Assembly (NCBI GenBank): GCA_014379965.1
Contig: JACMKU010000138.1
Coordinates: 1 to 64,000, forward strand
Length of the DNA: 64,000 nt
From: Chitinophagaceae bacterium
GTDB lineage: Bacteria; Bacteroidota; Bacteroidia; Chitinophagales; Chitinophagaceae
Reading direction: 5' to 3'
Shown here: one piece after another, positions 1-64,000 of the stretch
Layout of the letters: each line of letters begins with the position of its first letter
How positions within the stretch are numbered: the first letter of the stretch is position 1
Position numbers and translations under genes: made by a program
The notes under the pieces: generated by a model
Databases searched by the model: none
Told to the model about the DNA's origin: nothing
Seen by the model: only the letters and a program-made list of their open reading frames with translations

Positions 1-78
1 GTGCGACGTTGCGAGACTTCACCTCTTGCAAAAACCCTTTGCGGCTTTGCGGAACTTGGCGCCTTTGCGTGAAACCTC
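1..78. repeat. Degenerate CTTTGCG-type short-word array (edge of window)
   Basis: Several variants of a word like CTTTGCG/CTTGGCG follow each other between about 35 and 72, just after the 3' end of the leftward gene at 78-338. Only this side is visible; a partner arm may lie left of the window. It resembles the other short-word intergenic arrays here but is less regular. Confidence 0.5.
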
Positions 79-338
79 TAGGTCATCTTAATCCTCATCG
101 CCTTCATCAACCCATAAATTGATACAAGTGTCCACATTCCCTCCAATACCACGAAAGGCCAATAGTTGATCAGGTAAGAAGCATAACAGGCGAGCGCTGC
201 ACCGATAATATTTAGAACATAAAACAGTTTTTCATCCTTAGGCAACAAACGTGCAGTCTTACCGAAGTAGGCAAGAAGAATCAGTCCCACGCCAATTGTG
301 CCAATCAGGTTGCTGTAGTCGATACTGATTGATTCCAT
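78..338 (-). CDS. CBU_0592-like small integral membrane protein
   Basis: An 86-residue protein made almost entirely of three hydrophobic segments (about residues 10-27, 38-56 and 60-80) separated by short charged turns (GKTARLLPKDEK). Size and pattern match the CBU_0592 family of small membrane proteins, which has no established function; a distant likeness to sugar-transporter half-units (SemiSWEET) is possible but not demonstrated. It starts with ATG and lies 5 nt downstream of the glutathione peroxidase gene on the same strand, so the two are probably cotranscribed. Role unknown. Confidence 0.75.
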   Translation of the reverse strand: MESISIDYSNLIGTIGVGLILLAYFGKTARLLPKDEKLFYVLNIIGAALACYASYLINYWPFVVLEGMWTLVSIYGLMKAMRIKMT

Positions 339-343
339 AATAC

Positions 344-1021
344 TTACTTTTTAATAGCGTCTAATATGTCACTACTCCCAGGGGAGGTTGTAGGCCCAAA
401 ATAGTGAGTAAGTTCGCCCGCCTCATTCACCAGGTATTTGGAGAAATTCCAGGAGGGTGCCTTGCTGTTCCAGCCATTCTTCGACGAATCGGTCAGCCAT
501 TGATAGACGGGATTTTGCGAAGCAGACCTGACCACAGTACTTTTCTTCATCAGAGGGAATGTTACCCCGAAGTTGACTTTACAAAATTCGGCAATCTGCT
601 CATCCGATCCTTTCTCCTGTTCCTTAAAATCATTGGCCGGAAAGCCCAGGATGACGAGGCTGTCTTTGAACTCTTCGTGTAACTTTTGAAGATCCTCGTA
701 TTGATTAGTATAGCCACAATCGCTGGCGGTATTTACGAGTAACACTTTCTTTCCCTTTAACGAAGACAAGTCGAAGATTGACCCATCGTTACGCTCGGCC
801 TTGAGAGAATAGAATGGCACAAGCGGAGCCCGCTTAACGGAAATTTCTTTCGTGTTCTTTCTGGTGAGCTTCGACCACCACATCCAGGCGGGATAAATGG
901 CCTTTAAAACTTTCTGCCGGTAAGTCATATTCTTCGAATTTCTGTTAACGATCTCGACATAGATGAAAAAAATAGCTGCCAGTACTAATATTACAACCAG
1001 GAAGCGTTTTAGTTTTTTCAT
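344..1021 (-). CDS. Membrane-anchored glutathione peroxidase family protein
   Basis: Cysteine-type glutathione/thioredoxin peroxidase of 225 residues. The catalytic set is visible: Cys102 in NTASDCGYT, Gln135 in GFPANDFKEQE, and Trp191-Asn192 in APSWNFSKY. Unlike the usual ~160-residue cytosolic enzymes, it has an N-terminal extension with a hydrophobic helix (about residues 8-23), so it is probably tethered to the inner membrane facing the periplasm. I chose the ATG at 1021. The reading frame stays open to 1138, but that part runs into the palindromic repeat at 1112-1190 and encodes nothing family-like. Likely role: removal of hydroperoxides using thioredoxin-type reductants. Confidence 0.9.
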   Translation of the reverse strand: MKKLKRFLVVILVLAAIFFIYVEIVNRNSKNMTYRQKVLKAIYPAWMWWSKLTRKNTKEISVKRAPLVPFYSLKAERNDGSIFDLSSLKGKKVLLVNTASDCGYTNQYEDLQKLHEEFKDSLVILGFPANDFKEQEKGSDEQIAEFCKVNFGVTFPLMKKSTVVRSASQNPVYQWLTDSSKNGWNSKAPSWNFSKYLVNEAGELTHYFGPTTSPGSSDILDAIKK

Positions 1022-1111
1022 CTGGAAGCCCGAGTAGTTGAGACCCAAAGGTCCATTAGAAATCCCTGATGCACAATTATTTTCCCCAGATCTTGTAAAT
1101 AAAACGAAAGG

Positions 1112-1190
1112 TTGACCGCAGATTTTCATGATGATCATGATTTACTATGGTATCTGCGTTGATCATATCAATCATGACGATCTGCGGGCT
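1112..1190. repeat. ~80-bp ATCTGCG palindromic element, copy 1
   Basis: Ends are related inverted arms (CCGCAGATTTTCATGAT at the left against ATCATGACGATCTGCGG at the right, two mismatches), with an internal ATCTGCGTTGATCAT block. Immediately followed by a second copy at 1201-1278; further copies lie at 55017-55097 and 60011-60087. Non-coding; it could form a hairpin. Looks like a REP- or MITE-type repeat. Confidence 0.85.
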
Positions 1191-1200
1191 ATGCAAAGTT

Positions 1201-1278
1201 TGACCGCAGATTTTCATGATTTTCATGATTTATTATGATATCTGCGTTGATCATAACAATCATGACTATTTGCGGGCT
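1201..1278. repeat. ~80-bp ATCTGCG palindromic element, copy 2
   Basis: Tandem, same-orientation copy of the element at 1112-1190, about 10 nt after it, with the same TGACCGCAGATTTTCATGAT opening and internal ATCTGCGTTGATCAT. The right arm is decayed (TATTTGCGGG instead of GATCTGCGG). It fills the space between the glutathione peroxidase start and the 3' end of the aldehyde dehydrogenase. Confidence 0.85.
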
Positions 1279-1283
1279 ATTAT

Positions 1284-2666
1284 TTACCGAATGACCCATT
1301 TGAACAATTTCAGTTTTCCCTTGAATGGGGGATACTTTATCGAAGGATCGAACCAGGTCGGTGTTTTCATGATTGCCTTCTTATGACTAAACGTCTCAAA
1401 GGAAAATTTTCCATGATAACTTCCGATGCCGCTGAATCCCCGGCCGCCAAAAGGTAGATGGTGATTCGTCAGGTGCCAACTGGCATTGTTTACACAGCCA
1501 CCACCGAATGGAATAGCCTCAAGCCAGGCCTTTTCCTTCTTTGTACTCGAAGTAAAAACATAGAAGGCTAGCGGATCCGGGTTCTTTTTGATGATTTCCT
1601 TCGCTTCTTCTTCGGATGAGAATCCGATTACTGGTAGAACTGGACCGAAGATCTCATCCTTCATAATTGGAGCCTCAGGATGAATGTCCGTCAATATTGT
1701 CGGTTCGATAAAACGACTACTCCTGTCGCTCCCTCCTCCATACACAACTTTACCTTGCGAGAGATAACCAGTTATCCTGTCGAATTGTTTCTCATTGATG
1801 ATCCTGCCGTAATTATAACTCTCCTCCGCACTCTTTCCAAAAAACGATTGCAAAGTCTCCTGGAGGGCCTTCACAAGCTGGACCTTTTTCGATTCATGTA
1901 CGAGAACATAGTCCGGCGCAACGCACATCTGTCCCGCGTTGGAGAACTTCGTCATGGCTATGCGCCTGGCCGCAACCTTGATATTCGCATCGCTTTCCAC
2001 CACGCAGGGGCTTTTCCCGCCTAGTTCAAGTGTGACGGGAACTAGTTTATCAGCTGCGAGTTTATAAATGAGACGCCCGACCGAAGTACTCCCTGTATAG
2101 AATACATGGTCGAAACGGAAATCATTCATCATTGAGGGTATCACGGTAGCTCCATCTCCTTCCACATAAAAAATATACTCTGGAGGAAATATGTCGTCGA
2201 TGATTGACTTCATTACCCCGGCTGTAGCGGGCGCGAATTCACTTGGTTTAAATACCACGCAATTGCCGGCGGCGATGGCTCCAATCAGCGGACTCATGAG
2301 TAATTGGAAAGGATAATTCCAAGGGCCGATAATCAACACCACACCAAATGGTTCTCTCATCACCCTGCTACCAGAAGGGAGGTTGAGTAGGTTCGTTCCT
2401 GCCGACTCTGGTTCCATCCATTGCCTGAGATCCCGGATGGCGCCGTTCAATTCAGAAAGAACGAGCCCATTCTCCGTTACCCAGCACTCTTCTGCACTCT
2501 TATGTAGATCAGTAAATAGGGCCTGATAGATTTCTTGTTCATGTTTGACAATTGATTTCTTCAGATTTTTTAACTGTTCCAACCGAAACTTATATGAACG
2601 GGTGGCATGGCTTTCGAAATAGCGGCGAAGCTCTTTCAATTGGCCAGATGTCGATGGGTGGTTCAT
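1284..2666 (-). CDS. Aldehyde dehydrogenase family protein (class-3-like)
   Basis: NAD(P)-dependent aldehyde dehydrogenase of 460 residues, the length typical of the class 3 / fatty-aldehyde branch that lacks the N-terminal extension of classic ALDHs. Visible motifs: PWNYPF (115-120) and KPSEFAP for the cofactor pocket, the GSTSVGR nucleotide-fold turn (192-198), the general base Glu214 in LELGGKSP, and the nucleophile Cys248 in GQMCVAPDY. The C-terminus has a hydrophobic stretch ending in KWVIR. It oxidises aldehydes to acids; the physiological substrate, perhaps long-chain aldehydes, cannot be told. It is transcribed alone, leftwards, from the divergent region at 2667-2955. Confidence 0.93.
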
Positions 2667-2693
2667 TTTGGGGATTTGTCAGTGGTGTTTGAT

Positions 2694-2770
2694 CAATAGG
2701 CAATGGGCAATAGGCAATGGGCAATGGACAATAGGCAATAGGCAATAGGCAATAGGCAATAGGCAATGGT
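2694..2770. repeat. Perfect-register heptad array, 11 x CAATRGG
   Basis: Eleven consecutive 7-bp words (CAATAGG, CAATGGG, CAATGGA, CAATGGT variants) run without a single indel from 2694 to 2770. It lies upstream of the leftward aldehyde dehydrogenase and the rightward small gene at 2956. The same word, inverted or direct, recurs at 16147-16216, 20217-20305 and 45715-45749. The remaining ~185 bp up to 2955 show no other feature I can support. Confidence 0.95.
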
Positions 2771-2955
2771 CAGTAGCAAGTTACAAAAGAAGACGTAACT
2801 CGTCCTCTCATTAGCCCCGTCCTGTAGAAAAATAACCACATCTCATAGAAGTAGTTGCTGGATGGGTAGATTTTTTGTTCGAACCGCCATTTTTTTCTGC
2901 GAATAGGCAAAGTGGTCGAATATTTGATCTGATTTAAATATCAAAACCAACAAAC

Positions 2956-3285
2956 ATGAAAAATAACCCACGAGTAGTACTATTAGCTTTGTTAATGACC
3001 ATTACTGTTACAAGTTCTTTCGCAGCTACGTCCGACGATCCAAGACCAAAAACGGAAATGACGACCGGGATGACCGACGAGCAGAGGGCTGCAAGGGTTG
3101 AACAAATTAAAACCCGTGTGAATGAAATCAAGACGATGGACAGGTCGAGCCTGTCAAAGGCAGATAGAAAGGCGTTGAGAAAAGAATTACGGGAATTGAA
3201 CAAAGAAGCACGAGCATCCAGAGGTGTTTATCTTTCTGTAGGTGCGATTATCATCATTATACTATTATTGATTCTTATCCTTTAG
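2956..3285 (+). CDS. Small secreted/membrane-anchored protein, function unknown
   Basis: A 109-residue protein with a signal peptide (cleavage probably after TSSFAA, about residue 24), a highly charged, probably helical middle (DEQRAARVEQIKTRVNEIKT onward, residues 41-88), and a C-terminal hydrophobic segment (about 92-109) made mostly of Ile and Leu. So it is exported and kept in the membrane by its tail. I do not recognise a named domain; such proteins are frequent in Bacteroidota. It is followed by a good terminator at 3335-3370 and so is probably a one-gene transcript. Confidence 0.75.
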   Translation: MKNNPRVVLLALLMTITVTSSFAATSDDPRPKTEMTTGMTDEQRAARVEQIKTRVNEIKTMDRSSLSKADRKALRKELRELNKEARASRGVYLSVGAIIIIILLLILIL

Positions 3286-3334
3286 ATACATTGTGTTAAT
3301 TTCCGAGAGTTCGTTATCCCATGGATAACACACG

Positions 3335-3370
3335 ATTGCCGGTGGATTTTTTCACTGGCAATTGTCTTTT
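3335..3370 (+). terminator. Rho-independent terminator
   Basis: A 10-bp stem (ATTGCCGGTG / CACTGGCAAT, one G-T pair) closes an 8-nt loop, followed by a T-rich tail. Placed 50 nt after the small gene ending at 3285 and before the gene at 3403. Confidence 0.75.
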
Positions 3371-3402
3371 AAATTGGTTTAAGTCATGAATTAAGCATCG
3401 GG

Positions 3403-3804
3403 ATGAAAAATTTCGCCCAGAAACTGGAACTGTTTTTTGAAAAGTTTGTGAACGTGTCCCTCCGGGTGTACGGTAGCCCTTTTACTTTCCTGATCGCAGT
3501 GATTATGGTAGTTGCGTATGTGTCTACTCCTGGTTTTTATAGACAATCGACTCACGACATCCTAAGGGATATCTTCCTTTGCATCAGTTTTATCAGTTTT
3601 TTCATCATTCAGAAGGCGTTCAACAAATATTCGGCTGCACTCCACTTAAAGATCAATGAACTTGTTTCGGCGCATGAGAAAGCGAGTAATGAATTGGTAA
3701 ATGTGGAACAGAAGACGGAGGAAGAGTTGAAAGAATTGGCTAAGAACTACGAAGCAAAGAAACACGAATCCCAGGATGCCGGGAAGAAAGCCGCGCAAGA
3801 ATAA
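3403..3804 (+). CDS. Low-affinity iron permease family membrane protein
   Basis: A 133-residue protein matching the bacterial Iron_permease family (PF04120) in size and pattern. Two transmembrane helices (about residues 25-42 and 52-68) are joined by a short loop, with the characteristic FxxISFxxFFIIQKAxNK stretch after the second. They are followed by a charged, probably coiled-coil tail rich in Glu and Lys (residues 80-133). The family name derives from yeast Fet4 similarity; iron transport by these short bacterial proteins is not established. It lies 49 nt upstream of the M23 gene on the same strand. Confidence 0.8.
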   Translation: MKNFAQKLELFFEKFVNVSLRVYGSPFTFLIAVIMVVAYVSTPGFYRQSTHDILRDIFLCISFISFFIIQKAFNKYSAALHLKINELVSAHEKASNELVNVEQKTEEELKELAKNYEAKKHESQDAGKKAAQE

Positions 3805-3840
3805 TGAGCACGCATCCGGCATTGCAATCCGTATTTCAAC

Positions 3841-3848
3841 TAAATTTG
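3841..3848 (+). promoter_or_regulatory. TAnnTTTG -7 box, 5 nt before a GTG start
   Basis: TAAATTTG is a perfect match to the Bacteroidota -7 consensus and ends 5 nt before the GTG at 3854. The transcript would begin at or next to the start codon, which implies a leaderless mRNA for the M23 peptidase. Confidence 0.55.
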
Positions 3849-3853
3849 CCTGA

Positions 3854-5701
3854 GTGAAAACAAAACTCCTTCACTTATTCCCCTCCCTAATATTGTTACT
3901 TGCAGTGCTGCTGACGCCGGCGTTTCTCACGGCACAAACACCTGGTAAGTATCCTCGCGGCTATTTCCGATGGCCATTGAACCTGAATCCAGAGATTGTC
4001 GCTAACCTAGGTGAGCTTCGGCCCAATCACTGGCATATGGGACTCGACATACGTACGAACCAAAAGGAAAATATTCCTGTATATGCCGCGGCTGGCGGGT
4101 ATATCGCAAAGGTTCGCATCGAAAGATCGGGATTTGGTCGATGCATCTGGATCAATCATCCAAATGGGCTAACCACGCTATACGCCCATCTTAATAATTT
4201 CAATCCTGCACTTGAAGCATACATAACTGATCAACAATATCAGCGGGAGAGCTGGGCCGTAGATCTTGAACTACCTGCAGATAAATTCCCGGTGACGAAG
4301 GGGCAATTCATTGCCTATAGCGGTAATACAGGTGGTTCGCAGGGTCCACATGTCCATTTTGAGATCAGGAACACGGCTACAGACGAATGTCTCAACCCTT
4401 TGCTGTTTGGCTTTCCTCTCCAGGATAATGTGCCGCCAAGTCTCCTGAAACTTTCGATGTACAATCGAACGGGCAGTATTTATGAGCAGGCCTTACGCAC
4501 ATTTCCTCTCCGTAAGATCGAAGGAAGTTATATCATTCCCAAAATGCCGGTCGTAAAAACCGGATGGCAGAAAATAAGTTTTGGATTGCAGGCGATTGAT
4601 CGGATAAAGGGTTCAGCGAACGAGGACGGAATCTACGCGGCGGATTTTTATCTCGATGACCAAATGATTTCAGGATTCAGGCTTGATAGTATCAGCTACC
4701 AGGAAACGGGATACATGAACGCCCATATTGATTATAAATATCGATTCAATGGCGGCCCCTATTTTCAACACTTATCAAAGTTGCCTGGTGATCAAGGTGG
4801 TGTGTATTACTCCACCTCTGCAGATGGCGCTATCCAATTGATGGATACGAACATTCATGAAGTAAAGGTGCAGGTATGGGATGCTTATGGCAATCAGTCA
4901 GAACTTCTTTTTAAGTTGCAATTTACACCTGATGCTGCGCAGCATACGCCCGTTACTTACACCAGCCCATTGTTCGTTCCAAATCAAAGGAATGTATTGA
5001 AGAGAGAAGGATTCGAAGTTGAACTTCCTGAAACTGTCCTGTACGATTCCCTTCATTCTTTTCATTACCGCAATAATTCCTTCCCTGAGAATGCCGTCTC
5101 CGCGCTTCACCAGCTGAATGATCCATCGGTACCAGTGCATGATGAACTTATCGTGAGGATTAAACCAGACCGTGCAATTGGAGGAGATGCTATGAATAAG
5201 CTTGTGATACAACGAAGCTATCGCAACTCCACCCAGATAAAAAAGGCGGCGTGGTCAGGTGAATGGTTAACGGCCGCATTCGGAGATTTCGGAAACTTCC
5301 AGGCCTTCGTAGACCAGGAGCCTCCGGTATTGAATGATCTCGGTAGAGGAGATACGGTAGACTTAAGTCCTGCCTCAAGAATTGTTTTCCAGCCTCGGGA
5401 TAATTTTGGGATGAGGACCTTCCGCGCAGAGTTGGATGGAAAATGGCTTCGATTCACGAACGACAAAAGCCGTGCGCATATTTATGTATTCGATGACAGG
5501 TGTCCTTACGGAGTACACGAACTAAAAGTAACCGTAGAAGATCTGGTTGGAAACGTTACGACTAAAAGCTGGTGGTTTAAAAAGTATCCATACACGCCAC
5601 CTAAGAAGAAGGCGACAATCAAAAAGAAGACAAGATCAAAACCGGGCAATGCTTCCAGGAAACCTGCACCGAAGAAAAAAACGACCGTCAAAAAAAGATA
5701 A
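3854..5701 (+). CDS. Secreted M23 family (LytM-type) metallopeptidase with basic tail
   Basis: A 615-residue exported protein: signal peptide (residues 1-28, ending FLTAQ), LytM-type domain near the N-terminus (about 45-185), then a long beta-rich region of unknown fold, and a Lys/Arg-rich tail (585-615). Zinc-site residues are present: H61 and D65 in HWHMGLDI and the HVH motif at 166-168 in GPHVHFEI. The family cleaves peptide cross-links in peptidoglycan, or acts as an inactive scaffold; here the metal residues look intact. The start is GTG at 3854; no ATG precedes the signal peptide, and a -7 box lies just in front. The basic tail might bind envelope polymers (inference). Confidence 0.88.
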   Translation: MKTKLLHLFPSLILLLAVLLTPAFLTAQTPGKYPRGYFRWPLNLNPEIVANLGELRPNHWHMGLDIRTNQKENIPVYAAAGGYIAKVRIERSGFGRCIWINHPNGLTTLYAHLNNFNPALEAYITDQQYQRESWAVDLELPADKFPVTKGQFIAYSGNTGGSQGPHVHFEIRNTATDECLNPLLFGFPLQDNVPPSLLKLSMYNRTGSIYEQALRTFPLRKIEGSYIIPKMPVVKTGWQKISFGLQAIDRIKGSANEDGIYAADFYLDDQMISGFRLDSISYQETGYMNAHIDYKYRFNGGPYFQHLSKLPGDQGGVYYSTSADGAIQLMDTNIHEVKVQVWDAYGNQSELLFKLQFTPDAAQHTPVTYTSPLFVPNQRNVLKREGFEVELPETVLYDSLHSFHYRNNSFPENAVSALHQLNDPSVPVHDELIVRIKPDRAIGGDAMNKLVIQRSYRNSTQIKKAAWSGEWLTAAFGDFGNFQAFVDQEPPVLNDLGRGDTVDLSPASRIVFQPRDNFGMRTFRAELDGKWLRFTNDKSRAHIYVFDDRCPYGVHELKVTVEDLVGNVTTKSWWFKKYPYTPPKKKATIKKKTRSKPGNASRKPAPKKKTTVKKR

Positions 5702-5710
5702 CTAACAGTT

Positions 5711-6172
5711 ATGGTAACGTTGAAGGAAGGCGATAAGGCCCCTGCATTCTCAGGTATTGACCAGGATGGAAAAAAAGTTTCCCTTGGGGATTACAAAGGG
5801 AAAAGGCTGGCTTTATATTTTTATTCGGAGGCGGGCTCACCAACCTGTACCATTGAATCCTGCAACCTGCGCGATAACTATGGCCTCTTAAAGAAAAAAG
5901 GATTTGAAGTAGTGGGCGTAAGTCCCGATGAGGTCAATGTCCAAAAGAAATTCTCCACTAAATACGATCTGCCTTTTCCTCTTTTATCCGACAGTGATCA
6001 TCGGATCGTTGAAAGCTATGGCGTATGGGACCAGAAGAAGCTCTTTGGAAGAGAATACATGGGTGTGCTTAGGACCACCTTTATCATCAATGAAAAAGGA
6101 GTGATCATTAAGGTTTTTACGAAGCCGAAAAATAAGGCTCACGCCGAAGAGATCATTCAGCAGGTAAAATAG
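5711..6172 (+). CDS. bcp: Thioredoxin-dependent peroxiredoxin, BCP/PrxQ type
   Basis: A 153-residue peroxiredoxin of the BCP group, reducing hydrogen peroxide and organic hydroperoxides with electrons from thioredoxin. The peroxidatic Cys46 and a second Cys51 sit in SPTCTIESCNLRD, the five-residue spacing typical of PrxQ enzymes. The preceding segment reads FYSEAGSP rather than the common FYPKDDTPG, a divergence in the active-site loop but with Thr and Cys kept. It begins 9 nt after the M23 stop, so the two genes are probably one transcript. Confidence 0.93.
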   Translation: MVTLKEGDKAPAFSGIDQDGKKVSLGDYKGKRLALYFYSEAGSPTCTIESCNLRDNYGLLKKKGFEVVGVSPDEVNVQKKFSTKYDLPFPLLSDSDHRIVESYGVWDQKKLFGREYMGVLRTTFIINEKGVIIKVFTKPKNKAHAEEIIQQVK

Positions 6173-6241
6173 CTCCCTCCCACCATGATAAGCAACCCTT
6201 TGGCTCTTGGAAACGATTATGTTTCCTGAACCAAACTGCAT

Positions 6242-7228
6242 ATGATGAAGAAATATTTCTGGCTTTGTTGCCTATTGTTCTCCCTTCGATCCCTCGCCCA
6301 GGACACAACGATGAATCAACTCACGAAGGAGATGGACACACCCGCATCGGAAGCGAAGGAGCCCGTCAAGATCTTCAATTCTTCGAGGGCGATCAATGCC
6401 AATACAACGGAGATGACCGGAAGAGGTAAGATGGACTTCCGCGTAACACACAATTTTGATGATATAGATGGTAAAGGGGGTGTATTTGGTCGCTTCCTGG
6501 GATTGGACAACGCCAAGGATGTGAGGATTGCGTTCGTAGTAGGAGTATCCAGACGCCTCGACCTTCATGCTTCCCGGGTACGTGGAGCAGGAGCAGTGAA
6601 CAAGATGTATGAATTAGGTTTTAAGTATCTGCTGGCACAGCAACGTGAGAATGATCCTTCGCATCCTTTGTCGATTGCTCTGTTTGCCAATACCGTCATC
6701 GCCACTGCCAAAGCTTCTTCGCTTCCTGGTTTTGAAGCCAGCTTCGAAGAACTTTCCGACAGGATGAGCCAGGCGGTTCAGCTGATCATTGCCCGCAAGT
6801 TTGGGAAAATCAGCCTGCAACTAAATCCAACCTGGGTACATACAAACTATGTGATACAGAATGATGATAATGGAATTTTCGCACTCGGAGGTGCGATAAG
6901 ATTTCCGATCACACGCAGCCTAAATATCATTGTCGACTACTTCCATCCTTTCAGATCGAAATCAAGCAAAGAGTTCTTCAAGACGGTAGACAATACCTAT
7001 GGCCCACCCGGAGATATTAGTTTCAACCCTGTCCCTATTACGTTTTATGATCCCCTCGGTATCAGCTTTGAGATTCTTACGGCGGGACACGTATTCAATT
7101 TGAACTTTACCAACGCTACCGAGATACTCGAGAATCGATTTATTCCACGGACCGTTAGCTCGTGGACGAAGGGAAAGTTTAGGTGGGGATTTACGATTTC
7201 GAGGAAGTTTGGTTTGTGGCGGAATTAA
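6242..7228 (+). CDS. DUF5777 family outer-membrane beta-barrel protein
   Basis: A 328-residue protein with a signal peptide (residues 1-19, ending RSLAQ) and alternating beta strands ending in an aromatic C-terminus (GFTISRKFGLWRN), as expected of an outer-membrane barrel. The IFNSSRAINANTTEMTGRGK segment followed by HNFDDIDGKGG..FGLD-type strands matches DUF5777 of Bacteroidota, a family without known function. A second Met at codon 2 (6245) is an equally good start. Its stop is directly followed by the hexad palindrome at 7232-7380, shared with the converging birA. Confidence 0.78.
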   Translation: MMKKYFWLCCLLFSLRSLAQDTTMNQLTKEMDTPASEAKEPVKIFNSSRAINANTTEMTGRGKMDFRVTHNFDDIDGKGGVFGRFLGLDNAKDVRIAFVVGVSRRLDLHASRVRGAGAVNKMYELGFKYLLAQQRENDPSHPLSIALFANTVIATAKASSLPGFEASFEELSDRMSQAVQLIIARKFGKISLQLNPTWVHTNYVIQNDDNGIFALGGAIRFPITRSLNIIVDYFHPFRSKSSKEFFKTVDNTYGPPGDISFNPVPITFYDPLGISFEILTAGHVFNLNFTNATEILENRFIPRTVSSWTKGKFRWGFTISRKFGLWRN

Positions 7229-7231
7229 CCC

Positions 7232-7380
7232 CCCTCGCTCTCGCTCTGTTTCTCGCTCTGTATCTGCTCCTGTTTCTCTTTCTGTTACTCTCAATCCAAG
7301 AGCGAGAAACAGAGCGAGAGCGAGGGGGAGGAACAGGAACAGAAACAGAAACAGAGCGAGAAACAGAGCGAGAGCGAGGG
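7232..7380. repeat. Hexad array forming a 29-bp perfect inverted repeat
   Basis: Words of 6 nt (CTCGCT, CTGTTT on the left; GAGCGA, GAAACA, GGAACA on the right) run in register across the region. The left arm 7232-7260 is the exact reverse complement of 7352-7380 (29 bp), and a further copy of most of that arm lies at 7300-7327. It occupies the whole gap between two converging genes and could act as a strong bidirectional hairpin. A similar hexad array lies at 21512-21682. Confidence 0.95.
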
Positions 7381-7383
7381 CCG

Positions 7384-8154
7384 TTAATCGATCAACCATG
7401 TTACCTCCCCAAACCCAAACTCCTCCACCACCGCATGCTCAACAACCAGCCTACCCTCTGGAGTTACTCCGCGAATAGTAGCCTCAAATACGCGGCTATC
7501 TTTTTTAAGTTTTACTTTCTCGTCTTTCTTATAAAGCCTCGATAGGTAGGACGAGAGAACGGAATCGAAGCCCGTCGATTGTAGTTCATCGAATTTTCGA
7601 ATCACGAGCCCACCCAATTGCCTCGCAAGATCCACGGGCTTGTACTCTTCCCCAGTTATTTGTTTAAGCGATACTGGGTGGGAAAGTTCGGGTGGAAAAC
7701 TAGTCTGGTTGATGTTAATACCCACACCCACCACTGCCCATCGCCACGGCGAATCCTCAGTTTGCCCAGCTTGGTCCCCATTGTTTGAGCCCACAATATT
7801 CTCGATCAGTATTCCTCCTGCCTTTCTGTCCCGCCAATAGAGGTCATTTGGCCACTTGATTCGGGTCTCCGTACCGGCATATTTTGTAAAAAATTCGTAC
7901 ACAGCAAGGGCGGCACAGACGCTAAGTTGGAATTGTTCCGAGACTTGAAGGGGAAATGGCCTCAAAATGATACTGATTGCGATGTTTTCTCCCTTGATGG
8001 AAGCCCAGTCCTTACCCCTTTGTCCCTTTCCTGCCGTTTGCTCATGGGAGAAGACGGCCATACCGTGTTGTGCCAAACCTTCACGTATATGTGTCAGGGC
8101 ATAATTATTGGTACTGTCAATCGATTGCAGCTCAATAAACGGCATGTCCGGCAT
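7384..8154 (-). CDS. birA: Biotin--[acetyl-CoA-carboxylase] ligase
   Basis: Biotin protein ligase of about 256 residues, attaching biotin to the carboxyl-carrier lysine of acetyl-CoA carboxylase through biotinyl-AMP. Seen: the N-terminal substrate signature SIDSTNNYAL, the biotin-binding loop TAGKGQRGKDW, RIKWPNDLYW with the catalytic Lys, GGILIE and VGVGININ, then a small C-terminal SH3-like domain. There is no N-terminal DNA-binding domain, so it is an enzyme only. Start is uncertain: ATG at 8154 is preferred, with ATG 8145 and TTG 8178 possible. Placed divergently from rsfS-ftsH, as often in Bacteroidota. Confidence 0.93.
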   Translation of the reverse strand: MPDMPFIELQSIDSTNNYALTHIREGLAQHGMAVFSHEQTAGKGQRGKDWASIKGENIAISIILRPFPLQVSEQFQLSVCAALAVYEFFTKYAGTETRIKWPNDLYWRDRKAGGILIENIVGSNNGDQAGQTEDSPWRWAVVGVGININQTSFPPELSHPVSLKQITGEEYKPVDLARQLGGLVIRKFDELQSTGFDSVLSSYLSRLYKKDEKVKLKKDSRVFEATIRGVTPEGRLVVEHAVVEEFGFGEVTWLID

Positions 8155-8294
8155 GGGCTGAAAGGGGGGGTATGGCAATTAATTGCTATTTTTGGCAAAG
8201 TAAAATAGTTTCGGGTTTATGGTTTCCGGTTTTTTCAATTTCACCCCACCTTATGACCCAAACCATAGACTACAAACAATAAACTGAATTATTA

Positions 8295-8696
8295 TTGGAA
8301 CAACTTGCAATATTGAGTAACCGCAAACGAAAAAGCGCCTCACGGTTAACGAAGAGTTCGAAGATCATCAAAACCATCATTGCCGCAATCCAGGATAAAA
8401 AAGGGGAAAATATCATCTCTCTTGATCTTCGAAAGATCAATGAGGCGGTAGCCGATTTTTTTATCATTTGCGAAGCGGGCAATCAACCGCAAGTACGGGC
8501 CATAGCCGAAAACATTGAGCGTCTTGTGAAGGATAATTGCGAGGAAGATCCTTACCATCATGAGGGTCTTAATTCATTGCAGTGGGTCCTGATCGACTAC
8601 GTGAACGTGGTTGTACACGTGATGCTCTCCGAGACCCGAAAGTTCTATAAGCTGGAGGAAATGTGGAGCGATGCTGCTTCGGAAGAATACGATTAA
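8295..8696 (+). CDS. rsfS: Ribosome silencing factor
   Basis: A 133-residue RsfS (DUF143/Iojap) protein that binds ribosomal protein uL14 and blocks joining of the subunits when nutrients are short. Family hallmarks: ISLDLRKINEAVADFFIICEA, followed by QVRAIAENIE, HHEGLNSLQWVLIDYVNVVVHV and FYKLEEMW. The only suitable start is TTG at 8295; there is no ATG ahead of the conserved part, and the first ~25 residues are a basic extension. It sits 73 nt upstream of ftsH in an order commonly seen in Bacteroidota and is probably cotranscribed with it. Confidence 0.92.
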   Translation: MEQLAILSNRKRKSASRLTKSSKIIKTIIAAIQDKKGENIISLDLRKINEAVADFFIICEAGNQPQVRAIAENIERLVKDNCEEDPYHHEGLNSLQWVLIDYVNVVVHVMLSETRKFYKLEEMWSDAASEEYD

Positions 8697-8769
8697 TGTT
8701 AAATTCTGGTTTACGTCCAACATTCTATCATTATAATTATTAATTATTAGGAACCCGAGAAAAAACAAT

Positions 8770-10848
8770 ATGTCACAAGAACCATATAATAAGAACGATA
8801 AGAACAACTTGCCAAAGTTTGGAAATAATCGCAAGGAAGACGATCCTAATAATCCTCAGAAGAAGGGCCCAAGGTTTAGCATTTACTGGATTTATGCTAT
8901 CATTTTCGCTGTACTGATTGGATTCCAGTTATTCTCTCCTTTTTCCTCTAACACCGCAAAAACAAATTCCCTCGATTTCAAGAAAATGCTTGTACAGGGT
9001 CATATCGAGAAATATACCATTGTCGATAATAGAAAGACGGTAAAGGTTTTTTTGAAGAAGTCGGCCCTACCCACTTATAAAGACCAGCTAACAAAAGGAA
9101 TCGGCGGAAAGGTTAGCGATGAAGGACCGCATATGTCGTTCAAAATTACAGGCGCCGAAACGTTCCAAAAAGAAATGGACGAGTTCTTCAAAGCGAATCC
9201 TAGCGCAGAAGTTCCCTATACTGTGGATCCGGAGAGCGACTGGTTTAGCAAGTCAATTTCCTTCTTGCTTCCAATCCTTCTATTCATAGGCTTATGGATT
9301 TTGTTGATGCGTAAAATGGGTGGTGGCGCCGGTAGCGGCGGAGGCCCTGGCGGCATTTTCAACATAGGAAAATCAAAAGCAACGCTGTTCGATAAAGGCA
9401 CAAAGGTGAATATCACCTTTGCCGACGTGGCAGGATTAGATGAAGCCAAAGTCGAGGTAATGGAAATAGTCGACTTCTTAAGGAGTCCGAAAAAATACAC
9501 GGCACTAGGTGGAAAGATTCCAAAGGGTGCATTACTGGTTGGCCCTCCCGGAACCGGAAAAACCCTGCTCGCAAAGGCAATGGCTGGTGAAGCACAGGTT
9601 CCATTCTTTAGCCTTAGTGGTTCTGATTTCGTAGAGATGTTCGTAGGGGTTGGTGCAAGCCGTGTGAGAGACTTGTTTAAGCAGGCGAGAGAGAAGGCCC
9701 CCTGTATCATCTTCATCGACGAGATCGATGCCATCGGGCGTGCGCGTGGTAAGAATGTAATGATGAGCAATGATGAAAGAGAAAGCACCCTTAACCAGTT
9801 GCTAGTGGAAATGGATGGCTTTGGAACAGACACCGGCATCATCGTACTTGCGGCTACCAACAGGCCAGATGTATTAGACACCGCCCTTCTTAGGCCCGGA
9901 AGATTCGACAGGCAAATCACTATTGATAAGCCGGATTTGAAAGGACGCGAGGCCATCTTCAAAGTACACTTGAAGCCAATCAAGATCTCAAAGACCCTGG
10001 ATATTCATAAGCTGGCGGAACAAACACCAGGATTCGCCGGTGCTGATATTGCAAATGTTTGTAATGAGGCCGCGCTGATCGCTGCGCGTAAGGGAAAGGA
10101 CGCCGTTGAAATGGAAGATTTCCAGGACGCGGTAGACAGGGTGATCGGTGGCTTGGAGAAGAAGAACAAGATAATTTCTCCTGAGGAGAAAAAGATCATA
10201 GCATATCACGAAGCAGGACACGCCGTGTGCGGTTGGTATCTCGAACATGCTTATCCCTTATTGAAAGTTACGATCGTTCCCCGGGGCACGGCGGCGCTTG
10301 GATATGCGCAGTATACCCCGAAGGAGCAATATTTGTATAATACTGACCAGTTGATCGATCAAATATGCATGACTCTCGGTGGTCGGGCAAGCGAGGATAT
10401 CTTCTTTGGCAAGATCTCAACCGGCGCCCAGAATGACCTCCAACAAATCACACGGATCGCATATGCGATGGTGAGTGTTTACGGGATGAACGATAAGGTG
10501 GGAAATATTAGTTTCTATGATCCCCAGGCGGAAAACACATTTACCAAACCGTATTCAGAAGAGACTTCAAGGATGATCGATGAAGAGGTTAGGAAGTTGA
10601 TCGACGAGGCATACCTTAAGACAAAGAGATTATTGTCTGAGAAGAAAGGAGAAGTTGAAAAGCTCGCAGAAGCATTGTTGGAGAAAGAAGTGTTATTCCA
10701 GAGCGATGTAGAAGTGCTGATCGGAAAGCGACCTTACGAAGAGAAGAAGATCCTCGATCCCGAAGAAGGCAAGCCCTCCGAGACCGGCGAAATCTCTGCA
10801 GGTGTTCCACCCTATGACAGTGATATTACGAACAAGGCCCTACCCTAA
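8770..10848 (+). CDS. ftsH: ATP-dependent zinc metalloprotease FtsH
   Basis: Membrane-bound AAA+ protease of 692 residues that extracts and degrades misfolded membrane proteins and selected regulators. Order of domains: transmembrane helix 1 (about 37-55), periplasmic domain, helix 2 (about 163-180), a Gly-rich linker, the AAA module with Walker A GPPGTGKT (258-265), Walker B IIFIDE (313-318) and the SRH region, then the M41 protease with zinc motif HEAGH (480-484). The acidic, Pro-containing C-terminal tail is of usual length. All key residues are present. Probably an operon rsfS-ftsH with the LUD gene behind it. Confidence 0.98.
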   Translation: MSQEPYNKNDKNNLPKFGNNRKEDDPNNPQKKGPRFSIYWIYAIIFAVLIGFQLFSPFSSNTAKTNSLDFKKMLVQGHIEKYTIVDNRKTVKVFLKKSALPTYKDQLTKGIGGKVSDEGPHMSFKITGAETFQKEMDEFFKANPSAEVPYTVDPESDWFSKSISFLLPILLFIGLWILLMRKMGGGAGSGGGPGGIFNIGKSKATLFDKGTKVNITFADVAGLDEAKVEVMEIVDFLRSPKKYTALGGKIPKGALLVGPPGTGKTLLAKAMAGEAQVPFFSLSGSDFVEMFVGVGASRVRDLFKQAREKAPCIIFIDEIDAIGRARGKNVMMSNDERESTLNQLLVEMDGFGTDTGIIVLAATNRPDVLDTALLRPGRFDRQITIDKPDLKGREAIFKVHLKPIKISKTLDIHKLAEQTPGFAGADIANVCNEAALIAARKGKDAVEMEDFQDAVDRVIGGLEKKNKIISPEEKKIIAYHEAGHAVCGWYLEHAYPLLKVTIVPRGTAALGYAQYTPKEQYLYNTDQLIDQICMTLGGRASEDIFFGKISTGAQNDLQQITRIAYAMVSVYGMNDKVGNISFYDPQAENTFTKPYSEETSRMIDEEVRKLIDEAYLKTKRLLSEKKGEVEKLAEALLEKEVLFQSDVEVLIGKRPYEEKKILDPEEGKPSETGEISAGVPPYDSDITNKALP

Positions 10849-10859
10849 TAGTCGTTTAA

Positions 10860-10937
10860 GGAATCGGGAATCAGGGATTGGGAATGAGTGATCGAATTAA
10901 AGAACGTTAAACCCTTAAACCTTTAAACGTTAAACTT
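10860..10937. repeat. Heptad array: GGAATCG-type then TTAAACG-type words
   Basis: Four 7-nt words of the GGAATCG type (10860-10887) are followed, after a 15-nt gap, by five in-register words of the TTAAACG type (10903-10937). The latter match the terminal repeats of the 148-bp elements at 42059-42206 and 53499-53646, but only one arm is present. The array ends 5 nt before the ATG of the LUD gene. Confidence 0.9.
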
Positions 10938-10942
10938 CCCTC

Positions 10943-11578
10943 ATGAGCGTGTCTACCTCAAAAGAAAATATTCTCAAAAAGATTCGGAAGGCGTTGAGTC
11001 ACTCAACGCCTCTTCCATTTCCTAAGAGCGAGGGGACAGAATCCGTATATCAACCCTTGCAACAGGAATTGGCGGTTGAGTTCGCCGAGCAGTTTTCCAG
11101 TTTGCTTGGAAGGTTTATTTATTGTATAAATGAGCAGGAGCTTGCGTTTCAATTGAATAGTCTCTTACGCAAGCAGGACTGGACCAAAGTTTATTGCGTA
11201 GAAGATAAATTGATCACTTCATTCGCCTCCCAACAGGAAGACAGGCTGGTAAAAACCGATCTGGCCGGCTGTGATGTGTCGATTACAGGTTGCGAATACC
11301 TCGTGGCACGTACCGGTTCAATAGTATTGAGCGCTGCGCAGCTGAGTGGAAGGAATGTGAGTGTGTATGCGCCTATTCATATTTGCATCGCCTATACCAA
11401 CCAGTTGGTTTACGACGTCAAGGACGCGCTCGTGGGTATTCGTGAGCGGTATGGAGACAAATTGCCTTCGCTGATCAGTTTCGCCACGGGCCCCAGCAGG
11501 ACAGCCGACATCGAAAAGACCCTTGTGGTAGGCGTTCATGGCCCCAAGGAGGTTTATTTGTTCCTGGTCGAATCATAA
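10943..11578 (+). CDS. LUD domain protein (LutC/YkgG family)
   Basis: A 211-residue single-domain LUD protein related to LutC, one subunit of an iron-sulfur lactate utilisation complex. Typical pieces are visible: the N-terminal SKENILKKIRKAL helix, the ITGCEYLVARTGSIVLS strand-loop with conserved Thr-Gly, and the C-terminal FATGPSRTADIEKTLVVGVHGP with the family's GPSRTADIE and GVHGP signatures. LutA and LutB homologues are absent here, so a lactate role is not supported by context. In Bacteroidota this gene commonly follows ftsH; its exact function there is not established. Confidence 0.88.
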   Translation: MSVSTSKENILKKIRKALSHSTPLPFPKSEGTESVYQPLQQELAVEFAEQFSSLLGRFIYCINEQELAFQLNSLLRKQDWTKVYCVEDKLITSFASQQEDRLVKTDLAGCDVSITGCEYLVARTGSIVLSAAQLSGRNVSVYAPIHICIAYTNQLVYDVKDALVGIRERYGDKLPSLISFATGPSRTADIEKTLVVGVHGPKEVYLFLVES

Positions 11579-11604
11579 TCATGTTTGTTTTGTGATATTT
11601 GTAT

Positions 11605-12030
11605 ATGAGCAATCCCGGCACTGTATATCCCCTTTTTGTTTATGGATCGCTACGGAGCGGATTCCGGAGCCCGGCATATGAATACATCAGCCGCTACTTT
11701 AATTTCATTGGCGAGGCGAAGGTCAAAGGTCGATTGTATGACATGGGCAGCTATCCCGCTGCTGTCCCGTGCGAAGATGAACAATATATTTCCGGTGAAC
11801 TATATGCAATCAGGGAGGAGAATGAATTCTCCTGGGCAATGGCACAGCTCGACGATTACGAAGGAGTGAACGTGGAGGCCGATGAAATGCAACTGTACAA
11901 GCGCGAACTGGCACACATCTCACTGGCAGGCCAATCGATATCCGCATGGATGTATTGGTATAGCGGCGATGTGCAGGGCAGGCCGGAAATTCCAACCGGT
12001 GATGTCATTGCATATATGAATAACAAGTAA
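11605..12030 (+). CDS. Gamma-glutamylcyclotransferase family protein (AIG2-like)
   Basis: A 141-residue protein of the gamma-glutamylcyclotransferase / AIG2-like fold. The substrate-loop signature FVYGSLRSG and the catalytic Glu in LDDYEGV are present; RLYDMGSYPAAV and SGELYAI complete the fold. The family releases 5-oxoproline from gamma-glutamyl compounds, but the bacterial YtfP-like members have no firmly assigned substrate. The ATG at 11605 is preferred to an in-frame TTG two codons earlier. A near-consensus -7 box (GATATTTG, one mismatch) ends 3 nt before it. It is followed after 26 nt by lpxH. Confidence 0.85.
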   Translation: MSNPGTVYPLFVYGSLRSGFRSPAYEYISRYFNFIGEAKVKGRLYDMGSYPAAVPCEDEQYISGELYAIREENEFSWAMAQLDDYEGVNVEADEMQLYKRELAHISLAGQSISAWMYWYSGDVQGRPEIPTGDVIAYMNNK

Positions 12031-12056
12031 TCAATTGGATTCTCCTCTAATAACCT

Positions 12057-12830
12057 GTGCCAAAAAACATCTACTTCCTTTCCGATTTTCACCTGGGCGC
12101 GCCCGATTATGCCAGCAGCCTGGAAAGAGAGAAGCTCATCGCAGGATTTCTTCATTCAATAAAGGACGACGCCTCCGAAATCTTTGTTGTAGGTGATATT
12201 TTCGATTTCTGGTACGAATACAGGAAGGTCGTTCCAAAAGGCTATGTGAGACTTCTTGGCCAGTTGGCCGGCCTCACCGATGCGGGTATTCCTATTCATT
12301 TTTTCGTTGGGAATCATGATATGTGGATGAAAGATTATTTCCAGCAGGAGTTGAACATTCCTGTTTATTATGAACCCAAGGAATTCGTGCGAAACGGCAA
12401 GAAGTTCCTGATTGGGCATGGTGATGGGCTTGGGCCGGGGGACCACGGATATAAGCGACTCAAAAAAATCTTCCGCAATCCTGTGTGCAAATGGCTGTTT
12501 GGAATCTTACCACCCCTGGCGGGAATGGGCCTCGCGAACTACCTCAGTCGACGCAGCAGGGTGAAGACAGGGTCAACTGAAGAGGTATTCCTCGGAGAAG
12601 ACAAAGAATGGCTGATAACCTACTGTAAAGAGGTGCTAAAGAAAGAAAATTTTGACTTTTTTGTGTTTGGGCATAGACACTTACCCATTGATCATCGTCT
12701 TACTAGCACAAGCCGCTATATTAACCTGGGCGACTGGATCAGTTATTATACCTATGCCGTATTTGATGGGGAGGATATTAAATTGACATCGTTCAGGGGA
12801 AAAGAAGAAAAAATTATCCGCAACTGGTGA
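12057..12830 (+). CDS. lpxH: UDP-2,3-diacylglucosamine diphosphatase (LpxH type)
   Basis: Calcineurin-like metallophosphoesterase of 257 residues that hydrolyses UDP-2,3-diacylglucosamine to lipid X in lipid A synthesis, on the inner face of the cytoplasmic membrane. Metal motifs in order: SDFHLG, GDIFDFWYEY, GNHDMW, GHGDGLGPGDHGYK and FGHRHLP. The hydrophobic insertion between them, with a LPPLAGMGLANYLSRRSR segment, fits the lid that contacts the acyl chains in this family. Start is GTG (12057). The next gene begins 2 nt after its stop, so the two are translationally linked. Confidence 0.93.
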   Translation: MPKNIYFLSDFHLGAPDYASSLEREKLIAGFLHSIKDDASEIFVVGDIFDFWYEYRKVVPKGYVRLLGQLAGLTDAGIPIHFFVGNHDMWMKDYFQQELNIPVYYEPKEFVRNGKKFLIGHGDGLGPGDHGYKRLKKIFRNPVCKWLFGILPPLAGMGLANYLSRRSRVKTGSTEEVFLGEDKEWLITYCKEVLKKENFDFFVFGHRHLPIDHRLTSTSRYINLGDWISYYTYAVFDGEDIKLTSFRGKEEKIIRNW

Positions 12831-12832
12831 AA

Positions 12833-13639
12833 ATGAAATTCAAAATAACAGCCTTCCTATTACTTGCCGCTTCATTTGTGAGCGCCCAGGTAGATACCAC
12901 TTTCAGGAGGATGAAGACCATCAAGGGAGATATCGTAGCATTCACTGTCGACAACCTCGATAATGTTTACCTTCTCAGCAGCACCAACCAGGTGAAGAAA
13001 ATAAATTCAAACGGTGACTCTGTGGCGGTATTTAATGATGTAAAGAAATTTGGACAGGCCACACTGATAGACGTATCCAATCCTCTCAAAGTCTTACTTT
13101 TTTACAGGGACTACGCCACAATCGTTGTTCTCGATAGACTCTTGAATGTTCGAAATACAATTGACCTAAGGAAGCAAAACATTCTCCAGGTAAGAGCCAT
13201 AGGTCAATCGTATGATAACAAGATCTGGCTCTACGATGAAGTGGAGAACAAGCTCAAGAAGATTGATGAAGATGGTACGCTATTACAGGAGACACCTGAC
13301 TTCAGGCAGGTGTTTGGCGCTGCGCCGGCTCCCCAGAAGATCTTCGACCAGGATCAGTATGTTTACCTCTATGATTCTTCGCAAGCCGTATTCGTGTTCG
13401 ACTACTATGGTGCGCTGAAGAACAAGATACTCATCAGCCGGTGGCAAAATTTTAAGGTTACGGGCAGGTACATTTTTGGTTCATTAGGAAGCAGCCTGTT
13501 CCGGTACGACATCAAGACTTTCCGGGTAGATGAGTGGTTGATGCCTGATGAAATCGCGAAGGCGCCCGCCTTCAACTTTACCGCATCCCGCATATATGCC
13601 CTTAGAAAAGACAGTATCGATATTTTCAGTTTCCGCTGA
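12833..13639 (+). CDS. Secreted protein of unknown function, propeller-like repeats
   Basis: A 268-residue protein with a clear signal peptide (residues 1-18, ending FVSAQ) and a body of repeating short strands (DNVYLLSS, DNKIWLYDE, QYVYLYDSS, GRYIFGSLGSSLFRY). These suggest a small beta-propeller or similar all-beta fold in the periplasm or outer membrane. No enzyme motif is seen. It starts 2 nt after the lpxH stop (an overlapping in-frame GTG at 12827 is the alternative), so its supply is tied to lpxH; a role in lipopolysaccharide assembly is only a guess from that. Confidence 0.7.
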   Translation: MKFKITAFLLLAASFVSAQVDTTFRRMKTIKGDIVAFTVDNLDNVYLLSSTNQVKKINSNGDSVAVFNDVKKFGQATLIDVSNPLKVLLFYRDYATIVVLDRLLNVRNTIDLRKQNILQVRAIGQSYDNKIWLYDEVENKLKKIDEDGTLLQETPDFRQVFGAAPAPQKIFDQDQYVYLYDSSQAVFVFDYYGALKNKILISRWQNFKVTGRYIFGSLGSSLFRYDIKTFRVDEWLMPDEIAKAPAFNFTASRIYALRKDSIDIFSFR

Positions 13640-13689
13640 CATACGCTCCTCAGGATTCGATACTTTTACCGTTCAAATGATTTGGGTTC

Positions 13690-14787
13690 ATGAATGATTT
13701 CCTGGATACGGTTTGGCTCGGCAATCCCGTAAGGAATTACCTGGCAGTACTGGTGACAATTGTCATCGTGCTGGTGTTCAAAAGATACATTGCCAGGTAT
13801 GTAGCAGGGTTGCTTTTCCGCCTTCTCAATAGAATATGGGCGAACCTGGATAAAGAAGCATTCAAGAACCTTGTAGCACAACCTCTGGGGATGTTCCTGC
13901 TGATTCTCGTCGGAATCATAGCGCTCCATAAACTAAGGTTTTCCGAAGAGCTAAATATTGAACTCTACAATTACAGTCTCAAGCGAATAATTCATGTCAT
14001 CGGCTCCGTTGTACTCATCATTGCATTCATTTGGTTGCTATTGCGGACTATTGAGTTCATTGCCGTAATCCTTGAAAGGAAGGCGAATCTAACTCCCGAC
14101 CAGACAGATAATCAATTGGTGGTTTTTTTCAGGGATTTTTTCAAGGTGATCATCTTTATTATCGGCATATTGATGGTTCTGAAGTTTGCGTTTGGATTCG
14201 ATGTAGGTAACATGCTCACCGGCCTTAGCATTATAGGTGCCGCGGTGGCGCTCGCTCTTCGGGAGAGCCTGGAGAACCTCATTGCTTCGTTCATCATTTT
14301 CTTCGATAAACCTTTTACGTTGGGCGATCTTGTGAAAGTGCAGAATATCACTGGAAACGTGGAGAAAATAGGCCTTCGTAGCACCAGGATAAGAACTGAT
14401 CAAAAGACATACGTCACGGTCCCCAACAAGCAAATGGTGGATAGCATACTCGACAACTTATCGTTGCGCACGCAATTGAAAGGGGAGCTTCGACTGCAGG
14501 TATCATTATCGACGCCCTCTTCAAAGCTGCAACAGCTGGCAGAAGGAATCAGGATACTACTCCGGCACCCCGAGATCGAGTCGGCGAATGTGGTGATCAA
14601 TGATATTGCCGCCAATGCTTTCATTGTAAATGCAGACTACTTTACAGGCCCGCTCACCCACCAGGAATATCTTTCAATCAGGGAATTGATCAACTTGCAG
14701 GTGCTGAAGTTGATGGAGGAACTCGATATTGAGATTGCGGGAGCGAGTACAGGAATCCGGCTCGAGGGCCAGATCAATGGGCGGTAG
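13690..14787 (+). CDS. Mechanosensitive ion channel family protein (MscS-like)
   Basis: A 365-residue MscS-family channel, opening under membrane tension to release solutes during osmotic downshift. Visible are four or five transmembrane helices (about residues 17-38, 60-80, 100-120, 145-165, 170-190), the pore-lining helix with GNMLTGLSIIGAAVALALRE, and the beta domain beginning with FIIFFDKPFTLGDLVKV followed by STRIRTDQKTYVTVPNKQM, both MscS hallmarks. The C-terminal alpha-beta domain is complete. The last 14 nt overlap the converging thioredoxin gene. The family position is clear; gating in vivo cannot be judged. Confidence 0.93.
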   Translation: MNDFLDTVWLGNPVRNYLAVLVTIVIVLVFKRYIARYVAGLLFRLLNRIWANLDKEAFKNLVAQPLGMFLLILVGIIALHKLRFSEELNIELYNYSLKRIIHVIGSVVLIIAFIWLLLRTIEFIAVILERKANLTPDQTDNQLVVFFRDFFKVIIFIIGILMVLKFAFGFDVGNMLTGLSIIGAAVALALRESLENLIASFIIFFDKPFTLGDLVKVQNITGNVEKIGLRSTRIRTDQKTYVTVPNKQMVDSILDNLSLRTQLKGELRLQVSLSTPSSKLQQLAEGIRILLRHPEIESANVVINDIAANAFIVNADYFTGPLTHQEYLSIRELINLQVLKLMEELDIEIAGASTGIRLEGQINGR

Positions 14788-15304
14788 TGCCTATCGAGAG
14801 TATGATCTCTCCAAGTTCCTTATCAAACGTGCCATATTTGCCAAATTCGACTACCCGGCCAACTTCGCGGCCTTTTTTCATCACGAGAATTGTAGGAACA
14901 TTGATGATATTGAGCGCATCGGTAAGATTGCTATGCGATTTCTTGCTGCGGTCAACACCGATCATAGTAATCTTCTCCTTTGGAAATGCCGTGGCATCGA
15001 GGAGGCTGTAAAATTTAGGTATGATATACCGTGAATCGTCGCACCATGTTCCCATGAATACGAGTAATTGAATGGAATCGCCGAATTTTTTCAGTCCGTT
15101 GAGAGCATCTGCATTTGGAGAATATCCTTTTAGGTTGCTGGCATACCAGTTAAAGGAAGTGTCTTTCTCAAGCAAGTCCCTGGTGATAATACCTTTTAGG
15201 ATCTTCGAACCGTCCCGGTCCACTATTACTTCGTATGAAGTTTGAGCCGTAAGATTTAGACAAAAGCCTATTGCCAATAGAGTACAGAAAAATAGTCGCT
15301 TCAT
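14774..15304 (-). CDS. Exported thioredoxin-like protein with CxxS active site
   Basis: A 176-residue periplasmic thioredoxin-fold protein: signal peptide (1-20, ending NLTAQ), then a thioredoxin domain with MGTWCDDSRYIIP and the cis-proline loop NVPTILVMKKGREVGRVVE. The motif is C-D-D-S, so the second cysteine is replaced by serine. Such CxxS proteins cannot cycle as ordinary disulfide reductases; they may act on mixed disulfides or as isomerase-like or monothiol factors. The related TWCGDSKREVP group is common in Bacteroidota. Transcribed against mscS with a 14-bp overlap of the two 3' ends. Confidence 0.87.
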   Translation of the reverse strand: MKRLFFCTLLAIGFCLNLTAQTSYEVIVDRDGSKILKGIITRDLLEKDTSFNWYASNLKGYSPNADALNGLKKFGDSIQLLVFMGTWCDDSRYIIPKFYSLLDATAFPKEKITMIGVDRSKKSHSNLTDALNIINVPTILVMKKGREVGRVVEFGKYGTFDKELGEIILSIGTTAH

Positions 15305-15388
15305 ATTAAATACAAGGTTGTAAAATTAACGGCAAGCTCTCAATTGACGGAGCGGGAAGTGTTAAAGTTGCGTGGGGCGCCTCAAAAC

Positions 15389-15928
15389 TTACAGAGTAGC
15401 CTTGAGTTCCAGGAAGAAATTTTTAATTCTCTCCAATGACTGGATCATGGCGAATTTCTCTTCCGCATTCTTGTTTTTCTTCAAATAATCCTTCGCTCCT
15501 TCGATCGTAAATTTCCTGCGGCGAAGGAGATCATAGATCATTTGGAGATTCTTAATATCGATGGGCCGGAAGAATCGGTCGCCTTTTCGATTTTTCCTGG
15601 GCTGAAGGATATCGAACTCAGTTTCCCAGTATCGTATGAGCGATTGATTTTCTCTGAACATTGTGGCCACTTCGCCAATAGAATAGTATTGTTTCTTGAA
15701 CAAGACATCATCAGCTGGTACATTAATAAGATCAGCAGTGAGGCCAATCTCTTTCAATGATCGACGGCCTCTGGTAGATGCAGGTTTCTTTGGTTGAATT
15801 TCTTTGGCGGAACTTACACTCGTTAATTTTTCCTTGGGAGGAAGCGGAGCGACTACTGTGTCAATTGCGGAATTCGTCGCGTTGTCTGCGTTGAATTCAA
15901 AAGTAATCTGTGAAAGCGGTTTGTTCAT
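15389..15928 (-). CDS. MerR family transcriptional regulator
   Basis: A 179-residue protein with an N-terminal flexible region (about 80 residues, Pro/Lys-rich) followed by a MerR-type winged helix domain (YYSIGEVATMFRENQSLIRYWETEFDIL) and a short C-terminal helix pair. The RYWETEFDILxPxKNxKGxRxF pattern is the Bacteroidota version of this domain. There is no ligand-binding domain, so an inducer is not evident. The frame is open to 16027, but the ATG at 15928 is the first that fits family alignment. It lies downstream of the M23 gene on the same strand; the MerR-M23-alaS neighbourhood is conserved in many Bacteroidota. Confidence 0.88.
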   Translation of the reverse strand: MNKPLSQITFEFNADNATNSAIDTVVAPLPPKEKLTSVSSAKEIQPKKPASTRGRRSLKEIGLTADLINVPADDVLFKKQYYSIGEVATMFRENQSLIRYWETEFDILQPRKNRKGDRFFRPIDIKNLQMIYDLLRRRKFTIEGAKDYLKKNKNAEEKFAMIQSLERIKNFFLELKATL

Positions 15929-16019
15929 GTTACTCAAGTAAAGATACAAATGAAGTGATCTTTCGCGCAATAGCCATGCCAGTTGTGGAAAAGTCGAGAT
16001 ATAAAGGTATGAGTTACGA

Positions 16020-16040
16020 GTCGTCATTGCGAGCGAAGCG
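16020..16040. repeat. Fragment of GTCATTGCGAG-type repeat
   Basis: The stretch GTCATTGCGAGCGAAGCGAC matches the start of the well-spread GTCATTGCGAGG...GAAGCAATC intergenic repeat type, of which a full palindromic copy lies in 58340-58495. Only one truncated arm is visible here, in the gap between merR and the M23 gene. Confidence 0.6.
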
Positions 16041-16146
16041 ACGCAAACGAGTTTCGGGTATCCTAAGTTCGAGGATGCGTTTTGGCGCAGGAGTGTTCGA
16101 GTTATTGTTACGTATCCTAAGGATCATCGATCCTAATTTGTCATAG

Positions 16147-16216
16147 CTATTGTCCCTTGCCTATTGCCTATTGTCTATTGTCTATTGCCTATTGCCTCCC
16201 GTCTCCCGCCTCCCGT
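16147..16216. repeat. Heptad array, 10 x CTATTGY / CTCCCGY
   Basis: Ten consecutive 7-nt words: seven CTATTGC/CTATTGT-like, then CTCCCGT, CTCCCGC, CTCCCGT, in exact register. These are the reverse complement of the CAATAGG words at 2694-2770. The array ends 4 nt before the stop of the leftward M23 gene, so it is in its 3' untranslated region. Confidence 0.93.
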
Positions 16217-16220
16217 CGCC

Positions 16221-17192
16221 TTAGTCCAGGCTTTGATTTGATGAGGCAGCTTGTTTCAACAGTCTGTCAAACTGATCGGGAGTCAGGTCGTTGTAGAAGA
16301 AGTAAACCGGGTCGATGCGTTGTCCATTCTTATGAACTTCGTAGTGGCAGTGAGGTCCGGTGGACTTGCCGGTACTTCCAACCCATCCAATTATTTCCCC
16401 ACGTTTGATTGATTGGCCAGATCTAGCCTTGACTCGTACCATGTGCCCATACAAAGTCTCGTAGCCATATCCGTGATTGACGATAACGTGATTGCCATAC
16501 CCGTTGCCGGAATTTCCTGCAAGCTTGATGGCACCATCGGCGGTAGCATATATTGGTGTGCCCTGCGGTGCTGCGAAATCCAGCCCTGCGTGCATCTTGA
16601 CGGTTTTATATACAGGGTCAATGCGGTGACCAAAACCAGAAGCGATTCTGCTCAAATCCTTGTTACTTACGGGCTGTATGGCGGGAGTATGAGATAGTAA
16701 TTGCTCTTTATTGTTGATCAGATTGTCGATCTCTTTATAAGAGTCCTTCTGCACCTTTATGCGGCTGCTTAGTTTATTGAGCGTAGTGACGATGGAGGTG
16801 AGGAGCTCTTTATCCTTCATCTTTTCAATTGTAGCTATTTCAATCTGGGCTTCGAGTTCTTTTGCCCTCGCACTATCGGGAATTGGATTGGCCTCGAAGA
16901 TGGCCCGGTAAACGGTATTGTCTCTTTTTTCCAGTTCAGATACCTGCTTCTCCATTTCCTTGATCTTGTCATTGAGATCATGGTATCGGTCCTTCAACAT
17001 CTCATTTTCGAAGCCGAGGAGTTTCTCGTTGGGTGAACCGACGAATTTGAAGGCGATGAAAGAGATAAATGTGGCGGTGACGAAGGCAGCTGCAATGAAA
17101 CCGAATATCCGGAGGATCTTAATCCTCAACGGGGTTTCCAGCTTTTCATAGCGAAGCGTATTGGTGTTATAGTAGTACTTGATTTTTTTCAT
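16221..17192 (-). CDS. M23 family metallopeptidase, inner-membrane anchored
   Basis: A 323-residue protein: cytoplasmic N-terminus, one transmembrane helix (about residues 30-50), a coiled-coil (about 60-160, KYHDLNDKIKEMEKQVSELEK-like) and a C-terminal LytM domain (about 190-300). The zinc residues are intact: HAGLDF with the H-x3-D pair and GPHCHYEVH with the H-x-H pair. This build, membrane anchor plus coil plus LytM, is that of periplasmic endopeptidases or amidase activators. A promoter with a TTG, 20 bp, TATATTTG arrangement lies upstream at 17286-17316. ATG at 17192 is chosen over 17201 because it begins the conserved MKKIKYYYN. Confidence 0.92.
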   Translation of the reverse strand: MKKIKYYYNTNTLRYEKLETPLRIKILRIFGFIAAAFVTATFISFIAFKFVGSPNEKLLGFENEMLKDRYHDLNDKIKEMEKQVSELEKRDNTVYRAIFEANPIPDSARAKELEAQIEIATIEKMKDKELLTSIVTTLNKLSSRIKVQKDSYKEIDNLINNKEQLLSHTPAIQPVSNKDLSRIASGFGHRIDPVYKTVKMHAGLDFAAPQGTPIYATADGAIKLAGNSGNGYGNHVIVNHGYGYETLYGHMVRVKARSGQSIKRGEIIGWVGSTGKSTGPHCHYEVHKNGQRIDPVYFFYNDLTPDQFDRLLKQAASSNQSLD

Positions 17193-17246
17193 ACAAAGCA
17201 ACCGTTTAGCAGGTCTTCGCAGGGTAGAAATCAGGATCGAACCTTT

Positions 17247-17254
17247 TATCTTTG
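17247..17254 (+). promoter_or_regulatory. TAnnTTTG -7 box upstream of alaS
   Basis: TATCTTTG is a perfect -7 consensus on the + strand, 83 nt before the alaS ATG; no convincing -33 TTG is found at the usual distance. If used, its transcript and that of the divergent M23 promoter would overlap at their 5' ends. Confidence 0.45.
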
Positions 17255-17285
17255 CGCCACCTGTCAGGAGCTTTTAGGATATTGA

Positions 17286-17316
17286 CAAATATAAGGCGGG
17301 AAACCGCAAAAATCAA
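17286..17316 (-). promoter_or_regulatory. Promoter of the M23 gene (TTG-N20-TATATTTG)
   Basis: Read on the minus strand: TTG (17316-17314), a 20-nt spacer, then TATATTTG (17293-17286), a full match to the Bacteroidota sigma consensus. The predicted start, about 17280, leaves an ~88-nt leader before the ATG at 17192. Confidence 0.7.
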
Positions 17317-17337
17317 CCCATTGTAACTTCGAGCAAG

Positions 17338-19980
17338 ATGAATAGCGCAGATATACGCAAGAAATTTCTGGATTTTTTCCAATCTAAGGGACACGAAATT
17401 GTGCCCTCGGCGCCGATTGTGGTGAAGAATGATCCTACTCTTATGTTCACAAATGCTGGTATGAACCAGTTTAAAGACTTTTTTCTTGGCAATAGGACTC
17501 CCCCTTATCCACGAGTGGCGGATACGCAAAAATGCCTGCGTGTCAGCGGTAAACATAATGATTTGGAGGAGGTCGGCGTCAACACCTATCATCATACAAT
17601 GTTCGAGATGCTCGGCAACTGGAGTTTCGGAAATTCGAAGCAGGAAAGTGGATACTTCAAGAAGGAGGCGATTGCCTGGAGTTGGGAATTATTAACAGAA
17701 GAATATAAGATTCCAAAGGACAGGCTGTATGTTTCCATCTTCGCTGGCGATACAAAGGAAGCACTCCCGGCCGATGATGAGGCTGTGCAGGAATGGAAAA
17801 AATGGCTGCCCGAGGATAGGATTTTGGCTTTTGGAAAGAAAGATAACTTCTGGGAAATGGGCGATACCGGACCATGCGGGCCCTGTACGGAGATACACGT
17901 GGACTGTAGGCCGGATGACGAACGAAAGAGGACAGATGGAAAGTCGCTTGTCAACAATGATCATCCACAGGTGATCGAGATTTGGAACAACGTGTTCATT
18001 CAGTTTAATCGCCTTAAAGGTGGAAGCCTAGAGCTTCTACCGGCACGGCATGTGGATACAGGCATGGGCCTGGAGAGATTAGTTCGCGTGTTACAGGGGA
18101 AGGCGTCGAACTATGATACTGATATTTTTTCAGGAACAATATCGGAAACGGAGAAGATAACGGGTAAGAAATACGATCAGGGAGATAGTAAGGATGCTGT
18201 TGCCTTCCGAGTTATCGCTGATCATCTTAGGGCAATATGTTTTACAATAGCAGATGCACAGTTGCCTTCGAATACCGGCGCAGGCTACGTTATCAGACGT
18301 ATACTTCGAAGAGCCGTGCGTTACTATTATTCATACCTCGATTTCAAAGAGCCGCTGCTTCATCAGTTAGTCCTCGGACTTGCTCTCCAATTCAAATACG
18401 TTTTTCCCGAATTGTATGAGCAGGCGGAATTTGTTACGAAAGTAGTCAGGGAAGAGGAGGAAGGATTTCTGCGAACGCTTGAGAAGGGATTGAAGAGAAT
18501 GGATGATATCATCGCATTGGCGAAGTCTTCTGGAGTAATCAGTGGTAAAGATGCGTTTGACTTATATGATACATATGGATTTCCTGTCGACCTTACGCGC
18601 CTGATCGGAGGGGAGAATAAGTTGACGGTCGATGAAGCAGGGTTCACCGCAGAGATGCAACAGCAGAAAAATCGAAGCCGTGCAGCTACAGTGGTTGATA
18701 CCCAAGACTGGGTAGTGCTCGATGAATTTGCGATGAACGAATTCGTGGGATATGATTCTACCTGGTCGGAAACAAAAGTGGTAAAGTACAGGAAGGTTAA
18801 GGCAAAGGGAAAGGAAGGCTACCAGGTCGTATTGGAAGTCACTCCATTCTATGCGGAAAGCGGTGGCCAAGTCGGTGACACGGGAGTGCTCATCTTCGGT
18901 GAAGAGAAGATTGAAGTATTAGATACGAAGAAAGAAAATGATCTTATCATACATTTTACTGATATACTACCTGAAAAAATCGAGGGCCCGGTAACAGCGA
19001 ATATCGACGTTTCTCGAAGAAAGGAAATAGCATTGCATCATTCGGCGACTCACCTGCTTCATGCAGCACTGCGCGAGGTACTGGGATCACACGTTGTGCA
19101 AAAAGGGTCATTGGTAAATGATGATTATTTGCGCTTCGATTTTTCACATCCGGCACGAGGGGGAATGAGTGATGAGGAAATCAGTACGGTGGAAGGGCTC
19201 GTTAATCAAAAAATAAGGGATAACATTCCCGTAGTCATTCGGGTGATGCCTAAAGAGGAGGCATTAAAACTTGGCGCTATGGCCTTGTTCGGCGAAAAAT
19301 ACGGTGATAGGGTAAGGGTCGTGACGATCAATCCTTCCTATTCAATAGAATTTTGCGGGGGCACACACGTAGGATTTACAGGCGAATTGGGTGTGTTTCG
19401 AATCGTTTCTGAGTCGGCGGTGGCTGCGGGCGTAAGGCGCATTGAGGCTGTGACTGGTGGAAAAGCGGAGCAGCGCATTCGGGAGGAGTCGGTCCTGCTC
19501 ACTTCGATCAGGGGAGTGTTGAAGAATCCTGCAGATCCCGTGAAGGCGGTGGGGGAATTGATTGCAGAAAATACGGAATTGAGGAAGAAGCTGGAGCGGG
19601 TCGAGGCTCGAGAATTAGGAGCACTTGCAGGTGAACTCGCCAAAAAAATCGAGTCGAAGAATGGGGTGTCTTTCGTGGGCGAGGTGGTTGAAGTGGGGAG
19701 TGCCGATTCGTTGAAGAAGGTCTGCTTCGACCTTAAGAATCATCTGGAAAATTATGTAGCAATACTTTGTGCCATTATTGGCGATAAGCCTTACGTAGCT
19801 CTTGGAATCTCAGATGGGGTGGTGAAGGATCGAAACCTGGACGCGGGGAAGATTATCAAGGAGCATATAGCGCCATTGATTAAAGGTGGAGGCGGGGGTC
19901 AGAAGACGCTTGCAACGGCGGGAGGCCAGGATGCTGGCAGCCTTGAGGAGGTAATTAGGAAGGTTAAAGACCTATTATAA
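17338..19980 (+). CDS. alaS: Alanine--tRNA ligase
   Basis: Full-length alanyl-tRNA synthetase, 880 residues. Class II catalytic core at the N-terminus (RKKFLDFFQSKGHEIVPSAP, FTNAGMNQFKDFFLG, RHVDTGMGLERLVRVLQG), then the tRNA-recognition region, the editing domain with zinc-type motif HHSATHLLHAAL and FCGGTHVGFTGELG, and the C-Ala domain ending in GGGGGQKTLATAGG, the usual glycine motif. Nothing is missing. It couples alanine to tRNA-Ala and removes mischarged serine or glycine. Divergent from the M23 gene; the stop codon overlaps the 3' end of the small ORF on the opposite strand. Confidence 0.99.
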   Translation: MNSADIRKKFLDFFQSKGHEIVPSAPIVVKNDPTLMFTNAGMNQFKDFFLGNRTPPYPRVADTQKCLRVSGKHNDLEEVGVNTYHHTMFEMLGNWSFGNSKQESGYFKKEAIAWSWELLTEEYKIPKDRLYVSIFAGDTKEALPADDEAVQEWKKWLPEDRILAFGKKDNFWEMGDTGPCGPCTEIHVDCRPDDERKRTDGKSLVNNDHPQVIEIWNNVFIQFNRLKGGSLELLPARHVDTGMGLERLVRVLQGKASNYDTDIFSGTISETEKITGKKYDQGDSKDAVAFRVIADHLRAICFTIADAQLPSNTGAGYVIRRILRRAVRYYYSYLDFKEPLLHQLVLGLALQFKYVFPELYEQAEFVTKVVREEEEGFLRTLEKGLKRMDDIIALAKSSGVISGKDAFDLYDTYGFPVDLTRLIGGENKLTVDEAGFTAEMQQQKNRSRAATVVDTQDWVVLDEFAMNEFVGYDSTWSETKVVKYRKVKAKGKEGYQVVLEVTPFYAESGGQVGDTGVLIFGEEKIEVLDTKKENDLIIHFTDILPEKIEGPVTANIDVSRRKEIALHHSATHLLHAALREVLGSHVVQKGSLVNDDYLRFDFSHPARGGMSDEEISTVEGLVNQKIRDNIPVVIRVMPKEEALKLGAMALFGEKYGDRVRVVTINPSYSIEFCGGTHVGFTGELGVFRIVSESAVAAGVRRIEAVTGGKAEQRIREESVLLTSIRGVLKNPADPVKAVGELIAENTELRKKLERVEARELGALAGELAKKIESKNGVSFVGEVVEVGSADSLKKVCFDLKNHLENYVAILCAIIGDKPYVALGISDGVVKDRNLDAGKIIKEHIAPLIKGGGGGQKTLATAGGQDAGSLEEVIRKVKDLL

Positions 19981-20106
19981 GGTGTGGCGGTTCTTTTCTT
20001 TTTTCTTCGGCCAGGGTCGGTTCCTGGTCTCCATGTACATCCATATGGAGATAGCTATCGCCGCTAGACAAATGCCTATAGAGGCTATAGCTAAGATCTT
20101 GACCAT
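19975..20106 (-). CDS. Putative 43-residue single-helix membrane protein
   Basis: An ATG-initiated ORF too short for usual gene calls. It begins MVKILAIASIGICLAAIAIS, one hydrophobic helix (residues 3-24), then a basic tail rich in Arg, Lys and Trp (METRNRPWPKKKEKNRHTL). Hydrophobic helix plus positively charged end is the layout of real bacterial microproteins, and the wobble positions look coding. It overlaps the alaS stop codon by 6 nt in the opposite direction. No promoter is convincing; an in-frame GTG at 20145 could extend it. Function unknown. Conservation in related genomes would decide whether it is real. Confidence 0.45.
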   Translation of the reverse strand: MVKILAIASIGICLAAIAISIWMYMETRNRPWPKKKEKNRHTL

Positions 20107-20216
20107 GGGCAGGAAGGTGGTGGTTGCTGTACGGTAAAAATGCACATTTATTTCGTATTATCCATGCCCGTGACGTTAGTAAAAATACTTAAAAGCCGAG
20201 AAACTGTACTCTTTTC

Positions 20217-20305
20217 CAATAGGCAATAGGCAAATGCCAATAGGCAAAGGGTTGTTCAACTGCAAAGTGGCTTTTGCCTATTGCCTATTGCATATTGCAT
20301 ATTGG
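20217..20305. repeat. Heptad array as a 5+5 inverted pair (CAATAGG / CTATTGC)
   Basis: Five 7-nt words (CAATAGG, CAATAGG, CAAATGC, CAATAGG, CAAAGGG) at 20217-20251, a 19-nt spacer, then five complementary words (CTTTTGC, CTATTGC, CTATTGC, ATATTGC, ATATTGG) at 20271-20305. The arms would form an imperfect stem of about 35 bp. It lies between the small ORF and the promoter of the PDZ gene. Confidence 0.93.
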
Positions 20306-20324
20306 TTTTAACTTTTCCGAAACA

Positions 20325-20355
20325 TTTCGTATTCACAAAAATGTCGTTATATTTG
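20325..20355 (+). promoter_or_regulatory. Promoter of the double-PDZ gene
   Basis: TATATTTG at 20348-20355 is a perfect -7 box, with TTTCG at 20325-20329 about 18 nt upstream as a weak -33 element. The predicted start, about 20360, gives a ~38-nt leader before the ATG at 20398 and supports that start over in-frame upstream codons. Confidence 0.6.
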
Positions 20356-20397
20356 AAGTACGAAAACAAACGTAGACAATTTATAAAATTAAACAGC

Positions 20398-21429
20398 ATG
20401 AAACAGATCGTCAGAAAACCTTTGCTCATTCTTCTTGGAGCAGTGTTGATGGCACCGGTTGGCCTTATGGCGCAGCCAGGTGATAAAGAGAAAAATAAAG
20501 AGAAGGATAAAGAGAAAAAGTCCAGCGAGCAAATCATCATTACTACAAAGGGCGATGTTAATGAGAAGATCGTAGTGGAAGTGAATGCGGGTAAAGTAAC
20601 TGTTAACGGTAAACCAATCGAGGAATATAAGGGTGACAACGTAACTGTACACCGCCACTCGATGAATGACGCTTGGGCGTTGAGTGACATGATGGGGCAA
20701 AACAATTGGAGTCGCAGTAAGGCGCCGGGGGAGAATTTCAGGATGGTTACCATCGATTCTAACAGGGCAATGCTTGGTGTCACCACCGAAAAAGCAGATA
20801 AAGGAGTAGAGATCCAGGAAATCACAAAGGAAAGCGGCGCCTCAAAGGCCGGTTTGAAGAAGGGCGATGTAATTACTAAGATCGATGGTAAGGATATTGA
20901 TACACCAGATCAACTTTCTGCGGCTATCAAGGCAAGGAAGCCAGGAGAAAAAATCGATATCAGTTATCTGCGCGATGATAAAGAGCAGAAACTTACCGCG
21001 GAATTAGGTAGGTGGAAGGGCGCCAGGACCTTCACTACTGAAGGTGGACAGTTCAAGTATGATGCAGGCGATATGAATCTTGGTCACATTATGCCTAAGA
21101 TCCAAAGCATACCCCGCGTGAACGGTCAAAACTGGGTGTATTCCAGCGGAAGTCCCAAGCTTGGATTGTCTGTACAGGATACAGATGATGGAAAAGGTGT
21201 AAAGGTGATCGAAGTAGATGATGAAAGCAATGCGGAGAAAGCAGGCATCAAGAATGATGATGTAATAACAGAAGTGGAAGGCAAGGCTGTAAAGAGCGCC
21301 GATGAAGTTGCCAAGATCATCAAGGAAAGCAAGGATAAGAATTCAGTAATGGTGAAATTATTGCGCGGAAGCAAGACTCACAATATCGAGGTGAAGATTC
21401 CACGCAAGTTGAAAACCGCAGATCTTTAA
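20398..21429 (+). CDS. Exported protein with two PDZ domains
   Basis: A 343-residue exported protein: signal peptide (1-24, ending GLMAQ), a Lys/Glu-rich linker, then two PDZ domains. The first (about residues 115-205) contains AMLGVTTEKADKGVEIQEI and SKAGLKKGDVITKIDG; the second (about 250-335) contains LGLSVQDTDDGKGVKVIEV and AEKAGIKNDDVITEVEG. There is no protease domain, so it is a stand-alone PDZ scaffold, likely binding C-terminal tails of periplasmic proteins. The upstream extension of the frame crosses a repeat and is rejected. A strong terminator follows at 21455-21489. Confidence 0.88.
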   Translation: MKQIVRKPLLILLGAVLMAPVGLMAQPGDKEKNKEKDKEKKSSEQIIITTKGDVNEKIVVEVNAGKVTVNGKPIEEYKGDNVTVHRHSMNDAWALSDMMGQNNWSRSKAPGENFRMVTIDSNRAMLGVTTEKADKGVEIQEITKESGASKAGLKKGDVITKIDGKDIDTPDQLSAAIKARKPGEKIDISYLRDDKEQKLTAELGRWKGARTFTTEGGQFKYDAGDMNLGHIMPKIQSIPRVNGQNWVYSSGSPKLGLSVQDTDDGKGVKVIEVDDESNAEKAGIKNDDVITEVEGKAVKSADEVAKIIKESKDKNSVMVKLLRGSKTHNIEVKIPRKLKTADL

Positions 21430-21454
21430 TACATATATCTCGTGTGCATGTAGT

Positions 21455-21489
21455 AACCCTTCCCTCCTTTTGGAGGGAGGGTTTTTTTT
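21455..21489 (+). terminator. Rho-independent terminator after the PDZ gene
   Basis: A 12-bp GC-rich stem (AACCCTTCCCTCC / GGAGGGAGGGTT, one bulged T), a TTTT loop, and eight T residues. It is a textbook terminator, 25 nt after the PDZ stop. Confidence 0.93.
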
Positions 21490-21511
21490 GCCCTCAACCC
21501 TTCTCACTCCA

Positions 21512-21682
21512 CTCTCTTCCTCGCTCCCGCTCCCGCTCTGTTCCTGTTTCTGTTTCTCTCCCTCGCTCCCGCTCTGTTTCTCGCTCTCAGGTTAGAGAAA
21601 CAGGAACAGAAACAGAAACAGGAACAGAAAACAGAAAACAGAAACAGAAAACAGGAACAGAAACAGAAACAGAAAACAGGAA
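21512..21682. repeat. Hexad array (CGCTCC/GTTTCT then AACAGA/AACAGG)
   Basis: Six-nt words rich in C and T (CGCTCC, CGCTCT, GTTTCT) fill 21512-21590; complementary purine-rich words (AACAGA, AACAGG, with occasional AAACAGA) fill 21597-21682. The two halves are broadly reverse complementary. Related in words and structure to 7232-7380. It lies after the PDZ terminator and ends 11 nt before the gatB -7 box. Confidence 0.93.
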
Positions 21683-21692
21683 TAAAATGGGC

Positions 21693-21700
21693 TATTTTTG
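21693..21700 (+). promoter_or_regulatory. TAnnTTTG -7 box close to gatB start
   Basis: TATTTTTG matches the -7 consensus exactly and ends 9 nt before the gatB ATG at 21710, so the leader would be only a few nucleotides. No -33 TTG is apparent because the upstream DNA is the hexad repeat. Confidence 0.45.
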
Positions 21701-21709
21701 CGGCCTCAG

Positions 21710-23188
21710 ATGAGCGTCCCCGAAACATATGAAGTAGTGGTTGGTCTGGAGGTACACGCGCAACTGCAGACCTTCAGTAAATTATTCTGCGGTGATAGCA
21801 TTGCCTTTGGCGCCGAGCCCAATACGCACGTCAGTCCAATAACACTCGCGCATCCCGGTACACTCCCAAAAATGAACCGCAAGGCCATCGAGTATGCAAT
21901 CAGGATGGGAATTGCGTGTCACTGTGGAATAGAGAAGCAAAACTATTTCGCCCGCAAGAATTATTTCTATCCCGATCTTCCAAAGGGATACCAGATATCG
22001 CAACACACCACGCCCATCTGCAAAGGTGGGTCAGTGCGGATCAAGACAGCAGCGGGCGAAAGGCATATCCGATTGAATCGTATCCATCTCGAAGAGGACG
22101 CCGGTAAGAGCCTCCACGATCTCGATCCGGAGAATACCAGCATCGACTACAACCGCGCGGGAACACCTTTGATAGAGATTGTTACTGAGCCCGACATCCG
22201 TAGTGCAGATGAAGCATTCGCATACGTTGGAGAAATAAGGAAGCTTGTTCGCTACCTGGAAATCTGCGATGGAAACATGGAGGAAGGAAGCCTTCGTTGC
22301 GATGCTAACATATCTGTGCGTAAGAAAGGCGATCCGGTGTTGGGAACGAGAGTGGAAGTGAAGAACCTCAACTCAATCCGCAATGTGAAAAGGGCGATAG
22401 AGTTCGAAGCGCAGCGTTTAATAGGTCTACTGGAGAGCGGCGAGACTATCGTTCAACAAACGAGGAGCTTTGATGCCGACAAAGGGACCACTTTTCCGAT
22501 ACGTGATAAAGAGGATGCGGACGACTACCGTTATTTTGCGGATCCGGATCTCACCCCATTCAACCTCGACGAATCGTTCATAGAAAATATCCGGAGCGCA
22601 GTTCCTGCTTTACCCGAGGAGAGAATACAGGTCTATATCACGGAGTATGAATTGCCTGAGTACGATGCGCAGGTCCTCACTGAAGAAAGGGAGTTGGCGG
22701 ATTATTTCGAATTGCTGGTGAAAAGCTTGATCGACCTCGCACCAAAAGATATCAGTAAAGGGAATTATAAGGCCGCGGCCAATTGGTTGCTCGGCCCCGT
22801 GAAGAGTTGGATGAATGAAAAGGATGCGGTCATAGCAGACTTTCCATTGGAACCGAAAGCAATTGCCTCATTGATCCAATTAGTAGACTCGGGAAAGGTC
22901 AGTTTCTCAGTGGCATCCACACGTTTGTTCAACTGGCTGTTGGAACATCCTACTGCGGATGCAGAACGGGCTGCGCAAGACCAACAATTGATACAACAAT
23001 CGGATACATCTGTATTGGAACCGGTAATTGACAAGGTGCTAATCAAGTATGCGGATAAAGTAAAAGAATATAAGAAAGGGAAGAAAGGATTGCTATCTCT
23101 TTTCGTAGGAGAGGTAATGAAGCAGTCAAGAGGACAAGCTGATCCGAAGATGACCAATGAAATCTTACTTAAGAAACTAAATAACTGA
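21710..23188 (+). CDS. gatB: Asp-tRNA(Asn)/Glu-tRNA(Gln) amidotransferase subunit B
   Basis: GatB of 492 residues, the kinase and tRNA-binding subunit of GatCAB, which converts Glu-tRNA(Gln) (and Asp-tRNA(Asn)) to the amidated forms. Signature segments: YEVVVGLEVHAQL, HPGTLPKMNRKAIEYAIRMG, the Cys/His-containing ARKNYFYPDLPKGYQISQ, DYNRAGTPLIEIVTEPD, and EGSLRCDANIS. The C-terminal YqeY-like tail domain is complete. ATG at 21710 is preferred to TTG at 21698, which lies inside the -7 box. gatA and gatC are not in this window, so the complex is encoded at separate loci. Confidence 0.98.
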   Translation: MSVPETYEVVVGLEVHAQLQTFSKLFCGDSIAFGAEPNTHVSPITLAHPGTLPKMNRKAIEYAIRMGIACHCGIEKQNYFARKNYFYPDLPKGYQISQHTTPICKGGSVRIKTAAGERHIRLNRIHLEEDAGKSLHDLDPENTSIDYNRAGTPLIEIVTEPDIRSADEAFAYVGEIRKLVRYLEICDGNMEEGSLRCDANISVRKKGDPVLGTRVEVKNLNSIRNVKRAIEFEAQRLIGLLESGETIVQQTRSFDADKGTTFPIRDKEDADDYRYFADPDLTPFNLDESFIENIRSAVPALPEERIQVYITEYELPEYDAQVLTEERELADYFELLVKSLIDLAPKDISKGNYKAAANWLLGPVKSWMNEKDAVIADFPLEPKAIASLIQLVDSGKVSFSVASTRLFNWLLEHPTADAERAAQDQQLIQQSDTSVLEPVIDKVLIKYADKVKEYKKGKKGLLSLFVGEVMKQSRGQADPKMTNEILLKKLNN

Positions 23189-23192
23189 AAAA

Positions 23193-23351
23193 GGAATCGG
23201 TAATCGGTAATCAGGAATCGGGTCGCGCCCGCCAAGCGTAGCGGAGGCGGAAACTGTAATCGGTAATCAGGAATTGGAAGTTGGCGGCACCCGTGATATG
23301 GAAAAGACTTTACGAACTTTGTGACCAATTCCCAATTCCCGATTCCCGATT
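23193..23351. repeat. Heptad array of GGAATCG/GTAATCG with inverted partner
   Basis: Four 7-nt words (GGAATCG, GTAATCG, GTAATCA, GGAATCG) at 23193-23220, a GC-rich patch (CGCCCGCCAAGCGTAGCGG), four more words at 23256-23283, then after 40 nt the reverse-complement words CCAATTC, CCAATTC, CCGATTC, CCGATTC at 23324-23351. It fills the gatB to TlpA-like gene gap; the upstream open frame of the latter (from 23281) is only this repeat. Confidence 0.93.
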
Positions 23352-23367
23352 CCAAAAAAAAGAATGC

Positions 23368-24564
23368 ATGAAACAAAAAACAAGAATGCGACATTGGATA
23401 TGCGTAGCAATCGTCGGCTTTGCAATTGGCTGTTCGAATGAAAAAGATGTAAAGGAGTTTAAGGTAAACGGTACGATCAGCAACAGTACTGCGAAGAAGA
23501 TTTACCTGGAGGAAATGCCAGCTGGTAGTGCCCAGGGAACAATCGTAGACTCGGCTGCGCTGGGAAATGGAGGCGCCTTTTCTCTTAAGGCCGAGGCCAA
23601 AGAATCAAGGATGTATGGTCTCAGGCTTGACCGGAATGAGTATGCATTAGCATACATCATTAACGATAAACCCGAGGTTACCATCAATGTAGAATTGAAC
23701 AAAGAGGATAGCCGTTTTGCCGATAAGTATGATGTAAAGGGTTCTCCTGCTAGCCAGGAAATGAAGGAATTCCTCCAAGCTTACAATGTCGACCTACAGA
23801 GGATATATGTCATTAGCCAGAGGGCTGATAGTTTGAGAAGTATGAACGCACCGGATAGTCTAATAGTGCCGTTGATTGGTGAATGGCAGGCGCTCGCGGA
23901 GAAGGTGAAGAATTTTACGACACGTTCGATTAACAAAGCAACGGATCCAGCGCTCGTGATCTTCGAGCTAGGGTATTACCAGACTACCGACGAAGGATTC
24001 GGACTCGAGCCGCTTTCATCTGAGACGCAAAGTGAAATCGTCAACCGCCTCGCTGCGCGCTATCCGTCTCATGAAGGCGTGGCAGCAGTAAAGAAGAATC
24101 TTGACAGCCGCATGGCTCGTTCGACACCGAAAGCCAGCATGTGGGTTGGCAAACAGGCTCCCGATTTTGCACTGCCCGATATCAATGGGAAGACTGTTAA
24201 GTTGAGTTCTTTCAAAGGGAAATTTGTATTGGTAGACTTCTGGGCTAGTTGGTGTGGTCCCTGCCGCCAGGAGAATCCAAACGTGGTCAGGGCTTACAAC
24301 CAGTTTAAGGATAAAAACTTCACCGTGCTCGGTGTATCATTTGACAAACCTGGACAGAAGGACAAGTGGCTCGATGCTATAAGAAACGACAAACTTACAT
24401 GGACACACGTTAGTGATCTCAAACACTGGGATAGTCCAATCATCGGGTTGTATCAGTTCAATGGAATTCCTTATAATGTATTAGTCGCTCCCGATGGTAC
24501 GGTTATCGGTGAAGATTTGAAAGGAAGAGACTTAATGTCTAAATTGGAAGAGGTACTTAGGTGA
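23368..24564 (+). CDS. TlpA-like thiol-disulfide lipoprotein with N-terminal DUF4369 domain
   Basis: A 398-residue lipoprotein with lipobox FAIGC at about residue 25, an N-terminal DUF4369-type beta domain (about 32-140), a helical linker, and a C-terminal TlpA/AhpC-type thioredoxin domain (about 258-398). The redox motif is WASWCGPCRQENP (C296 and C299), with cis-proline in FNGIPYNVLV. Such proteins act as periplasmic thiol reductases, e.g. in cytochrome c maturation or repair of oxidised cysteines; many paralogues exist per Bacteroidota genome and the partner cannot be named. Start at ATG 23368 (MKQKT) or 23386 (MRHWI). Confidence 0.9.
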   Translation: MKQKTRMRHWICVAIVGFAIGCSNEKDVKEFKVNGTISNSTAKKIYLEEMPAGSAQGTIVDSAALGNGGAFSLKAEAKESRMYGLRLDRNEYALAYIINDKPEVTINVELNKEDSRFADKYDVKGSPASQEMKEFLQAYNVDLQRIYVISQRADSLRSMNAPDSLIVPLIGEWQALAEKVKNFTTRSINKATDPALVIFELGYYQTTDEGFGLEPLSSETQSEIVNRLAARYPSHEGVAAVKKNLDSRMARSTPKASMWVGKQAPDFALPDINGKTVKLSSFKGKFVLVDFWASWCGPCRQENPNVVRAYNQFKDKNFTVLGVSFDKPGQKDKWLDAIRNDKLTWTHVSDLKHWDSPIIGLYQFNGIPYNVLVAPDGTVIGEDLKGRDLMSKLEEVLR

Positions 24565-24572
24565 ATGAAAAG

Positions 24573-24723
24573 TATAAAATATTAAATGTAAAATGTAAAG
24601 GTCGCAGCAGCATTTAAAGAGCATACTAGATACTAGAAGCTAAGATACTTGATGCTAGATGCTAGATGCGACTTTCAAACTGTTTCCCTTTTATATTTTA
24701 CATCCCACATTTTACATTGTTAT
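24573..24723. repeat. Heptad arrays (GTAAAAT, ATACTAG/GATGCTA, TTTTACA)
   Basis: Three sub-arrays lie between converging genes: GTAAAAT-like words near 24575-24600, seven ATACTAG/GATGCTA-like words at 24623-24671, and TTTTATA, TTTTACA, TCCCACA, TTTTACA, TTGTTAT at 24689-24723. The first and last are mutual reverse complements, so they are the arms of one large imperfect hairpin with the middle array as its loop. Confidence 0.9.
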
Positions 24724-24740
24724 TATACTTGGCCAACAAA

Positions 24741-24770
24741 AAAACCCCGGTTATTGCTAACCGGGGTTTT
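24741..24770. terminator. Bidirectional Rho-independent terminator
   Basis: A perfect 13-bp stem (AAAACCCCGGTTA / TAACCGGGGTTTT) with a TTGC loop, A-rich on one side and T-rich on the other, so it works in both directions. It separates the TlpA-like gene from the converging SusCD operon. Confidence 0.95.
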
Positions 24771-24788
24771 CTCATGTGATGATTGATC

Positions 24789-25616
24789 TTACTTGGCCAT
24801 ACTGGATGTCCAGGTATCAACTATCGCTGCACTTGTATAGAGCTGCAGCCTTAGAGTAATCGTGTTATCGCAGGAAGAGAACGTGCTGGCAGACGCGGCA
24901 TTTGCGCGGATGAACATCGGAAGTCCTCCAGATGTATACTGCGTTTGTTGCGGGTTAATATTAACTCGGAACGATGCCGGATTGGTCCAATCGAAGGTCA
25001 CAACCATTGAAATATTGCTATCATATACATTAGTAATGGTAGCAGTTGCAGTAGTTGCGCCAGTCGACGTAAGGTTGGTTACGCTACTCGTGTAAGGACC
25101 GTAAGTTCCTTCGAACGTTCTAACGTACGCTCCACCCAGGTTAGCGAGAACCACATCACAATATTTGCGGAGTATCACGTGATACCTGCTCTTGTAAGAG
25201 CTGGCAGTCAAACCATCTCCGCCTGTGATCGTGATCGTAACCGTGTCGACCCTTGTAGAGGTATAACCGGCAAACAGACCTGTAACTACGAGTGAATCCA
25301 ATGCCTTACCAGCAGGGATTGTGATAGAAGTAGGGGCGTTATACTGTGTTCCTTGAACAGCATTGCGTGAGCTGTACGAGAAATTGATCACCCGGGGCTG
25401 ATCAGATACGTTCGTGATACCAACCGGAAGCACTAAAGGAGCATTGTTGCTTCTGATGTAGTGTGTAGTGATCGTATCGCCAGGCTGCAAAGTATTGAAC
25501 TTGGCAAAGGCCGGCGGGATCACCTCTTTGTCGATCACGAGGTTGTTTTTCTTACAGGACGTGATGCTGAGGGCCACCAGTCCGGTAATCATTATATATG
25601 AAAGTAATTTGTTCAT
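24789..25616 (-). CDS. SusCD-associated lipoprotein, Calx-beta-like
   Basis: A 275-residue lipoprotein (lipobox SITSC, Cys at residue 20) that closes the first SusC-SusD operon, 31 nt after susD. The middle contains a strand-rich segment PTSITIPAGKALDSLVVTGLF...DTVTITITG, which resembles Calx-beta/DUF4843-like immunoglobulin folds found in many Bacteroidota surface glycan-binding proteins. The C-terminal half (YVRTFEGTYGPYTSSVTNL) looks like a second beta domain. It may be a surface ligand-binding protein in the same uptake system, but no ligand can be named and the family assignment is tentative. Confidence 0.7.
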   Translation of the reverse strand: MNKLLSYIMITGLVALSITSCKKNNLVIDKEVIPPAFAKFNTLQPGDTITTHYIRSNNAPLVLPVGITNVSDQPRVINFSYSSRNAVQGTQYNAPTSITIPAGKALDSLVVTGLFAGYTSTRVDTVTITITGGDGLTASSYKSRYHVILRKYCDVVLANLGGAYVRTFEGTYGPYTSSVTNLTSTGATTATATITNVYDSNISMVVTFDWTNPASFRVNINPQQTQYTSGGLPMFIRANAASASTFSSCDNTITLRLQLYTSAAIVDTWTSSMAK

Positions 25617-25647
25617 GTCTCGGTGTTTTCTTTGTTAGTGATACTTA

Positions 25648-27132
25648 TTAAGGGTTCTGATCGCCTGGCGTCATGTTTGTGTTGTTGTCCAACTCTCTCT
25701 TTGGAATTCTCATGATAAATCTTGCATCGGCAGGAGAAGTCGTATAAACACCTGGATCAAAATTCGGAGAACCGTGGTTGCCTGCACCTGTTGGCCTGCT
25801 AAGTCCTTGGTTAAGACGTTTGATATCCATCAAAGAGAAACCTTCACCCCACAGTTCGATCCTTCTTTGAAGAAGAATTTCACTAATGAGTGCAGTTCCT
25901 GCGAATCCAGCAGCACTGTAAGCAGGGTAACGAGCCTTGATAACTGTCTCAAGAGCGGTACGTGCAGGACCTTCTTGTCCGGAACGAGCCAAACCTTCTG
26001 CTTCAATCAGGTACATTTCTGAAGCACGCATGTAGAGGTAGTCAGCTGCCCAGCTACCTGCGGTTGGAACCTGGTGTTTCAGCTGGTTGTAGTCAGGATT
26101 TGCTGTAGTTCCTGTTCCAGGTGCTCTCCATACTTTCTTCCTTTCGTCAGCTGCATTGATTTGATCGTAGAGAGCCTTGGTGATTTTCTTCTGTCCACCC
26201 AATGCTGCATAACCACCCGTGCGAATATCCATATGTGAGAAGAAGGAAGCATAGATCGTAGCCTGATCTGCAGGAATAGTAGAACCCCACATCCACTCAG
26301 CATTGCTAAGAGAAGAGAAAGCGTTTGTAGCAGTGTACTGTGCGGCTGTCATTAAAGTATAACCGATCCTTGCTTTCGCAGCATACGTAGCGGCAGTTGC
26401 CCAATCTTCCTGGATAAGTGCTACACGAGCGCGAAGACCCTGAACAACTGTAACATCAATGTTTGCTTTGCTAGTACGTGGCTTACCGTTCAACAGTGGC
26501 TCAGCAGCTGTAAGATCAGCAATGATCTGAGTATACACTTCCTGTACAGTTCCACGGCCTTTACCATCTGTGGCTGCTTCTGTATACAGAGGTACGCCTG
26601 GCTTAGTTTCGTTTCCTTTATATGTCTGTTGGAAATAGTTAATCAGGTAGAAATAAGCATAAGCGCGAATTCCAAGTGATTGTCCTTTTACGATTTCTTT
26701 CTGAGCAGCAGATGCATCAGCCACGCCATCAACGATAGCGAGGAGCTTGTTAACTTGCTTGATCAGGTCGTAATAGAAATACCAGGCATTGTCTGGCTGA
26801 CGACCGGTCACGTCACGTGTCCACTCTGTCAGGTTGTAGTCGGTATTGAACCAACCATATCCCTGGCTATGAACGACCATGTCGTTACCCATGAGATCAT
26901 TCTGAAGGTCAAATGATTTCTGACCGAAATTATCGTGACCGGTGCTCGCACCGATACCGAATGCATACTGCTCCTTTACTACTCCATCAAGCGCGGCATA
27001 TACAGTATTCAGTTTGCTGAAGATTTCCTGTTCAGTAACACCATTGCTGGGTTCTGTTTCGAGATAATCTTTCTTGCAACTAGTGATACCGATCAGCAGA
27101 AGCGATGTGCCATATAATAGTATCTTTTTCAT
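25648..27132 (-). CDS. SusD/RagB family nutrient-binding lipoprotein
   Basis: A 494-residue SusD-family outer-membrane lipoprotein (lipobox GITSC, Cys19) that caps the SusC channel and captures substrate at the cell surface. Seen: N-terminal TPR-like helices, KEIVKGQSLGIRAYAYFYLINYFQQTY (the typical RAYxYFxLxxxFG-like helix), GRGTVQEVYTQIIADLTAAEPLL, and the C-terminal YLYMRASEMYLIEAEGLAR and LLQRRIELWGEGFSLMDIKRL signatures. ATG at 27132 is preferred to an extended start at 27177 because MKKILLYG begins the signal peptide. It is 19 nt after susC and clearly cotranscribed. Confidence 0.95.
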   Translation of the reverse strand: MKKILLYGTSLLLIGITSCKKDYLETEPSNGVTEQEIFSKLNTVYAALDGVVKEQYAFGIGASTGHDNFGQKSFDLQNDLMGNDMVVHSQGYGWFNTDYNLTEWTRDVTGRQPDNAWYFYYDLIKQVNKLLAIVDGVADASAAQKEIVKGQSLGIRAYAYFYLINYFQQTYKGNETKPGVPLYTEAATDGKGRGTVQEVYTQIIADLTAAEPLLNGKPRTSKANIDVTVVQGLRARVALIQEDWATAATYAAKARIGYTLMTAAQYTATNAFSSLSNAEWMWGSTIPADQATIYASFFSHMDIRTGGYAALGGQKKITKALYDQINAADERKKVWRAPGTGTTANPDYNQLKHQVPTAGSWAADYLYMRASEMYLIEAEGLARSGQEGPARTALETVIKARYPAYSAAGFAGTALISEILLQRRIELWGEGFSLMDIKRLNQGLSRPTGAGNHGSPNFDPGVYTTSPADARFIMRIPKRELDNNTNMTPGDQNP

Positions 27133-27151
27133 GTTTATTGTTTTAAATTTT

Positions 27152-30100
27152 TTATTGCAAATTAGCGGTGAAACCAAAGCTCATTGTTCTGAATGGAGTG
27201 TATGAAGCGTCAGCAGTTCCGTTGAATTCACGCTGTGGGTCCATGCCTTTCTTGGCAGTGAACAACCATGCGTTGTCTACGTTAGCGAAAACCTGAAGAC
27301 CTGATACACGAAGTTTATTAAGTAATGCCCTTGGCAATGTATAGCTGAGGGTGATGTTCTTGATATTGAGCCATGAACCATCAACCAGCCATCTTGAAGA
27401 TGCACCGTCCTGTGCAGCAACTGCATTCTGTATTCTTGGAACCACAGTCACATCACCTGGATTCTGCCATCTCTTCAATGCATCTACGTGCAATGCTGTA
27501 CCAGCGCTACCGCGGTGCATGATGCTTTGGTAGTTACCATCATAGAACTGGCCGCCATAAGCAAAAGTTAGCAAGAAAGAAAGGTCAAAGCCTTTGTAGT
27601 TGACGGAGTTTGTGAAACCTCCAGAGATATCAGGAAGTGCAGAACCATGGTAGTAAGAAGTCGCTTGTGCAATCACATTTGTAAGCGTTCTTGCTCCAGT
27701 TGGCTTGCCTGCAGCATCGAGAACGTCCCTGTAGTACAATGGGTCGCCGTTTGAAGCGTCAACACCGGCATACTCAGGTAACCAGAAATCGAAGATGCTA
27801 TGTCCTACAAGCAGTTTCTTCGTTCCAGTGATGATACCATTTTCAGACTGCTTCGCAGGAAGCTTAGTGATCTTGTTCTTGAAATGTGTCAGGTTAAGAT
27901 CCATTCTCCAGTTGAAAGTAGGAGTGAGGATCACATTGTATCCCAATTGAAGCTCAATACCAGTGTTCTTCATTGAACCTACGTTCTGGTATACGCTTGC
28001 ATATCCCGTAGAAGGAGGCAAAGGCACGTCGAACAAAAGATTGTCAGACGCCCTGTTGAACCACTCGATCGTACCAGAAAGACGCCTTTTCAGGATAGTG
28101 AAGTCAAGACCAACGTTCGATGTCTTGTTCTTCTCCCAAAGAAGTTCTGCATTCGCAGGACGAGTAGGAGCAGAATAGGTACCGTTTGCATTTGCATAGT
28201 AATAGTTGCGATAAGGGTAGAACAAACCGATGTTCTCGTTGCCCTGCTCACCATAGCTAACTCTCAGCTTCAATTCATTCAGCCAGCTTACATTGCTAAG
28301 GAATTTCTCTTGAGAAAGTCTCCAGCCTGCACCCACTGAATAGAAATTACCCCACCTTACGTCATCGCGAAATCTTGAAGATCCGTCTGTACGATAGCTC
28401 GCAGAAAGAAGATACTTCTGGTTGAAATCATAGTTAACATTCGCGAAATAGCTCTCAATTCTATGGTTGTCTACACGTGAACTGGCGGGGCCAAATGACG
28501 CTGTACCATTATCCAGGTCTGACTGACCTGGGAAAAGGAAGCCAGATGAGTTAGCGGAAAGGAAAGTGTATTTGTACTTATAATTTTCATGGCCAACTAA
28601 AGCCCTTACTGAATGATAGCCAAATGTCTTTCTCCAAGTCAACACCTGGTTGCCTGTCAAAGAAACCTGCTGATCAGAAGTCTTGGTAGAACGACCACCG
28701 TTCGAGCCACCAGGAGTAGAAGGAGCAGCATCACCGAACTGATTGTTCTGATAGTTAGTGATGGCATTAGTCAGGTAGTTAAGACCAAGTGTAGCTCTGA
28801 AAGAGAAATCCTTCAGGAACTTCACCTCGGCATATGCATTGGCATTACCGTTGAAGATGTCCCTTGAACGATCATCGAGGGCCAATGAACCACGGAGGTT
28901 AGATCTGCCGGCATATGGCCTTGTACCCATTTGCTCAGGTACACCCCAATCGAGTTTGTGCTCGCCAAGTGTATCAACGAAAGCACCGGTAGTAAGGTTG
29001 TGCTGGTAAACAGGGTAGATCGGACCCATCTGCCTTGTGTAGTAGAATGGATTTGTAGTAGCTGTACCGCCACTTGGAACATCTTTCCTCTTGGCGATAG
29101 CGCCGTCGAGGTTAACGCCTGTAGTGAACCAGTTTGTAGCTGCTACGTTTACGTTCAACCTTACGTTATAACGCTTGTATCCAGAATTCCTGACGATGCC
29201 ATCCTCATTGAGGTAGCCCGCAGAAAGGTAATAATCCATTCCTTCGTTTGCGCCTGAAATATTAACGTTGGCATTAGTACGTGATGCCGTGCGGAACAGG
29301 GCATCTTCCCATGACTCATGCCAAAGAAGATTAGCATTTTGGTTGAGCTTACCAGTAGTTGGGTCAACAAGGGTGTTGCCAGGAACGTTATAGGCATTAT
29401 ATACGAGACCGCTTGAACCAGTCAATACGTTAGATGCATTCACTCCCGCTGTAGCCCTGCTCTGGCCCTGACTCAGGTATGAATTCCTGTAAGCTTCCCA
29501 GAATAACTCATAATAATTCCTCTCGTCTACCCTGTCGTATTCAGGAATACCACGGCTCATGAAACCCTGACGAAGACTTGCAGAAACTGTTGCTTTACCT
29601 CTTCTACCTTTCTTGGTAGTGATCATCACAACGCCGTTTGCAGCGCGTGAACCGTAGAGGGCTGCAGCAGCCGCGTCCTTTAAAACAGTCACCGATTCGA
29701 TGTCGTCAGTAGAGATCGCAGTGATTGAACCGTCATAAGGAATGCCGTTCAATACATACAATGGTGCGCTCGTTGCATTTACAGATCCAACTCCACGGAT
29801 TAGGATGCTTGCGCCAGTACCTGGTGCACCGCCACCGTTGGTAGCCATAATACCAGGAATCAAACCCTCAAGGGCACGTGTAACTGATGTTACCTGCTGC
29901 TTGGTGATCTGCGCGGCAGAAATCGTGTTCTCGGAGCCTGTAAAAGCAGTTTTCTTAACCGTTCCGTAAGGAACAACTACTACTACTTCTGAAAGATCCT
30001 GAGCTGAGGTAACCAACTGTGCATTCACAGTGTTGCCAGAGCCGATTGCCACATCCTTAGAAACCATACCCACGGAAGAAATTACCAGGGTGGTAGCTCC

Positions 30101-30292
30101 TGAGGGAACTGTAAGTGAAAAAGAACCATCTGATTTTGTTGTGGTACCTGTAGATGTACCTTTTACCACAACGGAAGCGTTAGGAACCGAAACTCCCTTG
30201 TCGTCGGTCACCTTCCCAGTGATGACCTTCTGAGCTAACAACTGGCCTGTAAACAACAGGAAAGCCGTCAGCGCTACTAGCAATTTTCTCAT
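27152..30292 (-). CDS. SusC/RagA family TonB-linked outer membrane protein
   Basis: A 1046-residue TonB-dependent transporter that, with SusD, imports polymers or oligomers across the outer membrane. Signal peptide 1-20 (ending GQLLAQ), a carboxypeptidase-regulatory-like domain (about 22-95), a plug with ALEGLIPGIM, the family signature LYVLNGIPYDG and IESVTVLKDAAAAALYGSRA, and a beta barrel to the C-terminal SFGFTANLQ. The TonB box region is unusual: VVVVVPYGTVKKTA in place of VVVVGYGTQKK. No enzymes are near, so the substrate (glycan, peptide or other) is open. First gene of the operon. Confidence 0.96.
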   Translation of the reverse strand: MRKLLVALTAFLLFTGQLLAQKVITGKVTDDKGVSVPNASVVVKGTSTGTTTKSDGSFSLTVPSGATTLVISSVGMVSKDVAIGSGNTVNAQLVTSAQDLSEVVVVVPYGTVKKTAFTGSENTISAAQITKQQVTSVTRALEGLIPGIMATNGGGAPGTGASILIRGVGSVNATSAPLYVLNGIPYDGSITAISTDDIESVTVLKDAAAAALYGSRAANGVVMITTKKGRRGKATVSASLRQGFMSRGIPEYDRVDERNYYELFWEAYRNSYLSQGQSRATAGVNASNVLTGSSGLVYNAYNVPGNTLVDPTTGKLNQNANLLWHESWEDALFRTASRTNANVNISGANEGMDYYLSAGYLNEDGIVRNSGYKRYNVRLNVNVAATNWFTTGVNLDGAIAKRKDVPSGGTATTNPFYYTRQMGPIYPVYQHNLTTGAFVDTLGEHKLDWGVPEQMGTRPYAGRSNLRGSLALDDRSRDIFNGNANAYAEVKFLKDFSFRATLGLNYLTNAITNYQNNQFGDAAPSTPGGSNGGRSTKTSDQQVSLTGNQVLTWRKTFGYHSVRALVGHENYKYKYTFLSANSSGFLFPGQSDLDNGTASFGPASSRVDNHRIESYFANVNYDFNQKYLLSASYRTDGSSRFRDDVRWGNFYSVGAGWRLSQEKFLSNVSWLNELKLRVSYGEQGNENIGLFYPYRNYYYANANGTYSAPTRPANAELLWEKNKTSNVGLDFTILKRRLSGTIEWFNRASDNLLFDVPLPPSTGYASVYQNVGSMKNTGIELQLGYNVILTPTFNWRMDLNLTHFKNKITKLPAKQSENGIITGTKKLLVGHSIFDFWLPEYAGVDASNGDPLYYRDVLDAAGKPTGARTLTNVIAQATSYYHGSALPDISGGFTNSVNYKGFDLSFLLTFAYGGQFYDGNYQSIMHRGSAGTALHVDALKRWQNPGDVTVVPRIQNAVAAQDGASSRWLVDGSWLNIKNITLSYTLPRALLNKLRVSGLQVFANVDNAWLFTAKKGMDPQREFNGTADASYTPFRTMSFGFTANLQ

Positions 30293-30688
30293 TTGAGTTT
30301 TTGTTTTAGGTATTAAAAAAAGATTGATTGCAATCTCATGTGAAGGGGCTCTACGCCAGTGAACAGTATATTTCGGAGGGACAGATTAGAAGAATTATAT
30401 AAAATCATAAAATTTTCTCAAACCGTGCAAAAAACGTTCAGAACCTGTTAAAAGACACCTGAGTCATTTTTTTTGCTGCACGAATGTAGGAAAAACTACT
30501 ATTAGTTCCGCAGGAAAATGCAGCGGCGAGGAAAGGAGGGGAAAGGGGTCTGATCACTAACGCCAAGGCAGCGAATAGGCAAACGACTAGTAGTTAAGTT
30601 ATTGAATATCATCATGATATCCAATGTAAGCGGGCACGAATCTTAAAAATAAGTGTTCAGGCCGGGCTGGCAGGTGGCCAGGCTCTAT
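30293..30688. other. 396-bp intergenic region upstream of susC (copy 1)
   Basis: Holds the leader and promoter of the leftward susC. On the minus strand a possible pair TTTG (30422-30419), 19 nt, TATAATTC (30399-30392) is the best promoter guess, but the -7 part fits poorly. A palindromic bit (ATATCATCATGATAT) lies near 30606-30620. No gene or array found. Confidence 0.5.
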
Positions 30689-31372
30689 TCAGATTGAGTT
30701 ATAATAGCGGAAAACTACGATTAGGTCTTCTTCGGACTTGCATTTGAGCTTCTGGGCTTCGATGTAGGCAGTCACTTCATTCTTCATAGTAGGGAAGAAA
30801 TCGACCAGCGATGATTTATTCCGTTCAAGCTTCTTAAGGCCCGGAGGACCGTCGAAGAGCCCAAAATAGGTTTCCTTCCTGGTGAATACCCGGGTTACCG
30901 TTGCCTCGCCATAACGCTTATTATCACTGAAAGTGACCGTCAATTCCTTCAAAAGTTTTGCCTTTCCGCTCTCGAGTACCTGGTAAATCTTCCCTCCGGG
31001 TGAATTCACGGAGCCATCACTCCCCTCGAGCACCACTGCGCCCTGTGCTACCCCACTGCTGATGAAATTGTGAAACCTCACCTGCCGTATGGGAGTCGTC
31101 GCAATCATCTCATCTCCCGATTCAGTTATATAGATTACCAATTTGTCGACCAGGTCTACCTTCACCCGCACATTCGGGTACAGCGTCCCATTACTCGACG
31201 TGATCTCGGCAAACGCATATTCTTCGTAGAGATAAGGACTACCATCTGCGATATAAGTCGTGCGTAGGTATAGCGGTCTTCCATTTGCGTCGTTCATGAA
31301 CGGGTTTGCAGATTGCGCACACGCGCAGATTGAGCCGAACATAAAAAGAAGAAAGCACAGCCTGTACATCAT
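30689..31372 (-). CDS. Secreted protein of unknown function
   Basis: A 227-residue protein with a signal peptide (about 1-19, ending CACAQ) and a compact beta-rich body (VRVKVDLVDKLVIYITESGDEMIATTPIRQVRFHN) then a helical C-terminus with KLKCKSEEDLIVVFRYYNSI. I do not recognise a domain. It lies alone between the two SusCD operons, on the same strand, with a good terminator (31404-31425) between it and the operon upstream. So it has its own transcript or weak read-through and is probably not part of either uptake system. The second Met (31369) is an equal start. Confidence 0.7.
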   Translation of the reverse strand: MMYRLCFLLFMFGSICACAQSANPFMNDANGRPLYLRTTYIADGSPYLYEEYAFAEITSSNGTLYPNVRVKVDLVDKLVIYITESGDEMIATTPIRQVRFHNFISSGVAQGAVVLEGSDGSVNSPGGKIYQVLESGKAKLLKELTVTFSDNKRYGEATVTRVFTRKETYFGLFDGPPGLKKLERNKSSLVDFFPTMKNEVTAYIEAQKLKCKSEEDLIVVFRYYNSI

Positions 31373-31403
31373 TGTTTATTTGAGTTATCTAATATAAGAA
31401 AGA

Positions 31404-31425
31404 CCCGTGATCATTCCATCACGGG
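31404..31425 (-). terminator. Rho-independent terminator of the second SusCD operon
   Basis: An 8-bp perfect stem (CCCGTGAT / ATCACGGG) with a 6-nt loop, followed on the minus strand by TCTTTCTT. Positioned 26 nt after the susD stop at 31452. Confidence 0.8.
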
Positions 31426-31451
31426 CCTTTGCGTATTCCGGGATGGCGATC

Positions 31452-32921
31452 TTAGTCCACCCAAAGGGTATTAAGTGATTTCTCCGTAGACGATGCGGGC
31501 CAGATGTATCCGTCGTCGGTTGGGTTCTTTGCTCCTACAGTGCCTTTCGCTGGAATGGGCTGCAGCAACCGCATGATGTCGTTGTTGCGAAGTCCTTCTC
31601 CAAGAAACTCGATCCTTCTCTCCGTCATGATGGCGTTGATCAGGTCTGCAGCGGTTGCGAAGCTTGCTACAGTGAATGTGGTGGTGGCATCGGACCTGTT
31701 TCGAACGGCATTTAGCAACGCTACAGCTTGTGGGTCTACTACGTTCAGAGAGCGTGCACGTGCTTCAGCCAGGTTCAGTAATACTTCAGCCCACCTGATA
31801 ACTGGTGTGTAATCGGCAGGAGAGGCATTTGGATACTTCGTGAGATATTTCTTACCGGCATTCGCTCCACCCACTGCAGTAAAGATGAAAGCTCTTCTTT
31901 TGTCTGTAGCGGTCCAGCCAGTATTGCCGATGATGCCCGCCGGATTGAGCGAGTAGATCGATCCAATCCCTGTCGCGCTTGAATAGTAGTATGATTGAAT
32001 TCCGTTCTGGGTTCCAGGTATGTCTCCACTAGTTGTGGTAAATGGCACCGAGAAAATCGACTCAGTAGTGGTAAAAGGTGTTTTGAATACGAGGGTGATG
32101 TCGGGCTGCAGAGCATGAGCTACACCACTGGTTGCTACGAATGGCGGTGCTGCAGGCACGATCTTATTTGCCTCGGAAATAACCTTTGCATAATTCTGCA
32201 TGCTCAGATAGACTCTTGTTTTAAACGAGATTGCAGTATTCCGATGAGCTCTGGTTGTATTGTTCATTGCAGTAGAATAGTTCAAAGGAAGATTGGCTTC
32301 TGCAAAGTCAAGGTCTGCCAATATCTGCGCATAAACTTCAGCCACTGTACTGCGGGCCAGATTGGAAGCACCAGGACCTTTTATACCTGTTAGCCGCAGA
32401 GGCAATCCAAGTTTGCTACCTGCACCGTCCGCATATGGCCTGGCATAGTATTGCAGCAGGCTGTAATAGGAGATCGCCCTAAGCAGTCTTGCCTCACCGA
32501 TGTAATTATTGCCAACGGTTGTACCAACAACGGCAAGTCCTTTCTCGTTCATGCCATCGATGAACACGTTAGCACTGTTTATCACGAAGTAAGCTTGAGA
32601 CCAGAGACCGAGAATGGCGGTTGCGCTATTGGTTGGATTTAGTTGCCATACGTCGAACCCTGTAACGAGGTTAGGGTCCTCACTCAGGAATTCCTCTGCC
32701 CTAATATCGCCGTACACAATGTATCGGCCACCATAGAATGTACCTGCTTTAAATGAAGAATAAAGAGCAAGTACCTGGTTGGCGATCCGGTAAGGCTGAT
32801 CGAAGGCGGTAGCATCTGAAATCGATGTTTGGGGAGGGGCGTCAAGGAGTTCCCTTTTGCAGGAGGAAACAACAGCCAGCGCCATCCCAACTGCTAGTAT
32901 ATATTTTGATTTAATTCTCAT
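31452..32921 (-). CDS. SusD/RagB family nutrient-binding lipoprotein
   Basis: A 489-residue SusD-family lipoprotein (lipobox AVVSSC, Cys21), second of the pair of SusD proteins in the window. Present are NNYIGEARLLRAISYYSLLQYYARPY (helix with the RAxxYYxLxxxY pattern), STVAEVYAQILADLDFAEANLP, and the C-terminal RWAEVLLNLAEARAR and MTERRIEFLGEGLRNNDIMRL signatures. It lies 25 nt after its susC and ends the operon. Its sequence is well diverged from the SusD at 25648-27132, so the two systems probably take up different substrates. Confidence 0.95.
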   Translation of the reverse strand: MRIKSKYILAVGMALAVVSSCKRELLDAPPQTSISDATAFDQPYRIANQVLALYSSFKAGTFYGGRYIVYGDIRAEEFLSEDPNLVTGFDVWQLNPTNSATAILGLWSQAYFVINSANVFIDGMNEKGLAVVGTTVGNNYIGEARLLRAISYYSLLQYYARPYADGAGSKLGLPLRLTGIKGPGASNLARSTVAEVYAQILADLDFAEANLPLNYSTAMNNTTRAHRNTAISFKTRVYLSMQNYAKVISEANKIVPAAPPFVATSGVAHALQPDITLVFKTPFTTTESIFSVPFTTTSGDIPGTQNGIQSYYYSSATGIGSIYSLNPAGIIGNTGWTATDKRRAFIFTAVGGANAGKKYLTKYPNASPADYTPVIRWAEVLLNLAEARARSLNVVDPQAVALLNAVRNRSDATTTFTVASFATAADLINAIMTERRIEFLGEGLRNNDIMRLLQPIPAKGTVGAKNPTDDGYIWPASSTEKSLNTLWVD

Positions 32922-32946
32922 TGTTTGTCATTTTTAGATTAAAGTT

Positions 32947-35900
32947 TTAGAAACCAACATTGATTCCCAGGGTGATCGTGCGACCATTTGCGAGCGTGTT
33001 CCTGTCTATGCTTGCAGAGGTAGCGGAGTTGCCGTTCGCAGATACTTCAGGATCAGGTCCTGGATAATTGGTGATAACTGCCAGGTTCTGACCACTGATG
33101 TAAAATCTTGCACTGTTTACTTTGGCTTTGTCCGTAAGTCTCTTTGGCAAAGTATAGCCCAACTGAACGGTCCTGAGTTTTACGAAATCACCCTTGAACA
33201 CGTTTATGTCCATTGGCATTGCAGAGCCGTTCGATACGTTGTCGTTGAACATTGGCTTTGGCCATTTGCTCTGGTCGCCGGGTTTCTGCCAGTAATCCAA
33301 TACATCCACATGATTGTTCCAGAAGCGCTGGTCGTGGAGACCCGCGTTGGAACCATAGTAGATAGAAAATCCTAACTGGTAAGTGAAGAGGAAGTTCACA
33401 TCAAAATCTTTAACGCGGAATGTATTATCCCAGCCACCAATGATCTTTGGCTGAGTGTTGGCGTACAATACGGCATCATCGGCCTGGTTGATTGAAGCAG
33501 CTACACCGTTCTTCTTGTATTGGGTGCCATCCGGATTCATGTAGTTGAATTGTCCGGCAGGAAGCACCGAACCAAATTGGTACAGGACTTTATCCCCTGC
33601 TTTATTAATGAAGATCCTCTTACCTGTTGCGGGATCTATTCCGGCCGTACGAATTACCCAAAGGTAACCGGCAGAATAACCAGGAAGTGTCTTGTTAACA
33701 GTCTCGAGACCGCTCGTTGCAGTAAGGATCTCTGTAAGGCCATTTGCAAGCGCGGTGACTTCATTCTTGTTGTACGCAAAGTTGAATGAAGAGTACCAGC
33801 TAAAGTCTTTCTTCTGTATCGGTGATCCTGAGATTGCAAACTCTATCCCCTTGTTGTACATCGTACCTACATTCTGCAGGATGTTGTTTGGTAGTCCAGC
33901 CGATGGTGCTTGTGGCACACTAAGAAGGAGATTGTCGATATCATTGTGATAGTATGCGACATCAGCTGTTAGCCTCTCATTGAACAATCCGAATGAGAAG
34001 CCTACATCCAACTTCTTACTTGTCTCCCACGTGATCTTATCGTTACCCACTGAACTGAACGCGAGAGTAGCAACGCCACCATATAATCCGGAACCATAAG
34101 TAGAGTAGGTGGAATAGTTACCGATTCCGGCTACATTACCCACCTTGCCATAGCTACCTCTGATCTTGAAACTGCTGAACACGCGGTCCAGATTAGCTGC
34201 TGACCAGAATTGTTCCTGTGCTATTTCCCATCCTGCGGATGCGCCCCAGAATGTTCCCTTTTTGATTCCAAGAGCTGAGTACTCATCCTGGCGGATATTG
34301 CCACTCAGAAAGTATTTTTTATCGAAGTTGTAATTCAAACGCCCGAATGAAGAGAGCAGGTAATTCTCGCCAAGCGAAAGTCCCGCAGTGTTATTCGTTG
34401 TAAATCCTGCCTGTACAGTTGTGTAAGCAGAATCCGACAGTGTGCGGCGAGAGATGCCAAGACCCGTATTCGTGCGTCTTTGCTGTTCATTACCTGCAAG
34501 GATGTTGAAATTGTGTTTGTTGGCCAGCGTAAATTCAAACTGCGCCGTGTTTGTCCACAACCATGTCTTGTCCTTAGAGAAAGTAGCTGAACCACCACCC
34601 CCTGGTCCGAGACTGGTACCTGCGCCATCGCCGTGGTAAGGGTTGTAGAAGATATCGTTATCGATGAGTAGGTTGTCAATTCCATAAGTCGTCCGCAACG
34701 TGATCCAGCTAACTGGCTTGATTTGCAAGTAGGCATTGGACTGCAAATGACTCACCTCATTATTCGACCTATTGAGGTCGAGCAGCAGACGCACGTTGTT
34801 GAAGGTGTAAGGGTTGGCATTATTTACGAGGCTGCCCTGACTACCGATCGCTGTAGCTGATGCGATGTTGTATGCACCTGTATTAGTGAATGGTGAAATG
34901 TTCGGCGGTAATGCGAACGCGAGACGCGCCGCTCCGGCAGAGGCAAATCCTTCGCCAGGAAGCGAACCCGAAGAACCACCGATATTATTCTTTTCGTTTG
35001 AGTAGCTCAACTTACCACCGATTGAGATGATCTTGTTGACACGGCTATCAACATTCAACAATACATTCGTGCGTTCGAAATCATTTTGTTGAAGGATGCC
35101 CTCCTGGTCTGTATAGCCCGCAGACATGTAATAGGTAGTTCCTTCCGAACCACCAGATACATTGATATTATGACTATGGGAGAAACCTTGGCGATAGACC
35201 TCATCATACCAGTTTGTATTGATCGGGTTTCCCTGCGCATCATTTGGGATGATAAAGCTGCCTGTCGTCGCGGGATTGTTAATCTTAAGATTGGCCAAAG
35301 CGACATTCTTATATGCTACATACTGCGTTGCATCGAGGATCTCCGGAAGGCGCGAGGCTCTTGACCAGCCGGCCCAGCCGTCATAACTCACCTTTGCTTT
35401 TCCTGGCTTCCCTCTTTTCGTTGTAATGAATACGACACCGTTGGCGGCACGGCTACCATAGATAGCTGAAGCGGCAGCATCTTTCGCGATGTCTATGCTT
35501 TCAATATCATTTGGATTAATGGAGGCCAGCGCATTGGCGGGCGCACTCGTACCACCCTGGTCACCTGTGTAAGTAGGCACACCATCTATTACTATCAAAG
35601 GATAGGAACTGAGTGAAATTGAATTGTTGCCGCGAATCTTGAAAACAGGTGGATTGTTAAGCACGCCATTGGGAACTGTGATCAACACACCTGCAGCTTT
35701 ACCTGCGAGTGCGGACTCAAAGCTTTGAACGGGCTTCTGTGCGATAGCCGCTCCTTTCACGGTTGAAAGGTTGCCTGTCGCTTCTTTCTTGCGCTGTGTG
35801 CCGTAACCAACCACGACTACATCGGTTAATACCCTGTCTTCAGTTTTTAACGTGGGATTGATCACCGTTTGCGAACCAATTGTTACTTCCTCCGGTGCCA

Positions 35901-36126
35901 TACTAACGGAAGTGAAAACAAGAGTCCTGGCTGTGGAAGGAACTGTGAGAGAGTAGGTTCCATCTGATTTGGTAACCGTACCAGTGTTGGTACCTTTTAC
36001 AATAACTGACGCATTGGGGATTGGATTTCCTTTGTCATCAGCCACCCTACCGGTGATAGTTTTTTGGGCCAACAACTCTCCCGCGAATAGCAGGAAAGCT
36101 GTTAGCAGCGCTAGCAGTTTTCTCAT
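32947..36126 (-). CDS. SusC/RagA family TonB-linked outer membrane protein
   Basis: A 1059-residue SusC-type transporter: signal peptide ending GELLAQ, a regulatory-like beta domain (about 22-95), TonB-box-like VVVVGYGTQRKKEATG, plug with ALAGKAAGVLI, and PLIVIDGVPTYTG / IESIDIAKDAAASAIYGSRAANGV, then the barrel. Its first ~90 residues are strikingly close to those of the SusC at 27152-30292 (MRKLL.ALTAFLLF then IPNASVIVKGTNTGTVTKSDG), while barrels differ. This pattern suits duplication with divergence or shared N-terminal exchange. Start ATG 36126, aligned to the paralogue; ATG 36132 is two codons earlier. Confidence 0.96.
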   Translation of the reverse strand: MRKLLALLTAFLLFAGELLAQKTITGRVADDKGNPIPNASVIVKGTNTGTVTKSDGTYSLTVPSTARTLVFTSVSMAPEEVTIGSQTVINPTLKTEDRVLTDVVVVGYGTQRKKEATGNLSTVKGAAIAQKPVQSFESALAGKAAGVLITVPNGVLNNPPVFKIRGNNSISLSSYPLIVIDGVPTYTGDQGGTSAPANALASINPNDIESIDIAKDAAASAIYGSRAANGVVFITTKRGKPGKAKVSYDGWAGWSRASRLPEILDATQYVAYKNVALANLKINNPATTGSFIIPNDAQGNPINTNWYDEVYRQGFSHSHNINVSGGSEGTTYYMSAGYTDQEGILQQNDFERTNVLLNVDSRVNKIISIGGKLSYSNEKNNIGGSSGSLPGEGFASAGAARLAFALPPNISPFTNTGAYNIASATAIGSQGSLVNNANPYTFNNVRLLLDLNRSNNEVSHLQSNAYLQIKPVSWITLRTTYGIDNLLIDNDIFYNPYHGDGAGTSLGPGGGGSATFSKDKTWLWTNTAQFEFTLANKHNFNILAGNEQQRRTNTGLGISRRTLSDSAYTTVQAGFTTNNTAGLSLGENYLLSSFGRLNYNFDKKYFLSGNIRQDEYSALGIKKGTFWGASAGWEIAQEQFWSAANLDRVFSSFKIRGSYGKVGNVAGIGNYSTYSTYGSGLYGGVATLAFSSVGNDKITWETSKKLDVGFSFGLFNERLTADVAYYHNDIDNLLLSVPQAPSAGLPNNILQNVGTMYNKGIEFAISGSPIQKKDFSWYSSFNFAYNKNEVTALANGLTEILTATSGLETVNKTLPGYSAGYLWVIRTAGIDPATGKRIFINKAGDKVLYQFGSVLPAGQFNYMNPDGTQYKKNGVAASINQADDAVLYANTQPKIIGGWDNTFRVKDFDVNFLFTYQLGFSIYYGSNAGLHDQRFWNNHVDVLDYWQKPGDQSKWPKPMFNDNVSNGSAMPMDINVFKGDFVKLRTVQLGYTLPKRLTDKAKVNSARFYISGQNLAVITNYPGPDPEVSANGNSATSASIDRNTLANGRTITLGINVGF

Positions 36127-36353
36127 GTGCATGTAGTTTTAATATATAGAAAATACAATAGTCACCTCTCGTGAAAGTGGCTATTGAACGTCAACGAATC
36201 CTATCAAATAAGGGATACTGATAACCTTAACCTAACGCGATCATGGGGTACGTAATAGAAAATCCGGGGCGACACGATATAAAATGGACAGGACGGTGTG
36301 CCTGGATGCTGCACCAATATACTAAAAACTATAATCGAGCAATGATATGCAAT

Positions 36354-38678
36354 CTATCTTTTTTTAGGACGCCCCAAACCGATCAGCAATGCTGGCAACA
36401 AAACAAGATTAGTAAATGTTGCAGTTACGAGTGTTAGCGATGTTAGCCATCCCAGTGCTTGCGTGCCACCAAAACCACTAAAGCAAAAGATGATGAACCC
36501 TGCTATCAACACAAGCGAAGTGTAGATGATGCTGATCCCTGTGCTGTGTATGGTTTCAATGACGGTTTTCTCCAGGTCGCCTCCCTGTAGCGGAAGCTCC
36601 TGTTTGTAATTAATCAGGAAGCGTATCGTAATATCTATCGCAATGCCGAGCGCTACGCTAAACACCAATACAGTCGAAGGTTTTAAAGGAATGCCTACCC
36701 ATCCCATCACTCCCGCGGTGATGGCGAGTGGGATGACGTTAGGTAGGAGAGAACATAACAGGATCCTGAAGGATCGAAAAAGGTATAACATACAAAGAGC
36801 AATCAACCCAAACGCCCAGAGAATACTTTCCTTGAGACCATTGATAATAAACCTACTTCCCTCGAGGAAGGTGATGCTGGTCCCGGTCAATTGAACATCG
36901 TATTTATCCTTCGGAAACAACTGGTCGACTTTCTGCCGGATAGTATCCAGGATAATGGGCAGGCGCGCGCTTCCTACATCGGCCATACTAATGCTGATAC
37001 GTGCCTGTTGTCTCGAACTATCCATGAATGTGGAGATCAGCTTAGCGAAAGAATTCTTACTCCCCGCCGAGTCTTTCCTGAAACTCAGGTATTCCGCTAA
37101 CACCGGGAGATCATAACTCGACGGCATGGTATAATTACTACTATCACCGTCAAAGAAGGCCTGCTTCGCAAACTTCAAACCTTCCCCAATGCTCAACGGC
37201 CTTGCTATCTCAGGCATGGTAACCAGGAATTGCGAAAGCGAATCAATACGCAGAAGGTTTCCAAGGTTGCGCGAGACGCCGTACTTCTTGCGAGTATCTA
37301 CCAGTATTTCCAAAGGCATTACACCTTTGAAATTCCTCTCGAAGAACTTGAGGTCCGTGTAAATCTTATCAGTCTTCGGCAGGTCGTCTACAATGAAACC
37401 AACACTCTTCAGTCTAAAAATCCCAAGCGTTGCAACGATCATCAAACCAATAGTAATCCCATAAATGAGTTTCCTGTGATTCATCGACCAACGCTCGAGT
37501 CTGTCGAGCCAGCGGTTAAGCCTCGGATTATCAAGGTACTTCATGTGCCTCGACTTTGGCGAAGGAAGGAAACTAAGTACGATGGGTATGAGCAACAGTG
37601 AAATGAAGAACAGGAGCATGATATTAATTCCGGCTACAACTCCGAACTCACGCAATACCTCGCTTCGTGTAAGAGCAAACACCGCGAAACCGATCGCGGC
37701 CGCCAGGTTGCAGAAAAGCGTAACGATACCCATCCTGCCGACCATCGTCACCAGGGCCTCCCTTTTGTTCGACGTTTCGTTGTATGTCGTATGGAACTTA
37801 TTGAGAAAGTAAATACAGTTTGGAATGCCTATTACGACAATCAGTGGCGGAATGAGTGCGGTAAGTAAAGTGATCTTATAATTTAGCAGGTGCATGGTTC
37901 CCAGGCTGCAGATCACACCGATGATCACTACTACAAGCGAAAGAAGCATCGAACTCACGGAACGGAAGAAAAGTAATAGGATCAGTGCAGAAAGTATGAC
38001 CGAGGCGAGAAGGAACCAGCGCATTTCATTTGCGATGCGGGTAGATATTTCAGTGCGGATGTAAGGTAGTCCGCTGAGGTACGTAGTAGTATTATTCGTC
38101 TTTCCAAATTCATCGGCAAGTGCAATGATCTCGCGTGCGACCCCAACTCTCTTCTTACTGTTCATGATCTCCCTGTTGATTCGTACACCCATGAGCCATG
38201 CGTCTGTTGAGGGATTGTATAACAGATGCTGGTAAAATGGCAGACTAAGAAAAATGGACTTGCCGCTATCGATCTCCGACTGGTTCAAAATTCTGTCTGG
38301 GAAAATGAATGCGGCATTTAGTTTTTCGGTCGCGGAGTCTTTTACAAGATTGACCGCAGTAGGCATACCGATGATGTCCTCAACACCGTTTACCTTTTTC
38401 AGCTTTCTCTGTAGGTCGGCGTAGCTATTAAAAAAATTTTCGTTGAAAACCTCTTTCGTCTGAATGCCGATCACGAACAGGTTACCATCTTCACCAAACT
38501 TTTTCTTAAACTCCTGGTAAGTGACGCTGGCTGGGTGATTGGTAGGAATGGCGCGACTAAATTCATAACTCAGCTGCACTTTACTTGCCCAATAGGTCAT
38601 GATTGCGGTAAGTGCCACCAACGCAATGAGAAATGGAATCCGATATTTCAGGATAATTTTTCCTAGTCTTTGCCACAT
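36354..38678 (-). CDS. RND superfamily (MMPL/Patched-type) exporter
   Basis: A 774-residue inner-membrane protein with the duplicated MMPL layout: helix 1 (13-31), a periplasmic domain of ~185 residues, five helices (about 220-370), then a repeat with helix (about 405-425), a second periplasmic domain and five more helices (about 610-770). It has the sterol-sensing-like ALIPPLIVVIGIPNCIYFLNKFH and VFSVALGIAIDITIRFLINY segments with acidic residues for proton use. This group exports lipids, hopanoids or other hydrophobic compounds; the cargo here is unknown and no periplasmic partner is adjacent. Single-gene unit, divergent from porZ. Confidence 0.9.
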   Translation of the reverse strand: MWQRLGKIILKYRIPFLIALVALTAIMTYWASKVQLSYEFSRAIPTNHPASVTYQEFKKKFGEDGNLFVIGIQTKEVFNENFFNSYADLQRKLKKVNGVEDIIGMPTAVNLVKDSATEKLNAAFIFPDRILNQSEIDSGKSIFLSLPFYQHLLYNPSTDAWLMGVRINREIMNSKKRVGVAREIIALADEFGKTNNTTTYLSGLPYIRTEISTRIANEMRWFLLASVILSALILLLFFRSVSSMLLSLVVVIIGVICSLGTMHLLNYKITLLTALIPPLIVVIGIPNCIYFLNKFHTTYNETSNKREALVTMVGRMGIVTLFCNLAAAIGFAVFALTRSEVLREFGVVAGINIMLLFFISLLLIPIVLSFLPSPKSRHMKYLDNPRLNRWLDRLERWSMNHRKLIYGITIGLMIVATLGIFRLKSVGFIVDDLPKTDKIYTDLKFFERNFKGVMPLEILVDTRKKYGVSRNLGNLLRIDSLSQFLVTMPEIARPLSIGEGLKFAKQAFFDGDSSNYTMPSSYDLPVLAEYLSFRKDSAGSKNSFAKLISTFMDSSRQQARISISMADVGSARLPIILDTIRQKVDQLFPKDKYDVQLTGTSITFLEGSRFIINGLKESILWAFGLIALCMLYLFRSFRILLCSLLPNVIPLAITAGVMGWVGIPLKPSTVLVFSVALGIAIDITIRFLINYKQELPLQGGDLEKTVIETIHSTGISIIYTSLVLIAGFIIFCFSGFGGTQALGWLTSLTLVTATFTNLVLLPALLIGLGRPKKR

Positions 38679-38834
38679 AAAGTAATGGATTTAATCGAAA
38701 TACCGGGTCTGCTGCATCCGGTCTCGAGCAGCAAAGAACGTTAAAAAACGTGAATGCACTCCCAAACATATCCTTGGTCAATCGAGAGGCTGAAATGGGA
38801 TTGAACCAGCGATCGAAGATTTGCCTTATTGTAA

Positions 38835-38842
38835 TACTTTTG
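38835..38842 (+). promoter_or_regulatory. TAnnTTTG -7 box, 4 nt before the porZ GTG
   Basis: TACTTTTG matches the -7 consensus exactly and ends 4 nt before the GTG at 38847, implying a leaderless message. A TTTG at 38820-38823 is too close (11 nt) to be the -33 element. Confidence 0.45.
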
Positions 38843-38846
38843 ATGG

Positions 38847-41159
38847 GTGAGATACTTCCTTTCCGTCATATCCCTTTTAGTTCTTATTAATGCCGTTGCC
38901 CAGCAACCCCCTCAACCCATCGGTTTGTGGAGAGAACATCTTCCTTATCACAGCGCGATTGATGTGACCAGGGGTGATGGAAAGGTATTCGCGGCCACTC
39001 CATATAGCCTTTTCTCTGTAACCCTTGATGGTGCTACCATCGAGAGGCTAAGCCGTATTACAGGATTGAGCGAAACCGGGATCAGCAATATAGAATATGA
39101 CGAGCCCAATGAGAAACTGGTTATCGCATACGAGAATAGCAACATCGATATCATCTTTAGAAACGACATCATCAACATACCCGACATTCGACGTGATGAC
39201 ATCATCGGCGATAAGAGGATTTATGAAATTTATCCTTACCAGAAGAATTATTACCTATCTACAGGCCTCGGAGTGATCGTTATCGATGGCGAGCGTTATG
39301 AAATAAAAGACACCTGGTTTATCGGCGATGGCGGTGCCCAGGTAAGGGTAAACGGTTTCACTACAGATGCAGGTTTTTTCTATGCTGCAACAACCGAGGG
39401 TCTAAAGAGAACGCCAATAAACGGGTCCGAGCCTTCGAATTTCTCCAACTGGCAATTAATGAGTGGACTCAACGGCCTGAGTGCAGGTGCCTGTCAACAG
39501 GTATTGAATGTCTCAGGTAAGATAGTTGTGCAGAAGAATGACTCATTGTTTAGTTGGAACGGTAGTATATGGACGTTTTTCTATGCAGATGGTTGGGAGA
39601 TCATCAACAGTAGCGTGTCTGAGGGAAAGGTAACGCTAACTCAACGCATCGCCAGTTTGCAAAGCAAAGTGACGATTCTCAATAGTGATGGAAGTGTTTC
39701 CAGGGTATTGACCCAGTTAGCGCCAATCTCGTTTCCCCGAAAAGCCATTCTTGTCAATAACGAACCATGGCTGTCGGATCAATTTGGAGGGCTTACACAT
39801 TTCCTTACCTCGTCGTATGAACAATACAAGCCAAATTCGCCCGAGGGAACCGCAAGTGGTGAGATGATCGTATACAATAATGTTTTCTATGCTACGGCCG
39901 GGGAGGTGAATGAGTCGTGGAATTATATGTACAACGGTAACGGCATCTTTAAACTTAAGGATGGTACCTGGACTAATATAAACCGATATCGCTTTCCACA
40001 GATTGACTCACTACTCGATTACATTACGATTGCCCTCGATCCCCGGGATGAATCTATCTGGGCAGGATCATACGGTGGGGGTTTGTTGCACGTGAGGGAA
40101 AACGAGACGTTCAATATATTTAAACAACAAGTCTTAGGCGCGGCGGTTGGCGACCCGGGAAGTTATCGTGTCTCGGGCCTCGCGTTCGATAGTGAGAATA
40201 ATCTTTGGATATCCAATTTCGGCGCATTGCAGCCTTTGCTCGTACGAAAGGCTGATAGTACATGGATGCGGTTCACTCTTCCATTTTTTCTATTGGAGAA
40301 TTCGCTGGCGCAAATCGTGATCGACGATAATAATTATAAATGGATCATGGCTGCGAAATCGAGTAACGTCTTTGCCTTCGATCATGGTTCTTCAATAGAA
40401 AATATTGGGGATGACAGGTGGAAACAATATGCACCCGGTGCGGGCAATGGAAACCTTCCCGAAGGGGAAGTGCTATCTATCGCTCGTGATAAGAATGGTT
40501 TCATCTGGGTAGGAACAGCCAACGGGATCGGAGTGATTCAATGTCCACAGGATGCCTTCTCGGGCCAGGGATGCGACGCCATCTGGCCAATTGTGAAGCA
40601 GGGAAACTTCAACGGTTACTTATTTAATGGAGAAGAGGTGAGAAGTATCGCTGTCGACGGGGCCGACAGGAAATGGGTGGCGACGCGTAACGGCGTGTGG
40701 TTGATAAGTCCGGAAGGCGAGAACGTCATTTCCAATTTTACTGAGGCAAACAGCCCGCTATTGAGCAATGATGTCAGGAAGATCGCCATTGATGGTCGCA
40801 CCGGTGAAGTTTATTTTGCTACGTCGAAGGGTATCTGTTCATTTCGGGGAACGGCAACTGAAGGAGGTGAAACAAATGAAAGCGTACTAGTCTTCCCCAA
40901 CCCTGTGCCACCAGGCTATACGGGGTCGATTGGTATTCGTGGATTAGTCAACAATGCGATTGTGAAGATTACAGAAATGGATGGGCGTCTCGTTTATCAA
41001 ACAAGGGCGAACGGAGGGCAGGCAGTGTGGGATGGACGTGATTATAGAGCCAGGAAGATCGCGTCAGGCGTGTATCTCGTTCTTGTAAGCGATGACGGCT
41101 CTGCGGCAAGACCAAAGAAGGAAAAGGCTGCGGCGAAGATTGTCTTTATTAGCAAGTAG
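38847..41159 (+). CDS. porZ: Type IX secretion system protein PorZ
   Basis: A 770-residue exported protein with two seven-blade-type propeller regions (ligand-binding two-component-regulator-like repeats such as NKLWISNFG, GFIWVGTANGIGV, RKWVATRNGVWL), followed by a C-terminal Ig-like sorting domain (VLVFPNPVPPGYTGSIGIRG to KIVFISK) of the type A class. This is the build of PorZ, the surface component that works with the PorU attachment complex in the type IX system. Signal peptide ends AVAQ. Start GTG 38847 (no ATG in frame). recO follows at 41303; porZ and recO are neighbours in several Bacteroidota. Confidence 0.9.
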   Translation: MRYFLSVISLLVLINAVAQQPPQPIGLWREHLPYHSAIDVTRGDGKVFAATPYSLFSVTLDGATIERLSRITGLSETGISNIEYDEPNEKLVIAYENSNIDIIFRNDIINIPDIRRDDIIGDKRIYEIYPYQKNYYLSTGLGVIVIDGERYEIKDTWFIGDGGAQVRVNGFTTDAGFFYAATTEGLKRTPINGSEPSNFSNWQLMSGLNGLSAGACQQVLNVSGKIVVQKNDSLFSWNGSIWTFFYADGWEIINSSVSEGKVTLTQRIASLQSKVTILNSDGSVSRVLTQLAPISFPRKAILVNNEPWLSDQFGGLTHFLTSSYEQYKPNSPEGTASGEMIVYNNVFYATAGEVNESWNYMYNGNGIFKLKDGTWTNINRYRFPQIDSLLDYITIALDPRDESIWAGSYGGGLLHVRENETFNIFKQQVLGAAVGDPGSYRVSGLAFDSENNLWISNFGALQPLLVRKADSTWMRFTLPFFLLENSLAQIVIDDNNYKWIMAAKSSNVFAFDHGSSIENIGDDRWKQYAPGAGNGNLPEGEVLSIARDKNGFIWVGTANGIGVIQCPQDAFSGQGCDAIWPIVKQGNFNGYLFNGEEVRSIAVDGADRKWVATRNGVWLISPEGENVISNFTEANSPLLSNDVRKIAIDGRTGEVYFATSKGICSFRGTATEGGETNESVLVFPNPVPPGYTGSIGIRGLVNNAIVKITEMDGRLVYQTRANGGQAVWDGRDYRARKIASGVYLVLVSDDGSAARPKKEKAAAKIVFISK

Positions 41160-41172
41160 CTGGGTTTCTTGG

Positions 41173-41285
41173 TTGATTGGGTTGATTAAGTTGATTGGGT
41201 TGATTGAGGAGAGGCCAAACTAGGTAGCCCTAATCAACTCAATCAACCCAATCAACTTAATCAACCCAATCAACTTAATCAATCA
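41173..41285. repeat. Nonad array as an inverted pair (TTGATTGGG / AATCAACCC)
   Basis: Four 9-nt words (TTGATTGGG, TTGATTAAG, TTGATTGGG, TTGATTGAG) at 41173-41208, a 23-nt spacer, and five complementary words (AATCAACTC, AATCAACCC, AATCAACTT, AATCAACCC, AATCAACTT) at 41232-41276 with a partial sixth. It forms a long stem between porZ and recO. The same words recur at 52332-52425. Confidence 0.95.
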
Positions 41286-41302
41286 AGAAACAAAACAATT
41301 CA

Positions 41303-42049
41303 TTGCCAGATAAGCTACATAAAACCAAGGGTATTGTTTTGAGGACTGTCAAGTATGGTGAGACGAGTTTGATCGTCACCATCTTCACTGAGTTATTTGG
41401 CGTGCAGGCGTACCTCGTCAATGGAGTGAGGGCTTCTACAAAGAAAGGTGCTGGCAAGGCCAACCTTTTTCAACCATCCGCCTTGCTGGAGATGGTAGTT
41501 TACCATAGCGAACTGAAACAGCTGCAGCGAATCAAGGAATTCAGGTGGGGCTTCCTGTACCAACACATTTTAACCGATGTAAGGAAGAACGCGGTAGCGG
41601 TGTACATGGTTGAGCTACTGACAAAATGCATCCGGCAACCAGAACCTCATCCTGAGCTTTTTCAATTTGCGGAAGATGCATTCATGCACCTCGACGAGAG
41701 CAATGCCATGATTGCAGCTAACCTTCCTTTATATTTCGCACTACATCTTCCCGTCTTTTTTGGATTCCGGATGCAAGACAACTTCTCATCCTCGAGGACA
41801 TTTCTCGATCTCCAGGAAGGCAGCTTTGCAACTGACAATCCTTCCCACCTGCACTATCTCGAAGGCAAGCAGGCGGAGGTCACGTCTCAACTCCTGAAGG
41901 CTCAACGACCGGCCGAACTCGAGCAGATAAAGCTTCATCACGATTTTCGCAGAGGTCTCCTTGCAGCATATGAGACTTACTATGCGTTGCATTTACAGGA
42001 CTTTGGTAAGATGAGGACGCTGCCTGTGTTGAGAGAGATTCTCGGTTGA
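41303..42049 (+). CDS. recO: DNA repair protein RecO
   Basis: A 248-residue RecO, which with RecR loads RecA onto SSB-coated single-stranded DNA. Seen: the N-terminal OB-fold KTKGIVLRTVKYGETSLIVTIFTELFGVQAYLVNGVR, typical of the family, and an all-helical remainder in which the usual zinc-cysteine cluster of some RecOs is not present (true of Bacteroidota members). Start is TTG at 41303; no ATG precedes the conserved part. It lies 17 nt downstream of the nonad repeat and converges with the cytochrome c gene. Confidence 0.93.
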   Translation: MPDKLHKTKGIVLRTVKYGETSLIVTIFTELFGVQAYLVNGVRASTKKGAGKANLFQPSALLEMVVYHSELKQLQRIKEFRWGFLYQHILTDVRKNAVAVYMVELLTKCIRQPEPHPELFQFAEDAFMHLDESNAMIAANLPLYFALHLPVFFGFRMQDNFSSSRTFLDLQEGSFATDNPSHLHYLEGKQAEVTSQLLKAQRPAELEQIKLHHDFRRGLLAAYETYYALHLQDFGKMRTLPVLREILG

Positions 42050-42058
42050 TGTGGGAGG

Positions 42059-42206
42059 CGTTTAACGTTTAAGGGTTTAACGTTTAACGTTCTGATTTTC
42101 GATCTTGCAATAGAGAGTTGAAATGTTCCTTGAACCGTAATGGTCGAATACATACCTCAACTTCAGTCGTAAGAACGTTAAACGTTAAACCCTTAAACGT
42201 TAAACG
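42059..42206. repeat. 148-bp element with 35-bp perfect terminal inverted repeats, copy 1
   Basis: The left arm 42059-42093 (words CGTTTAACGTTTAAGGG and so on) is the exact reverse complement of 42172-42206. The 78-nt interior is clearly related, in opposite orientation, to the interior of the copy at 53499-53646 (shared blocks ATCTTGCA, TTGAA, CAACTTC). It fills all but 9 nt of the gap between recO and the converging cytochrome c gene. Confidence 0.97.
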
Positions 42207-42563
42207 TCATTTCACCTTTCTTATTCGCAGGAAAGTAATAACGTAGTCAATCTGTTCACTACTCATCTTCTTCGCCACCGCATGATTCTTGGGGTCGAGG
42301 CCAATGAGGGCTGTCGCGTGGTAGTTATCGATTTGGATGCTTGTAAAATTCGGCACACCGTCCTTTCCTTTAGTGAATATCCCATGACAACCCCCGCAAT
42401 GAATTTTATACAATGCCTTTCCTTTCTCCGCTCTTTCGATGAACAGGGCTTTATTTTCCGGAGGTACATGATCTGGAATGTCGTAAGCTGAACTTTTCTG
42501 TGGAGTGCATTGCCACAAGGCATAGGTAGCGACAAGAAGCGATATGGTAAGGAGATATTTCAT
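42207..42563 (-). CDS. Small exported cytochrome c
   Basis: A 118-residue protein with an N-terminal hydrophobic signal or anchor (residues 1-19) and one class-I-type haem c domain. The haem-binding motif is CGGCH (56-60) and the likely distal Met is in KKMSSEQ near the C-terminus. It probably passes electrons to the di-haem peroxidase encoded just upstream; its ATG starts 1 nt after that gene's stop, so expression is coupled. Cys19 could be a lipid attachment site, but the sequence before it (YALWQC) is a poor lipobox. Confidence 0.88.
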   Translation of the reverse strand: MKYLLTISLLVATYALWQCTPQKSSAYDIPDHVPPENKALFIERAEKGKALYKIHCGGCHGIFTKGKDGVPNFTSIQIDNYHATALIGLDPKNHAVAKKMSSEQIDYVITFLRIRKVK

Positions 42564-42564
42564 T

Positions 42565-44481
42565 CTAATATTCTCCTCCAATCCTTCGTGAATTCAGGGA
42601 TTTATTGCCTGATGCTGGCAGCCCGGTAGGAGGAGTATCAAAAATAATATTTTCATTTAAGGAACGCATGAATGCAATTAAGGATGCTTTCTCCGACTTT
42701 GTAAGCTTCAATGAATCGGAAGCCAGGGTCTGGTTGCCAATCGCAAGCCTTCTCCCTACGCCACCGCCGGCATCATAAAGGTCAACGACCTCTTCCAGCG
42801 TCTGGAAGATACCATTGTGCATGTAGGGTTTCGTGAACGACGCGTTCCTTATAGTACCCGTGCGAAAAGCATTCATAGTTTCTCCCGCAGGATTGATAAG
42901 ATACCTGCCCTTATCGGGACTCAACTTATGGAAGCCTGTATCTTCCGGCACGCCGAGTACTTCGAACTCGGAGCCAATATATGGCGGCTTCACCCCATTG
43001 AACACAGGAAGAAAATGACAGGTGCCGCATTGCGCCTTACTCATAAAAAGGTTGAACCCTTTCTTTACCTCGGCCGAGATAGTCTCCTTATTGTTCATCG
43101 CATTGTCGAAAGGTGCCGTGTATTGGCTGAAGTCCGCATAGTAGAAGGTAATGGCAGAGACAACATGACTCAGGCTTACTTTTTTCTCTTCCGGTGTATG
43201 CTTTAGAAATTTCTTGAACGCATTTTTATATTCCTTACAACTAAGCACCTTCTCCAATAGTTCCTTCTCGGAATTATTCATTTCCGCAGTGTTATGCATT
43301 ACATCTTTCGCCTGGTCCTGGAGTGAAATATGTTTTCCGTCGAGCATGATCAGGTGGTTGTACACTACATTGATTAGCGAGGGGGTATTCCTCGAAAGTC
43401 GTTGTTGATGATCAAACTGGAATGCCGTTGCCTGTGTGGTATCGGTAAAGTATTCGGTAGGCTTATGACACGAGGCGCAACTTCTACGATTATTGGCAGA
43501 CAGGATGGGGTCATAAAAAAGGAGTTTGCCCATTCTTTTTACTTCGCTCAGCATTTCTTCGTCCTCTATCAGGGAGTAGATGCCCTTTGTATTTTGTGGT
43601 GCATACAACGATTTATCGAATATCGACATGCAATCGTTGTTCAACGAGTAGTCGTTATAATTTTTTGTGACCACTGAATACTTGTTGATCAGCTCCTGGT
43701 TCATGCGAAAGAGGGGATTCACATAATCTTTGACGAAAAGAAAATGATCGAAGAGTGAAAACTCGGTTGGCTGCGCATTGACGAATGAAATGGTCTTTCG
43801 GAACATCTCATGGTATTCCTTTGTTAAAGGCGTAGCATTAAAACTCGCATCGAATGTTTGGTAAGTCTGATTCACATCAATCATCATTGAGCGTAGCTCA
43901 GGAATGATATTATTCGTATCAGGGCATTCGAAACCGGTAGTATATAATGCAGCCAGGTTCAGGAGGAATAACCTGTTGGCGAGGAAGAAATGGTTATGAG
44001 AGGCTAAGTTCACCGTGATGGAGTCAGCCCTGAAAGTCCTGATGGCATCTATGGAAGGAAGCAGGAGTGCTTCGAGCGATTCACGCGTTACAGTTTTTTC
44101 GTCGAGGGCCTGTTCTATTAGGGTTAGGCCACCACCCTCGCGCCGATAGGGAGGTTCGAATTTTTCAAATACCTCGTTTTCCCACTCCACCGGCAGCGGT
44201 CCATTTATCCTGCGATACGCTACGGGTTCGAAATAACGAAACCAGAAATCGAGGCCTTTTAGTTTCAACCGAGATACCCCGATCTGTTTCCGGAGGAGTG
44301 AAACTGCGGAGGTATCGGTAAGATCCGTTTGCTTTATTGATAGAAGGAGCGACTTCAGGTCACCGTCGAATTCATTGACCGACTGGTTGTATAAATCAGT
44401 GTAACCCTTCTTCTGTTGCAGATTGAATGAGAAGCAGAACGTCATTATGACAATAGCAGCTATGACAGAAAGAATTTTCAT
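42565..44481 (-). CDS. Di-haem cytochrome c peroxidase family protein with long N-terminal extension
   Basis: A 638-residue exported protein with a signal peptide and about 310 residues of mostly helical N-terminal domain (imelysin-like in feel, not certain), then the CcpA/MauG-type di-haem peroxidase module (about 315-630). The two haem motifs are RRSCASCHKP (near 335) and QCGTCHFLP (near 485), with TGTIRNASFTKPYMHNGIF near the C-terminus, a signature of the family. It reduces hydrogen peroxide in the periplasm using electrons from cytochrome c, here likely the small one encoded next. The N-terminal half is far longer than in normal ~350-residue peroxidases. Confidence 0.9.
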   Translation of the reverse strand: MKILSVIAAIVIMTFCFSFNLQQKKGYTDLYNQSVNEFDGDLKSLLLSIKQTDLTDTSAVSLLRKQIGVSRLKLKGLDFWFRYFEPVAYRRINGPLPVEWENEVFEKFEPPYRREGGGLTLIEQALDEKTVTRESLEALLLPSIDAIRTFRADSITVNLASHNHFFLANRLFLLNLAALYTTGFECPDTNNIIPELRSMMIDVNQTYQTFDASFNATPLTKEYHEMFRKTISFVNAQPTEFSLFDHFLFVKDYVNPLFRMNQELINKYSVVTKNYNDYSLNNDCMSIFDKSLYAPQNTKGIYSLIEDEEMLSEVKRMGKLLFYDPILSANNRRSCASCHKPTEYFTDTTQATAFQFDHQQRLSRNTPSLINVVYNHLIMLDGKHISLQDQAKDVMHNTAEMNNSEKELLEKVLSCKEYKNAFKKFLKHTPEEKKVSLSHVVSAITFYYADFSQYTAPFDNAMNNKETISAEVKKGFNLFMSKAQCGTCHFLPVFNGVKPPYIGSEFEVLGVPEDTGFHKLSPDKGRYLINPAGETMNAFRTGTIRNASFTKPYMHNGIFQTLEEVVDLYDAGGGVGRRLAIGNQTLASDSLKLTKSEKASLIAFMRSLNENIIFDTPPTGLPASGNKSLNSRRIGGEY

Positions 44482-44487
44482 GGGTGG

Positions 44488-45648
44488 TCAGAGGAGCCGG
44501 GAAAGTTTGGATAGTTCGTGGTCGAAAAGAATGACTCCTGGTCGTTTTCCTGTTTCAAAACTACCTAATAACTTATCCATTTGCAAGGCTTTTGCCCCGT
44601 TGCTCGTGGCCCAAAGCAATAATTGATCGATGGCAATTGCGGGATACGCATCCCGTATCATCTGTAACTCGGCAAGTATGCTCAGATGATGGTTGGACGC
44701 CAGGCTATCGGTTCCAAGAACGGTGACACATTCATTCTTCATAAATCGATCTACAGCAGGCAATTGACCACTGATAAACCGGTTGGCCCCCGGACAAAGG
44801 CACCAGGTCAGCGGGATTCCGGATGCCTTCGCAAAAGCCAGGTCATCCTCGCTGGTCTCCACATTGTGGGTGAGAATCAGGGATTGATTTTTAAGAAAAT
44901 TTTGCAGATAGCTCTGCAGGCTTGACTTGCCGGTTGAGATGAAATGGGAGACGTCGACTCCCATCGTCTTATAAAATTCCACGAAGTCTCCGGTCTTGTG
45001 CCGGGACCATTCATTTTCGGCCGCCGATTCCTGGTTGTGAATAGTAAGAAGGTGGTTGCCGGGAAACGATACGATCTTTTTCAGCAGCTCATCGGTAATT
45101 GAATAAGGAGCATGTGGTACCAGCGAAATGGATTCGATGGGAATACTATATAACTGGGCAAAGGCCGAGAAGAGTTCAACACCGCCCTTAAATCTCTTTT
45201 CGGCCACCTCGGGCACAGCTCCAGCCAGTTCGATGAAATTATGGTACCATAGACGACCTTTCGATTTTTGCACCAGCGTCATCGGCGTATTGCAGATATC
45301 ACCCACGGCAACGATTCCATTTGCGATCATTTCATCCTCTGCTTTTTCTATCGCTTGCATCATCACTTCACGACTTTGCGCACGCTGTGTCATTACTTGC
45401 GTGAGAAAGGTGACGAGGCCGGTGCCTTCGGGGATGAGGCCCTTAAGGTGACTCAATTCGAGATGGCAATGGCAGTTGATTAAACCCGGGGAGAGAATGC
45501 CCGGGAGTTTTTGAATGTCGTCGCCCGCTTCTGTTGCGATAATGATTTCTTCGATGGTCCCATCTTCTTTTGTAATTAAAACAACTGATTCATCGAGGAA
45601 GCGATAGCCATCAAATATCCGGTCTGCCTTGAATTTCTTATAAGCCAT
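44488..45648 (-). CDS. Metal-dependent amidohydrolase (aminofutalosine/SAH-deaminase-like)
   Basis: A 386-residue amidohydrolase-superfamily enzyme. Metal motifs in order: INCHCHLELSHL near residue 57 (H-x-H), VPHAPYS with His, LTIHNQESAAENE (His and Glu), LTHNVETSEDD, and GTDSLASNHHLS with the catalytic Asp. This belongs to the TrzN/MtaD-like cytosolic deaminases, acting on amino-purine or related nucleosides; aminofutalosine deaminase is a possibility but no other menaquinone gene is near. It is the first gene of a tight leftward operon (6 nt to the peroxidase), a surprising combination with haem proteins. Confidence 0.82.
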   Translation of the reverse strand: MAYKKFKADRIFDGYRFLDESVVLITKEDGTIEEIIIATEAGDDIQKLPGILSPGLINCHCHLELSHLKGLIPEGTGLVTFLTQVMTQRAQSREVMMQAIEKAEDEMIANGIVAVGDICNTPMTLVQKSKGRLWYHNFIELAGAVPEVAEKRFKGGVELFSAFAQLYSIPIESISLVPHAPYSITDELLKKIVSFPGNHLLTIHNQESAAENEWSRHKTGDFVEFYKTMGVDVSHFISTGKSSLQSYLQNFLKNQSLILTHNVETSEDDLAFAKASGIPLTWCLCPGANRFISGQLPAVDRFMKNECVTVLGTDSLASNHHLSILAELQMIRDAYPAIAIDQLLLWATSNGAKALQMDKLLGSFETGKRPGVILFDHELSKLSRLL

Positions 45649-45670
45649 GGTTGTAAAATTCGGGAATAAC

Positions 45671-45749
45671 GGTGAGTAGTGAGTGGTGAGTAGTCAATGG
45701 CCGACCTAAGTTCGCTATTGCCAATTGCCAATTGTCTATTGTTTCCCGC
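45671..45749. repeat. Heptad arrays (RGTGAGT x4; CTATTGC-type x5)
   Basis: Four words GGTGAGT, AGTGAGT, GGTGAGT, AGTCAAT at 45671-45698 and, after 16 nt, CTATTGC, CAATTGC, CAATTGT, CTATTGT, TTCCCGC at 45715-45749. Both stay in the 7-nt register, but here the two halves are not complementary. Located in the divergent region between the amidohydrolase and prfA. Confidence 0.9.
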
Positions 45750-45776
45750 TCTTTCCACATACTCGCTTCAAATCAG

Positions 45777-45784
45777 TAAATTTG
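45777..45784 (+). promoter_or_regulatory. TAnnTTTG -7 box upstream of prfA
   Basis: TAAATTTG is a perfect -7 match, ending 19 nt before the prfA ATG; TTTC near 45752-45755 lies about 21 nt upstream as a weak -33 element. This gives a short leader of around 14 nt. Confidence 0.55.
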
Positions 45785-45803
45785 CTGCCCTGAGAAAGAG
45801 TAT

Positions 45804-46868
45804 ATGTTAAACAAACTGGAAGCAATTAAAGCAAGGTTCGATCAACTGGGTGTGGCGCTTACAAATCCTGAGATTGTGGGAAACAATAAGCGTTTTGCCG
45901 AGACGAGCAGGGAGTACAGGAGCCTGGAGAAAATAGTGACGGCTTACACGGAATACATGAAGGTCCTCGACGATATAGAATTCTATAAAGAGGCGCTAAA
46001 TGGAACGGATGAAGAGATGCGTGAGCTTGCCAAGACGGAATCTCCTGGAGTGGAAGAGAAAAAGACGCGTCTCGAGTCTTACATCAGGCAATTGTTGATA
46101 CCAAAGGATCCTCAGGATGAAAAAAATGCCATCCTTGAAATACGCGCTGGTACGGGTGGAGACGAAGCGAGCCTTTTTGCCGGCGACCTGTTGAGAATGT
46201 ATATCCGCTATTGCGAGAGGCGAGGGTGGAAGACCGCCATATTAAGTGAGAACGAGGGAACGGTTGGAGGATACAAGGAAGTGCAATTGGAGGTCACGGG
46301 CGATGACGTATACGGGGTATTAAAGTTTGAAAGCGGTGTTCATCGTGTCCAACGCGTACCCGATACGGAGGCCAGTGGCAGGGTGCATACTTCAGCGGCC
46401 ACCATCGCGGTGATGCCCGAAGCTGAAGAAGTGGATTTTGAACTGAATCCTGCAGATGTAAAGATGGAGACTGCAAGAAGTGGCGGCGCTGGAGGCCAGA
46501 ATGTAAATAAGGTAGAGACGAAAGTGATGCTCACCCACATTCCCACAGGAACAGTAGTGATATGCCAGACGGAAAGGTCACAGTTGGGCAACAGGGAGAA
46601 GGCGATGCAGATGCTGCGTACCCGGTTGTACGAGGAGCAGGTAAGAAAACAGGAAGATGAAATTTCCCGCCATAGAAAAAGTCTTGTAAGTACGGGGGAC
46701 AGGAGCGCAAAGATCCGCACATATAATTTCCCCCAGGGAAGGGTTACCGATCACCGGATCGGGCTTACACTCTACAATCTTCAAAACGTGTTGAACGGCG
46801 ATATTGACGAACTCCTCGAGGCGCTGCAATTTGCCGAGAATTCGGAAAAGCTTGCAAAGCAGAATTAG
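45804..46868 (+). CDS. prfA: Peptide chain release factor 1
   Basis: RF1 of 354 residues, reading UAA and UAG stops and triggering release of the finished protein. The stop-codon recognition tripeptide P186-D187-T188 ([17 protein letters not shown]) marks it as RF1 rather than RF2, and the catalytic GGQ (230-232, [11 protein letters not shown]) is intact. The N-terminal helical domain is of usual length and no programmed frameshift site is seen. Transcribed alone, divergent from the amidohydrolase operon. Confidence 0.98.
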
Positions 46869-46873
46869 CTAGG

Positions 46874-46987
46874 GGTTGCCTGGTTGCTCGTTTCTTGGGT
46901 CCTAAGGCCGCTCAGGTTTATCGTGATACGAGTTCAATATTCTAAGCAACCAGGTAACAAGGCAACCAAGCTACAGGCAACCAAGCG
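46874..46987. repeat. Heptad-like array of GGTTGCC / GCAACCA words, inverted
   Basis: Words GGTTGCC, TGGTTGC, TCGTTTC, TTGGGTC at 46874-46901 and their reverse complements GCAACCA, GGTAACA, AGGCAAC, CAAGCTA, CAGGCAA, CCAAGCG at 46946-46987. It lies just after the prfA stop and can fold into a long hairpin that may end prfA transcription. Confidence 0.85.
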
Positions 46988-47061
46988 TAAACCCTTACCC
47001 AGTCCTTGCCAGGTAATCGTTCTGTCACAATTGTCTCCACTGAATTTTTTTGGTCTGATTT

Positions 47062-47184
47062 ATGCAATATTATCGGTACCTACATCGTATTGTAGTAGTT
47101 AGTTCTTTCTCATTAGTGGTCATTGTTAACATCTGGATCTTGCTGAAGAAGAGAATGATATATTGGTGTTCTTTTGGGAAATAA
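47062..47184 (+). CDS. Putative 40-residue single-helix membrane protein
   Basis: ATG-started ORF beginning MQYYRYLHR, then one strongly hydrophobic helix (IVVVSSFSLVVIVNIWILL, residues 10-28) and a basic end (KKRMIYWCSFGK). Layout is the same as the 43-residue ORF at 19975-20106: one helix with Lys/Arg at its edge. It is in the otherwise empty 499-bp gap between prfA and vanZ. No consensus promoter or ribosome site precedes it. Function unknown; chance occurrence is possible because the DNA here is AT-rich. Confidence 0.35.
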   Translation: MQYYRYLHRIVVVSSFSLVVIVNIWILLKKRMIYWCSFGK

Positions 47185-47271
47185 AATCCACAAAAAAACG
47201 GGTTTACCAGAGAAGAAATACAGATTTTGGCTTTAGATTTTCGTTAACAACACAAAGAGCACTAATGGCAG

Positions 47272-47279
47272 TAAATTTG
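47272..47279 (+). promoter_or_regulatory. TAnnTTTG -7 box of a candidate small RNA
   Basis: TAAATTTG is a perfect -7 box with no protein gene behind it; the only downstream signals are two hairpins, the second a terminator. No clear -33 TTG at 19-21 nt. Confidence 0.5.
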
Positions 47280-47284
47280 CGTTA

Positions 47285-47377
47285 TACTTTTATAGTTCTT
47301 CTTATAAAAGCAGTCAATTTTCTCATAAGCAGTTAGTTTTGGTTGCGACCCCTGTTTCTACAGGGGTCTATTTTTTT
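47285..47377 (+). ncRNA. Candidate ~93-nt small RNA
   Basis: Starts about 6 nt after the perfect -7 box at 47272-47279, continues through an 8-bp perfect hairpin (CTTTTATA / TATAAAAG, 47287-47310), and ends in a classic terminator: 9-bp stem GACCCCTGT / ACAGGGGTC (47347-47368), loop TTCT, then TATTTTTTT. The nearest + strand gene ends 417 nt upstream, so the terminator is not simply that of prfA. Its last 10 nt overlap the 3' end of the leftward vanZ. I do not recognise a known RNA family. Expression is unproven. Confidence 0.5.
47347..47377 (+). terminator. Rho-independent terminator (+ strand only)
   Basis: A 9-bp perfect stem with a TTCT loop, and T-rich tail on the + strand only; on the minus strand the tail is A/C-rich, so it does not serve vanZ. 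Ends the candidate small RNA. Confidence 0.88.
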
Positions 47378-47793
47378 ATATACCTGCGTGTACTGAAAAT
47401 CACCCCCAAGGCGCATCCTACAGCGTCGGTTATAATATCCGCTATTTCGAATGAGCGATGGTTTGTAAACTTCATTTGTACAAATTCCATGATGATCCCG
47501 TAGACTAGTCCTATTATCCCGGTAATAATAAATGCTCGCTTTAACCCCTTTGCATCGAGACCTGGTTGAAATGCTCTCCAGGTTAGACAACCAAGCAATA
47601 CCAGCACGGCAAACATGCCTATGTGAACCCATTTGTCCAGCCATATCTTGTCGAACCAGTTTTCCTGGGGAAAGTCATCCGAAGGGAGTGTGAGTAGAAT
47701 GATCGAGATGATCAACCAGCTAATAGTGGCAGCCAGGTAGAGAAACTTTCGCAATTTTTTTTTGCAATGATAGTGGGAAAAATGTAAGGTCAC
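47368..47793 (-). CDS. VanZ family membrane protein
   Basis: A protein of about 141 residues with four transmembrane helices (about 17-38, 55-78, 88-108, 118-134) and the family signature DKWVHIGMFAVLVLLGCL, plus GLVYGIIMEFVQMKF and DIITDAVGCALGVIF. VanZ proteins were named for teicoplanin resistance but most have no known function; this does not imply antibiotic resistance. The start is uncertain: GTG at 47793 is preferred, since a TTG at 47817 would fall inside a terminator hairpin. In Bacteroidota, vanZ-like genes are often near gcvH, and here two genes lie in between. Confidence 0.85.
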   Translation of the reverse strand: MTLHFSHYHCKKKLRKFLYLAATISWLIISIILLTLPSDDFPQENWFDKIWLDKWVHIGMFAVLVLLGCLTWRAFQPGLDAKGLKRAFIITGIIGLVYGIIMEFVQMKFTNHRSFEIADIITDAVGCALGVIFSTRRYIKK

Positions 47794-47804
47794 TACATAA
47801 AACA

Positions 47805-47833
47805 ACAGAAGCCCCAAAAGAGGCCTCTGTTTT
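47805..47833. terminator. Second terminator hairpin after the anti-sigma gene
   Basis: A 9-bp stem with one mismatch (ACAGAAGCC / GGCCTCTGT) and T-rich flanks on both strands. It lies just upstream of vanZ, so it separates vanZ from the sigma operon. Confidence 0.7.
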
Positions 47834-47850
47834 AACCAACTATAGAACCA

Positions 47851-47872
47851 AAAACTGCCTTTCAGCAGTTTT
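47851..47872. terminator. Terminator hairpin after the anti-sigma gene
   Basis: A perfect 8-bp stem (AAAACTGC / GCAGTTTT), loop CTTTCA, with T runs on both sides. First hairpin met by transcripts leaving the anti-sigma gene, 50 nt after its stop. Confidence 0.75.
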
Positions 47873-47921
47873 GTTTATTTACGGGATGCGATCGGAAATA
47901 GATTGGGAGTAGAAAAAATTT

Positions 47922-48701
47922 TTATAGCCGCGTCTTGCCATAGGTCTCGACTGGACCTCCGGGAACAGGACCGTTGCCCCTGTTTTCAATCGTAATGGCA
48001 AAGGCCTCGGCCTTTTGTGTGTTCTTCATCTTTAGGATCACTTTGTCCTCTTCTGCGTCGAAAAGGCCAAGGTCGACGGGCTTGCCGTCGATGAAGGCCC
48101 AAAGCTGGTATTGTTTCTCTGTCGGTAGTTTGGGCAGGTTCTTGACCACCAGGAAAACGTTAGTGGAGGCGGTGTCCCAATAAATGTTAGCCGATGAATT
48201 GGATGATGGCTGAGTGCCAACCATGCTCACTACCATCGCGGCTTTTGGATCCATCATCGATTCCTTCTGCTTTGCCAGGATCTGGTTGACCGAATCGACT
48301 TCCAATCTTAATTGGCTAAACGAATTCTTGAGTTCGCGGTTCTTGGAATATTGATCAAACGCGAACCATGCGGTTGCTAACAGTAGAAGTATGGATGCGG
48401 CAGCGACGAAACGAAGCCAGCCACGTCCATTACCCGATCTCTCGATGCGCACAACGGGTGCAACTTTGTCTTCAGCGCCAGGACGTACGGAACCTAGTAC
48501 TTCTTCCTTCAAATGAACAGGAGGAGCAATGGCTTGTTCGAAAGCCTGGTTCTCGAGTTTTAGTTCAAACTCATTCCGGGCAGCAACCAGTTCAGGATAT
48601 TGACGGCAGAGTTTTTCAAACTCAATCCGCTCCTGATCCGAGGCGAGGCCCAGTACATAGCTTTCGACTATTCCACTAGATATGTATTCCTTTATATTCA
48701 C
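47922..48701 (-). CDS. Anti-sigma factor, RskA-like
   Basis: A 259-residue single-pass membrane protein: a cytoplasmic N-terminal anti-sigma (zinc-less) helical domain (about 1-60, ESYVLGLASDQERIEFEKLC), one transmembrane helix (96-114), a coiled region and a periplasmic RskA-type domain (VFLVVKNLPKLPTEKQYQLWAFIDGKPVDLGLFD). This is the partner of the ECF sigma factor encoded directly upstream (1 nt gap). It holds the sigma factor until a signal, probably from the envelope or redox state, frees it. The signal cannot be told from sequence. Confidence 0.92.
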   Translation of the reverse strand: MNIKEYISSGIVESYVLGLASDQERIEFEKLCRQYPELVAARNEFELKLENQAFEQAIAPPVHLKEEVLGSVRPGAEDKVAPVVRIERSGNGRGWLRFVAAASILLLLATAWFAFDQYSKNRELKNSFSQLRLEVDSVNQILAKQKESMMDPKAAMVVSMVGTQPSSNSSANIYWDTASTNVFLVVKNLPKLPTEKQYQLWAFIDGKPVDLGLFDAEEDKVILKMKNTQKAEAFAITIENRGNGPVPGGPVETYGKTRL

Positions 48702-48702
48702 T

Positions 48703-49245
48703 TTACTGTATCAAAGTTCTTAATTGTATCAATGCACTCCGGATACGTGTTTTTACTGTACCCAGTGGTATGCTCATAGCTTTTGCAATCTCTTCATGGG
48801 TAAATCCCTGGAAGTAGGATAAGTCGATCAATACGCGCTGCTCCGCTTTTAGCTTGCCTATTACTTTTTTCAATCCCACATCTTGATAGGAGGGATTTAC
48901 AGAAGGTCCGACAGTTTTATCTACGTTTTCGGACAAGGGCTGGTTTTTCAAACTATCCCTAAAACCTTTCGATCGTATTTTGTCTATAGCTGCATTACGT
49001 GCTACGTTAAGCATCCATGTAAACAATCGTCCTTTCGATGGATCGTAAGATTCTATCTTCTTCCATATATTGACAAACACATCCTGCATAACATCGTTTG
49101 CTGTCTCAGTATCCGTAATAATGGAATGAATGATACCGTACAATGCGCCCGAGTAATTATCATACAAATAGCTAAATGCTTTGTCACTGCGTTGTTGTAA
49201 TGCGGCGACAAGTTCACTTTCACTATATGCTTCGCGTGGGTTCAA
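48703..49245 (-). CDS. ECF sigma-70 factor (SigK-like)
   Basis: An RNA polymerase sigma factor of about 180 residues: region 2 (about 20-92; FSYLYDNYSGALYGIIHSIITDTETANDVMQDVFVNIWKKI), then region 4 (about 120-175; GFTHEEIAKAMSIPLGTVKTRIRSALIQLR). It is of the SigK/RpoE-like group often paired with RskA-type anti-sigma factors, and that gene follows 1 nt later. Start is TTG at 49245; no ATG is in frame before region 2. The motif TAGTATTTG directly overlapping this start is like a -7 box with 3-nt spacing. Targets unknown; probable envelope stress response. Confidence 0.92.
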   Translation of the reverse strand: MNPREAYSESELVAALQQRSDKAFSYLYDNYSGALYGIIHSIITDTETANDVMQDVFVNIWKKIESYDPSKGRLFTWMLNVARNAAIDKIRSKGFRDSLKNQPLSENVDKTVGPSVNPSYQDVGLKKVIGKLKAEQRVLIDLSYFQGFTHEEIAKAMSIPLGTVKTRIRSALIQLRTLIQ

Positions 49246-49289
49246 ATACTAGCCATTGATTTTGCGATGAGAAACTTATCCATTGTCAT

Positions 49290-49667
49290 CTAGCCCGCAA
49301 GTGCTTCGTAGGCGGCGGCATCAAGAAGAGATTTTACATCATCCGGATTATCTACAGTCATTTTAATCATCCATCCTTTTCCGTAAGGATCGGTATTTAT
49401 AAGCTCTGGAGCGTTGGCCAGGTCAGGATTAAGTTCTGTAATTGTGCCACTGATCGGCAAAAAAAGGTCGGAAACGGTTTTCACCGCCTCAACGGTACCG
49501 AAAATGGCGCCCGAGGCCAGCGGTTTCCCGATTGATTCGACCTCAACATATACGATATCTCCGAGTTCCCGCTGGGCGAAGTCGGTTATGCCGATTGTAG
49601 CGGTGTCTCCATCGAGGCTAATCCATTCATGCTCTTTAGTATAGCGAAGATTTTCGGGGAAATTCAT
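49290..49667 (-). CDS. gcvH: Glycine cleavage system H protein
   Basis: H protein of 125 residues, carrying the aminomethyl group between the P, T and L proteins on lipoyl-lysine. The lipoylation site is Lys63 in [15 protein letters not shown], and the standard N-terminal YTKEHEW and C-terminal GKGWMIKM segments are present. The frame is open upstream to 49766, but ATG at 49667 starts the family's conserved region. A near-perfect -7 box (CATATTTG) lies about 19 nt upstream on the minus strand. gcvP and gcvT are not in this window. Confidence 0.97.
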
Positions 49668-49820
49668 AACTGAATCATTTATAACGCAAATATGGGCAAA
49701 AGGATCAGACAAAGAGCCGGTGAGCTGAACTTTTTTGCAGTTCACCGGAAATTTCAGGCTGTTCATGCTAAACCTTATACCATTTGTCGGTTATCGCTTT
49801 ACAATTGTATGACAGTAGGG

Positions 49821-49828
49821 TATCTTTG
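49821..49828 (+). promoter_or_regulatory. TAnnTTTG -7 box of the outer-membrane receptor gene
   Basis: TATCTTTG is a perfect -7 box with TTTA 19 nt upstream (49798-49801). The expected start gives a leader of about 23 nt with AAAGAGGAAAG before the ATG at 49857, and supports that ATG over upstream in-frame codons. Confidence 0.6.
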
Positions 49829-49856
49829 TTGCACCTTATCAAAAAGAGGAAAGATT

Positions 49857-52322
49857 ATGAGAAAATTGCTTATGTTATTAATGACTGCTGGATTATTTAC
49901 TTCCGCCAGTTTCGCCCAAAAAGTTTCCGGAATCGTACGTGACCAACAGGGTAAAGGAATGGACAAAACGACCGTTACTCTCCTGAGGGCCAAAGATTCA
50001 GTCGCCGTTAAGTTCGGCGCCACGGACAAGGCAGGTGCCTATTCCTTTAATGCACAACCTGGCAGCTATATCGTCAACGCCACGAGCGTTGGATTTGCCC
50101 CTTCCTATTCCAAGCCATTCGAAGTAGTAGCTGGAACCGATGCCACCGTACCTGAAATGGATATGACGAAGGCAGAGAAAACACTTGCCGGAGTCAATGT
50201 GACTTCCAAGAAGCCTATGATTGAAGTGAGAGCTGATAAGACCATCCTCAACATCGAGGGTACCATCAATGCCACGGGCAACGACGCGCTCGAACTCCTC
50301 CGTAAAGCACCGGGAGTAATGCTTGATAAAGACGACAATATTAGCCTTGCGGGCAAGAATGGTGTTCAGATATATGTAGACGGCAAGCCGATGCCTTTAT
50401 CAGGCGCCGACCTGGCAGCATATCTTAAGACATTACAATCGGCCCAGATCGAATCGATCGAAATAATCACTAACCCATCGGCGAAGTATGAAGCTGCGGG
50501 TAACGCGGGTATCATCAACATCCGTTTGAAGAAGAACAAATCATTCGGTACAAACGGCTCCATTAACGCCGGCTACAACATAGCCTTCTTCCCGAAATTC
50601 AATGGTGGACTGGCGTTGAATCACCGCAACAGTAAGATAAACGTCTTCGGTAACTATAACCACAACAATTCTACGAGCCGTAACAAGTTCAACCTATACA
50701 GGGATGTGGCCGATACAATCTTTGATGGCAGGACACTGATGACAAATAGAAACCGGAGTCATGGCTTCAAGGGTGGCGTGGATTACTTTATGTCAAACAA
50801 GAGCACGCTTGGAGTACTCGTCAATGGAACTATCGCGGATGTGGACTTCCATAGCGACAGCAGGACACCGATCATCTATAAGCCGACTGGGGTGACTGAT
50901 CGGATATTGAGAGCTAATAGCACGAATGACCAGGAAAGAAATCATGTCAACTTCAACCTAAACTATCGCTACGTAGATACTTCGGGCCGTGAGCTGAACC
51001 TCGATGCCGACTATGGTATGTTCCGGATAAAAGGCAACCAGTTGCAGCCAAACTTCTATTTCGATCCTTCTGGTACTACTTTGCTAAGGCAGACAATCTA
51101 TAGGTTCATTTCTCCAACTGATATCGATATCTATACATTGAAAGGCGACTACGAGCAAAACTTCAAGAAAGGAAGGCTCGGCATTGGCTTCAAGACTTCG
51201 ATCATCAATACTGACAACAATTTCGGAAGATTTGATGTGCAGCAAATGAAGCCAGAGGTGAAGACGCTTGATGTTGGACGTAGCAACCAGTTCGATTACA
51301 AGGAGAACATCAACGCTGCGTATGTTAACTATAACAAGCAGTTCAAAGGCTTCATGATCCAGTTTGGTCTGAGGGTTGAGAATACTACTTCTAAGGGTGA
51401 TTCATATGGTGTGAACCCCGATGGTTCAGTAAACCGGTCATCCAAGCAGTCGTTTGAAAGAAAATATACTGACCTATTCCCAAGCGGTGCGCTTACATTC
51501 AACAAGAATCCAATGAACCAGTGGGGATTTTCATACAGCCGTAGAATCGATCGCCCGGCTTACCAGGATCTAAATCCATTTGAATTCAAACTCGATGAGT
51601 ATACGTTCATGAAGGGTAATACCGAGCTCAGGCCACAGTATACCAACATCATTTCCGTAACGAATACTTACAAGTACAAGTTGACAACGACGTTGAGCTA
51701 TAGCCACGTATCCGACATCTTTACACAGTTGGTGGATACGGCGGACGAGTCGAAGAGCTTCATGACGAAGAAAAATTTAGCTGATCAGGATGTGGTGAAC
51801 CTTTCGATTTCGTATCCTTATCAGTACAAATCGTATAGCGTGTTCGCAAGCTTCAATGGTAACTATTCTCATTACAAAGCTGACTTCGGTGGCGGAGATC
51901 GTAAGGTTGATCTTGGAGTATTCTCCTTCAACATCTATTCGCAGCACAGTGTTAAGATCGGTAAGAAAGGCTGGACAGCGGAAGCAAGTGGCTGGTATAA
52001 CTCACCTTCAATCTGGGGTGGTACGTTTGAAAGCGATGCATTGTGGAGTGTAGATGGAGGTGTTCAGAAGACCATCTTTAAGGGTAAGGGTAATTTGAAA
52101 GTTGCAGTTACGGATATCTTTTATACTCTCCGTTGGAGAGGTGAGAGCAATTTCTCTGGTCAGCGCCTGATCGCGAGCGGGTATGGTGAAAGCCGCCAGC
52201 TTAGAACGAGTCTTACCTGGAGATTTGGTAACAACCAGGTGAAATCAGCTCGCCAGCGCAAGCTCGCTTCGGAAGAAGAAGCAAGGCGTACGCAGAGTAG
52301 TGGGGGATTGGGAGGGAATTAG
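49857..52322 (+). CDS. TonB-dependent receptor, OMP_b-brl_3 family
   Basis: An 821-residue outer-membrane protein: signal peptide (1-20, ending SASFAQ), carboxypeptidase-regulatory-like domain (about 22-105), a plug (LELLRKAPGVMLDKDDNISLAGKNGVQIYVDGKPM), and a barrel ending in LTWRFGNN then a basic tail. This build (regulatory-like domain plus OMP_b-brl_3 barrel without a SusD partner) is frequent in Bacteroidota; ligands are mostly unknown, but metals, haem or peptides are possible. It converges with the cyclophilin gene across the nonad repeat. Confidence 0.9.
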   Translation: MRKLLMLLMTAGLFTSASFAQKVSGIVRDQQGKGMDKTTVTLLRAKDSVAVKFGATDKAGAYSFNAQPGSYIVNATSVGFAPSYSKPFEVVAGTDATVPEMDMTKAEKTLAGVNVTSKKPMIEVRADKTILNIEGTINATGNDALELLRKAPGVMLDKDDNISLAGKNGVQIYVDGKPMPLSGADLAAYLKTLQSAQIESIEIITNPSAKYEAAGNAGIINIRLKKNKSFGTNGSINAGYNIAFFPKFNGGLALNHRNSKINVFGNYNHNNSTSRNKFNLYRDVADTIFDGRTLMTNRNRSHGFKGGVDYFMSNKSTLGVLVNGTIADVDFHSDSRTPIIYKPTGVTDRILRANSTNDQERNHVNFNLNYRYVDTSGRELNLDADYGMFRIKGNQLQPNFYFDPSGTTLLRQTIYRFISPTDIDIYTLKGDYEQNFKKGRLGIGFKTSIINTDNNFGRFDVQQMKPEVKTLDVGRSNQFDYKENINAAYVNYNKQFKGFMIQFGLRVENTTSKGDSYGVNPDGSVNRSSKQSFERKYTDLFPSGALTFNKNPMNQWGFSYSRRIDRPAYQDLNPFEFKLDEYTFMKGNTELRPQYTNIISVTNTYKYKLTTTLSYSHVSDIFTQLVDTADESKSFMTKKNLADQDVVNLSISYPYQYKSYSVFASFNGNYSHYKADFGGGDRKVDLGVFSFNIYSQHSVKIGKKGWTAEASGWYNSPSIWGGTFESDALWSVDGGVQKTIFKGKGNLKVAVTDIFYTLRWRGESNFSGQRLIASGYGESRQLRTSLTWRFGNNQVKSARQRKLASEEEARRTQSSGGLGGN

Positions 52323-52331
52323 TCTGTTGAG

Positions 52332-52425
52332 TTGCATGAGTTGATTAAGTTGAATGGGTTGATTAAGTTGATTAGGGCTGGGATGGCCCAAACAACTTAA
52401 TCAACCCATTCAACCTAGTCAACTT
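52332..52425. repeat. Nonad array as an inverted pair, overlapping a gene's 3' end
   Basis: Five 9-nt words (TTGCATGAG, TTGATTAAG, TTGAATGGG, TTGATTAAG, TTGATTAGG) at 52332-52376, a 14-nt loop, and complementary words (AACAACTT, AATCAACCC, ATTCAACCT, AGTCAACTT) at 52391-52425. The right arm runs 7 nt into the cyclophilin gene, so the array supplies its last codons. Same words as 41173-41285. Confidence 0.93.
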
Positions 52426-53117
52426 CTCTTTTTCCTCTTCACCAACTTCGCCTTGATAATCCTCACATCCTCAAGGGGTCGATCTCTATCTGTTCCTTTG
52501 CTGGTTGGCACCGCTGCGATGCGGTCGACCACATCGAGGCCTTTCACTACTTCTCCATAGACCGTATAGAGCTGGTCGAGATGCGGAACGCCGCCCGTAG
52601 TCTTATATACTTCCCGCTGATCAACAGGTAATTTTCTTTTCAGTCGATATGTCTCTACCGAATCCAGTCCCGCTTCAGTAAATACTTTTCCTTTTACAAT
52701 GTAGAACTGGCTGCCGCTGCTGGCTTTTTCAGGGTTGTTGTCTCGAGCTGCAGCCAGCACTCCTTTCTTATGAAATAACGAAGTCCGAAATTCTGCAGGT
52801 ATTCGTTGAGATGGACCTCCGTTTCCTAATGGTGCTCCAGCCTGCGCCCGTTTACTATCAGGATCTCCACCCTGGATCATGAAGTTTTGGATTACACGGT
52901 GAAATAACACGCTATCATAGTAACCCGTCTTAACCAGTTTTAAGAAATTGTCGCGATGTAGCGGAGTGGAATCGGAAAGACGCAAGGTGATGTCGCCGAG
53001 GCTGGTCTGTAGTAGAACATCCCGCTTCCTGTCTTTTTTTCTTATGGTAGAGTCTTTCTGGGCAAAAACAGCAGTAGCAAAAAATAGAAAGGGCAGGCAG
53101 GCAAGAATTCTTTTCAT
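52419..53117 (-). CDS. Exported cyclophilin-type peptidyl-prolyl isomerase
   Basis: A 232-residue periplasmic PPIase: signal peptide (1-19, ending AVFAQ), a basic linker (KKDRKR) and a cyclophilin domain (about 33-225) with FHRVIQNFMIQGGDP (active-site Arg in FHRV), SSGSQFYIVKG and TVYGEVVKGLDVVDRIA. There is an insertion of about 40 residues (KVFTEAGLDSVETYRLKRKLPVDQREVYK) between these, usual in Bacteroidota members. It speeds folding of outer-membrane and secreted proteins. The stop codon lies within the nonad repeat. Confidence 0.93.
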   Translation of the reverse strand: MKRILACLPFLFFATAVFAQKDSTIRKKDRKRDVLLQTSLGDITLRLSDSTPLHRDNFLKLVKTGYYDSVLFHRVIQNFMIQGGDPDSKRAQAGAPLGNGGPSQRIPAEFRTSLFHKKGVLAAARDNNPEKASSGSQFYIVKGKVFTEAGLDSVETYRLKRKLPVDQREVYKTTGGVPHLDQLYTVYGEVVKGLDVVDRIAAVPTSKGTDRDRPLEDVRIIKAKLVKRKKRS

Positions 53118-53135
53118 TAGAAATAGATGTGGTGG

Positions 53136-53480
53136 TTAGAAATCCTTCGATTCAAAATATAAAAGAATATGATCCTTTAGAAAATATTCCTGTTGTATCG
53201 TATCCATCACCGGCATCGGCTTCAATTGTTTAAAGTGTGGCCAGCCATCATCGTCGACGCCCTCCAGTTCATAGTATCCGCTTTCTGAGAGGAGACTGCA
53301 TACCGCCACGTGCATCAGATCCTGCTTCTGCTCCTTTGTAAATTTTTCCTTGATGCCTCCAAATTCCTGGATTCCGATGAGGAAAAGTATGGTTTCGAGG
53401 TCGGGTTTTTTTGAAAACCGTTCCGTCAATTTCGCTTCGAGGGTCCACCAACGCGTCTGGAGATCGTCTTTCACATTCAT
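53136..53480 (-). CDS. Conserved Bacteroidota protein of unknown function
   Basis: A 114-residue soluble protein without signal or membrane segment: WWTLEAKLTERFSKKPDLETILFLIGIQEFG, then a helical part (KFTKEQKQDLMHVAVCSLLSESGYYELEG) and DDGWPHFKQLKPMPVMDTIQQEYFLKDHILLYF. This pattern looks like a family found widely in Bacteroidota, but I know of no function. ATG at 53480 has a perfect -7 box (TATCTTTG, 53492-53485 on the minus strand) just 4 nt before it, a mirror image of the serS arrangement across the repeat element. The frame upstream (to 53607) is the repeat and not coding. It lies 18 nt upstream of the cyclophilin gene, probably one transcript. Confidence 0.82.
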   Translation of the reverse strand: MNVKDDLQTRWWTLEAKLTERFSKKPDLETILFLIGIQEFGGIKEKFTKEQKQDLMHVAVCSLLSESGYYELEGVDDDGWPHFKQLKPMPVMDTIQQEYFLKDHILLYFESKDF

Positions 53481-53484
53481 CGGG

Positions 53485-53492
53485 CAAAGATA
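53485..53492 (-). promoter_or_regulatory. TAnnTTTG -7 box, 4 nt before the start at 53480
   Basis: Minus strand TATCTTTG, perfect consensus, with CCCG between it and the ATG, implying a leaderless transcript. The DNA upstream is the terminal repeat of the 148-bp element. Confidence 0.55.
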
Positions 53493-53498
53493 GCATCT

Positions 53499-53646
53499 GG
53501 CGTTTAACGTTTAAGGGTTTAACGTTTAACGTTCTTACCATCGAAGTTGCGGTTGTAATTGTGCATCCCGATTCAGGAAATTCAATTCTTAGATGCAAGA
53601 TCCACAATCAGAACGTTAAACGTTAAACCCTTAAACGTTAAACGCC
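53499..53646. repeat. 148-bp element with 37-bp perfect terminal inverted repeats, copy 2
   Basis: Left arm 53499-53535 and right arm 53610-53646 are exact reverse complements over 37 bp and carry the same words as the copy at 42059-42206. The 74-nt interior is related to that copy in opposite orientation. It sits exactly between two divergent genes, with one TATCTTTG box just outside each end. Confidence 0.97.
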
Positions 53647-53652
53647 AAGGGC

Positions 53653-53660
53653 TATCTTTG
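53653..53660 (+). promoter_or_regulatory. TAnnTTTG -7 box, 5 nt before the serS ATG
   Basis: TATCTTTG, perfect consensus, ends 5 nt before the ATG at 53666; a leaderless mRNA is expected. Upstream is the right terminal repeat of the 148-bp element. Confidence 0.55.
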
Positions 53661-53665
53661 CCGGC

Positions 53666-54937
53666 ATGTTGCAATTAAATACACTTCGCCAGGATCCCCA
53701 AGCCGTAAAACAGCGGTTAGCTGTCAGGAATTTTGCAGATACCGGATTGGTCGACAAGATCCTTACGCTCGATGATGAGCGCAAGAAATTACAACTCGAA
53801 TTCGACACCAACCAGGGAAAGGTCAATTCAACTTCAAAGGAGATCGGGGCGTTGATGGGTAAGGGACAAAAAGAAGAAGCCGAAAGAAAGAAGGAGGAAG
53901 TAGCCACGCTGAAGGCGGGCCTGGCACCGACAACTGAGAAACTGGCGGCAATAGAAAATCAACTGCATGATGAACTCGTAAAACTTCCAAATCTTCCTGC
54001 AGCAGCAGTCCCCATCGGTAAGACTGCAGCCGACAATGTGGTGTTACGTGAAGGAGGAATTAAACCCGTGCTTGCAAAAGATGCAGTGCCGCACTGGGAC
54101 CTTATAAAGAAATATGACCTGATCGATTTCGAAACAGGCGCGAAAATTACAGGAAGTGGATTTCCTTTGTATAAGGGACAAGGCGCTAGACTTCAACGCG
54201 CACTGATACAATACTTCCTCGATTTCAATACGGCTGCTGGATATACCGAATACCTGCCGCCCTTCATGGTGAATGAAGCTTCTGCATATGGCACCGGTCA
54301 GTTACCGGATAAGGAAGGACAGATGTATTATATGCCGGCCGATAATTTCTACCTGATCCCTACGTCGGAAGTTCCGGTAACAAATATTTACAGGGATGAA
54401 ATTTTAAAGGAATCCGATCTTCCCATCAGGATGACTGCCTACTCACCATGCTTCCGCAGGGAGGCGGGAAGTTTTGGCAAGGACGTGCGTGGTCTTAACC
54501 GTGTTCACCAGTTCGAGAAGGTGGAGGTCGTACAGATCGTTCATCCGGCAAAGAGCTATGAGGTACACGAGGAGATGGTATCTCATGTTGAAAAATTATT
54601 GCAGACACTCGGGCTCCCTTATCGCATACTCAATCTCTGTGGCGGTGATATGGGTTTTACATCGGCTCTTACCTACGACTTCGAAGTTTATAGTGCGGCG
54701 CAGGAGAGGTGGTTGGAGGTGAGTTCGGTTTCCAACTTCGAGAGCTACCAGACAAACAGGATGAAGATCCGCTTCAAAGATGATAAAGGAAAGATGCAAC
54801 TTGCGCATTCACTCAATGGTAGTTCTTTAGCCCTTCCGAGGATTGTGGCGTGCCTCCTGGAGAATAATCAATTTGATGGAGGAATTAAATTGCCAGTTGC
54901 GCTGCATGCTTATTTTGGCAAAGAAAGAATTTCGTAG
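53666..54937 (+). CDS. serS: Serine--tRNA ligase
   Basis: Class II seryl-tRNA synthetase, 423 residues. It has the N-terminal coiled-coil arm that grips the tRNA long variable loop (about 30-100), then motif 2 with CFRREAGSFGKDVRGLNRVHQFEKVE and motif 3 with LNGSSLALPRIVACLLENNQ. Full-length and intact. It charges tRNA-Ser and supplies Ser-tRNA(Sec) if present. Starts at ATG 53666 right behind a -7 box. Confidence 0.99.
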   Translation: MLQLNTLRQDPQAVKQRLAVRNFADTGLVDKILTLDDERKKLQLEFDTNQGKVNSTSKEIGALMGKGQKEEAERKKEEVATLKAGLAPTTEKLAAIENQLHDELVKLPNLPAAAVPIGKTAADNVVLREGGIKPVLAKDAVPHWDLIKKYDLIDFETGAKITGSGFPLYKGQGARLQRALIQYFLDFNTAAGYTEYLPPFMVNEASAYGTGQLPDKEGQMYYMPADNFYLIPTSEVPVTNIYRDEILKESDLPIRMTAYSPCFRREAGSFGKDVRGLNRVHQFEKVEVVQIVHPAKSYEVHEEMVSHVEKLLQTLGLPYRILNLCGGDMGFTSALTYDFEVYSAAQERWLEVSSVSNFESYQTNRMKIRFKDDKGKMQLAHSLNGSSLALPRIVACLLENNQFDGGIKLPVALHAYFGKERIS

Positions 54938-54938
54938 G

Positions 54939-54978
54939 GAAGTCCGAAAGACGGGAAGTCCGAAAGTCAGAAAGACCT
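54939..54978. repeat. Octad array (GAAGTCCG / AAAGACGG)
   Basis: Five 8-nt words in register: GAAGTCCG, AAAGACGG, GAAGTCCG, AAAGTCAG, AAAGACCT. It starts 2 nt after the serS stop. The reverse-complement words recur at 55155-55190 and similar arrays lie at 58236-58571 and 58741-58796. Confidence 0.9.
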
Positions 54979-55016
54979 TCCAGGAAATTAGTCTCAAACC
55001 TTCAGGCTCGAGGAAT

Positions 55017-55097
55017 TTGACCGCAGATTTTCATGATAGGTATGATTTAGGTATGATATCTGCGTTAATCATAATCATCATGAAAATCTGCGGTCAA
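55017..55097. repeat. ~80-bp ATCTGCG palindromic element, intact copy
   Basis: An 81-bp element bounded by perfect 21-bp inverted repeats (55017-55037 and 55077-55097; inner part CCGCAGATTTTCATGAT), with the internal ATCTGCGTTAATCAT. Best preserved of the four copies. It lies between serS and the converging M43 protease gene, within the octad arrays. Confidence 0.95.
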
Positions 55098-55125
55098 TTC
55101 TTTCGAGATAATTTTTTATAAATTA

Positions 55126-55170
55126 AAAGTCCGAAAGACGTGTCAACTTAAATACACGTCTTTCGGACTT
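55126..55170. terminator. Octad-word hairpin, likely bidirectional terminator
   Basis: A perfect 17-bp stem made of octad words (AAGTCCGAAAGACGTGT / ACACGTCTTTCGGACTT) with a 10-nt loop. It is preceded by AT-rich DNA, so it may end transcription from serS or the opposing gene; it has no long T run, so termination is inferred. Confidence 0.5.
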
Positions 55171-55196
55171 CCGGACTTTCCGTCTTCCTTGCTTCC

Positions 55197-56177
55197 TTAC
55201 GGTTGAGCAAAACCATTCCTCGGCCCACCAGATGCAAATACAGACAACATCCTGGTCCTTTGACCTACACTGAACATGTACATGCACGCATCATCGGTAT
55301 AGTCCATATAGTTCATGGTCATCTCAAGTGGAGTTCCGCTACAAGTGCTCCTGTGTCCTGAACTGGGACAACCATAGTTAGCCGTATTGTGCAAAGGCGT
55401 GTCACCTACCAGGTCATTACCACAGGTTGCGTCACCCCATATATGCCGGAGGTTGAGCCAATGGCCTACTTCGTGTGTCGCCGTCCTTCCTTTGTTGAAA
55501 GGTGCTGAGGCAGTTCCGGTGCGGCCGGTGGCGTTGTCGTCCAGTACTACTCCATCAGTTGCTGCACTTCCACCAGGGAACTGCGCATACCCGAGATAGC
55601 CGCCGGAAAGGTTGCACACCCAAATGTTGAGCTTTGTGGTCGGGCTAGTTGGAGCTATACCTCCAGAGCTCTTCTTCATACCATCATTCAACTGCCAACT
55701 ACTTTTAGACGTACTCCTCCTGTTCACCTGGTCGAGAACGAATCTCACACCGATGTCGGATGCTTTTACGCTTCCATAAGTAGACGTGAGATTGCGATCG
55801 GAATTAGTTCCGGAAAAATCTTCGTTGAGCACATCGATCTGCGACTGGAGCTGCGCAAGAGAAACATTCTGTGCCGATGTCTTGTAAACGACGTTGAAAA
55901 CAACAGGGATCTCGATAATGCCGTTAGAAAGCAGGCGGTATGATTCAGGATTTTCCCTTACGCGCCGGGTGAATTCTTCAATGGCATCCATCTTTTGTTG
56001 AAGCGTTGGATCTTCACGCAATTGATCCTGCAATAGTTCATAAGAATAACACTGCCGCTGGGTAGCAGTGATTTCATCAGCGACTGGTACGGTAGGCTCT
56101 TCCGTTACGGACCGAGTTTTCGTACAGCCGATGATCAGGGCAAAACCCGCAGCAAGCAATAAAAATTTTTTCCTCAT
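55197..56177 (-). CDS. M43 (pappalysin-like) zinc metalloprotease, lipoprotein
   Basis: A 326-residue secreted lipoprotein (lipobox LIIGC, Cys18) with a metzincin protease domain of family M43. The zinc motif is HEVGHWLNLRHIWGD near residue 233 (H-E-x2-H-x5-H) and the Met-turn is MTMNYMDYTDDAC. A helical propeptide (about 45-95) precedes it. M43 proteases cleave extracellular proteins. Unlike many Bacteroidota homologues it has no C-terminal type IX sorting domain, so it is exported through Sec/Lol and stays membrane-anchored. Alone in its unit. Confidence 0.9.
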   Translation of the reverse strand: MRKKFLLLAAGFALIIGCTKTRSVTEEPTVPVADEITATQRQCYSYELLQDQLREDPTLQQKMDAIEEFTRRVRENPESYRLLSNGIIEIPVVFNVVYKTSAQNVSLAQLQSQIDVLNEDFSGTNSDRNLTSTYGSVKASDIGVRFVLDQVNRRSTSKSSWQLNDGMKKSSGGIAPTSPTTKLNIWVCNLSGGYLGYAQFPGGSAATDGVVLDDNATGRTGTASAPFNKGRTATHEVGHWLNLRHIWGDATCGNDLVGDTPLHNTANYGCPSSGHRSTCSGTPLEMTMNYMDYTDDACMYMFSVGQRTRMLSVFASGGPRNGFAQP

Positions 56178-56530
56178 AAAAACTTCTTTTGTGTGTGTGT
56201 GTGATAAAAAAAAGTTACCTCTTCAATTTATTTGTTTTTTCAAAACGATGATGTCGCGCGTTGATTTATTTGTCCAGAAAATCTAAAAAAGCGTAAAGTC
56301 CTCCAAGCAATCACGGAAAATACGGTGGCTGAATTTCAATTCATGTGGGTACTGATGGTTAATATTCCCTGAGTTGAAGGGCTATACAGTTTCGAAATTT
56401 TGCTGCATGGGTAGATAGAATTCTATATTAGTTAGTATAATAGTTCGTTAAAGGACATCTCCTTAACTCTTCAAGCATGATTTGATTTCCATATTTGCGG
56501 GATATATTTTTTTAACCTAAAACCTACAGT
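56178..56530. other. 353-bp divergent intergenic region
   Basis: Between the leftward M43 gene and a rightward barrel gene. It holds a (GT)n run near 56191-56203 in the M43 leader and a near-consensus -7 box (CATATTTG, 56490-56497) about 33 nt before the barrel ATG. No small ORF, hairpin or array that I can support. Confidence 0.55.
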
Positions 56531-57157
56531 ATGAGAAAACATTTTACACTGATGCTATTATTTTCAACCGCCGCCATTTGGTCTGCACAGAGCCAGGTAT
56601 TCCGTAAGGGAGACAGGTTGTTCGGGGGTAGCTTTTCGTTTGCCTTTTACAATTCGAACAATGGTAATCCTAATAATTACAATTCGGGTAATGCAGGTCT
56701 CGCTCCCTCTTTTGGTTGGGCTGTGAAAGATAATCTTGTAATGGGCCTCAAAGGAGGTGTGGGTTACGGAAGGAGCGAGTCGAATGTGAGTTCAACCGAG
56801 AGGCGTATTGTTTCAACGCTGAGTGTATCTCCCGGCATCTTTCTTCGAAAATACAGGGAGTTGAAGAACAGGTTCGGGCTATACTTCAACCACGATGTAA
56901 CGGCTAACTATGCTTATAGTAGGGACAAATCCTCACTTACAAATACTGTGTACCAATCTGACGCACGCGGAATCGCATACAATTTTAATCCTGGCGTGTT
57001 CTATAAATTCTCTGAGAATTTTATCGGCGAGGCGAATATTGGTGGCGTCTATGCTACCTATACCAGCACCGGTCAGACTAAGGTATATGGAACAGGCGTT
57101 TCATTTCTGCAATATTTCAATGTAGGATTCAACTACCGGATCCCACGAAAGAGCTAG
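56531..57157 (+). CDS. Outer membrane beta-barrel protein, function unknown
   Basis: A 208-residue protein with a signal peptide (1-22, ending AQSQ) and eight or so amphipathic strands (FGGSFSFAFYNSNN, GWAVKDNLVMGLKGGVGYG, ISPGIFLRKYRELKNRFGLYFNHD) ending FNVGFNYRIPRKS. This resembles small OmpW/OmpA-like eight-stranded barrels of Bacteroidota; no ligand is known. Its 3' end overlaps the converging alkane monooxygenase gene by 29 bp. Confidence 0.82.
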   Translation: MRKHFTLMLLFSTAAIWSAQSQVFRKGDRLFGGSFSFAFYNSNNGNPNNYNSGNAGLAPSFGWAVKDNLVMGLKGGVGYGRSESNVSSTERRIVSTLSVSPGIFLRKYRELKNRFGLYFNHDVTANYAYSRDKSSLTNTVYQSDARGIAYNFNPGVFYKFSENFIGEANIGGVYATYTSTGQTKVYGTGVSFLQYFNVGFNYRIPRKS

Positions 57158-58205
57158 GAGAATGAATTGGAGGCGCCTGTTTTCTTATTCGCTTATGCAT
57201 CACGTAGAACCATGCCGGAGGAATAAGAGATAGCAGCATCATTCCTGGGTATCCTGTCGGCATCTGCGGTGAATCATCATGATGACGGAGTACCTGGTAT
57301 TTCCTGTTAGCCATGTAGTGATGGTCGCTGTGTCGGCTTAGTTCAAAAAGCATTACCCTGCCAACGACGTGATCGCTGTTCCAGCTATGCAGTGGCATGG
57401 CCCTTTCATATTTACCATCTGCCAATTGCATCCTTTGCAAGCCGTAGTGCTCAATGTAATTCACCGTTTCAAGAAGCGTGATACCGATGGCGGCCGCTAA
57501 TAGATAGTACAGGCAGACCAGCCATCCGAAGACGAGGGCAATGATAGCGACAAAAGCAAGTTGAATGAGCGTGTATTGTATCATCTCGTTGTATAGAGAG
57601 ATAACTGGTTTGCCTTTTCTTTGAATGTCTCTCGCAGCTATCTTCCAGGCATTGATATAACTGAAGACGACGGTTCGGAAGTAGAATGCGTATATCCATT
57701 CTCCATACCTGGCGCTGCTGGGATCATCTGGAGTGGCTACTCGCTTGTGGTGACCTTTATTGTGCTCAATGAAGAAATGCATGTACTGGGAGGAGAGCAG
57801 CAGGATCTTGGCCAGCGTCTGTTCGAAGCGGTTAACACGATGACCCAATTCATGGCCTACGTTGATGCCGAATACACCACAGAGCATTCCCATGACCCAG
57901 ATCCTACCTACTACATCAAGCCATGACATCTGTTGGGTTGACATCACATATAGGAAGCGGATGAGGGCAACATATTGAAGGATTACGACGAGGTACAGCA
58001 AATAATCGTAGGCTTTATTTTGCCTGGCCATCTCCTCCTCGGTTTCACTAAGGTTTGCAGGATCGGGACGTGTGACTAACTCAAGTAGTGGCACGACGAT
58101 CCAGGCGAAGATCAGGGGCGTCCATACTTCCCAGCCAGTGACCATGAAGGCCCTGAATGCCCCGATATAAATAAGAAGGGGGCAGAGGAATTTGAAGAGG
58201 CGCAT
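57129..58205 (-). CDS. alkB: Alkane 1-monooxygenase (AlkB-type non-haem di-iron hydroxylase)
   Basis: An integral membrane hydroxylase of 358 residues with six transmembrane helices, inserting one oxygen atom at the end carbon of alkanes or acyl chains. All histidine motifs of the AlkB/xylene monooxygenase group are present: HELGH (118-122), HNKGHH (148-153), NYIEHYGL (249-256) and RHSDHH (291-296). Rubredoxin and its reductase are not encoded nearby, so electrons must come from elsewhere. The reading frame extends to 58451 through repeat DNA; ATG at 58205 is the real start. Convergent 29-bp overlap with the barrel gene. Confidence 0.93.
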   Translation of the reverse strand: MRLFKFLCPLLIYIGAFRAFMVTGWEVWTPLIFAWIVVPLLELVTRPDPANLSETEEEMARQNKAYDYLLYLVVILQYVALIRFLYVMSTQQMSWLDVVGRIWVMGMLCGVFGINVGHELGHRVNRFEQTLAKILLLSSQYMHFFIEHNKGHHKRVATPDDPSSARYGEWIYAFYFRTVVFSYINAWKIAARDIQRKGKPVISLYNEMIQYTLIQLAFVAIIALVFGWLVCLYYLLAAAIGITLLETVNYIEHYGLQRMQLADGKYERAMPLHSWNSDHVVGRVMLFELSRHSDHHYMANRKYQVLRHHDDSPQMPTGYPGMMLLSLIPPAWFYVMHKRIRKQAPPIHSPSSFVGSGS

Positions 58206-58235
58206 GTCGAGTGTTGAGTGGGTCAAAGCTACTAA

Positions 58236-58571
58236 GAAGACGGGAAGTCCGAGGAAAGACCGAAAGTCCGGAAGAATGACCGAAAGCCCGGAAGACCGAA
58301 AGTCCGAAAGACCAAGTCCGAAGACCGGCCACCCCCCGAATGCCGCGTCATTGCAAGGCCGTAGTGAAAACGGAAATAAGAAATTTTCGTGGAGGCCGAA
58401 GCAATCTCCTCGATTTCGTATCCGAGTGGAGGAGATTGCTTCGGCCTCCACGAGGATTCTTTGATGAGACGTTACCTATGGCCTCGCAATGACGCGGCAT
58501 TCGGGGGGGTGGCCGGTCTTCCGGACTTTCCGTCTTCCGGCCTTCCTGTCTTCCTTCGGACTTTCCGTCTT
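58236..58571. repeat. Nested ~335-bp palindrome: octad arms, GTCATTGC arms, GAAGCAATC core
   Basis: Three shells. Outer: octad words (GAAGTCCG type) at 58236-58330 against CTTCCGGA/CTTTCCGT words at 58515-58571. Middle: GGCCACCCCCCGAATGCCGC (58327-58346) against its reverse complement at about 58494-58514, including TCATTGC/GCAATGA. Core: perfect 24-bp arms 58388-58411 and 58429-58452 with a 17-nt loop, containing GAAGCAATCTCCTC, a known type of intergenic repeat. It lies upstream of alkB and of the gene at 58822. Confidence 0.92.
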
Positions 58572-58589
58572 TCACCGATTTAATTCTTA

Positions 58590-58741
58590 GATAACCTTTG
58601 GATAACGCAGGGTTAACAATTGAACAGGAGATTTACACCAGTTCTTTAAATCGTTCCAGTCTCAAAAGTGGGTCAGTAATCACCTGCTAGCAGTTCTCGG
58701 CAGTCTCCATCCCGGTATCCCAACTCCGGGGTGGATTTTTT
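58590..58741 (+). ncRNA. Possible small RNA with orphan terminator
   Basis: A 152-nt stretch ends in a good terminator (10-bp stem TCCATCCCGG / CCGGGGTGGA with one G-T pair, 58706-58735, then six T), but no + strand gene lies upstream for over a kilobase. Interior hairpins are plausible (CTGCTAGCAG; TAACC...GGTTA). No consensus promoter is evident, so it may be a small RNA, a leader attenuator for the gene at 58822, or the end of read-through. Not recognised as a known family; not SRP RNA by motif. Confidence 0.35.
58706..58741 (+). terminator. Rho-independent terminator with no obvious gene upstream
   Basis: 10-bp stem (one G-T pair), 10-nt loop, six T residues. It lies 81 nt before the gene at 58822 and is followed by another octad array. 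Confidence 0.8.
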
Positions 58742-58796
58742 GTCTTCCGGACTTCCCGTCTTCCGGACTTTCAGTCTTCCTTCGGTCTTCTAATAG
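58741..58796. repeat. Octad array (CTTCCGGA / CTTCCCGT)
   Basis: In-register 8-nt words: CTTCCGGA, CTTCCCGT, CTTCCGGA, CTTTCAGT, CTTCCTTC, GGTCTTCT. Third site of this word type. It is directly upstream of the 58822 gene and contains its presumed promoter zone. Confidence 0.88.
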
Positions 58797-58821
58797 TTTC
58801 GTACCTTGGTAGTGATTGCCC

Positions 58822-60012
58822 ATGAAACTCTTGCTGCCAATATTATTGTTTCTCTCCCCGCTTCTTGGTAATTCCCAGGCGACCGGACTTGAACTCAGGT
58901 TTGATTTCTATGGCGACACTATCGAAATACCAGTAGATCAATCCGTCATCATACCATACGAGGAGGCGCTTTCATCTACCTCGATTCAACGGTTCAATGA
59001 TAGGATGGAGAAGAGCAACTATTCCCCGTTAATTGCGGCCTTGCTCAATTTTAAGAAACAGTACAAGCTTGACGATTGGCTTTATTACCAGCTCATTAGG
59101 AAGACGGCCCAACAGGTTAGCCCGAAAGCGGTAAACTATCATCGTTATACGCTGTACAAATGGTTTCTCCTGACCAGATCGGGCTACGAGGCCCTCCTGA
59201 GTATTTCGAGTGATAAGCTGCTATTTTATGTACAGAGTGATGATAATATTTACAACATACCCTATAGGGTAAAGGACGGGAAACAATATGTCTGCCTGAA
59301 TTATCATGACTACGGCACTATTGATTTTGCCGCAGTGGCATTTTCTGAGGTTAGTATTCCTTTCGCACAGGCGGTAAAGGGATTCTCTTACAAGGTTACG
59401 CACTTGCCAAACTTCCGTCCGGGAGATTATCTGGAGAAGGACCTTCGGTTCAATTACAATCAAAATGATTATTATTTCAGAGTCAAACTTAACCCTGCAA
59501 TAAAAACCATTTTCGCCAACTATCCCGTTGTTGATTACGAATCCTACTTCAATATTCCACTTAGTCGCGAGACTTATAAGTCGTTAATCCCTCTCTTAAG
59601 AAAGACGACCCGGGGCATGAACACTCACAACGGAGTAGATTACCTTATGCGTTTTACGAGGTATGCATTTCTTTTTGAGACTGATTCGGCTTCGTTCGGG
59701 AAGGAGAAGCGTCTTACACCCGAGCAGACGCTCTTATATGATCGTAGCGACTGTGAGGATCGCGCTGCATTGTTCTTTTATCTTGTTAAGGAGATATATA
59801 ACCTTCCGATGATCGTGCTGGCGTTTCCAAACCACGTAACGGTTGCTGTCAAGTTTGACAAGCCGGTGGGTAAGACAATACTTTATGCCGGAGACAGGTA
59901 TTCGGTGTGTGAACCCACTCCGCAAAAACAAGACCTTAACATTGGGCAACTACTGCCAGAGCTGACGAACTCACCCTATGAGATCGTGTATACGTATCGT
60001 CCGATGAATTGA
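58822..60012 (+). CDS. Exported transglutaminase-like protein
   Basis: A 396-residue exported protein: signal peptide (1-18, ending GNSQ) and a large N-terminal region of unknown fold (20-270), then a C-terminal transglutaminase-like (papain-fold) segment. The candidate catalytic residues are Cys311 in YDRSDCEDRAALFFYLV, His338 in FPNHVTVAVKF and an Asp in YAGDRYSVCEP, the usual Cys-His-Asp order and spacing. It may be a protease or peptidase, or a transpeptidase acting in the envelope; no homologue with known job comes to mind. ATG 58822 is preferred to TTG 58816. Confidence 0.75.
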   Translation: MKLLLPILLFLSPLLGNSQATGLELRFDFYGDTIEIPVDQSVIIPYEEALSSTSIQRFNDRMEKSNYSPLIAALLNFKKQYKLDDWLYYQLIRKTAQQVSPKAVNYHRYTLYKWFLLTRSGYEALLSISSDKLLFYVQSDDNIYNIPYRVKDGKQYVCLNYHDYGTIDFAAVAFSEVSIPFAQAVKGFSYKVTHLPNFRPGDYLEKDLRFNYNQNDYYFRVKLNPAIKTIFANYPVVDYESYFNIPLSRETYKSLIPLLRKTTRGMNTHNGVDYLMRFTRYAFLFETDSASFGKEKRLTPEQTLLYDRSDCEDRAALFFYLVKEIYNLPMIVLAFPNHVTVAVKFDKPVGKTILYAGDRYSVCEPTPQKQDLNIGQLLPELTNSPYEIVYTYRPMN

Positions 60013-60087
60013 CCGCTGATCGTCATGATGGTTATGATTAAAATGATTTTATCCTACTTTTCATAAAAAATCATGTTAATCTGCGGC
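60011..60087. repeat. ~80-bp ATCTGCG palindromic element, degenerate copy
   Basis: Left arm GACCGCTGATCGTCATGAT and right arm AATCATGTTAATCTGCGG are recognisable but the centre is altered (ATCCTACTTTTCATAAAAAA). Its left end overlaps the last nucleotides of the 58822-60012 gene. It fills the gap to the converging lipoprotein gene. Confidence 0.75.
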
Positions 60088-60088
60088 C

Positions 60089-60592
60089 CTACTTCTCTAC
60101 CCCCTCATTCGCAGGCTCAATTGCGTTTGTTTTTACACTCCCTAACCAATCTTTAAAAGCATCTGCAGTGCGGGTATAATAAAAAATGCCGTCCTTTATC
60201 AAATACACGTGACAACAATCGTCACATCGCGTGCTGAAATACAAAGTTTGAAAGACCTTACCCTTCGTAAAACACCAGATCTTTCCTTCACCCCTACAAT
60301 TACGTCGCCACTCTTCCCTTGCCCATTCCTGTGCAACCTGGTCCTGGAGGATCGATATAGGTTTTGTATCCGTGACTGATGCCTGGGTATAGTAACGTGT
60401 GTATCGAAGCGAGTCATTTCCATAAGGATCTTTATAGAATACCACTACGAGACTATCTGCCGTGGCTAACCGAGGATCGAGGTCCGCGATTCGGGCCGTC
60501 TTATCTACTGCCTGCCTGTTAGATGCATTATCGTTACTGCAACCCGCCGTAAGAGCGATCGCCAGTATTGTAAAGAAGAATTTTCCAAGCAT
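60089..60592 (-). CDS. Lipoprotein of unknown function
   Basis: A 167-residue lipoprotein (lipobox ALTAGC, Cys18). It contains four further cysteines near the centre and end (NCRGEGKIWCF and RCDDCCHVYLI), some of which may form disulfides. The RCDDCC motif resembles a metal or redox site but I cannot assign it. ATG at 60592 is chosen because the upstream open frame overlaps the terminator hairpin. It follows the beta-helix lipoprotein gene but is separated by a terminator. Confidence 0.7.
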   Translation of the reverse strand: MLGKFFFTILAIALTAGCSNDNASNRQAVDKTARIADLDPRLATADSLVVVFYKDPYGNDSLRYTRYYTQASVTDTKPISILQDQVAQEWAREEWRRNCRGEGKIWCFTKGKVFQTLYFSTRCDDCCHVYLIKDGIFYYTRTADAFKDWLGSVKTNAIEPANEGVEK

Positions 60593-60604
60593 AAATAAAA
60601 TGAT

Positions 60605-60633
60605 GAAGCCGCCTGCAAAACGCAAGCGGCTTC
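60605..60633 (-). terminator. Terminator hairpin after the beta-helix lipoprotein gene
   Basis: An 8-bp GC-rich stem (GAAGCCGC / GCGGCTTC), one mismatch, then a 3-bp stem (TGC/GCA) with an AAAAC loop. It lies 18 nt after the stop of the gene at 60652-62028; the minus strand tail is ATCATTTTATTTATG. Confidence 0.7.
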
Positions 60634-60651
60634 AAGATAGATACAAATGAA

Positions 60652-62028
60652 TTAATAGGTGTTCGTCTTCGGTGTGAAGCTCGTCCAACCCTGAAGCCAA
60701 TTAGTAGTTCCTACTGCGCCAGCAAATGTAGTGACCGTGAAATTGGGCAACTGGTAAAAGCTTGCGGCATTCTCCGCCGTAGCAGGACTTCCTGCCTTCG
60801 GTGAGAAATTAGGCGCCGTGAGCTGGAATGGATTCTCAAGCATGATGTCCGCTGCATTGTTATAAGTCTTGCAACTATCAACTCCTTCCGCCATTGTCTT
60901 CACCCCTGCGGCTGTGATCAGCGTTGTGCTGGATACCTTGTAAGGCTCGGTCACTGCATGCACGAGGTTATGACGGAATTTCGAACGTCCGTCGATATAT
61001 GATTGAGCTGTTGAATCGCTTTCAAACTGGAACCCACCTTTCGCGTATCCCATAAGGATCGAATTGCGTAAGACGAAGTGAGTGGAGCGGCGGAATCGTG
61101 TATTGAAATTGTGATTCGAAAGTGTACCGCCCGCGCCATTAGGACCGCAGAATGTGAAGTTGCTCATCTGTGGACGTGTACGTGGACTGGCTACAGTACC
61201 TGAGCCGTCGTTATCACATTCGATACCATTGCCGGCATCACCACCATCCACGAAAAGTGGATCGCGAAGAGAGATACCGAACTGGAGACGTCCCACAAAA
61301 CCGAAGTCAAAATCAAAATCATCGTCGGCCGTAGCGAAAGCTATTAGGTTTTTAGGATTGACAGTGCCTCCGAAGAACTCATAAGCGTCATCATTACCAT
61401 ACGACACCTGAATGTTCTCCAACTTTGTTCCGCTTCCCACGCCGCCACAGGTAAGACCGTTGATTTCAGAATTGGGATCGGCGGCAATACCCGCGAACTC
61501 GATCCGAACATATGTCAGTGATCCACTATTGTCAGCGACAACGCTTCCGCCGTATTCAGAATTGATACCGCCCTCTATGATAGGAGTAGTAGTACGATTA
61601 GTTGGAGCATTTCCAAGAAGAACAATTCCTCCCCAATCGCCCGGAGTACGAGTGCCAACCGACTTGCCAGAAGTGAATACGATAGGCTCCGTTGCAGTTC
61701 CCTCTGCAAAGAGACGAGAATTGCGTTCCACGATCAAAGCTCCCTTCTGGATCGAATCACTGACGATCACACTACCGGCTGCAATAGTGAGGACAGCACG
61801 GTTGTTGACAAATACATACCCTTTCAATGTATACTTTCCTTTGGGCAGTGTGACATTTTCATCAATAACACCGGTGATCACTTTACTGCACGAAATGATC
61901 TGTTCCTTGGTGCCAGTACAGCCAGAAGGACCGCCTCCATTGTTCACCGTGGAATCGTCGATGTTAACTTTTACGCAGCTGGTGAGAGCGATCGCAACAA
62001 CTGAGAATGCAAGAACGAGCTTTTTCAT
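60652..62028 (-). CDS. Right-handed beta-helix lipoprotein paired with a TonB receptor
   Basis: A 458-residue lipoprotein (lipobox ALTSC, Cys18). After a short linker (NNGGGPSGCTG) the body is strand-rich with repeating turns (KYTLKGYVFVNNRAVLTIAAGS, FTSGKSVGTRTPGDWGGIVLLGNAPTN, FGISLRDPLFVDGGDAGNG), consistent with a parallel beta-helix and no catalytic motif seen. Proteins of this build are typically found directly after TonB-dependent receptors, as here (35 nt). They are probably surface ligand-binding partners; the ligand is unknown. Confidence 0.75.
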   Translation of the reverse strand: MKKLVLAFSVVAIALTSCVKVNIDDSTVNNGGGPSGCTGTKEQIISCSKVITGVIDENVTLPKGKYTLKGYVFVNNRAVLTIAAGSVIVSDSIQKGALIVERNSRLFAEGTATEPIVFTSGKSVGTRTPGDWGGIVLLGNAPTNRTTTPIIEGGINSEYGGSVVADNSGSLTYVRIEFAGIAADPNSEINGLTCGGVGSGTKLENIQVSYGNDDAYEFFGGTVNPKNLIAFATADDDFDFDFGFVGRLQFGISLRDPLFVDGGDAGNGIECDNDGSGTVASPRTRPQMSNFTFCGPNGAGGTLSNHNFNTRFRRSTHFVLRNSILMGYAKGGFQFESDSTAQSYIDGRSKFRHNLVHAVTEPYKVSSTTLITAAGVKTMAEGVDSCKTYNNAADIMLENPFQLTAPNFSPKAGSPATAENAASFYQLPNFTVTTFAGAVGTTNWLQGWTSFTPKTNTY

Positions 62029-62063
62029 TTTATTTTTCTTTGTTTGGTATGTTTGAATAGTTG

Positions 62064-64000
62064 TCATTTCAGATCGAGGTTGTAGGTAAAGCCTACAGTG
62101 ATGGTTGTTCCCGGCTCATATGAACTGAACGTCCTGTCTGTAGCGCCGACATATACTTTTTTTGTATCCCTGTTCTCATAGGTAGTAACTCCCTGGTTCA
62201 GTATATCGCTAACCGTAAGTCGTATCTCTCCCTTTTTGTTCATGATCTTCTGGCTGATTTGAAAATCCACCAGGTCCCGGGGAGCCTCGTATATGTCGCC
62301 GAAGTCATTATTGCCTACGAAGGCGAGGCGTTGGCCAATGCGATTGTACAAGAGGGATACATTCGTTCCCTTGTCTCCATCGTATTGAAATCCTGCATTC
62401 ACCAGGTACGGCGACTGACCCTGTAATGGGCGCTCAGTGGAGGCGAGCTTATTTCCTGATGCATCTACATTTCCGAGTGTCACTTCGGAGAAGATCACCG
62501 ATACGTTTCCATTGAAGTATAATTTCTCCAGCCATGCCGCCTTCGACGAGAGGAATGACAGGTTCTTGCGAAACTCGGCCTCCACACCTATCAATTGTGC
62601 CTTCTCAGCATTTTGAAACTGGTATTGGCGACGCGTAGCTACGCTTGCACTGTTTAGACGCAGTTCGATTGGATCGGTAAAATCTTTATAGAATACGCCC
62701 AACGATAATAATTCACCGGCCTTTGGATAAAGTTCATAACGAATATCTCCATTGAGAATGCTACTCCGCTTTAGATTTGGTGTGCCCGATGTGGACGCTA
62801 TTTGTTCAAAATCGAAGAAGCTGAATGGTGCTATCTCGCGAAACTCGGGACGGGCCACCGTACGCGATGCGGCAAACCTGAGGTTTGTCTTCGTGTTAGG
62901 ACTGATCGTCAGGTTCATCGAAGGCAACACGTCGAACTTATCGGTGTTGATTACCTGGGCCTTGTCAGTTCCTGACTGATTCGACTTAAGGAACTGTTCG
63001 AAATTCTCGAAGCGTGTGCCCCAGACCAACCTCACCTTATTGCTGAGCTTGTTGTCAAACATGAAGTACCCGGCCGATAGCGCGGAGATACCATAGTATT
63101 TGTCCTGTGGATTTTGAAGGTCTGTCGTTAATTGGAATCCATTCCCACCGAAGTTGGATGGATTGAAGATTTCATCATATGGCAGCGCAAGCAGGCTTTG
63201 ATCCGTCGGTTCTTTATAGCCAAGAATGATTGAACTGAAGTCGCGTAATCTCAGCGTAGCGGCGCCTCCAACCTTGAGGCTCTGACTCTGCCTACCCAGG
63301 TTAAAAGGAATAGTTGCAGAGGCATTATAGCCAAATGTATTGTCCTTCAAATCACTCCAAAAGCGATTAGTGTTGTTGCCTCTAAGGTTAATATGGTAGG
63401 GATCCGAAGTACCAATGCTTCTGCCATAAGTCTGTACACGTAGATCAGGTTGTTGCTTATTGTTGAAGGCGTAGTTAAGGTTCCATGCGAACTTTATGTC
63501 CTTGAAGTCTAACTGGTGAGTACCTTCCAACTGCGCAGAGTAAAGACTACGTTGATTCAAGACGCTTGACCGCAGCTGAACGTCCTGCAAATTCTCTGTG
63601 TTGATACCAGTACGGCTATAGAAATTATCGTCGAGAAGCTGATTAAACAGGTTCTTGAATGCAATTTTGTGTTTCTTCTTCGTCCATGCGAAATTGGCAA
63701 CAGCACCCCAGCTCACAGTGTACTTATTTTGGTGATCCGTATAGTCAAAAAACTGCTGGCCATTGTCGCCTTTTTCGAATAATTCCTTAGTTGCGTCGAA
63801 TATAAGGGTCGACGTGCGGTACGTGAGACCGATGATGGAACCGAATGTCCCTCCGTTCTTTCCTCTAATGGCATTCGACCAGGTAAGGGTGTATTGTTGA
63901 ATGGGTGCTGCTGTTGATTTTTTCTCCTTGTATACATCATTGTTGAAAGAGCGCGCCACTTCGATCTGTTCGGCTGCGCTGAGCCTGCTGAAGTCTGAAT
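62064..64000 (-). CDS. TonB-dependent receptor, C-terminal part (gene continues beyond the window)
   Basis: At least 645 residues of a TonB-type outer-membrane receptor; the 5' end lies past base 64000, since the frame stays open to the edge with no start needed (a GTG at 63959 is internal). What is seen is the barrel: repeating amphipathic strands, NLRFAASRTVARPEFREIAPFSFFD (a conserved TBDR segment) and a terminal strand ...TITVGFTYNLDLK ending in a hydrophobic/charged pair. Expected missing parts are the signal peptide, the regulatory-like domain and the plug. It heads an operon with the beta-helix lipoprotein downstream. Confidence 0.92.
   Translation of the reverse strand, partial: SDFSRLSAAEQIEVARSFNNDVYKEKKSTAAPIQQYTLTWSNAIRGKNGGTFGSIIGLTYRTSTLIFDATKELFEKGDNGQQFFDYTDHQNKYTVSWGAVANFAWTKKKHKIAFKNLFNQLLDDNFYSRTGINTENLQDVQLRSSVLNQRSLYSAQLEGTHQLDFKDIKFAWNLNYAFNNKQQPDLRVQTYGRSIGTSDPYHINLRGNNTNRFWSDLKDNTFGYNASATIPFNLGRQSQSLKVGGAATLRLRDFSSIILGYKEPTDQSLLALPYDEIFNPSNFGGNGFQLTTDLQNPQDKYYGISALSAGYFMFDNKLSNKVRLVWGTRFENFEQFLKSNQSGTDKAQVINTDKFDVLPSMNLTISPNTKTNLRFAASRTVARPEFREIAPFSFFDFEQIASTSGTPNLKRSSILNGDIRYELYPKAGELLSLGVFYKDFTDPIELRLNSASVATRRQYQFQNAEKAQLIGVEAEFRKNLSFLSSKAAWLEKLYFNGNVSVIFSEVTLGNVDASGNKLASTERPLQGQSPYLVNAGFQYDGDKGTNVSLLYNRIGQRLAFVGNNDFGDIYEAPRDLVDFQISQKIMNKKGEIRLTVSDILNQGVTTYENRDTKKVYVGATDRTFSSYEPGTTITVGFTYNLDLK

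Follow-up and report, generated by a model that had tools for sequence, protein, structure and literature searches.

A palindrome between recO and a cytochrome c gene belongs to a nearly species-private family of inverted heptamer arrays

The palindrome between recO and cytochrome c and its relatives in the window

The DNA analysed (the window, 64,000 nucleotides) is part of contig C198 of a Chitinophagaceae assembly of 4.73 Mb in 221 contigs, which is 90.4% complete. Positions 42059-42206 form a palindrome of about 150 bases, and an earlier note on this DNA was correct that its two arms of 35 nt are exact reverse complements, with 78 nt between them. The arms themselves are degenerate tandem repeats of TTTAACG. 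As also claimed, the element occupies the whole gap between the convergent recO and cytochrome c genes: it starts 9 nt past the recO stop and abuts the cytochrome c stop. Both genes were confirmed with Pfam (RecO, PF11967 and PF02565; Cytochrom_C, PF00034). A neighbouring gene carries a PorZ propeller domain above the cut-off and a CHU_C type IX signal below it. The PorZ propeller, CHU_C and the motif TAnnTTTG are marks of Bacteroidota.

The homologue that had been placed at 53499-53646 is real and slightly longer than claimed, since its perfect arms of 38 nt extend it to 53498-53647. It sits between divergent genes, and a TAnnTTTG motif lies outside the element on each side. When one interior was reversed, the interiors of the two copies aligned with a score of 36 (maximum 20.5 in 3000 end-preserving shuffles), and their identity was 70% in the alignment of 18 copies described below, which bears out their proposed homology. 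The arm at 10903-10937, suspected of being a solo remnant, is indeed a decayed family member. In the register that was scored it differs from the arm core at 6 of 30 positions, and on its inner side it keeps a subterminal motif of the TTTAACG family (TTCTTTAATTCGAT), followed by an unrelated simple array. By eye, it is one of two elements cut or filled by another array, the other being C169:8993. The window contains 7 matches to the arm pattern, some of them overlapping, and 100 shuffled windows contain 0; palindromes of comparable score number 9 in the window and 0 in one dinucleotide-shuffled window.

Table 1. Palindromes and their parts in the window
Feature	Position	Strand	Description
Left arm, first copy	42059..42093	+	heptamer array CGTTTAACGTTTAAGGGTTTAACGTTTAACGTTCT
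Interior, first copy	42094..42171	.	78 nt; homologous in reverse to second-copy interior; subterminal TCGA inside
Right arm, first copy	42172..42206	-	exact reverse complement of left arm; abuts stop codon (42207) of minus-strand cytochrome c gene
Left arm, second copy	53498..53535	+	38 nt, perfect
Interior, second copy	53536..53609	.	orientation reversed versus first copy
Right arm, second copy	53610..53647	-	
Lone decayed arm	10903..10937	-	GATTCCC-type array in place of interior; by eye, TTAAACGAC is what is left of other arm
(GTTGATTNN)n palindrome, same build, other family	41172..41274	.	arms 37/37 perfect; 12 nt after stop codon
(GTTGATTNN)n palindrome	52339..52424	.	fills convergent gap
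(CTCGCTCTGTTT)n-armed palindrome	7224..7388	.	fills convergent gap
(CAATAGG)n-armed palindrome	20217..20290	.	
(CTGTTTCTGTTC)n-armed palindrome	21537..21628	.	

Copy number, host range and the search for a mobiliser

The note had named two outcomes that would refute it, interiors that fail to align and a genome without more copies, and neither occurred: the interiors align as described above, and further copies were found in number. The assembly contains 151 matches (72 + 79) to the arm core with at most 3 mismatches, and the reversed control gave 0. Of these places 100 were listed, and we read the surroundings of the exact matches among them and of some others, together with the window (297,533 bases in 72 blocks). 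This DNA held 162 arm-like hits, defined by up to 8 of 30 mismatches, which gave 64 pairs under a rule requiring facing polarity and left 34 hits unpaired. In a first pass accepting either polarity, 70 of 71 pairs were facing. Interiors of the 64 pairs range from 35 to 149 nt, and some single arms show a shortened or decayed partner by eye. In one place (C208:13838-14071), an arm and interior related to the copy C167:8023 are duplicated in tandem.

Outside this genome the arms are nearly absent. Six genomes of the same genus gave 0, 0, 0, 0, 1 and 2 matches, each of them weak (3 mismatches), and 1 weak match was found among 146 other genomes of the host's family. The genome_contigs collection, from which the own genome was possibly left out, gave 1 exact match, to a lone arm in a Bacteroidetes MAG. 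The TTTAACG palindrome family is nearly private to one species. A phage origin was rejected, as no exact arm match was found in viral contigs. In another genus (G084, L053:1501-1580), a short TTTAA-heptamer hairpin lies directly behind a stop codon, in a setting that resembles an operon of ribosomal proteins, the genes having been identified by eye only.

The junction between recO and cytochrome c was compared with five genomes of the same genus, a sixth (G147) being without a comparable locus. The gap is 157 nt here, and 8 nt in G148, 7 nt in G150, 89 nt in G086, 150 nt in G151 and 637 nt in G149. In these five relatives the best arm match at the junction had 14 to 17 of 30 mismatches, and no palindrome was scored.

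The family has the terminal inverted repeats and high copy number of a MITE and is too short for coding; it also has the two inverted conserved ends around a less conserved spacer of a REPIN. We infer mobility from the high copy number, the absence at the orthologous junction and the restriction to one species; with one genome per species, movement is not directly visible. The element at 42059-42206 is probably one copy of a species-specific, non-autonomous, REPIN/MITE-like family of mobile palindromes. An enzyme acting in trans, which reads the arms but not the interior, would spread the copies; the arms would stay fixed while the interiors drift because such an enzyme needs only the former. 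The insertions would be recent.

Copy number, terminal inverted repeats, host range and the lack of the element at that junction in the five comparable relatives support the MITE-like part of the earlier note. Target-site duplications, a check that the note had proposed, were not detected in 37 clean-armed pairs: taken over all k from 2 to 16, the direct match between flanks did not exceed that of shuffled flanks, with an isolated low value at k = 12 (15 of 500 shuffles reached the observed match). The inverted match showed a weak excess at k = 15 and 16 (0 of 500 shuffles), which may come partly from an outermost decayed heptamer and partly from symmetrical TAnnTTTG motifs at divergent sites.

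No autonomous partner was found in the parts of the genome covered here. The genome has three Y1_Tnp genes, and in their flanks of up to 1.5 kb the best arm match had 12-14 of 30 mismatches for all three; one side of L180 was shortened by a contig end, and in an assembly 90% complete a gene may have been missed. The arm consensus also has no GTAG or CGTC tag at the repeat foot. A RAYT/REPIN link was rejected, as no arm lies in the flanks read around the three Y1_Tnp genes. A retroelement origin was rejected as well, since RVT_1 matches do not track the palindromes across genomes: they were over the cut-off in G086, G150 and G000 (the last with a stop inside), below it in G151, and not found in G147, G148 and G149. 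Ten wider spacings of facing arms, with 444-3023 nt inside, were present in the DNA read. A Pfam scan of 8 of the ORFs between these facing arms, a selection without the one of 934 aa, found no transposase domain, 2 of the 8 having no hit at all; to this extent a composite transposon was also rejected. Separately, two of the Y1_Tnp (RAYT-like) genes (L181 and L182, on contigs C25 and C213) lie near GC-rich palindromes seen by eye, CTCCTGAGC...GCTCAGGAG and GGTTAG...CTAACC; these palindromes seem to be the REPs that belong to the two genes.

Constant arms, drifting interiors and the position behind stop codons

The earlier note had contrasted near-identical arms with drifted interiors, and the family agrees with this. 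In 18 copies aligned at full length, the arms were 96% identical on average and the interiors 50% (range 30 to 80%); the copies were taken from the 22 best-matching loci without L017, L018, L021 and L022, a selection biased towards homologous interiors. Of the pairs formed by 52 interiors of 60-110 nt, 8% exceeded the 99th percentile of the null, where about 2% were expected, each pair being taken in its better orientation against a one-orientation null. A loose consensus, TTCTTnAnnTCGAA, is common to both interior ends. At positions 3-12 of the inner ends, identity within an element was 0.378, lower than the 0.460 between different elements (40 elements; 1999 of 2000 shuffles were as high or higher), and at positions 12-32 there was no difference. 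Since an element's own two ends are less alike than the ends of different elements, the interior probably descended from one asymmetric sequence; a polar interior, with one TTCTGA-type and one TTCTTA-type end, would fit such a descent.

The note's second reading was a structured non-coding RNA whose stem is kept by compensatory change. The long stem is indeed predicted to be very stable (-75.2 kcal/mol, z -11.25). But the interiors alone gain no folding stability over their shuffles (mean z -0.14; of 40 interiors, 1 lies below -2), and the covariation check, run on the family, gave no compensatory change. Across 42 of the 64 elements, those with both arms at most 3 substitutions from the core (22 shifted, shortened or more changed ones were dropped), 34 arm substitutions were one-sided and 0 were shared by both arms, at an arm divergence of 1.35%. 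RNAalifold on the 18 copies gave 33 paired columns, 0 of them with a two-sided change, and Rfam at gathering thresholds gave no match in the window. Since the substitutions are one-sided and no pair has changed on both sides, the arms are young or recently homogenised rather than visibly conserved by pairing. In the close pair C154/C214 the arms of C214 carry 2 and 3 substitutions, so the constancy of the arms is not absolute. A structured RNA is thus very improbable, and of the two readings in the note the MITE-like one is favoured.

The arms could instead be an array of sites for a nucleoid or insulator DNA-binding protein, with the interior as a spacer. Constant arms, a free interior and a mostly intergenic position would suit this, as would the interior lengths, which in pairs with good arms peak at 86 nt (10 of 37 pairs) and again at 69-70 nt (7 pairs). 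However, it does not account for arms that are nearly species-private next to conserved genes, for the common build of unrelated arm families, or for the place of the elements at stop codons. We regard it as unlikely.

Position relative to genes was measured with a simple codon-usage gene caller, whose stops are reliable and whose starts are less so. Tandem genes flank 36 of the 64 elements, convergent genes 21 and divergent genes 6, and 1 lies at a contig end; any overlap with a called gene is 40 nt at most. A stop codon lies at most 20 nt away in 50 of the 64 elements. At stop-codon sides (n = 78) the median distance was 4 nt, with 59 sides within 15 nt and 9 stops inside the arm, and at start sides (n = 48) it was 53.5 nt, with 10 within 15 nt. 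In tandem gaps of at least 100 nt, 10 of 14 elements lay at most 20 nt from the upstream stop, where uniform placement would give 1.55, and 0 of 14 lay near the downstream start. The arms carry TAA every 7-8 nt, and an arm-heptamer TAA ends the gene in 8 cases. At the 67 sides within 30 nt, the stops were TAA 28, TGA 23 and TAG 16 times (119, 78 and 68 in all called genes); as this usage resembles that of all called genes, most nearby stops are the genes' own. TAnnTTTG occurs at 3 of the 22 start sides within 40 nt of an element and at 27 of 164 gene starts overall. Its lack was dropped as a sign of operons, since a motif equally rare at all gene starts does not tell an operon from a promoter.

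This position allows an alternative in which the palindromes are functional 3'-end modules, selected as terminators or transcript boundaries that replace intrinsic terminators in this lineage, with mobility secondary. Besides the hugging of stop codons, several comparisons fit it. Palindromes stand at 20 of 55 convergent boundaries and at 37 of 281 others (p = 0.00011; the 458-kb sample is described below). At the junction 52322-52419, a short hairpin followed by a T-rich tail can be seen by eye in five relatives out of six (G148, G150, G086, G147 and G151), G149 has a different palindrome, and this genome has a GTTGATT palindrome. Canonical terminators, counted with our own rule at gene ends with a gap of at least 40 nt and in small samples, were found at 4 of 29 ends in this genome and 6 of 46 in G149, and at 9 of 36 in G148, 13 of 32 in G150, 8 of 29 in G086, 3 of 15 in G151 and 3 of 13 in G147, that is 10 of 75 in the palindrome-bearing genomes versus 36 of 125 in the five other genomes of the genus (Fisher p = 0.015).

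Other results argue against such modules. The arms are AT-rich and no U-tract lies behind those of either window copy, so they do not qualify as intrinsic terminators; the 19 terminator-like sites found in 41000-54000 all lie outside the two elements. Arm mutations are uncompensated, and the 22 of 48 start sides within 40 nt leave little room for a promoter. Where a palindrome sits at 41160-41302 in this genome, between the PorZ-like gene and recO, two relatives have an operon-like gap of 2 nt. Three genomes of other genera gave terminator rates of 8/22, 3/15 and 3/12, and by this difference the rate varies without palindromes. Taken together, we hold 3'-end modules to be a possible but less favoured explanation.

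Under the preferred reading as mobile palindromes, copies just behind stop codons would be tolerated, since there they disturb neither reading frames nor promoters and merely add a long RNA hairpin to the 3' end, where it may perhaps be used. Such a hairpin may serve one or both of the flanking transcripts as a weak boundary or as a stabiliser. Either an insertion preference or selection may cause the stop-hugging. Against mobility stand the lack of target-site duplications and of an identified mobilising gene, the divergent or promoter-side copies (6 of 64 divergent), and the behaviour of other palindrome families, which in wide tandem gaps lay close to the stop about as often as expected (1 of 11 against 0.97).

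Other short-unit palindromes and known repeat systems

The observation of the element is right, and it is part of a larger pattern of palindrome families. We sampled 458 kb, made up of the window and 20 stretches that were not chosen for palindromes, on contigs among those with arm hits. This sample has 65 inverted repeats with a loop of at least 12 nt, 47 of them with short-unit tandem arms (about 10 per 100 kb). G149 has 18, 13 of them tandem-armed, in 412 kb that include some stretches picked for an arm hit; G148, G150, G086 and G151 have 0 in 226 kb, and 25 other genera of the host's family (30 loci, 566 kb) have 11, of which 4 are tandem-armed. An array search independent of palindromes found 90 arrays of 6-12-nt units, 83 of them intergenic. 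Within 180 nt, 48 of these 83 have an inverted partner, 4 a direct one and 31 neither, both members of a pair being counted; the control gave 7 and 6 of 391. In the same sample, 42 of 72 stop sides and 5 of 46 start sides lie within 20 nt.

The unrelated arm units span 7-12 nt, and the unit families are TTTAACG, GTTTAANN, TTGATTNNG, GTCCGAAA, GTGANTG, CGCAAAGA, GAATCGG, CAATAGG and CTGTTTCT. Arrays of GTGARTR type (GTGAATG-type) were found in 48 of 147 genomes and 41 of 100 genera sampled, which suggests that the phenomenon is wider than one species; the reversed control matches in some genomes, exceeding the pattern in G028, and what is seen is mostly the count rather than the build. Arms of CGCAAAGA type occur in 7 of 147 genomes. 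Palindromes with unrelated arms stand between the PorZ-like gene and recO both in the window (41160-41302) and in G149 (L213:4293-4387), which we read as independent occupation of the same gene boundary. Arrays of (CAATAGG)n type at 2694-2767, 16157-16197 and 45717-45742 have no inverted partner within 180 nt. A further group of palindromes, with a GTCATTGCGAGG-type arm and not built of short units, lies at 58332-58508 of the window, L220:8238-8933 and L234:15650-15808.

Loops were compared within families, some loops still including array units. The share of pairs above the 99th shuffle percentile was 0 for CGCAAAGA, 0.08 for GTGANTG, 0.14 for GTCCGAAA, 0.19 for both TTGATTNNG and TTTAACG, 0.21 for GTTTAANN, and 1.0 for CTGTTTCT (5 loops) and GAATCGG (4 loops). 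TTCGAA occurs in 13 loops of 63 non-TTTAA elements (1.6 in matched intergenic DNA, 2.5 in shuffles), and ATCGAA, ATTCGA and GTTCGA, which overlap it, are enriched in interiors of the TTTAACG family; the TTCGAA excess is only a lead, because it emerged from scanning all 5- and 6-mers and the word has no constant place in the loop. An arm's own partner was strictly its best match in 6/7 cases for CGCAAAGA, 8/14 for GTGANTG, 3/5 for CTGTTTCT, 2/3 for CAATAGG, 2/5 for GAATCGG, 2/9 for GTCCGAAA, 4/13 for GTTTAANN, 4/13 for TTGATTNNG, 4/73 for TTTAACG and 4/6 for unclassed arms. These counts do not show that arms are copied from each other, because score-based picking favours own partners. One process might build near-perfect inverted arms from arbitrary arrays of 7-12 nt at gene 3' ends, giving unrelated families with a shared architecture and a TTCGAA-rich core that displace intrinsic terminators as boundaries; we consider this rather doubtful.

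Correia, ERIC, RUP and BIME elements are short intergenic imperfect palindromes of high copy number, and by general description the TTTAACG palindromes resemble them in being short, intergenic and numerous. REPINs, described as REP doublets forming hairpins (PMC3116915), share more: inverted conserved ends, a less conserved spacer, high copy number, extragenic position, a predicted hairpin and a non-autonomous nature. Yet pairing within REPIN spacers, with frequent compensatory changes, has been reported (PMC3116915), whereas our interiors are unstructured and substitutions affect one arm only. Single REPs are also reported to be more decayed than paired ones. REP repeats carry GTAG/CGTC tags (PMC3733652), and our arms are AT-rich heptamer arrays lacking them; moreover, no Y1_Tnp gene has an arm nearby, and the position is tied to stop codons. 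We do not file the family as REPINs, because a defining REPIN feature was tested and not found. As a kind, the TTTAACG palindromes stand next to REPINs.

BrickBuilt, a MITE of Porphyromonas gingivalis, is likewise short and intergenic, with terminal inverted repeats, an internal tandem repeat and a limited host range. It differs in that the tandem repeat here forms the arms and not the middle, no target-site duplication was detected, and stop codons are hugged, whereas BrickBuilt is reported to lie 49-591 nt from genes (PMC4596501). No IS related to the TTTAACG palindromes was found in a non-exhaustive search. Direct repeats of the heptamer TAACTGA have been described in Beggiatoaceae, Cyanobacteria and five Bacteroidetes, with up to 169 sets in one genome and no mechanism known (PMC4679880). 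They too are intergenic arrays of a heptamer containing a stop codon, with a patchy phylogeny, but they are direct and mostly just upstream of starts, while TTTAACG arms are paired, inverted and mostly just downstream of stops. Bacterial intergenic stem-loops are reported to concentrate 3' of coding sequences, some of them in repeat families (PMC1590033). The palindromes share this placement and repeat-family membership, and differ in having 35-nt arms of short tandem units around a long free loop. None of the listed open-licence PMC matches describes these palindrome families in its title or the start of its abstract.

The best-described mobile palindromes of bacteria, REPINs, are tied to one enzyme. 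Here the palindromes fall into several arm families and often sit directly behind genes, and neither of the enzyme families sought, Y1_Tnp and RVT_1, was linked to them. Should the palindromes move, there is a mobiliser to be discovered; should they end or protect transcripts, this lineage would be swapping its gene-boundary signals.
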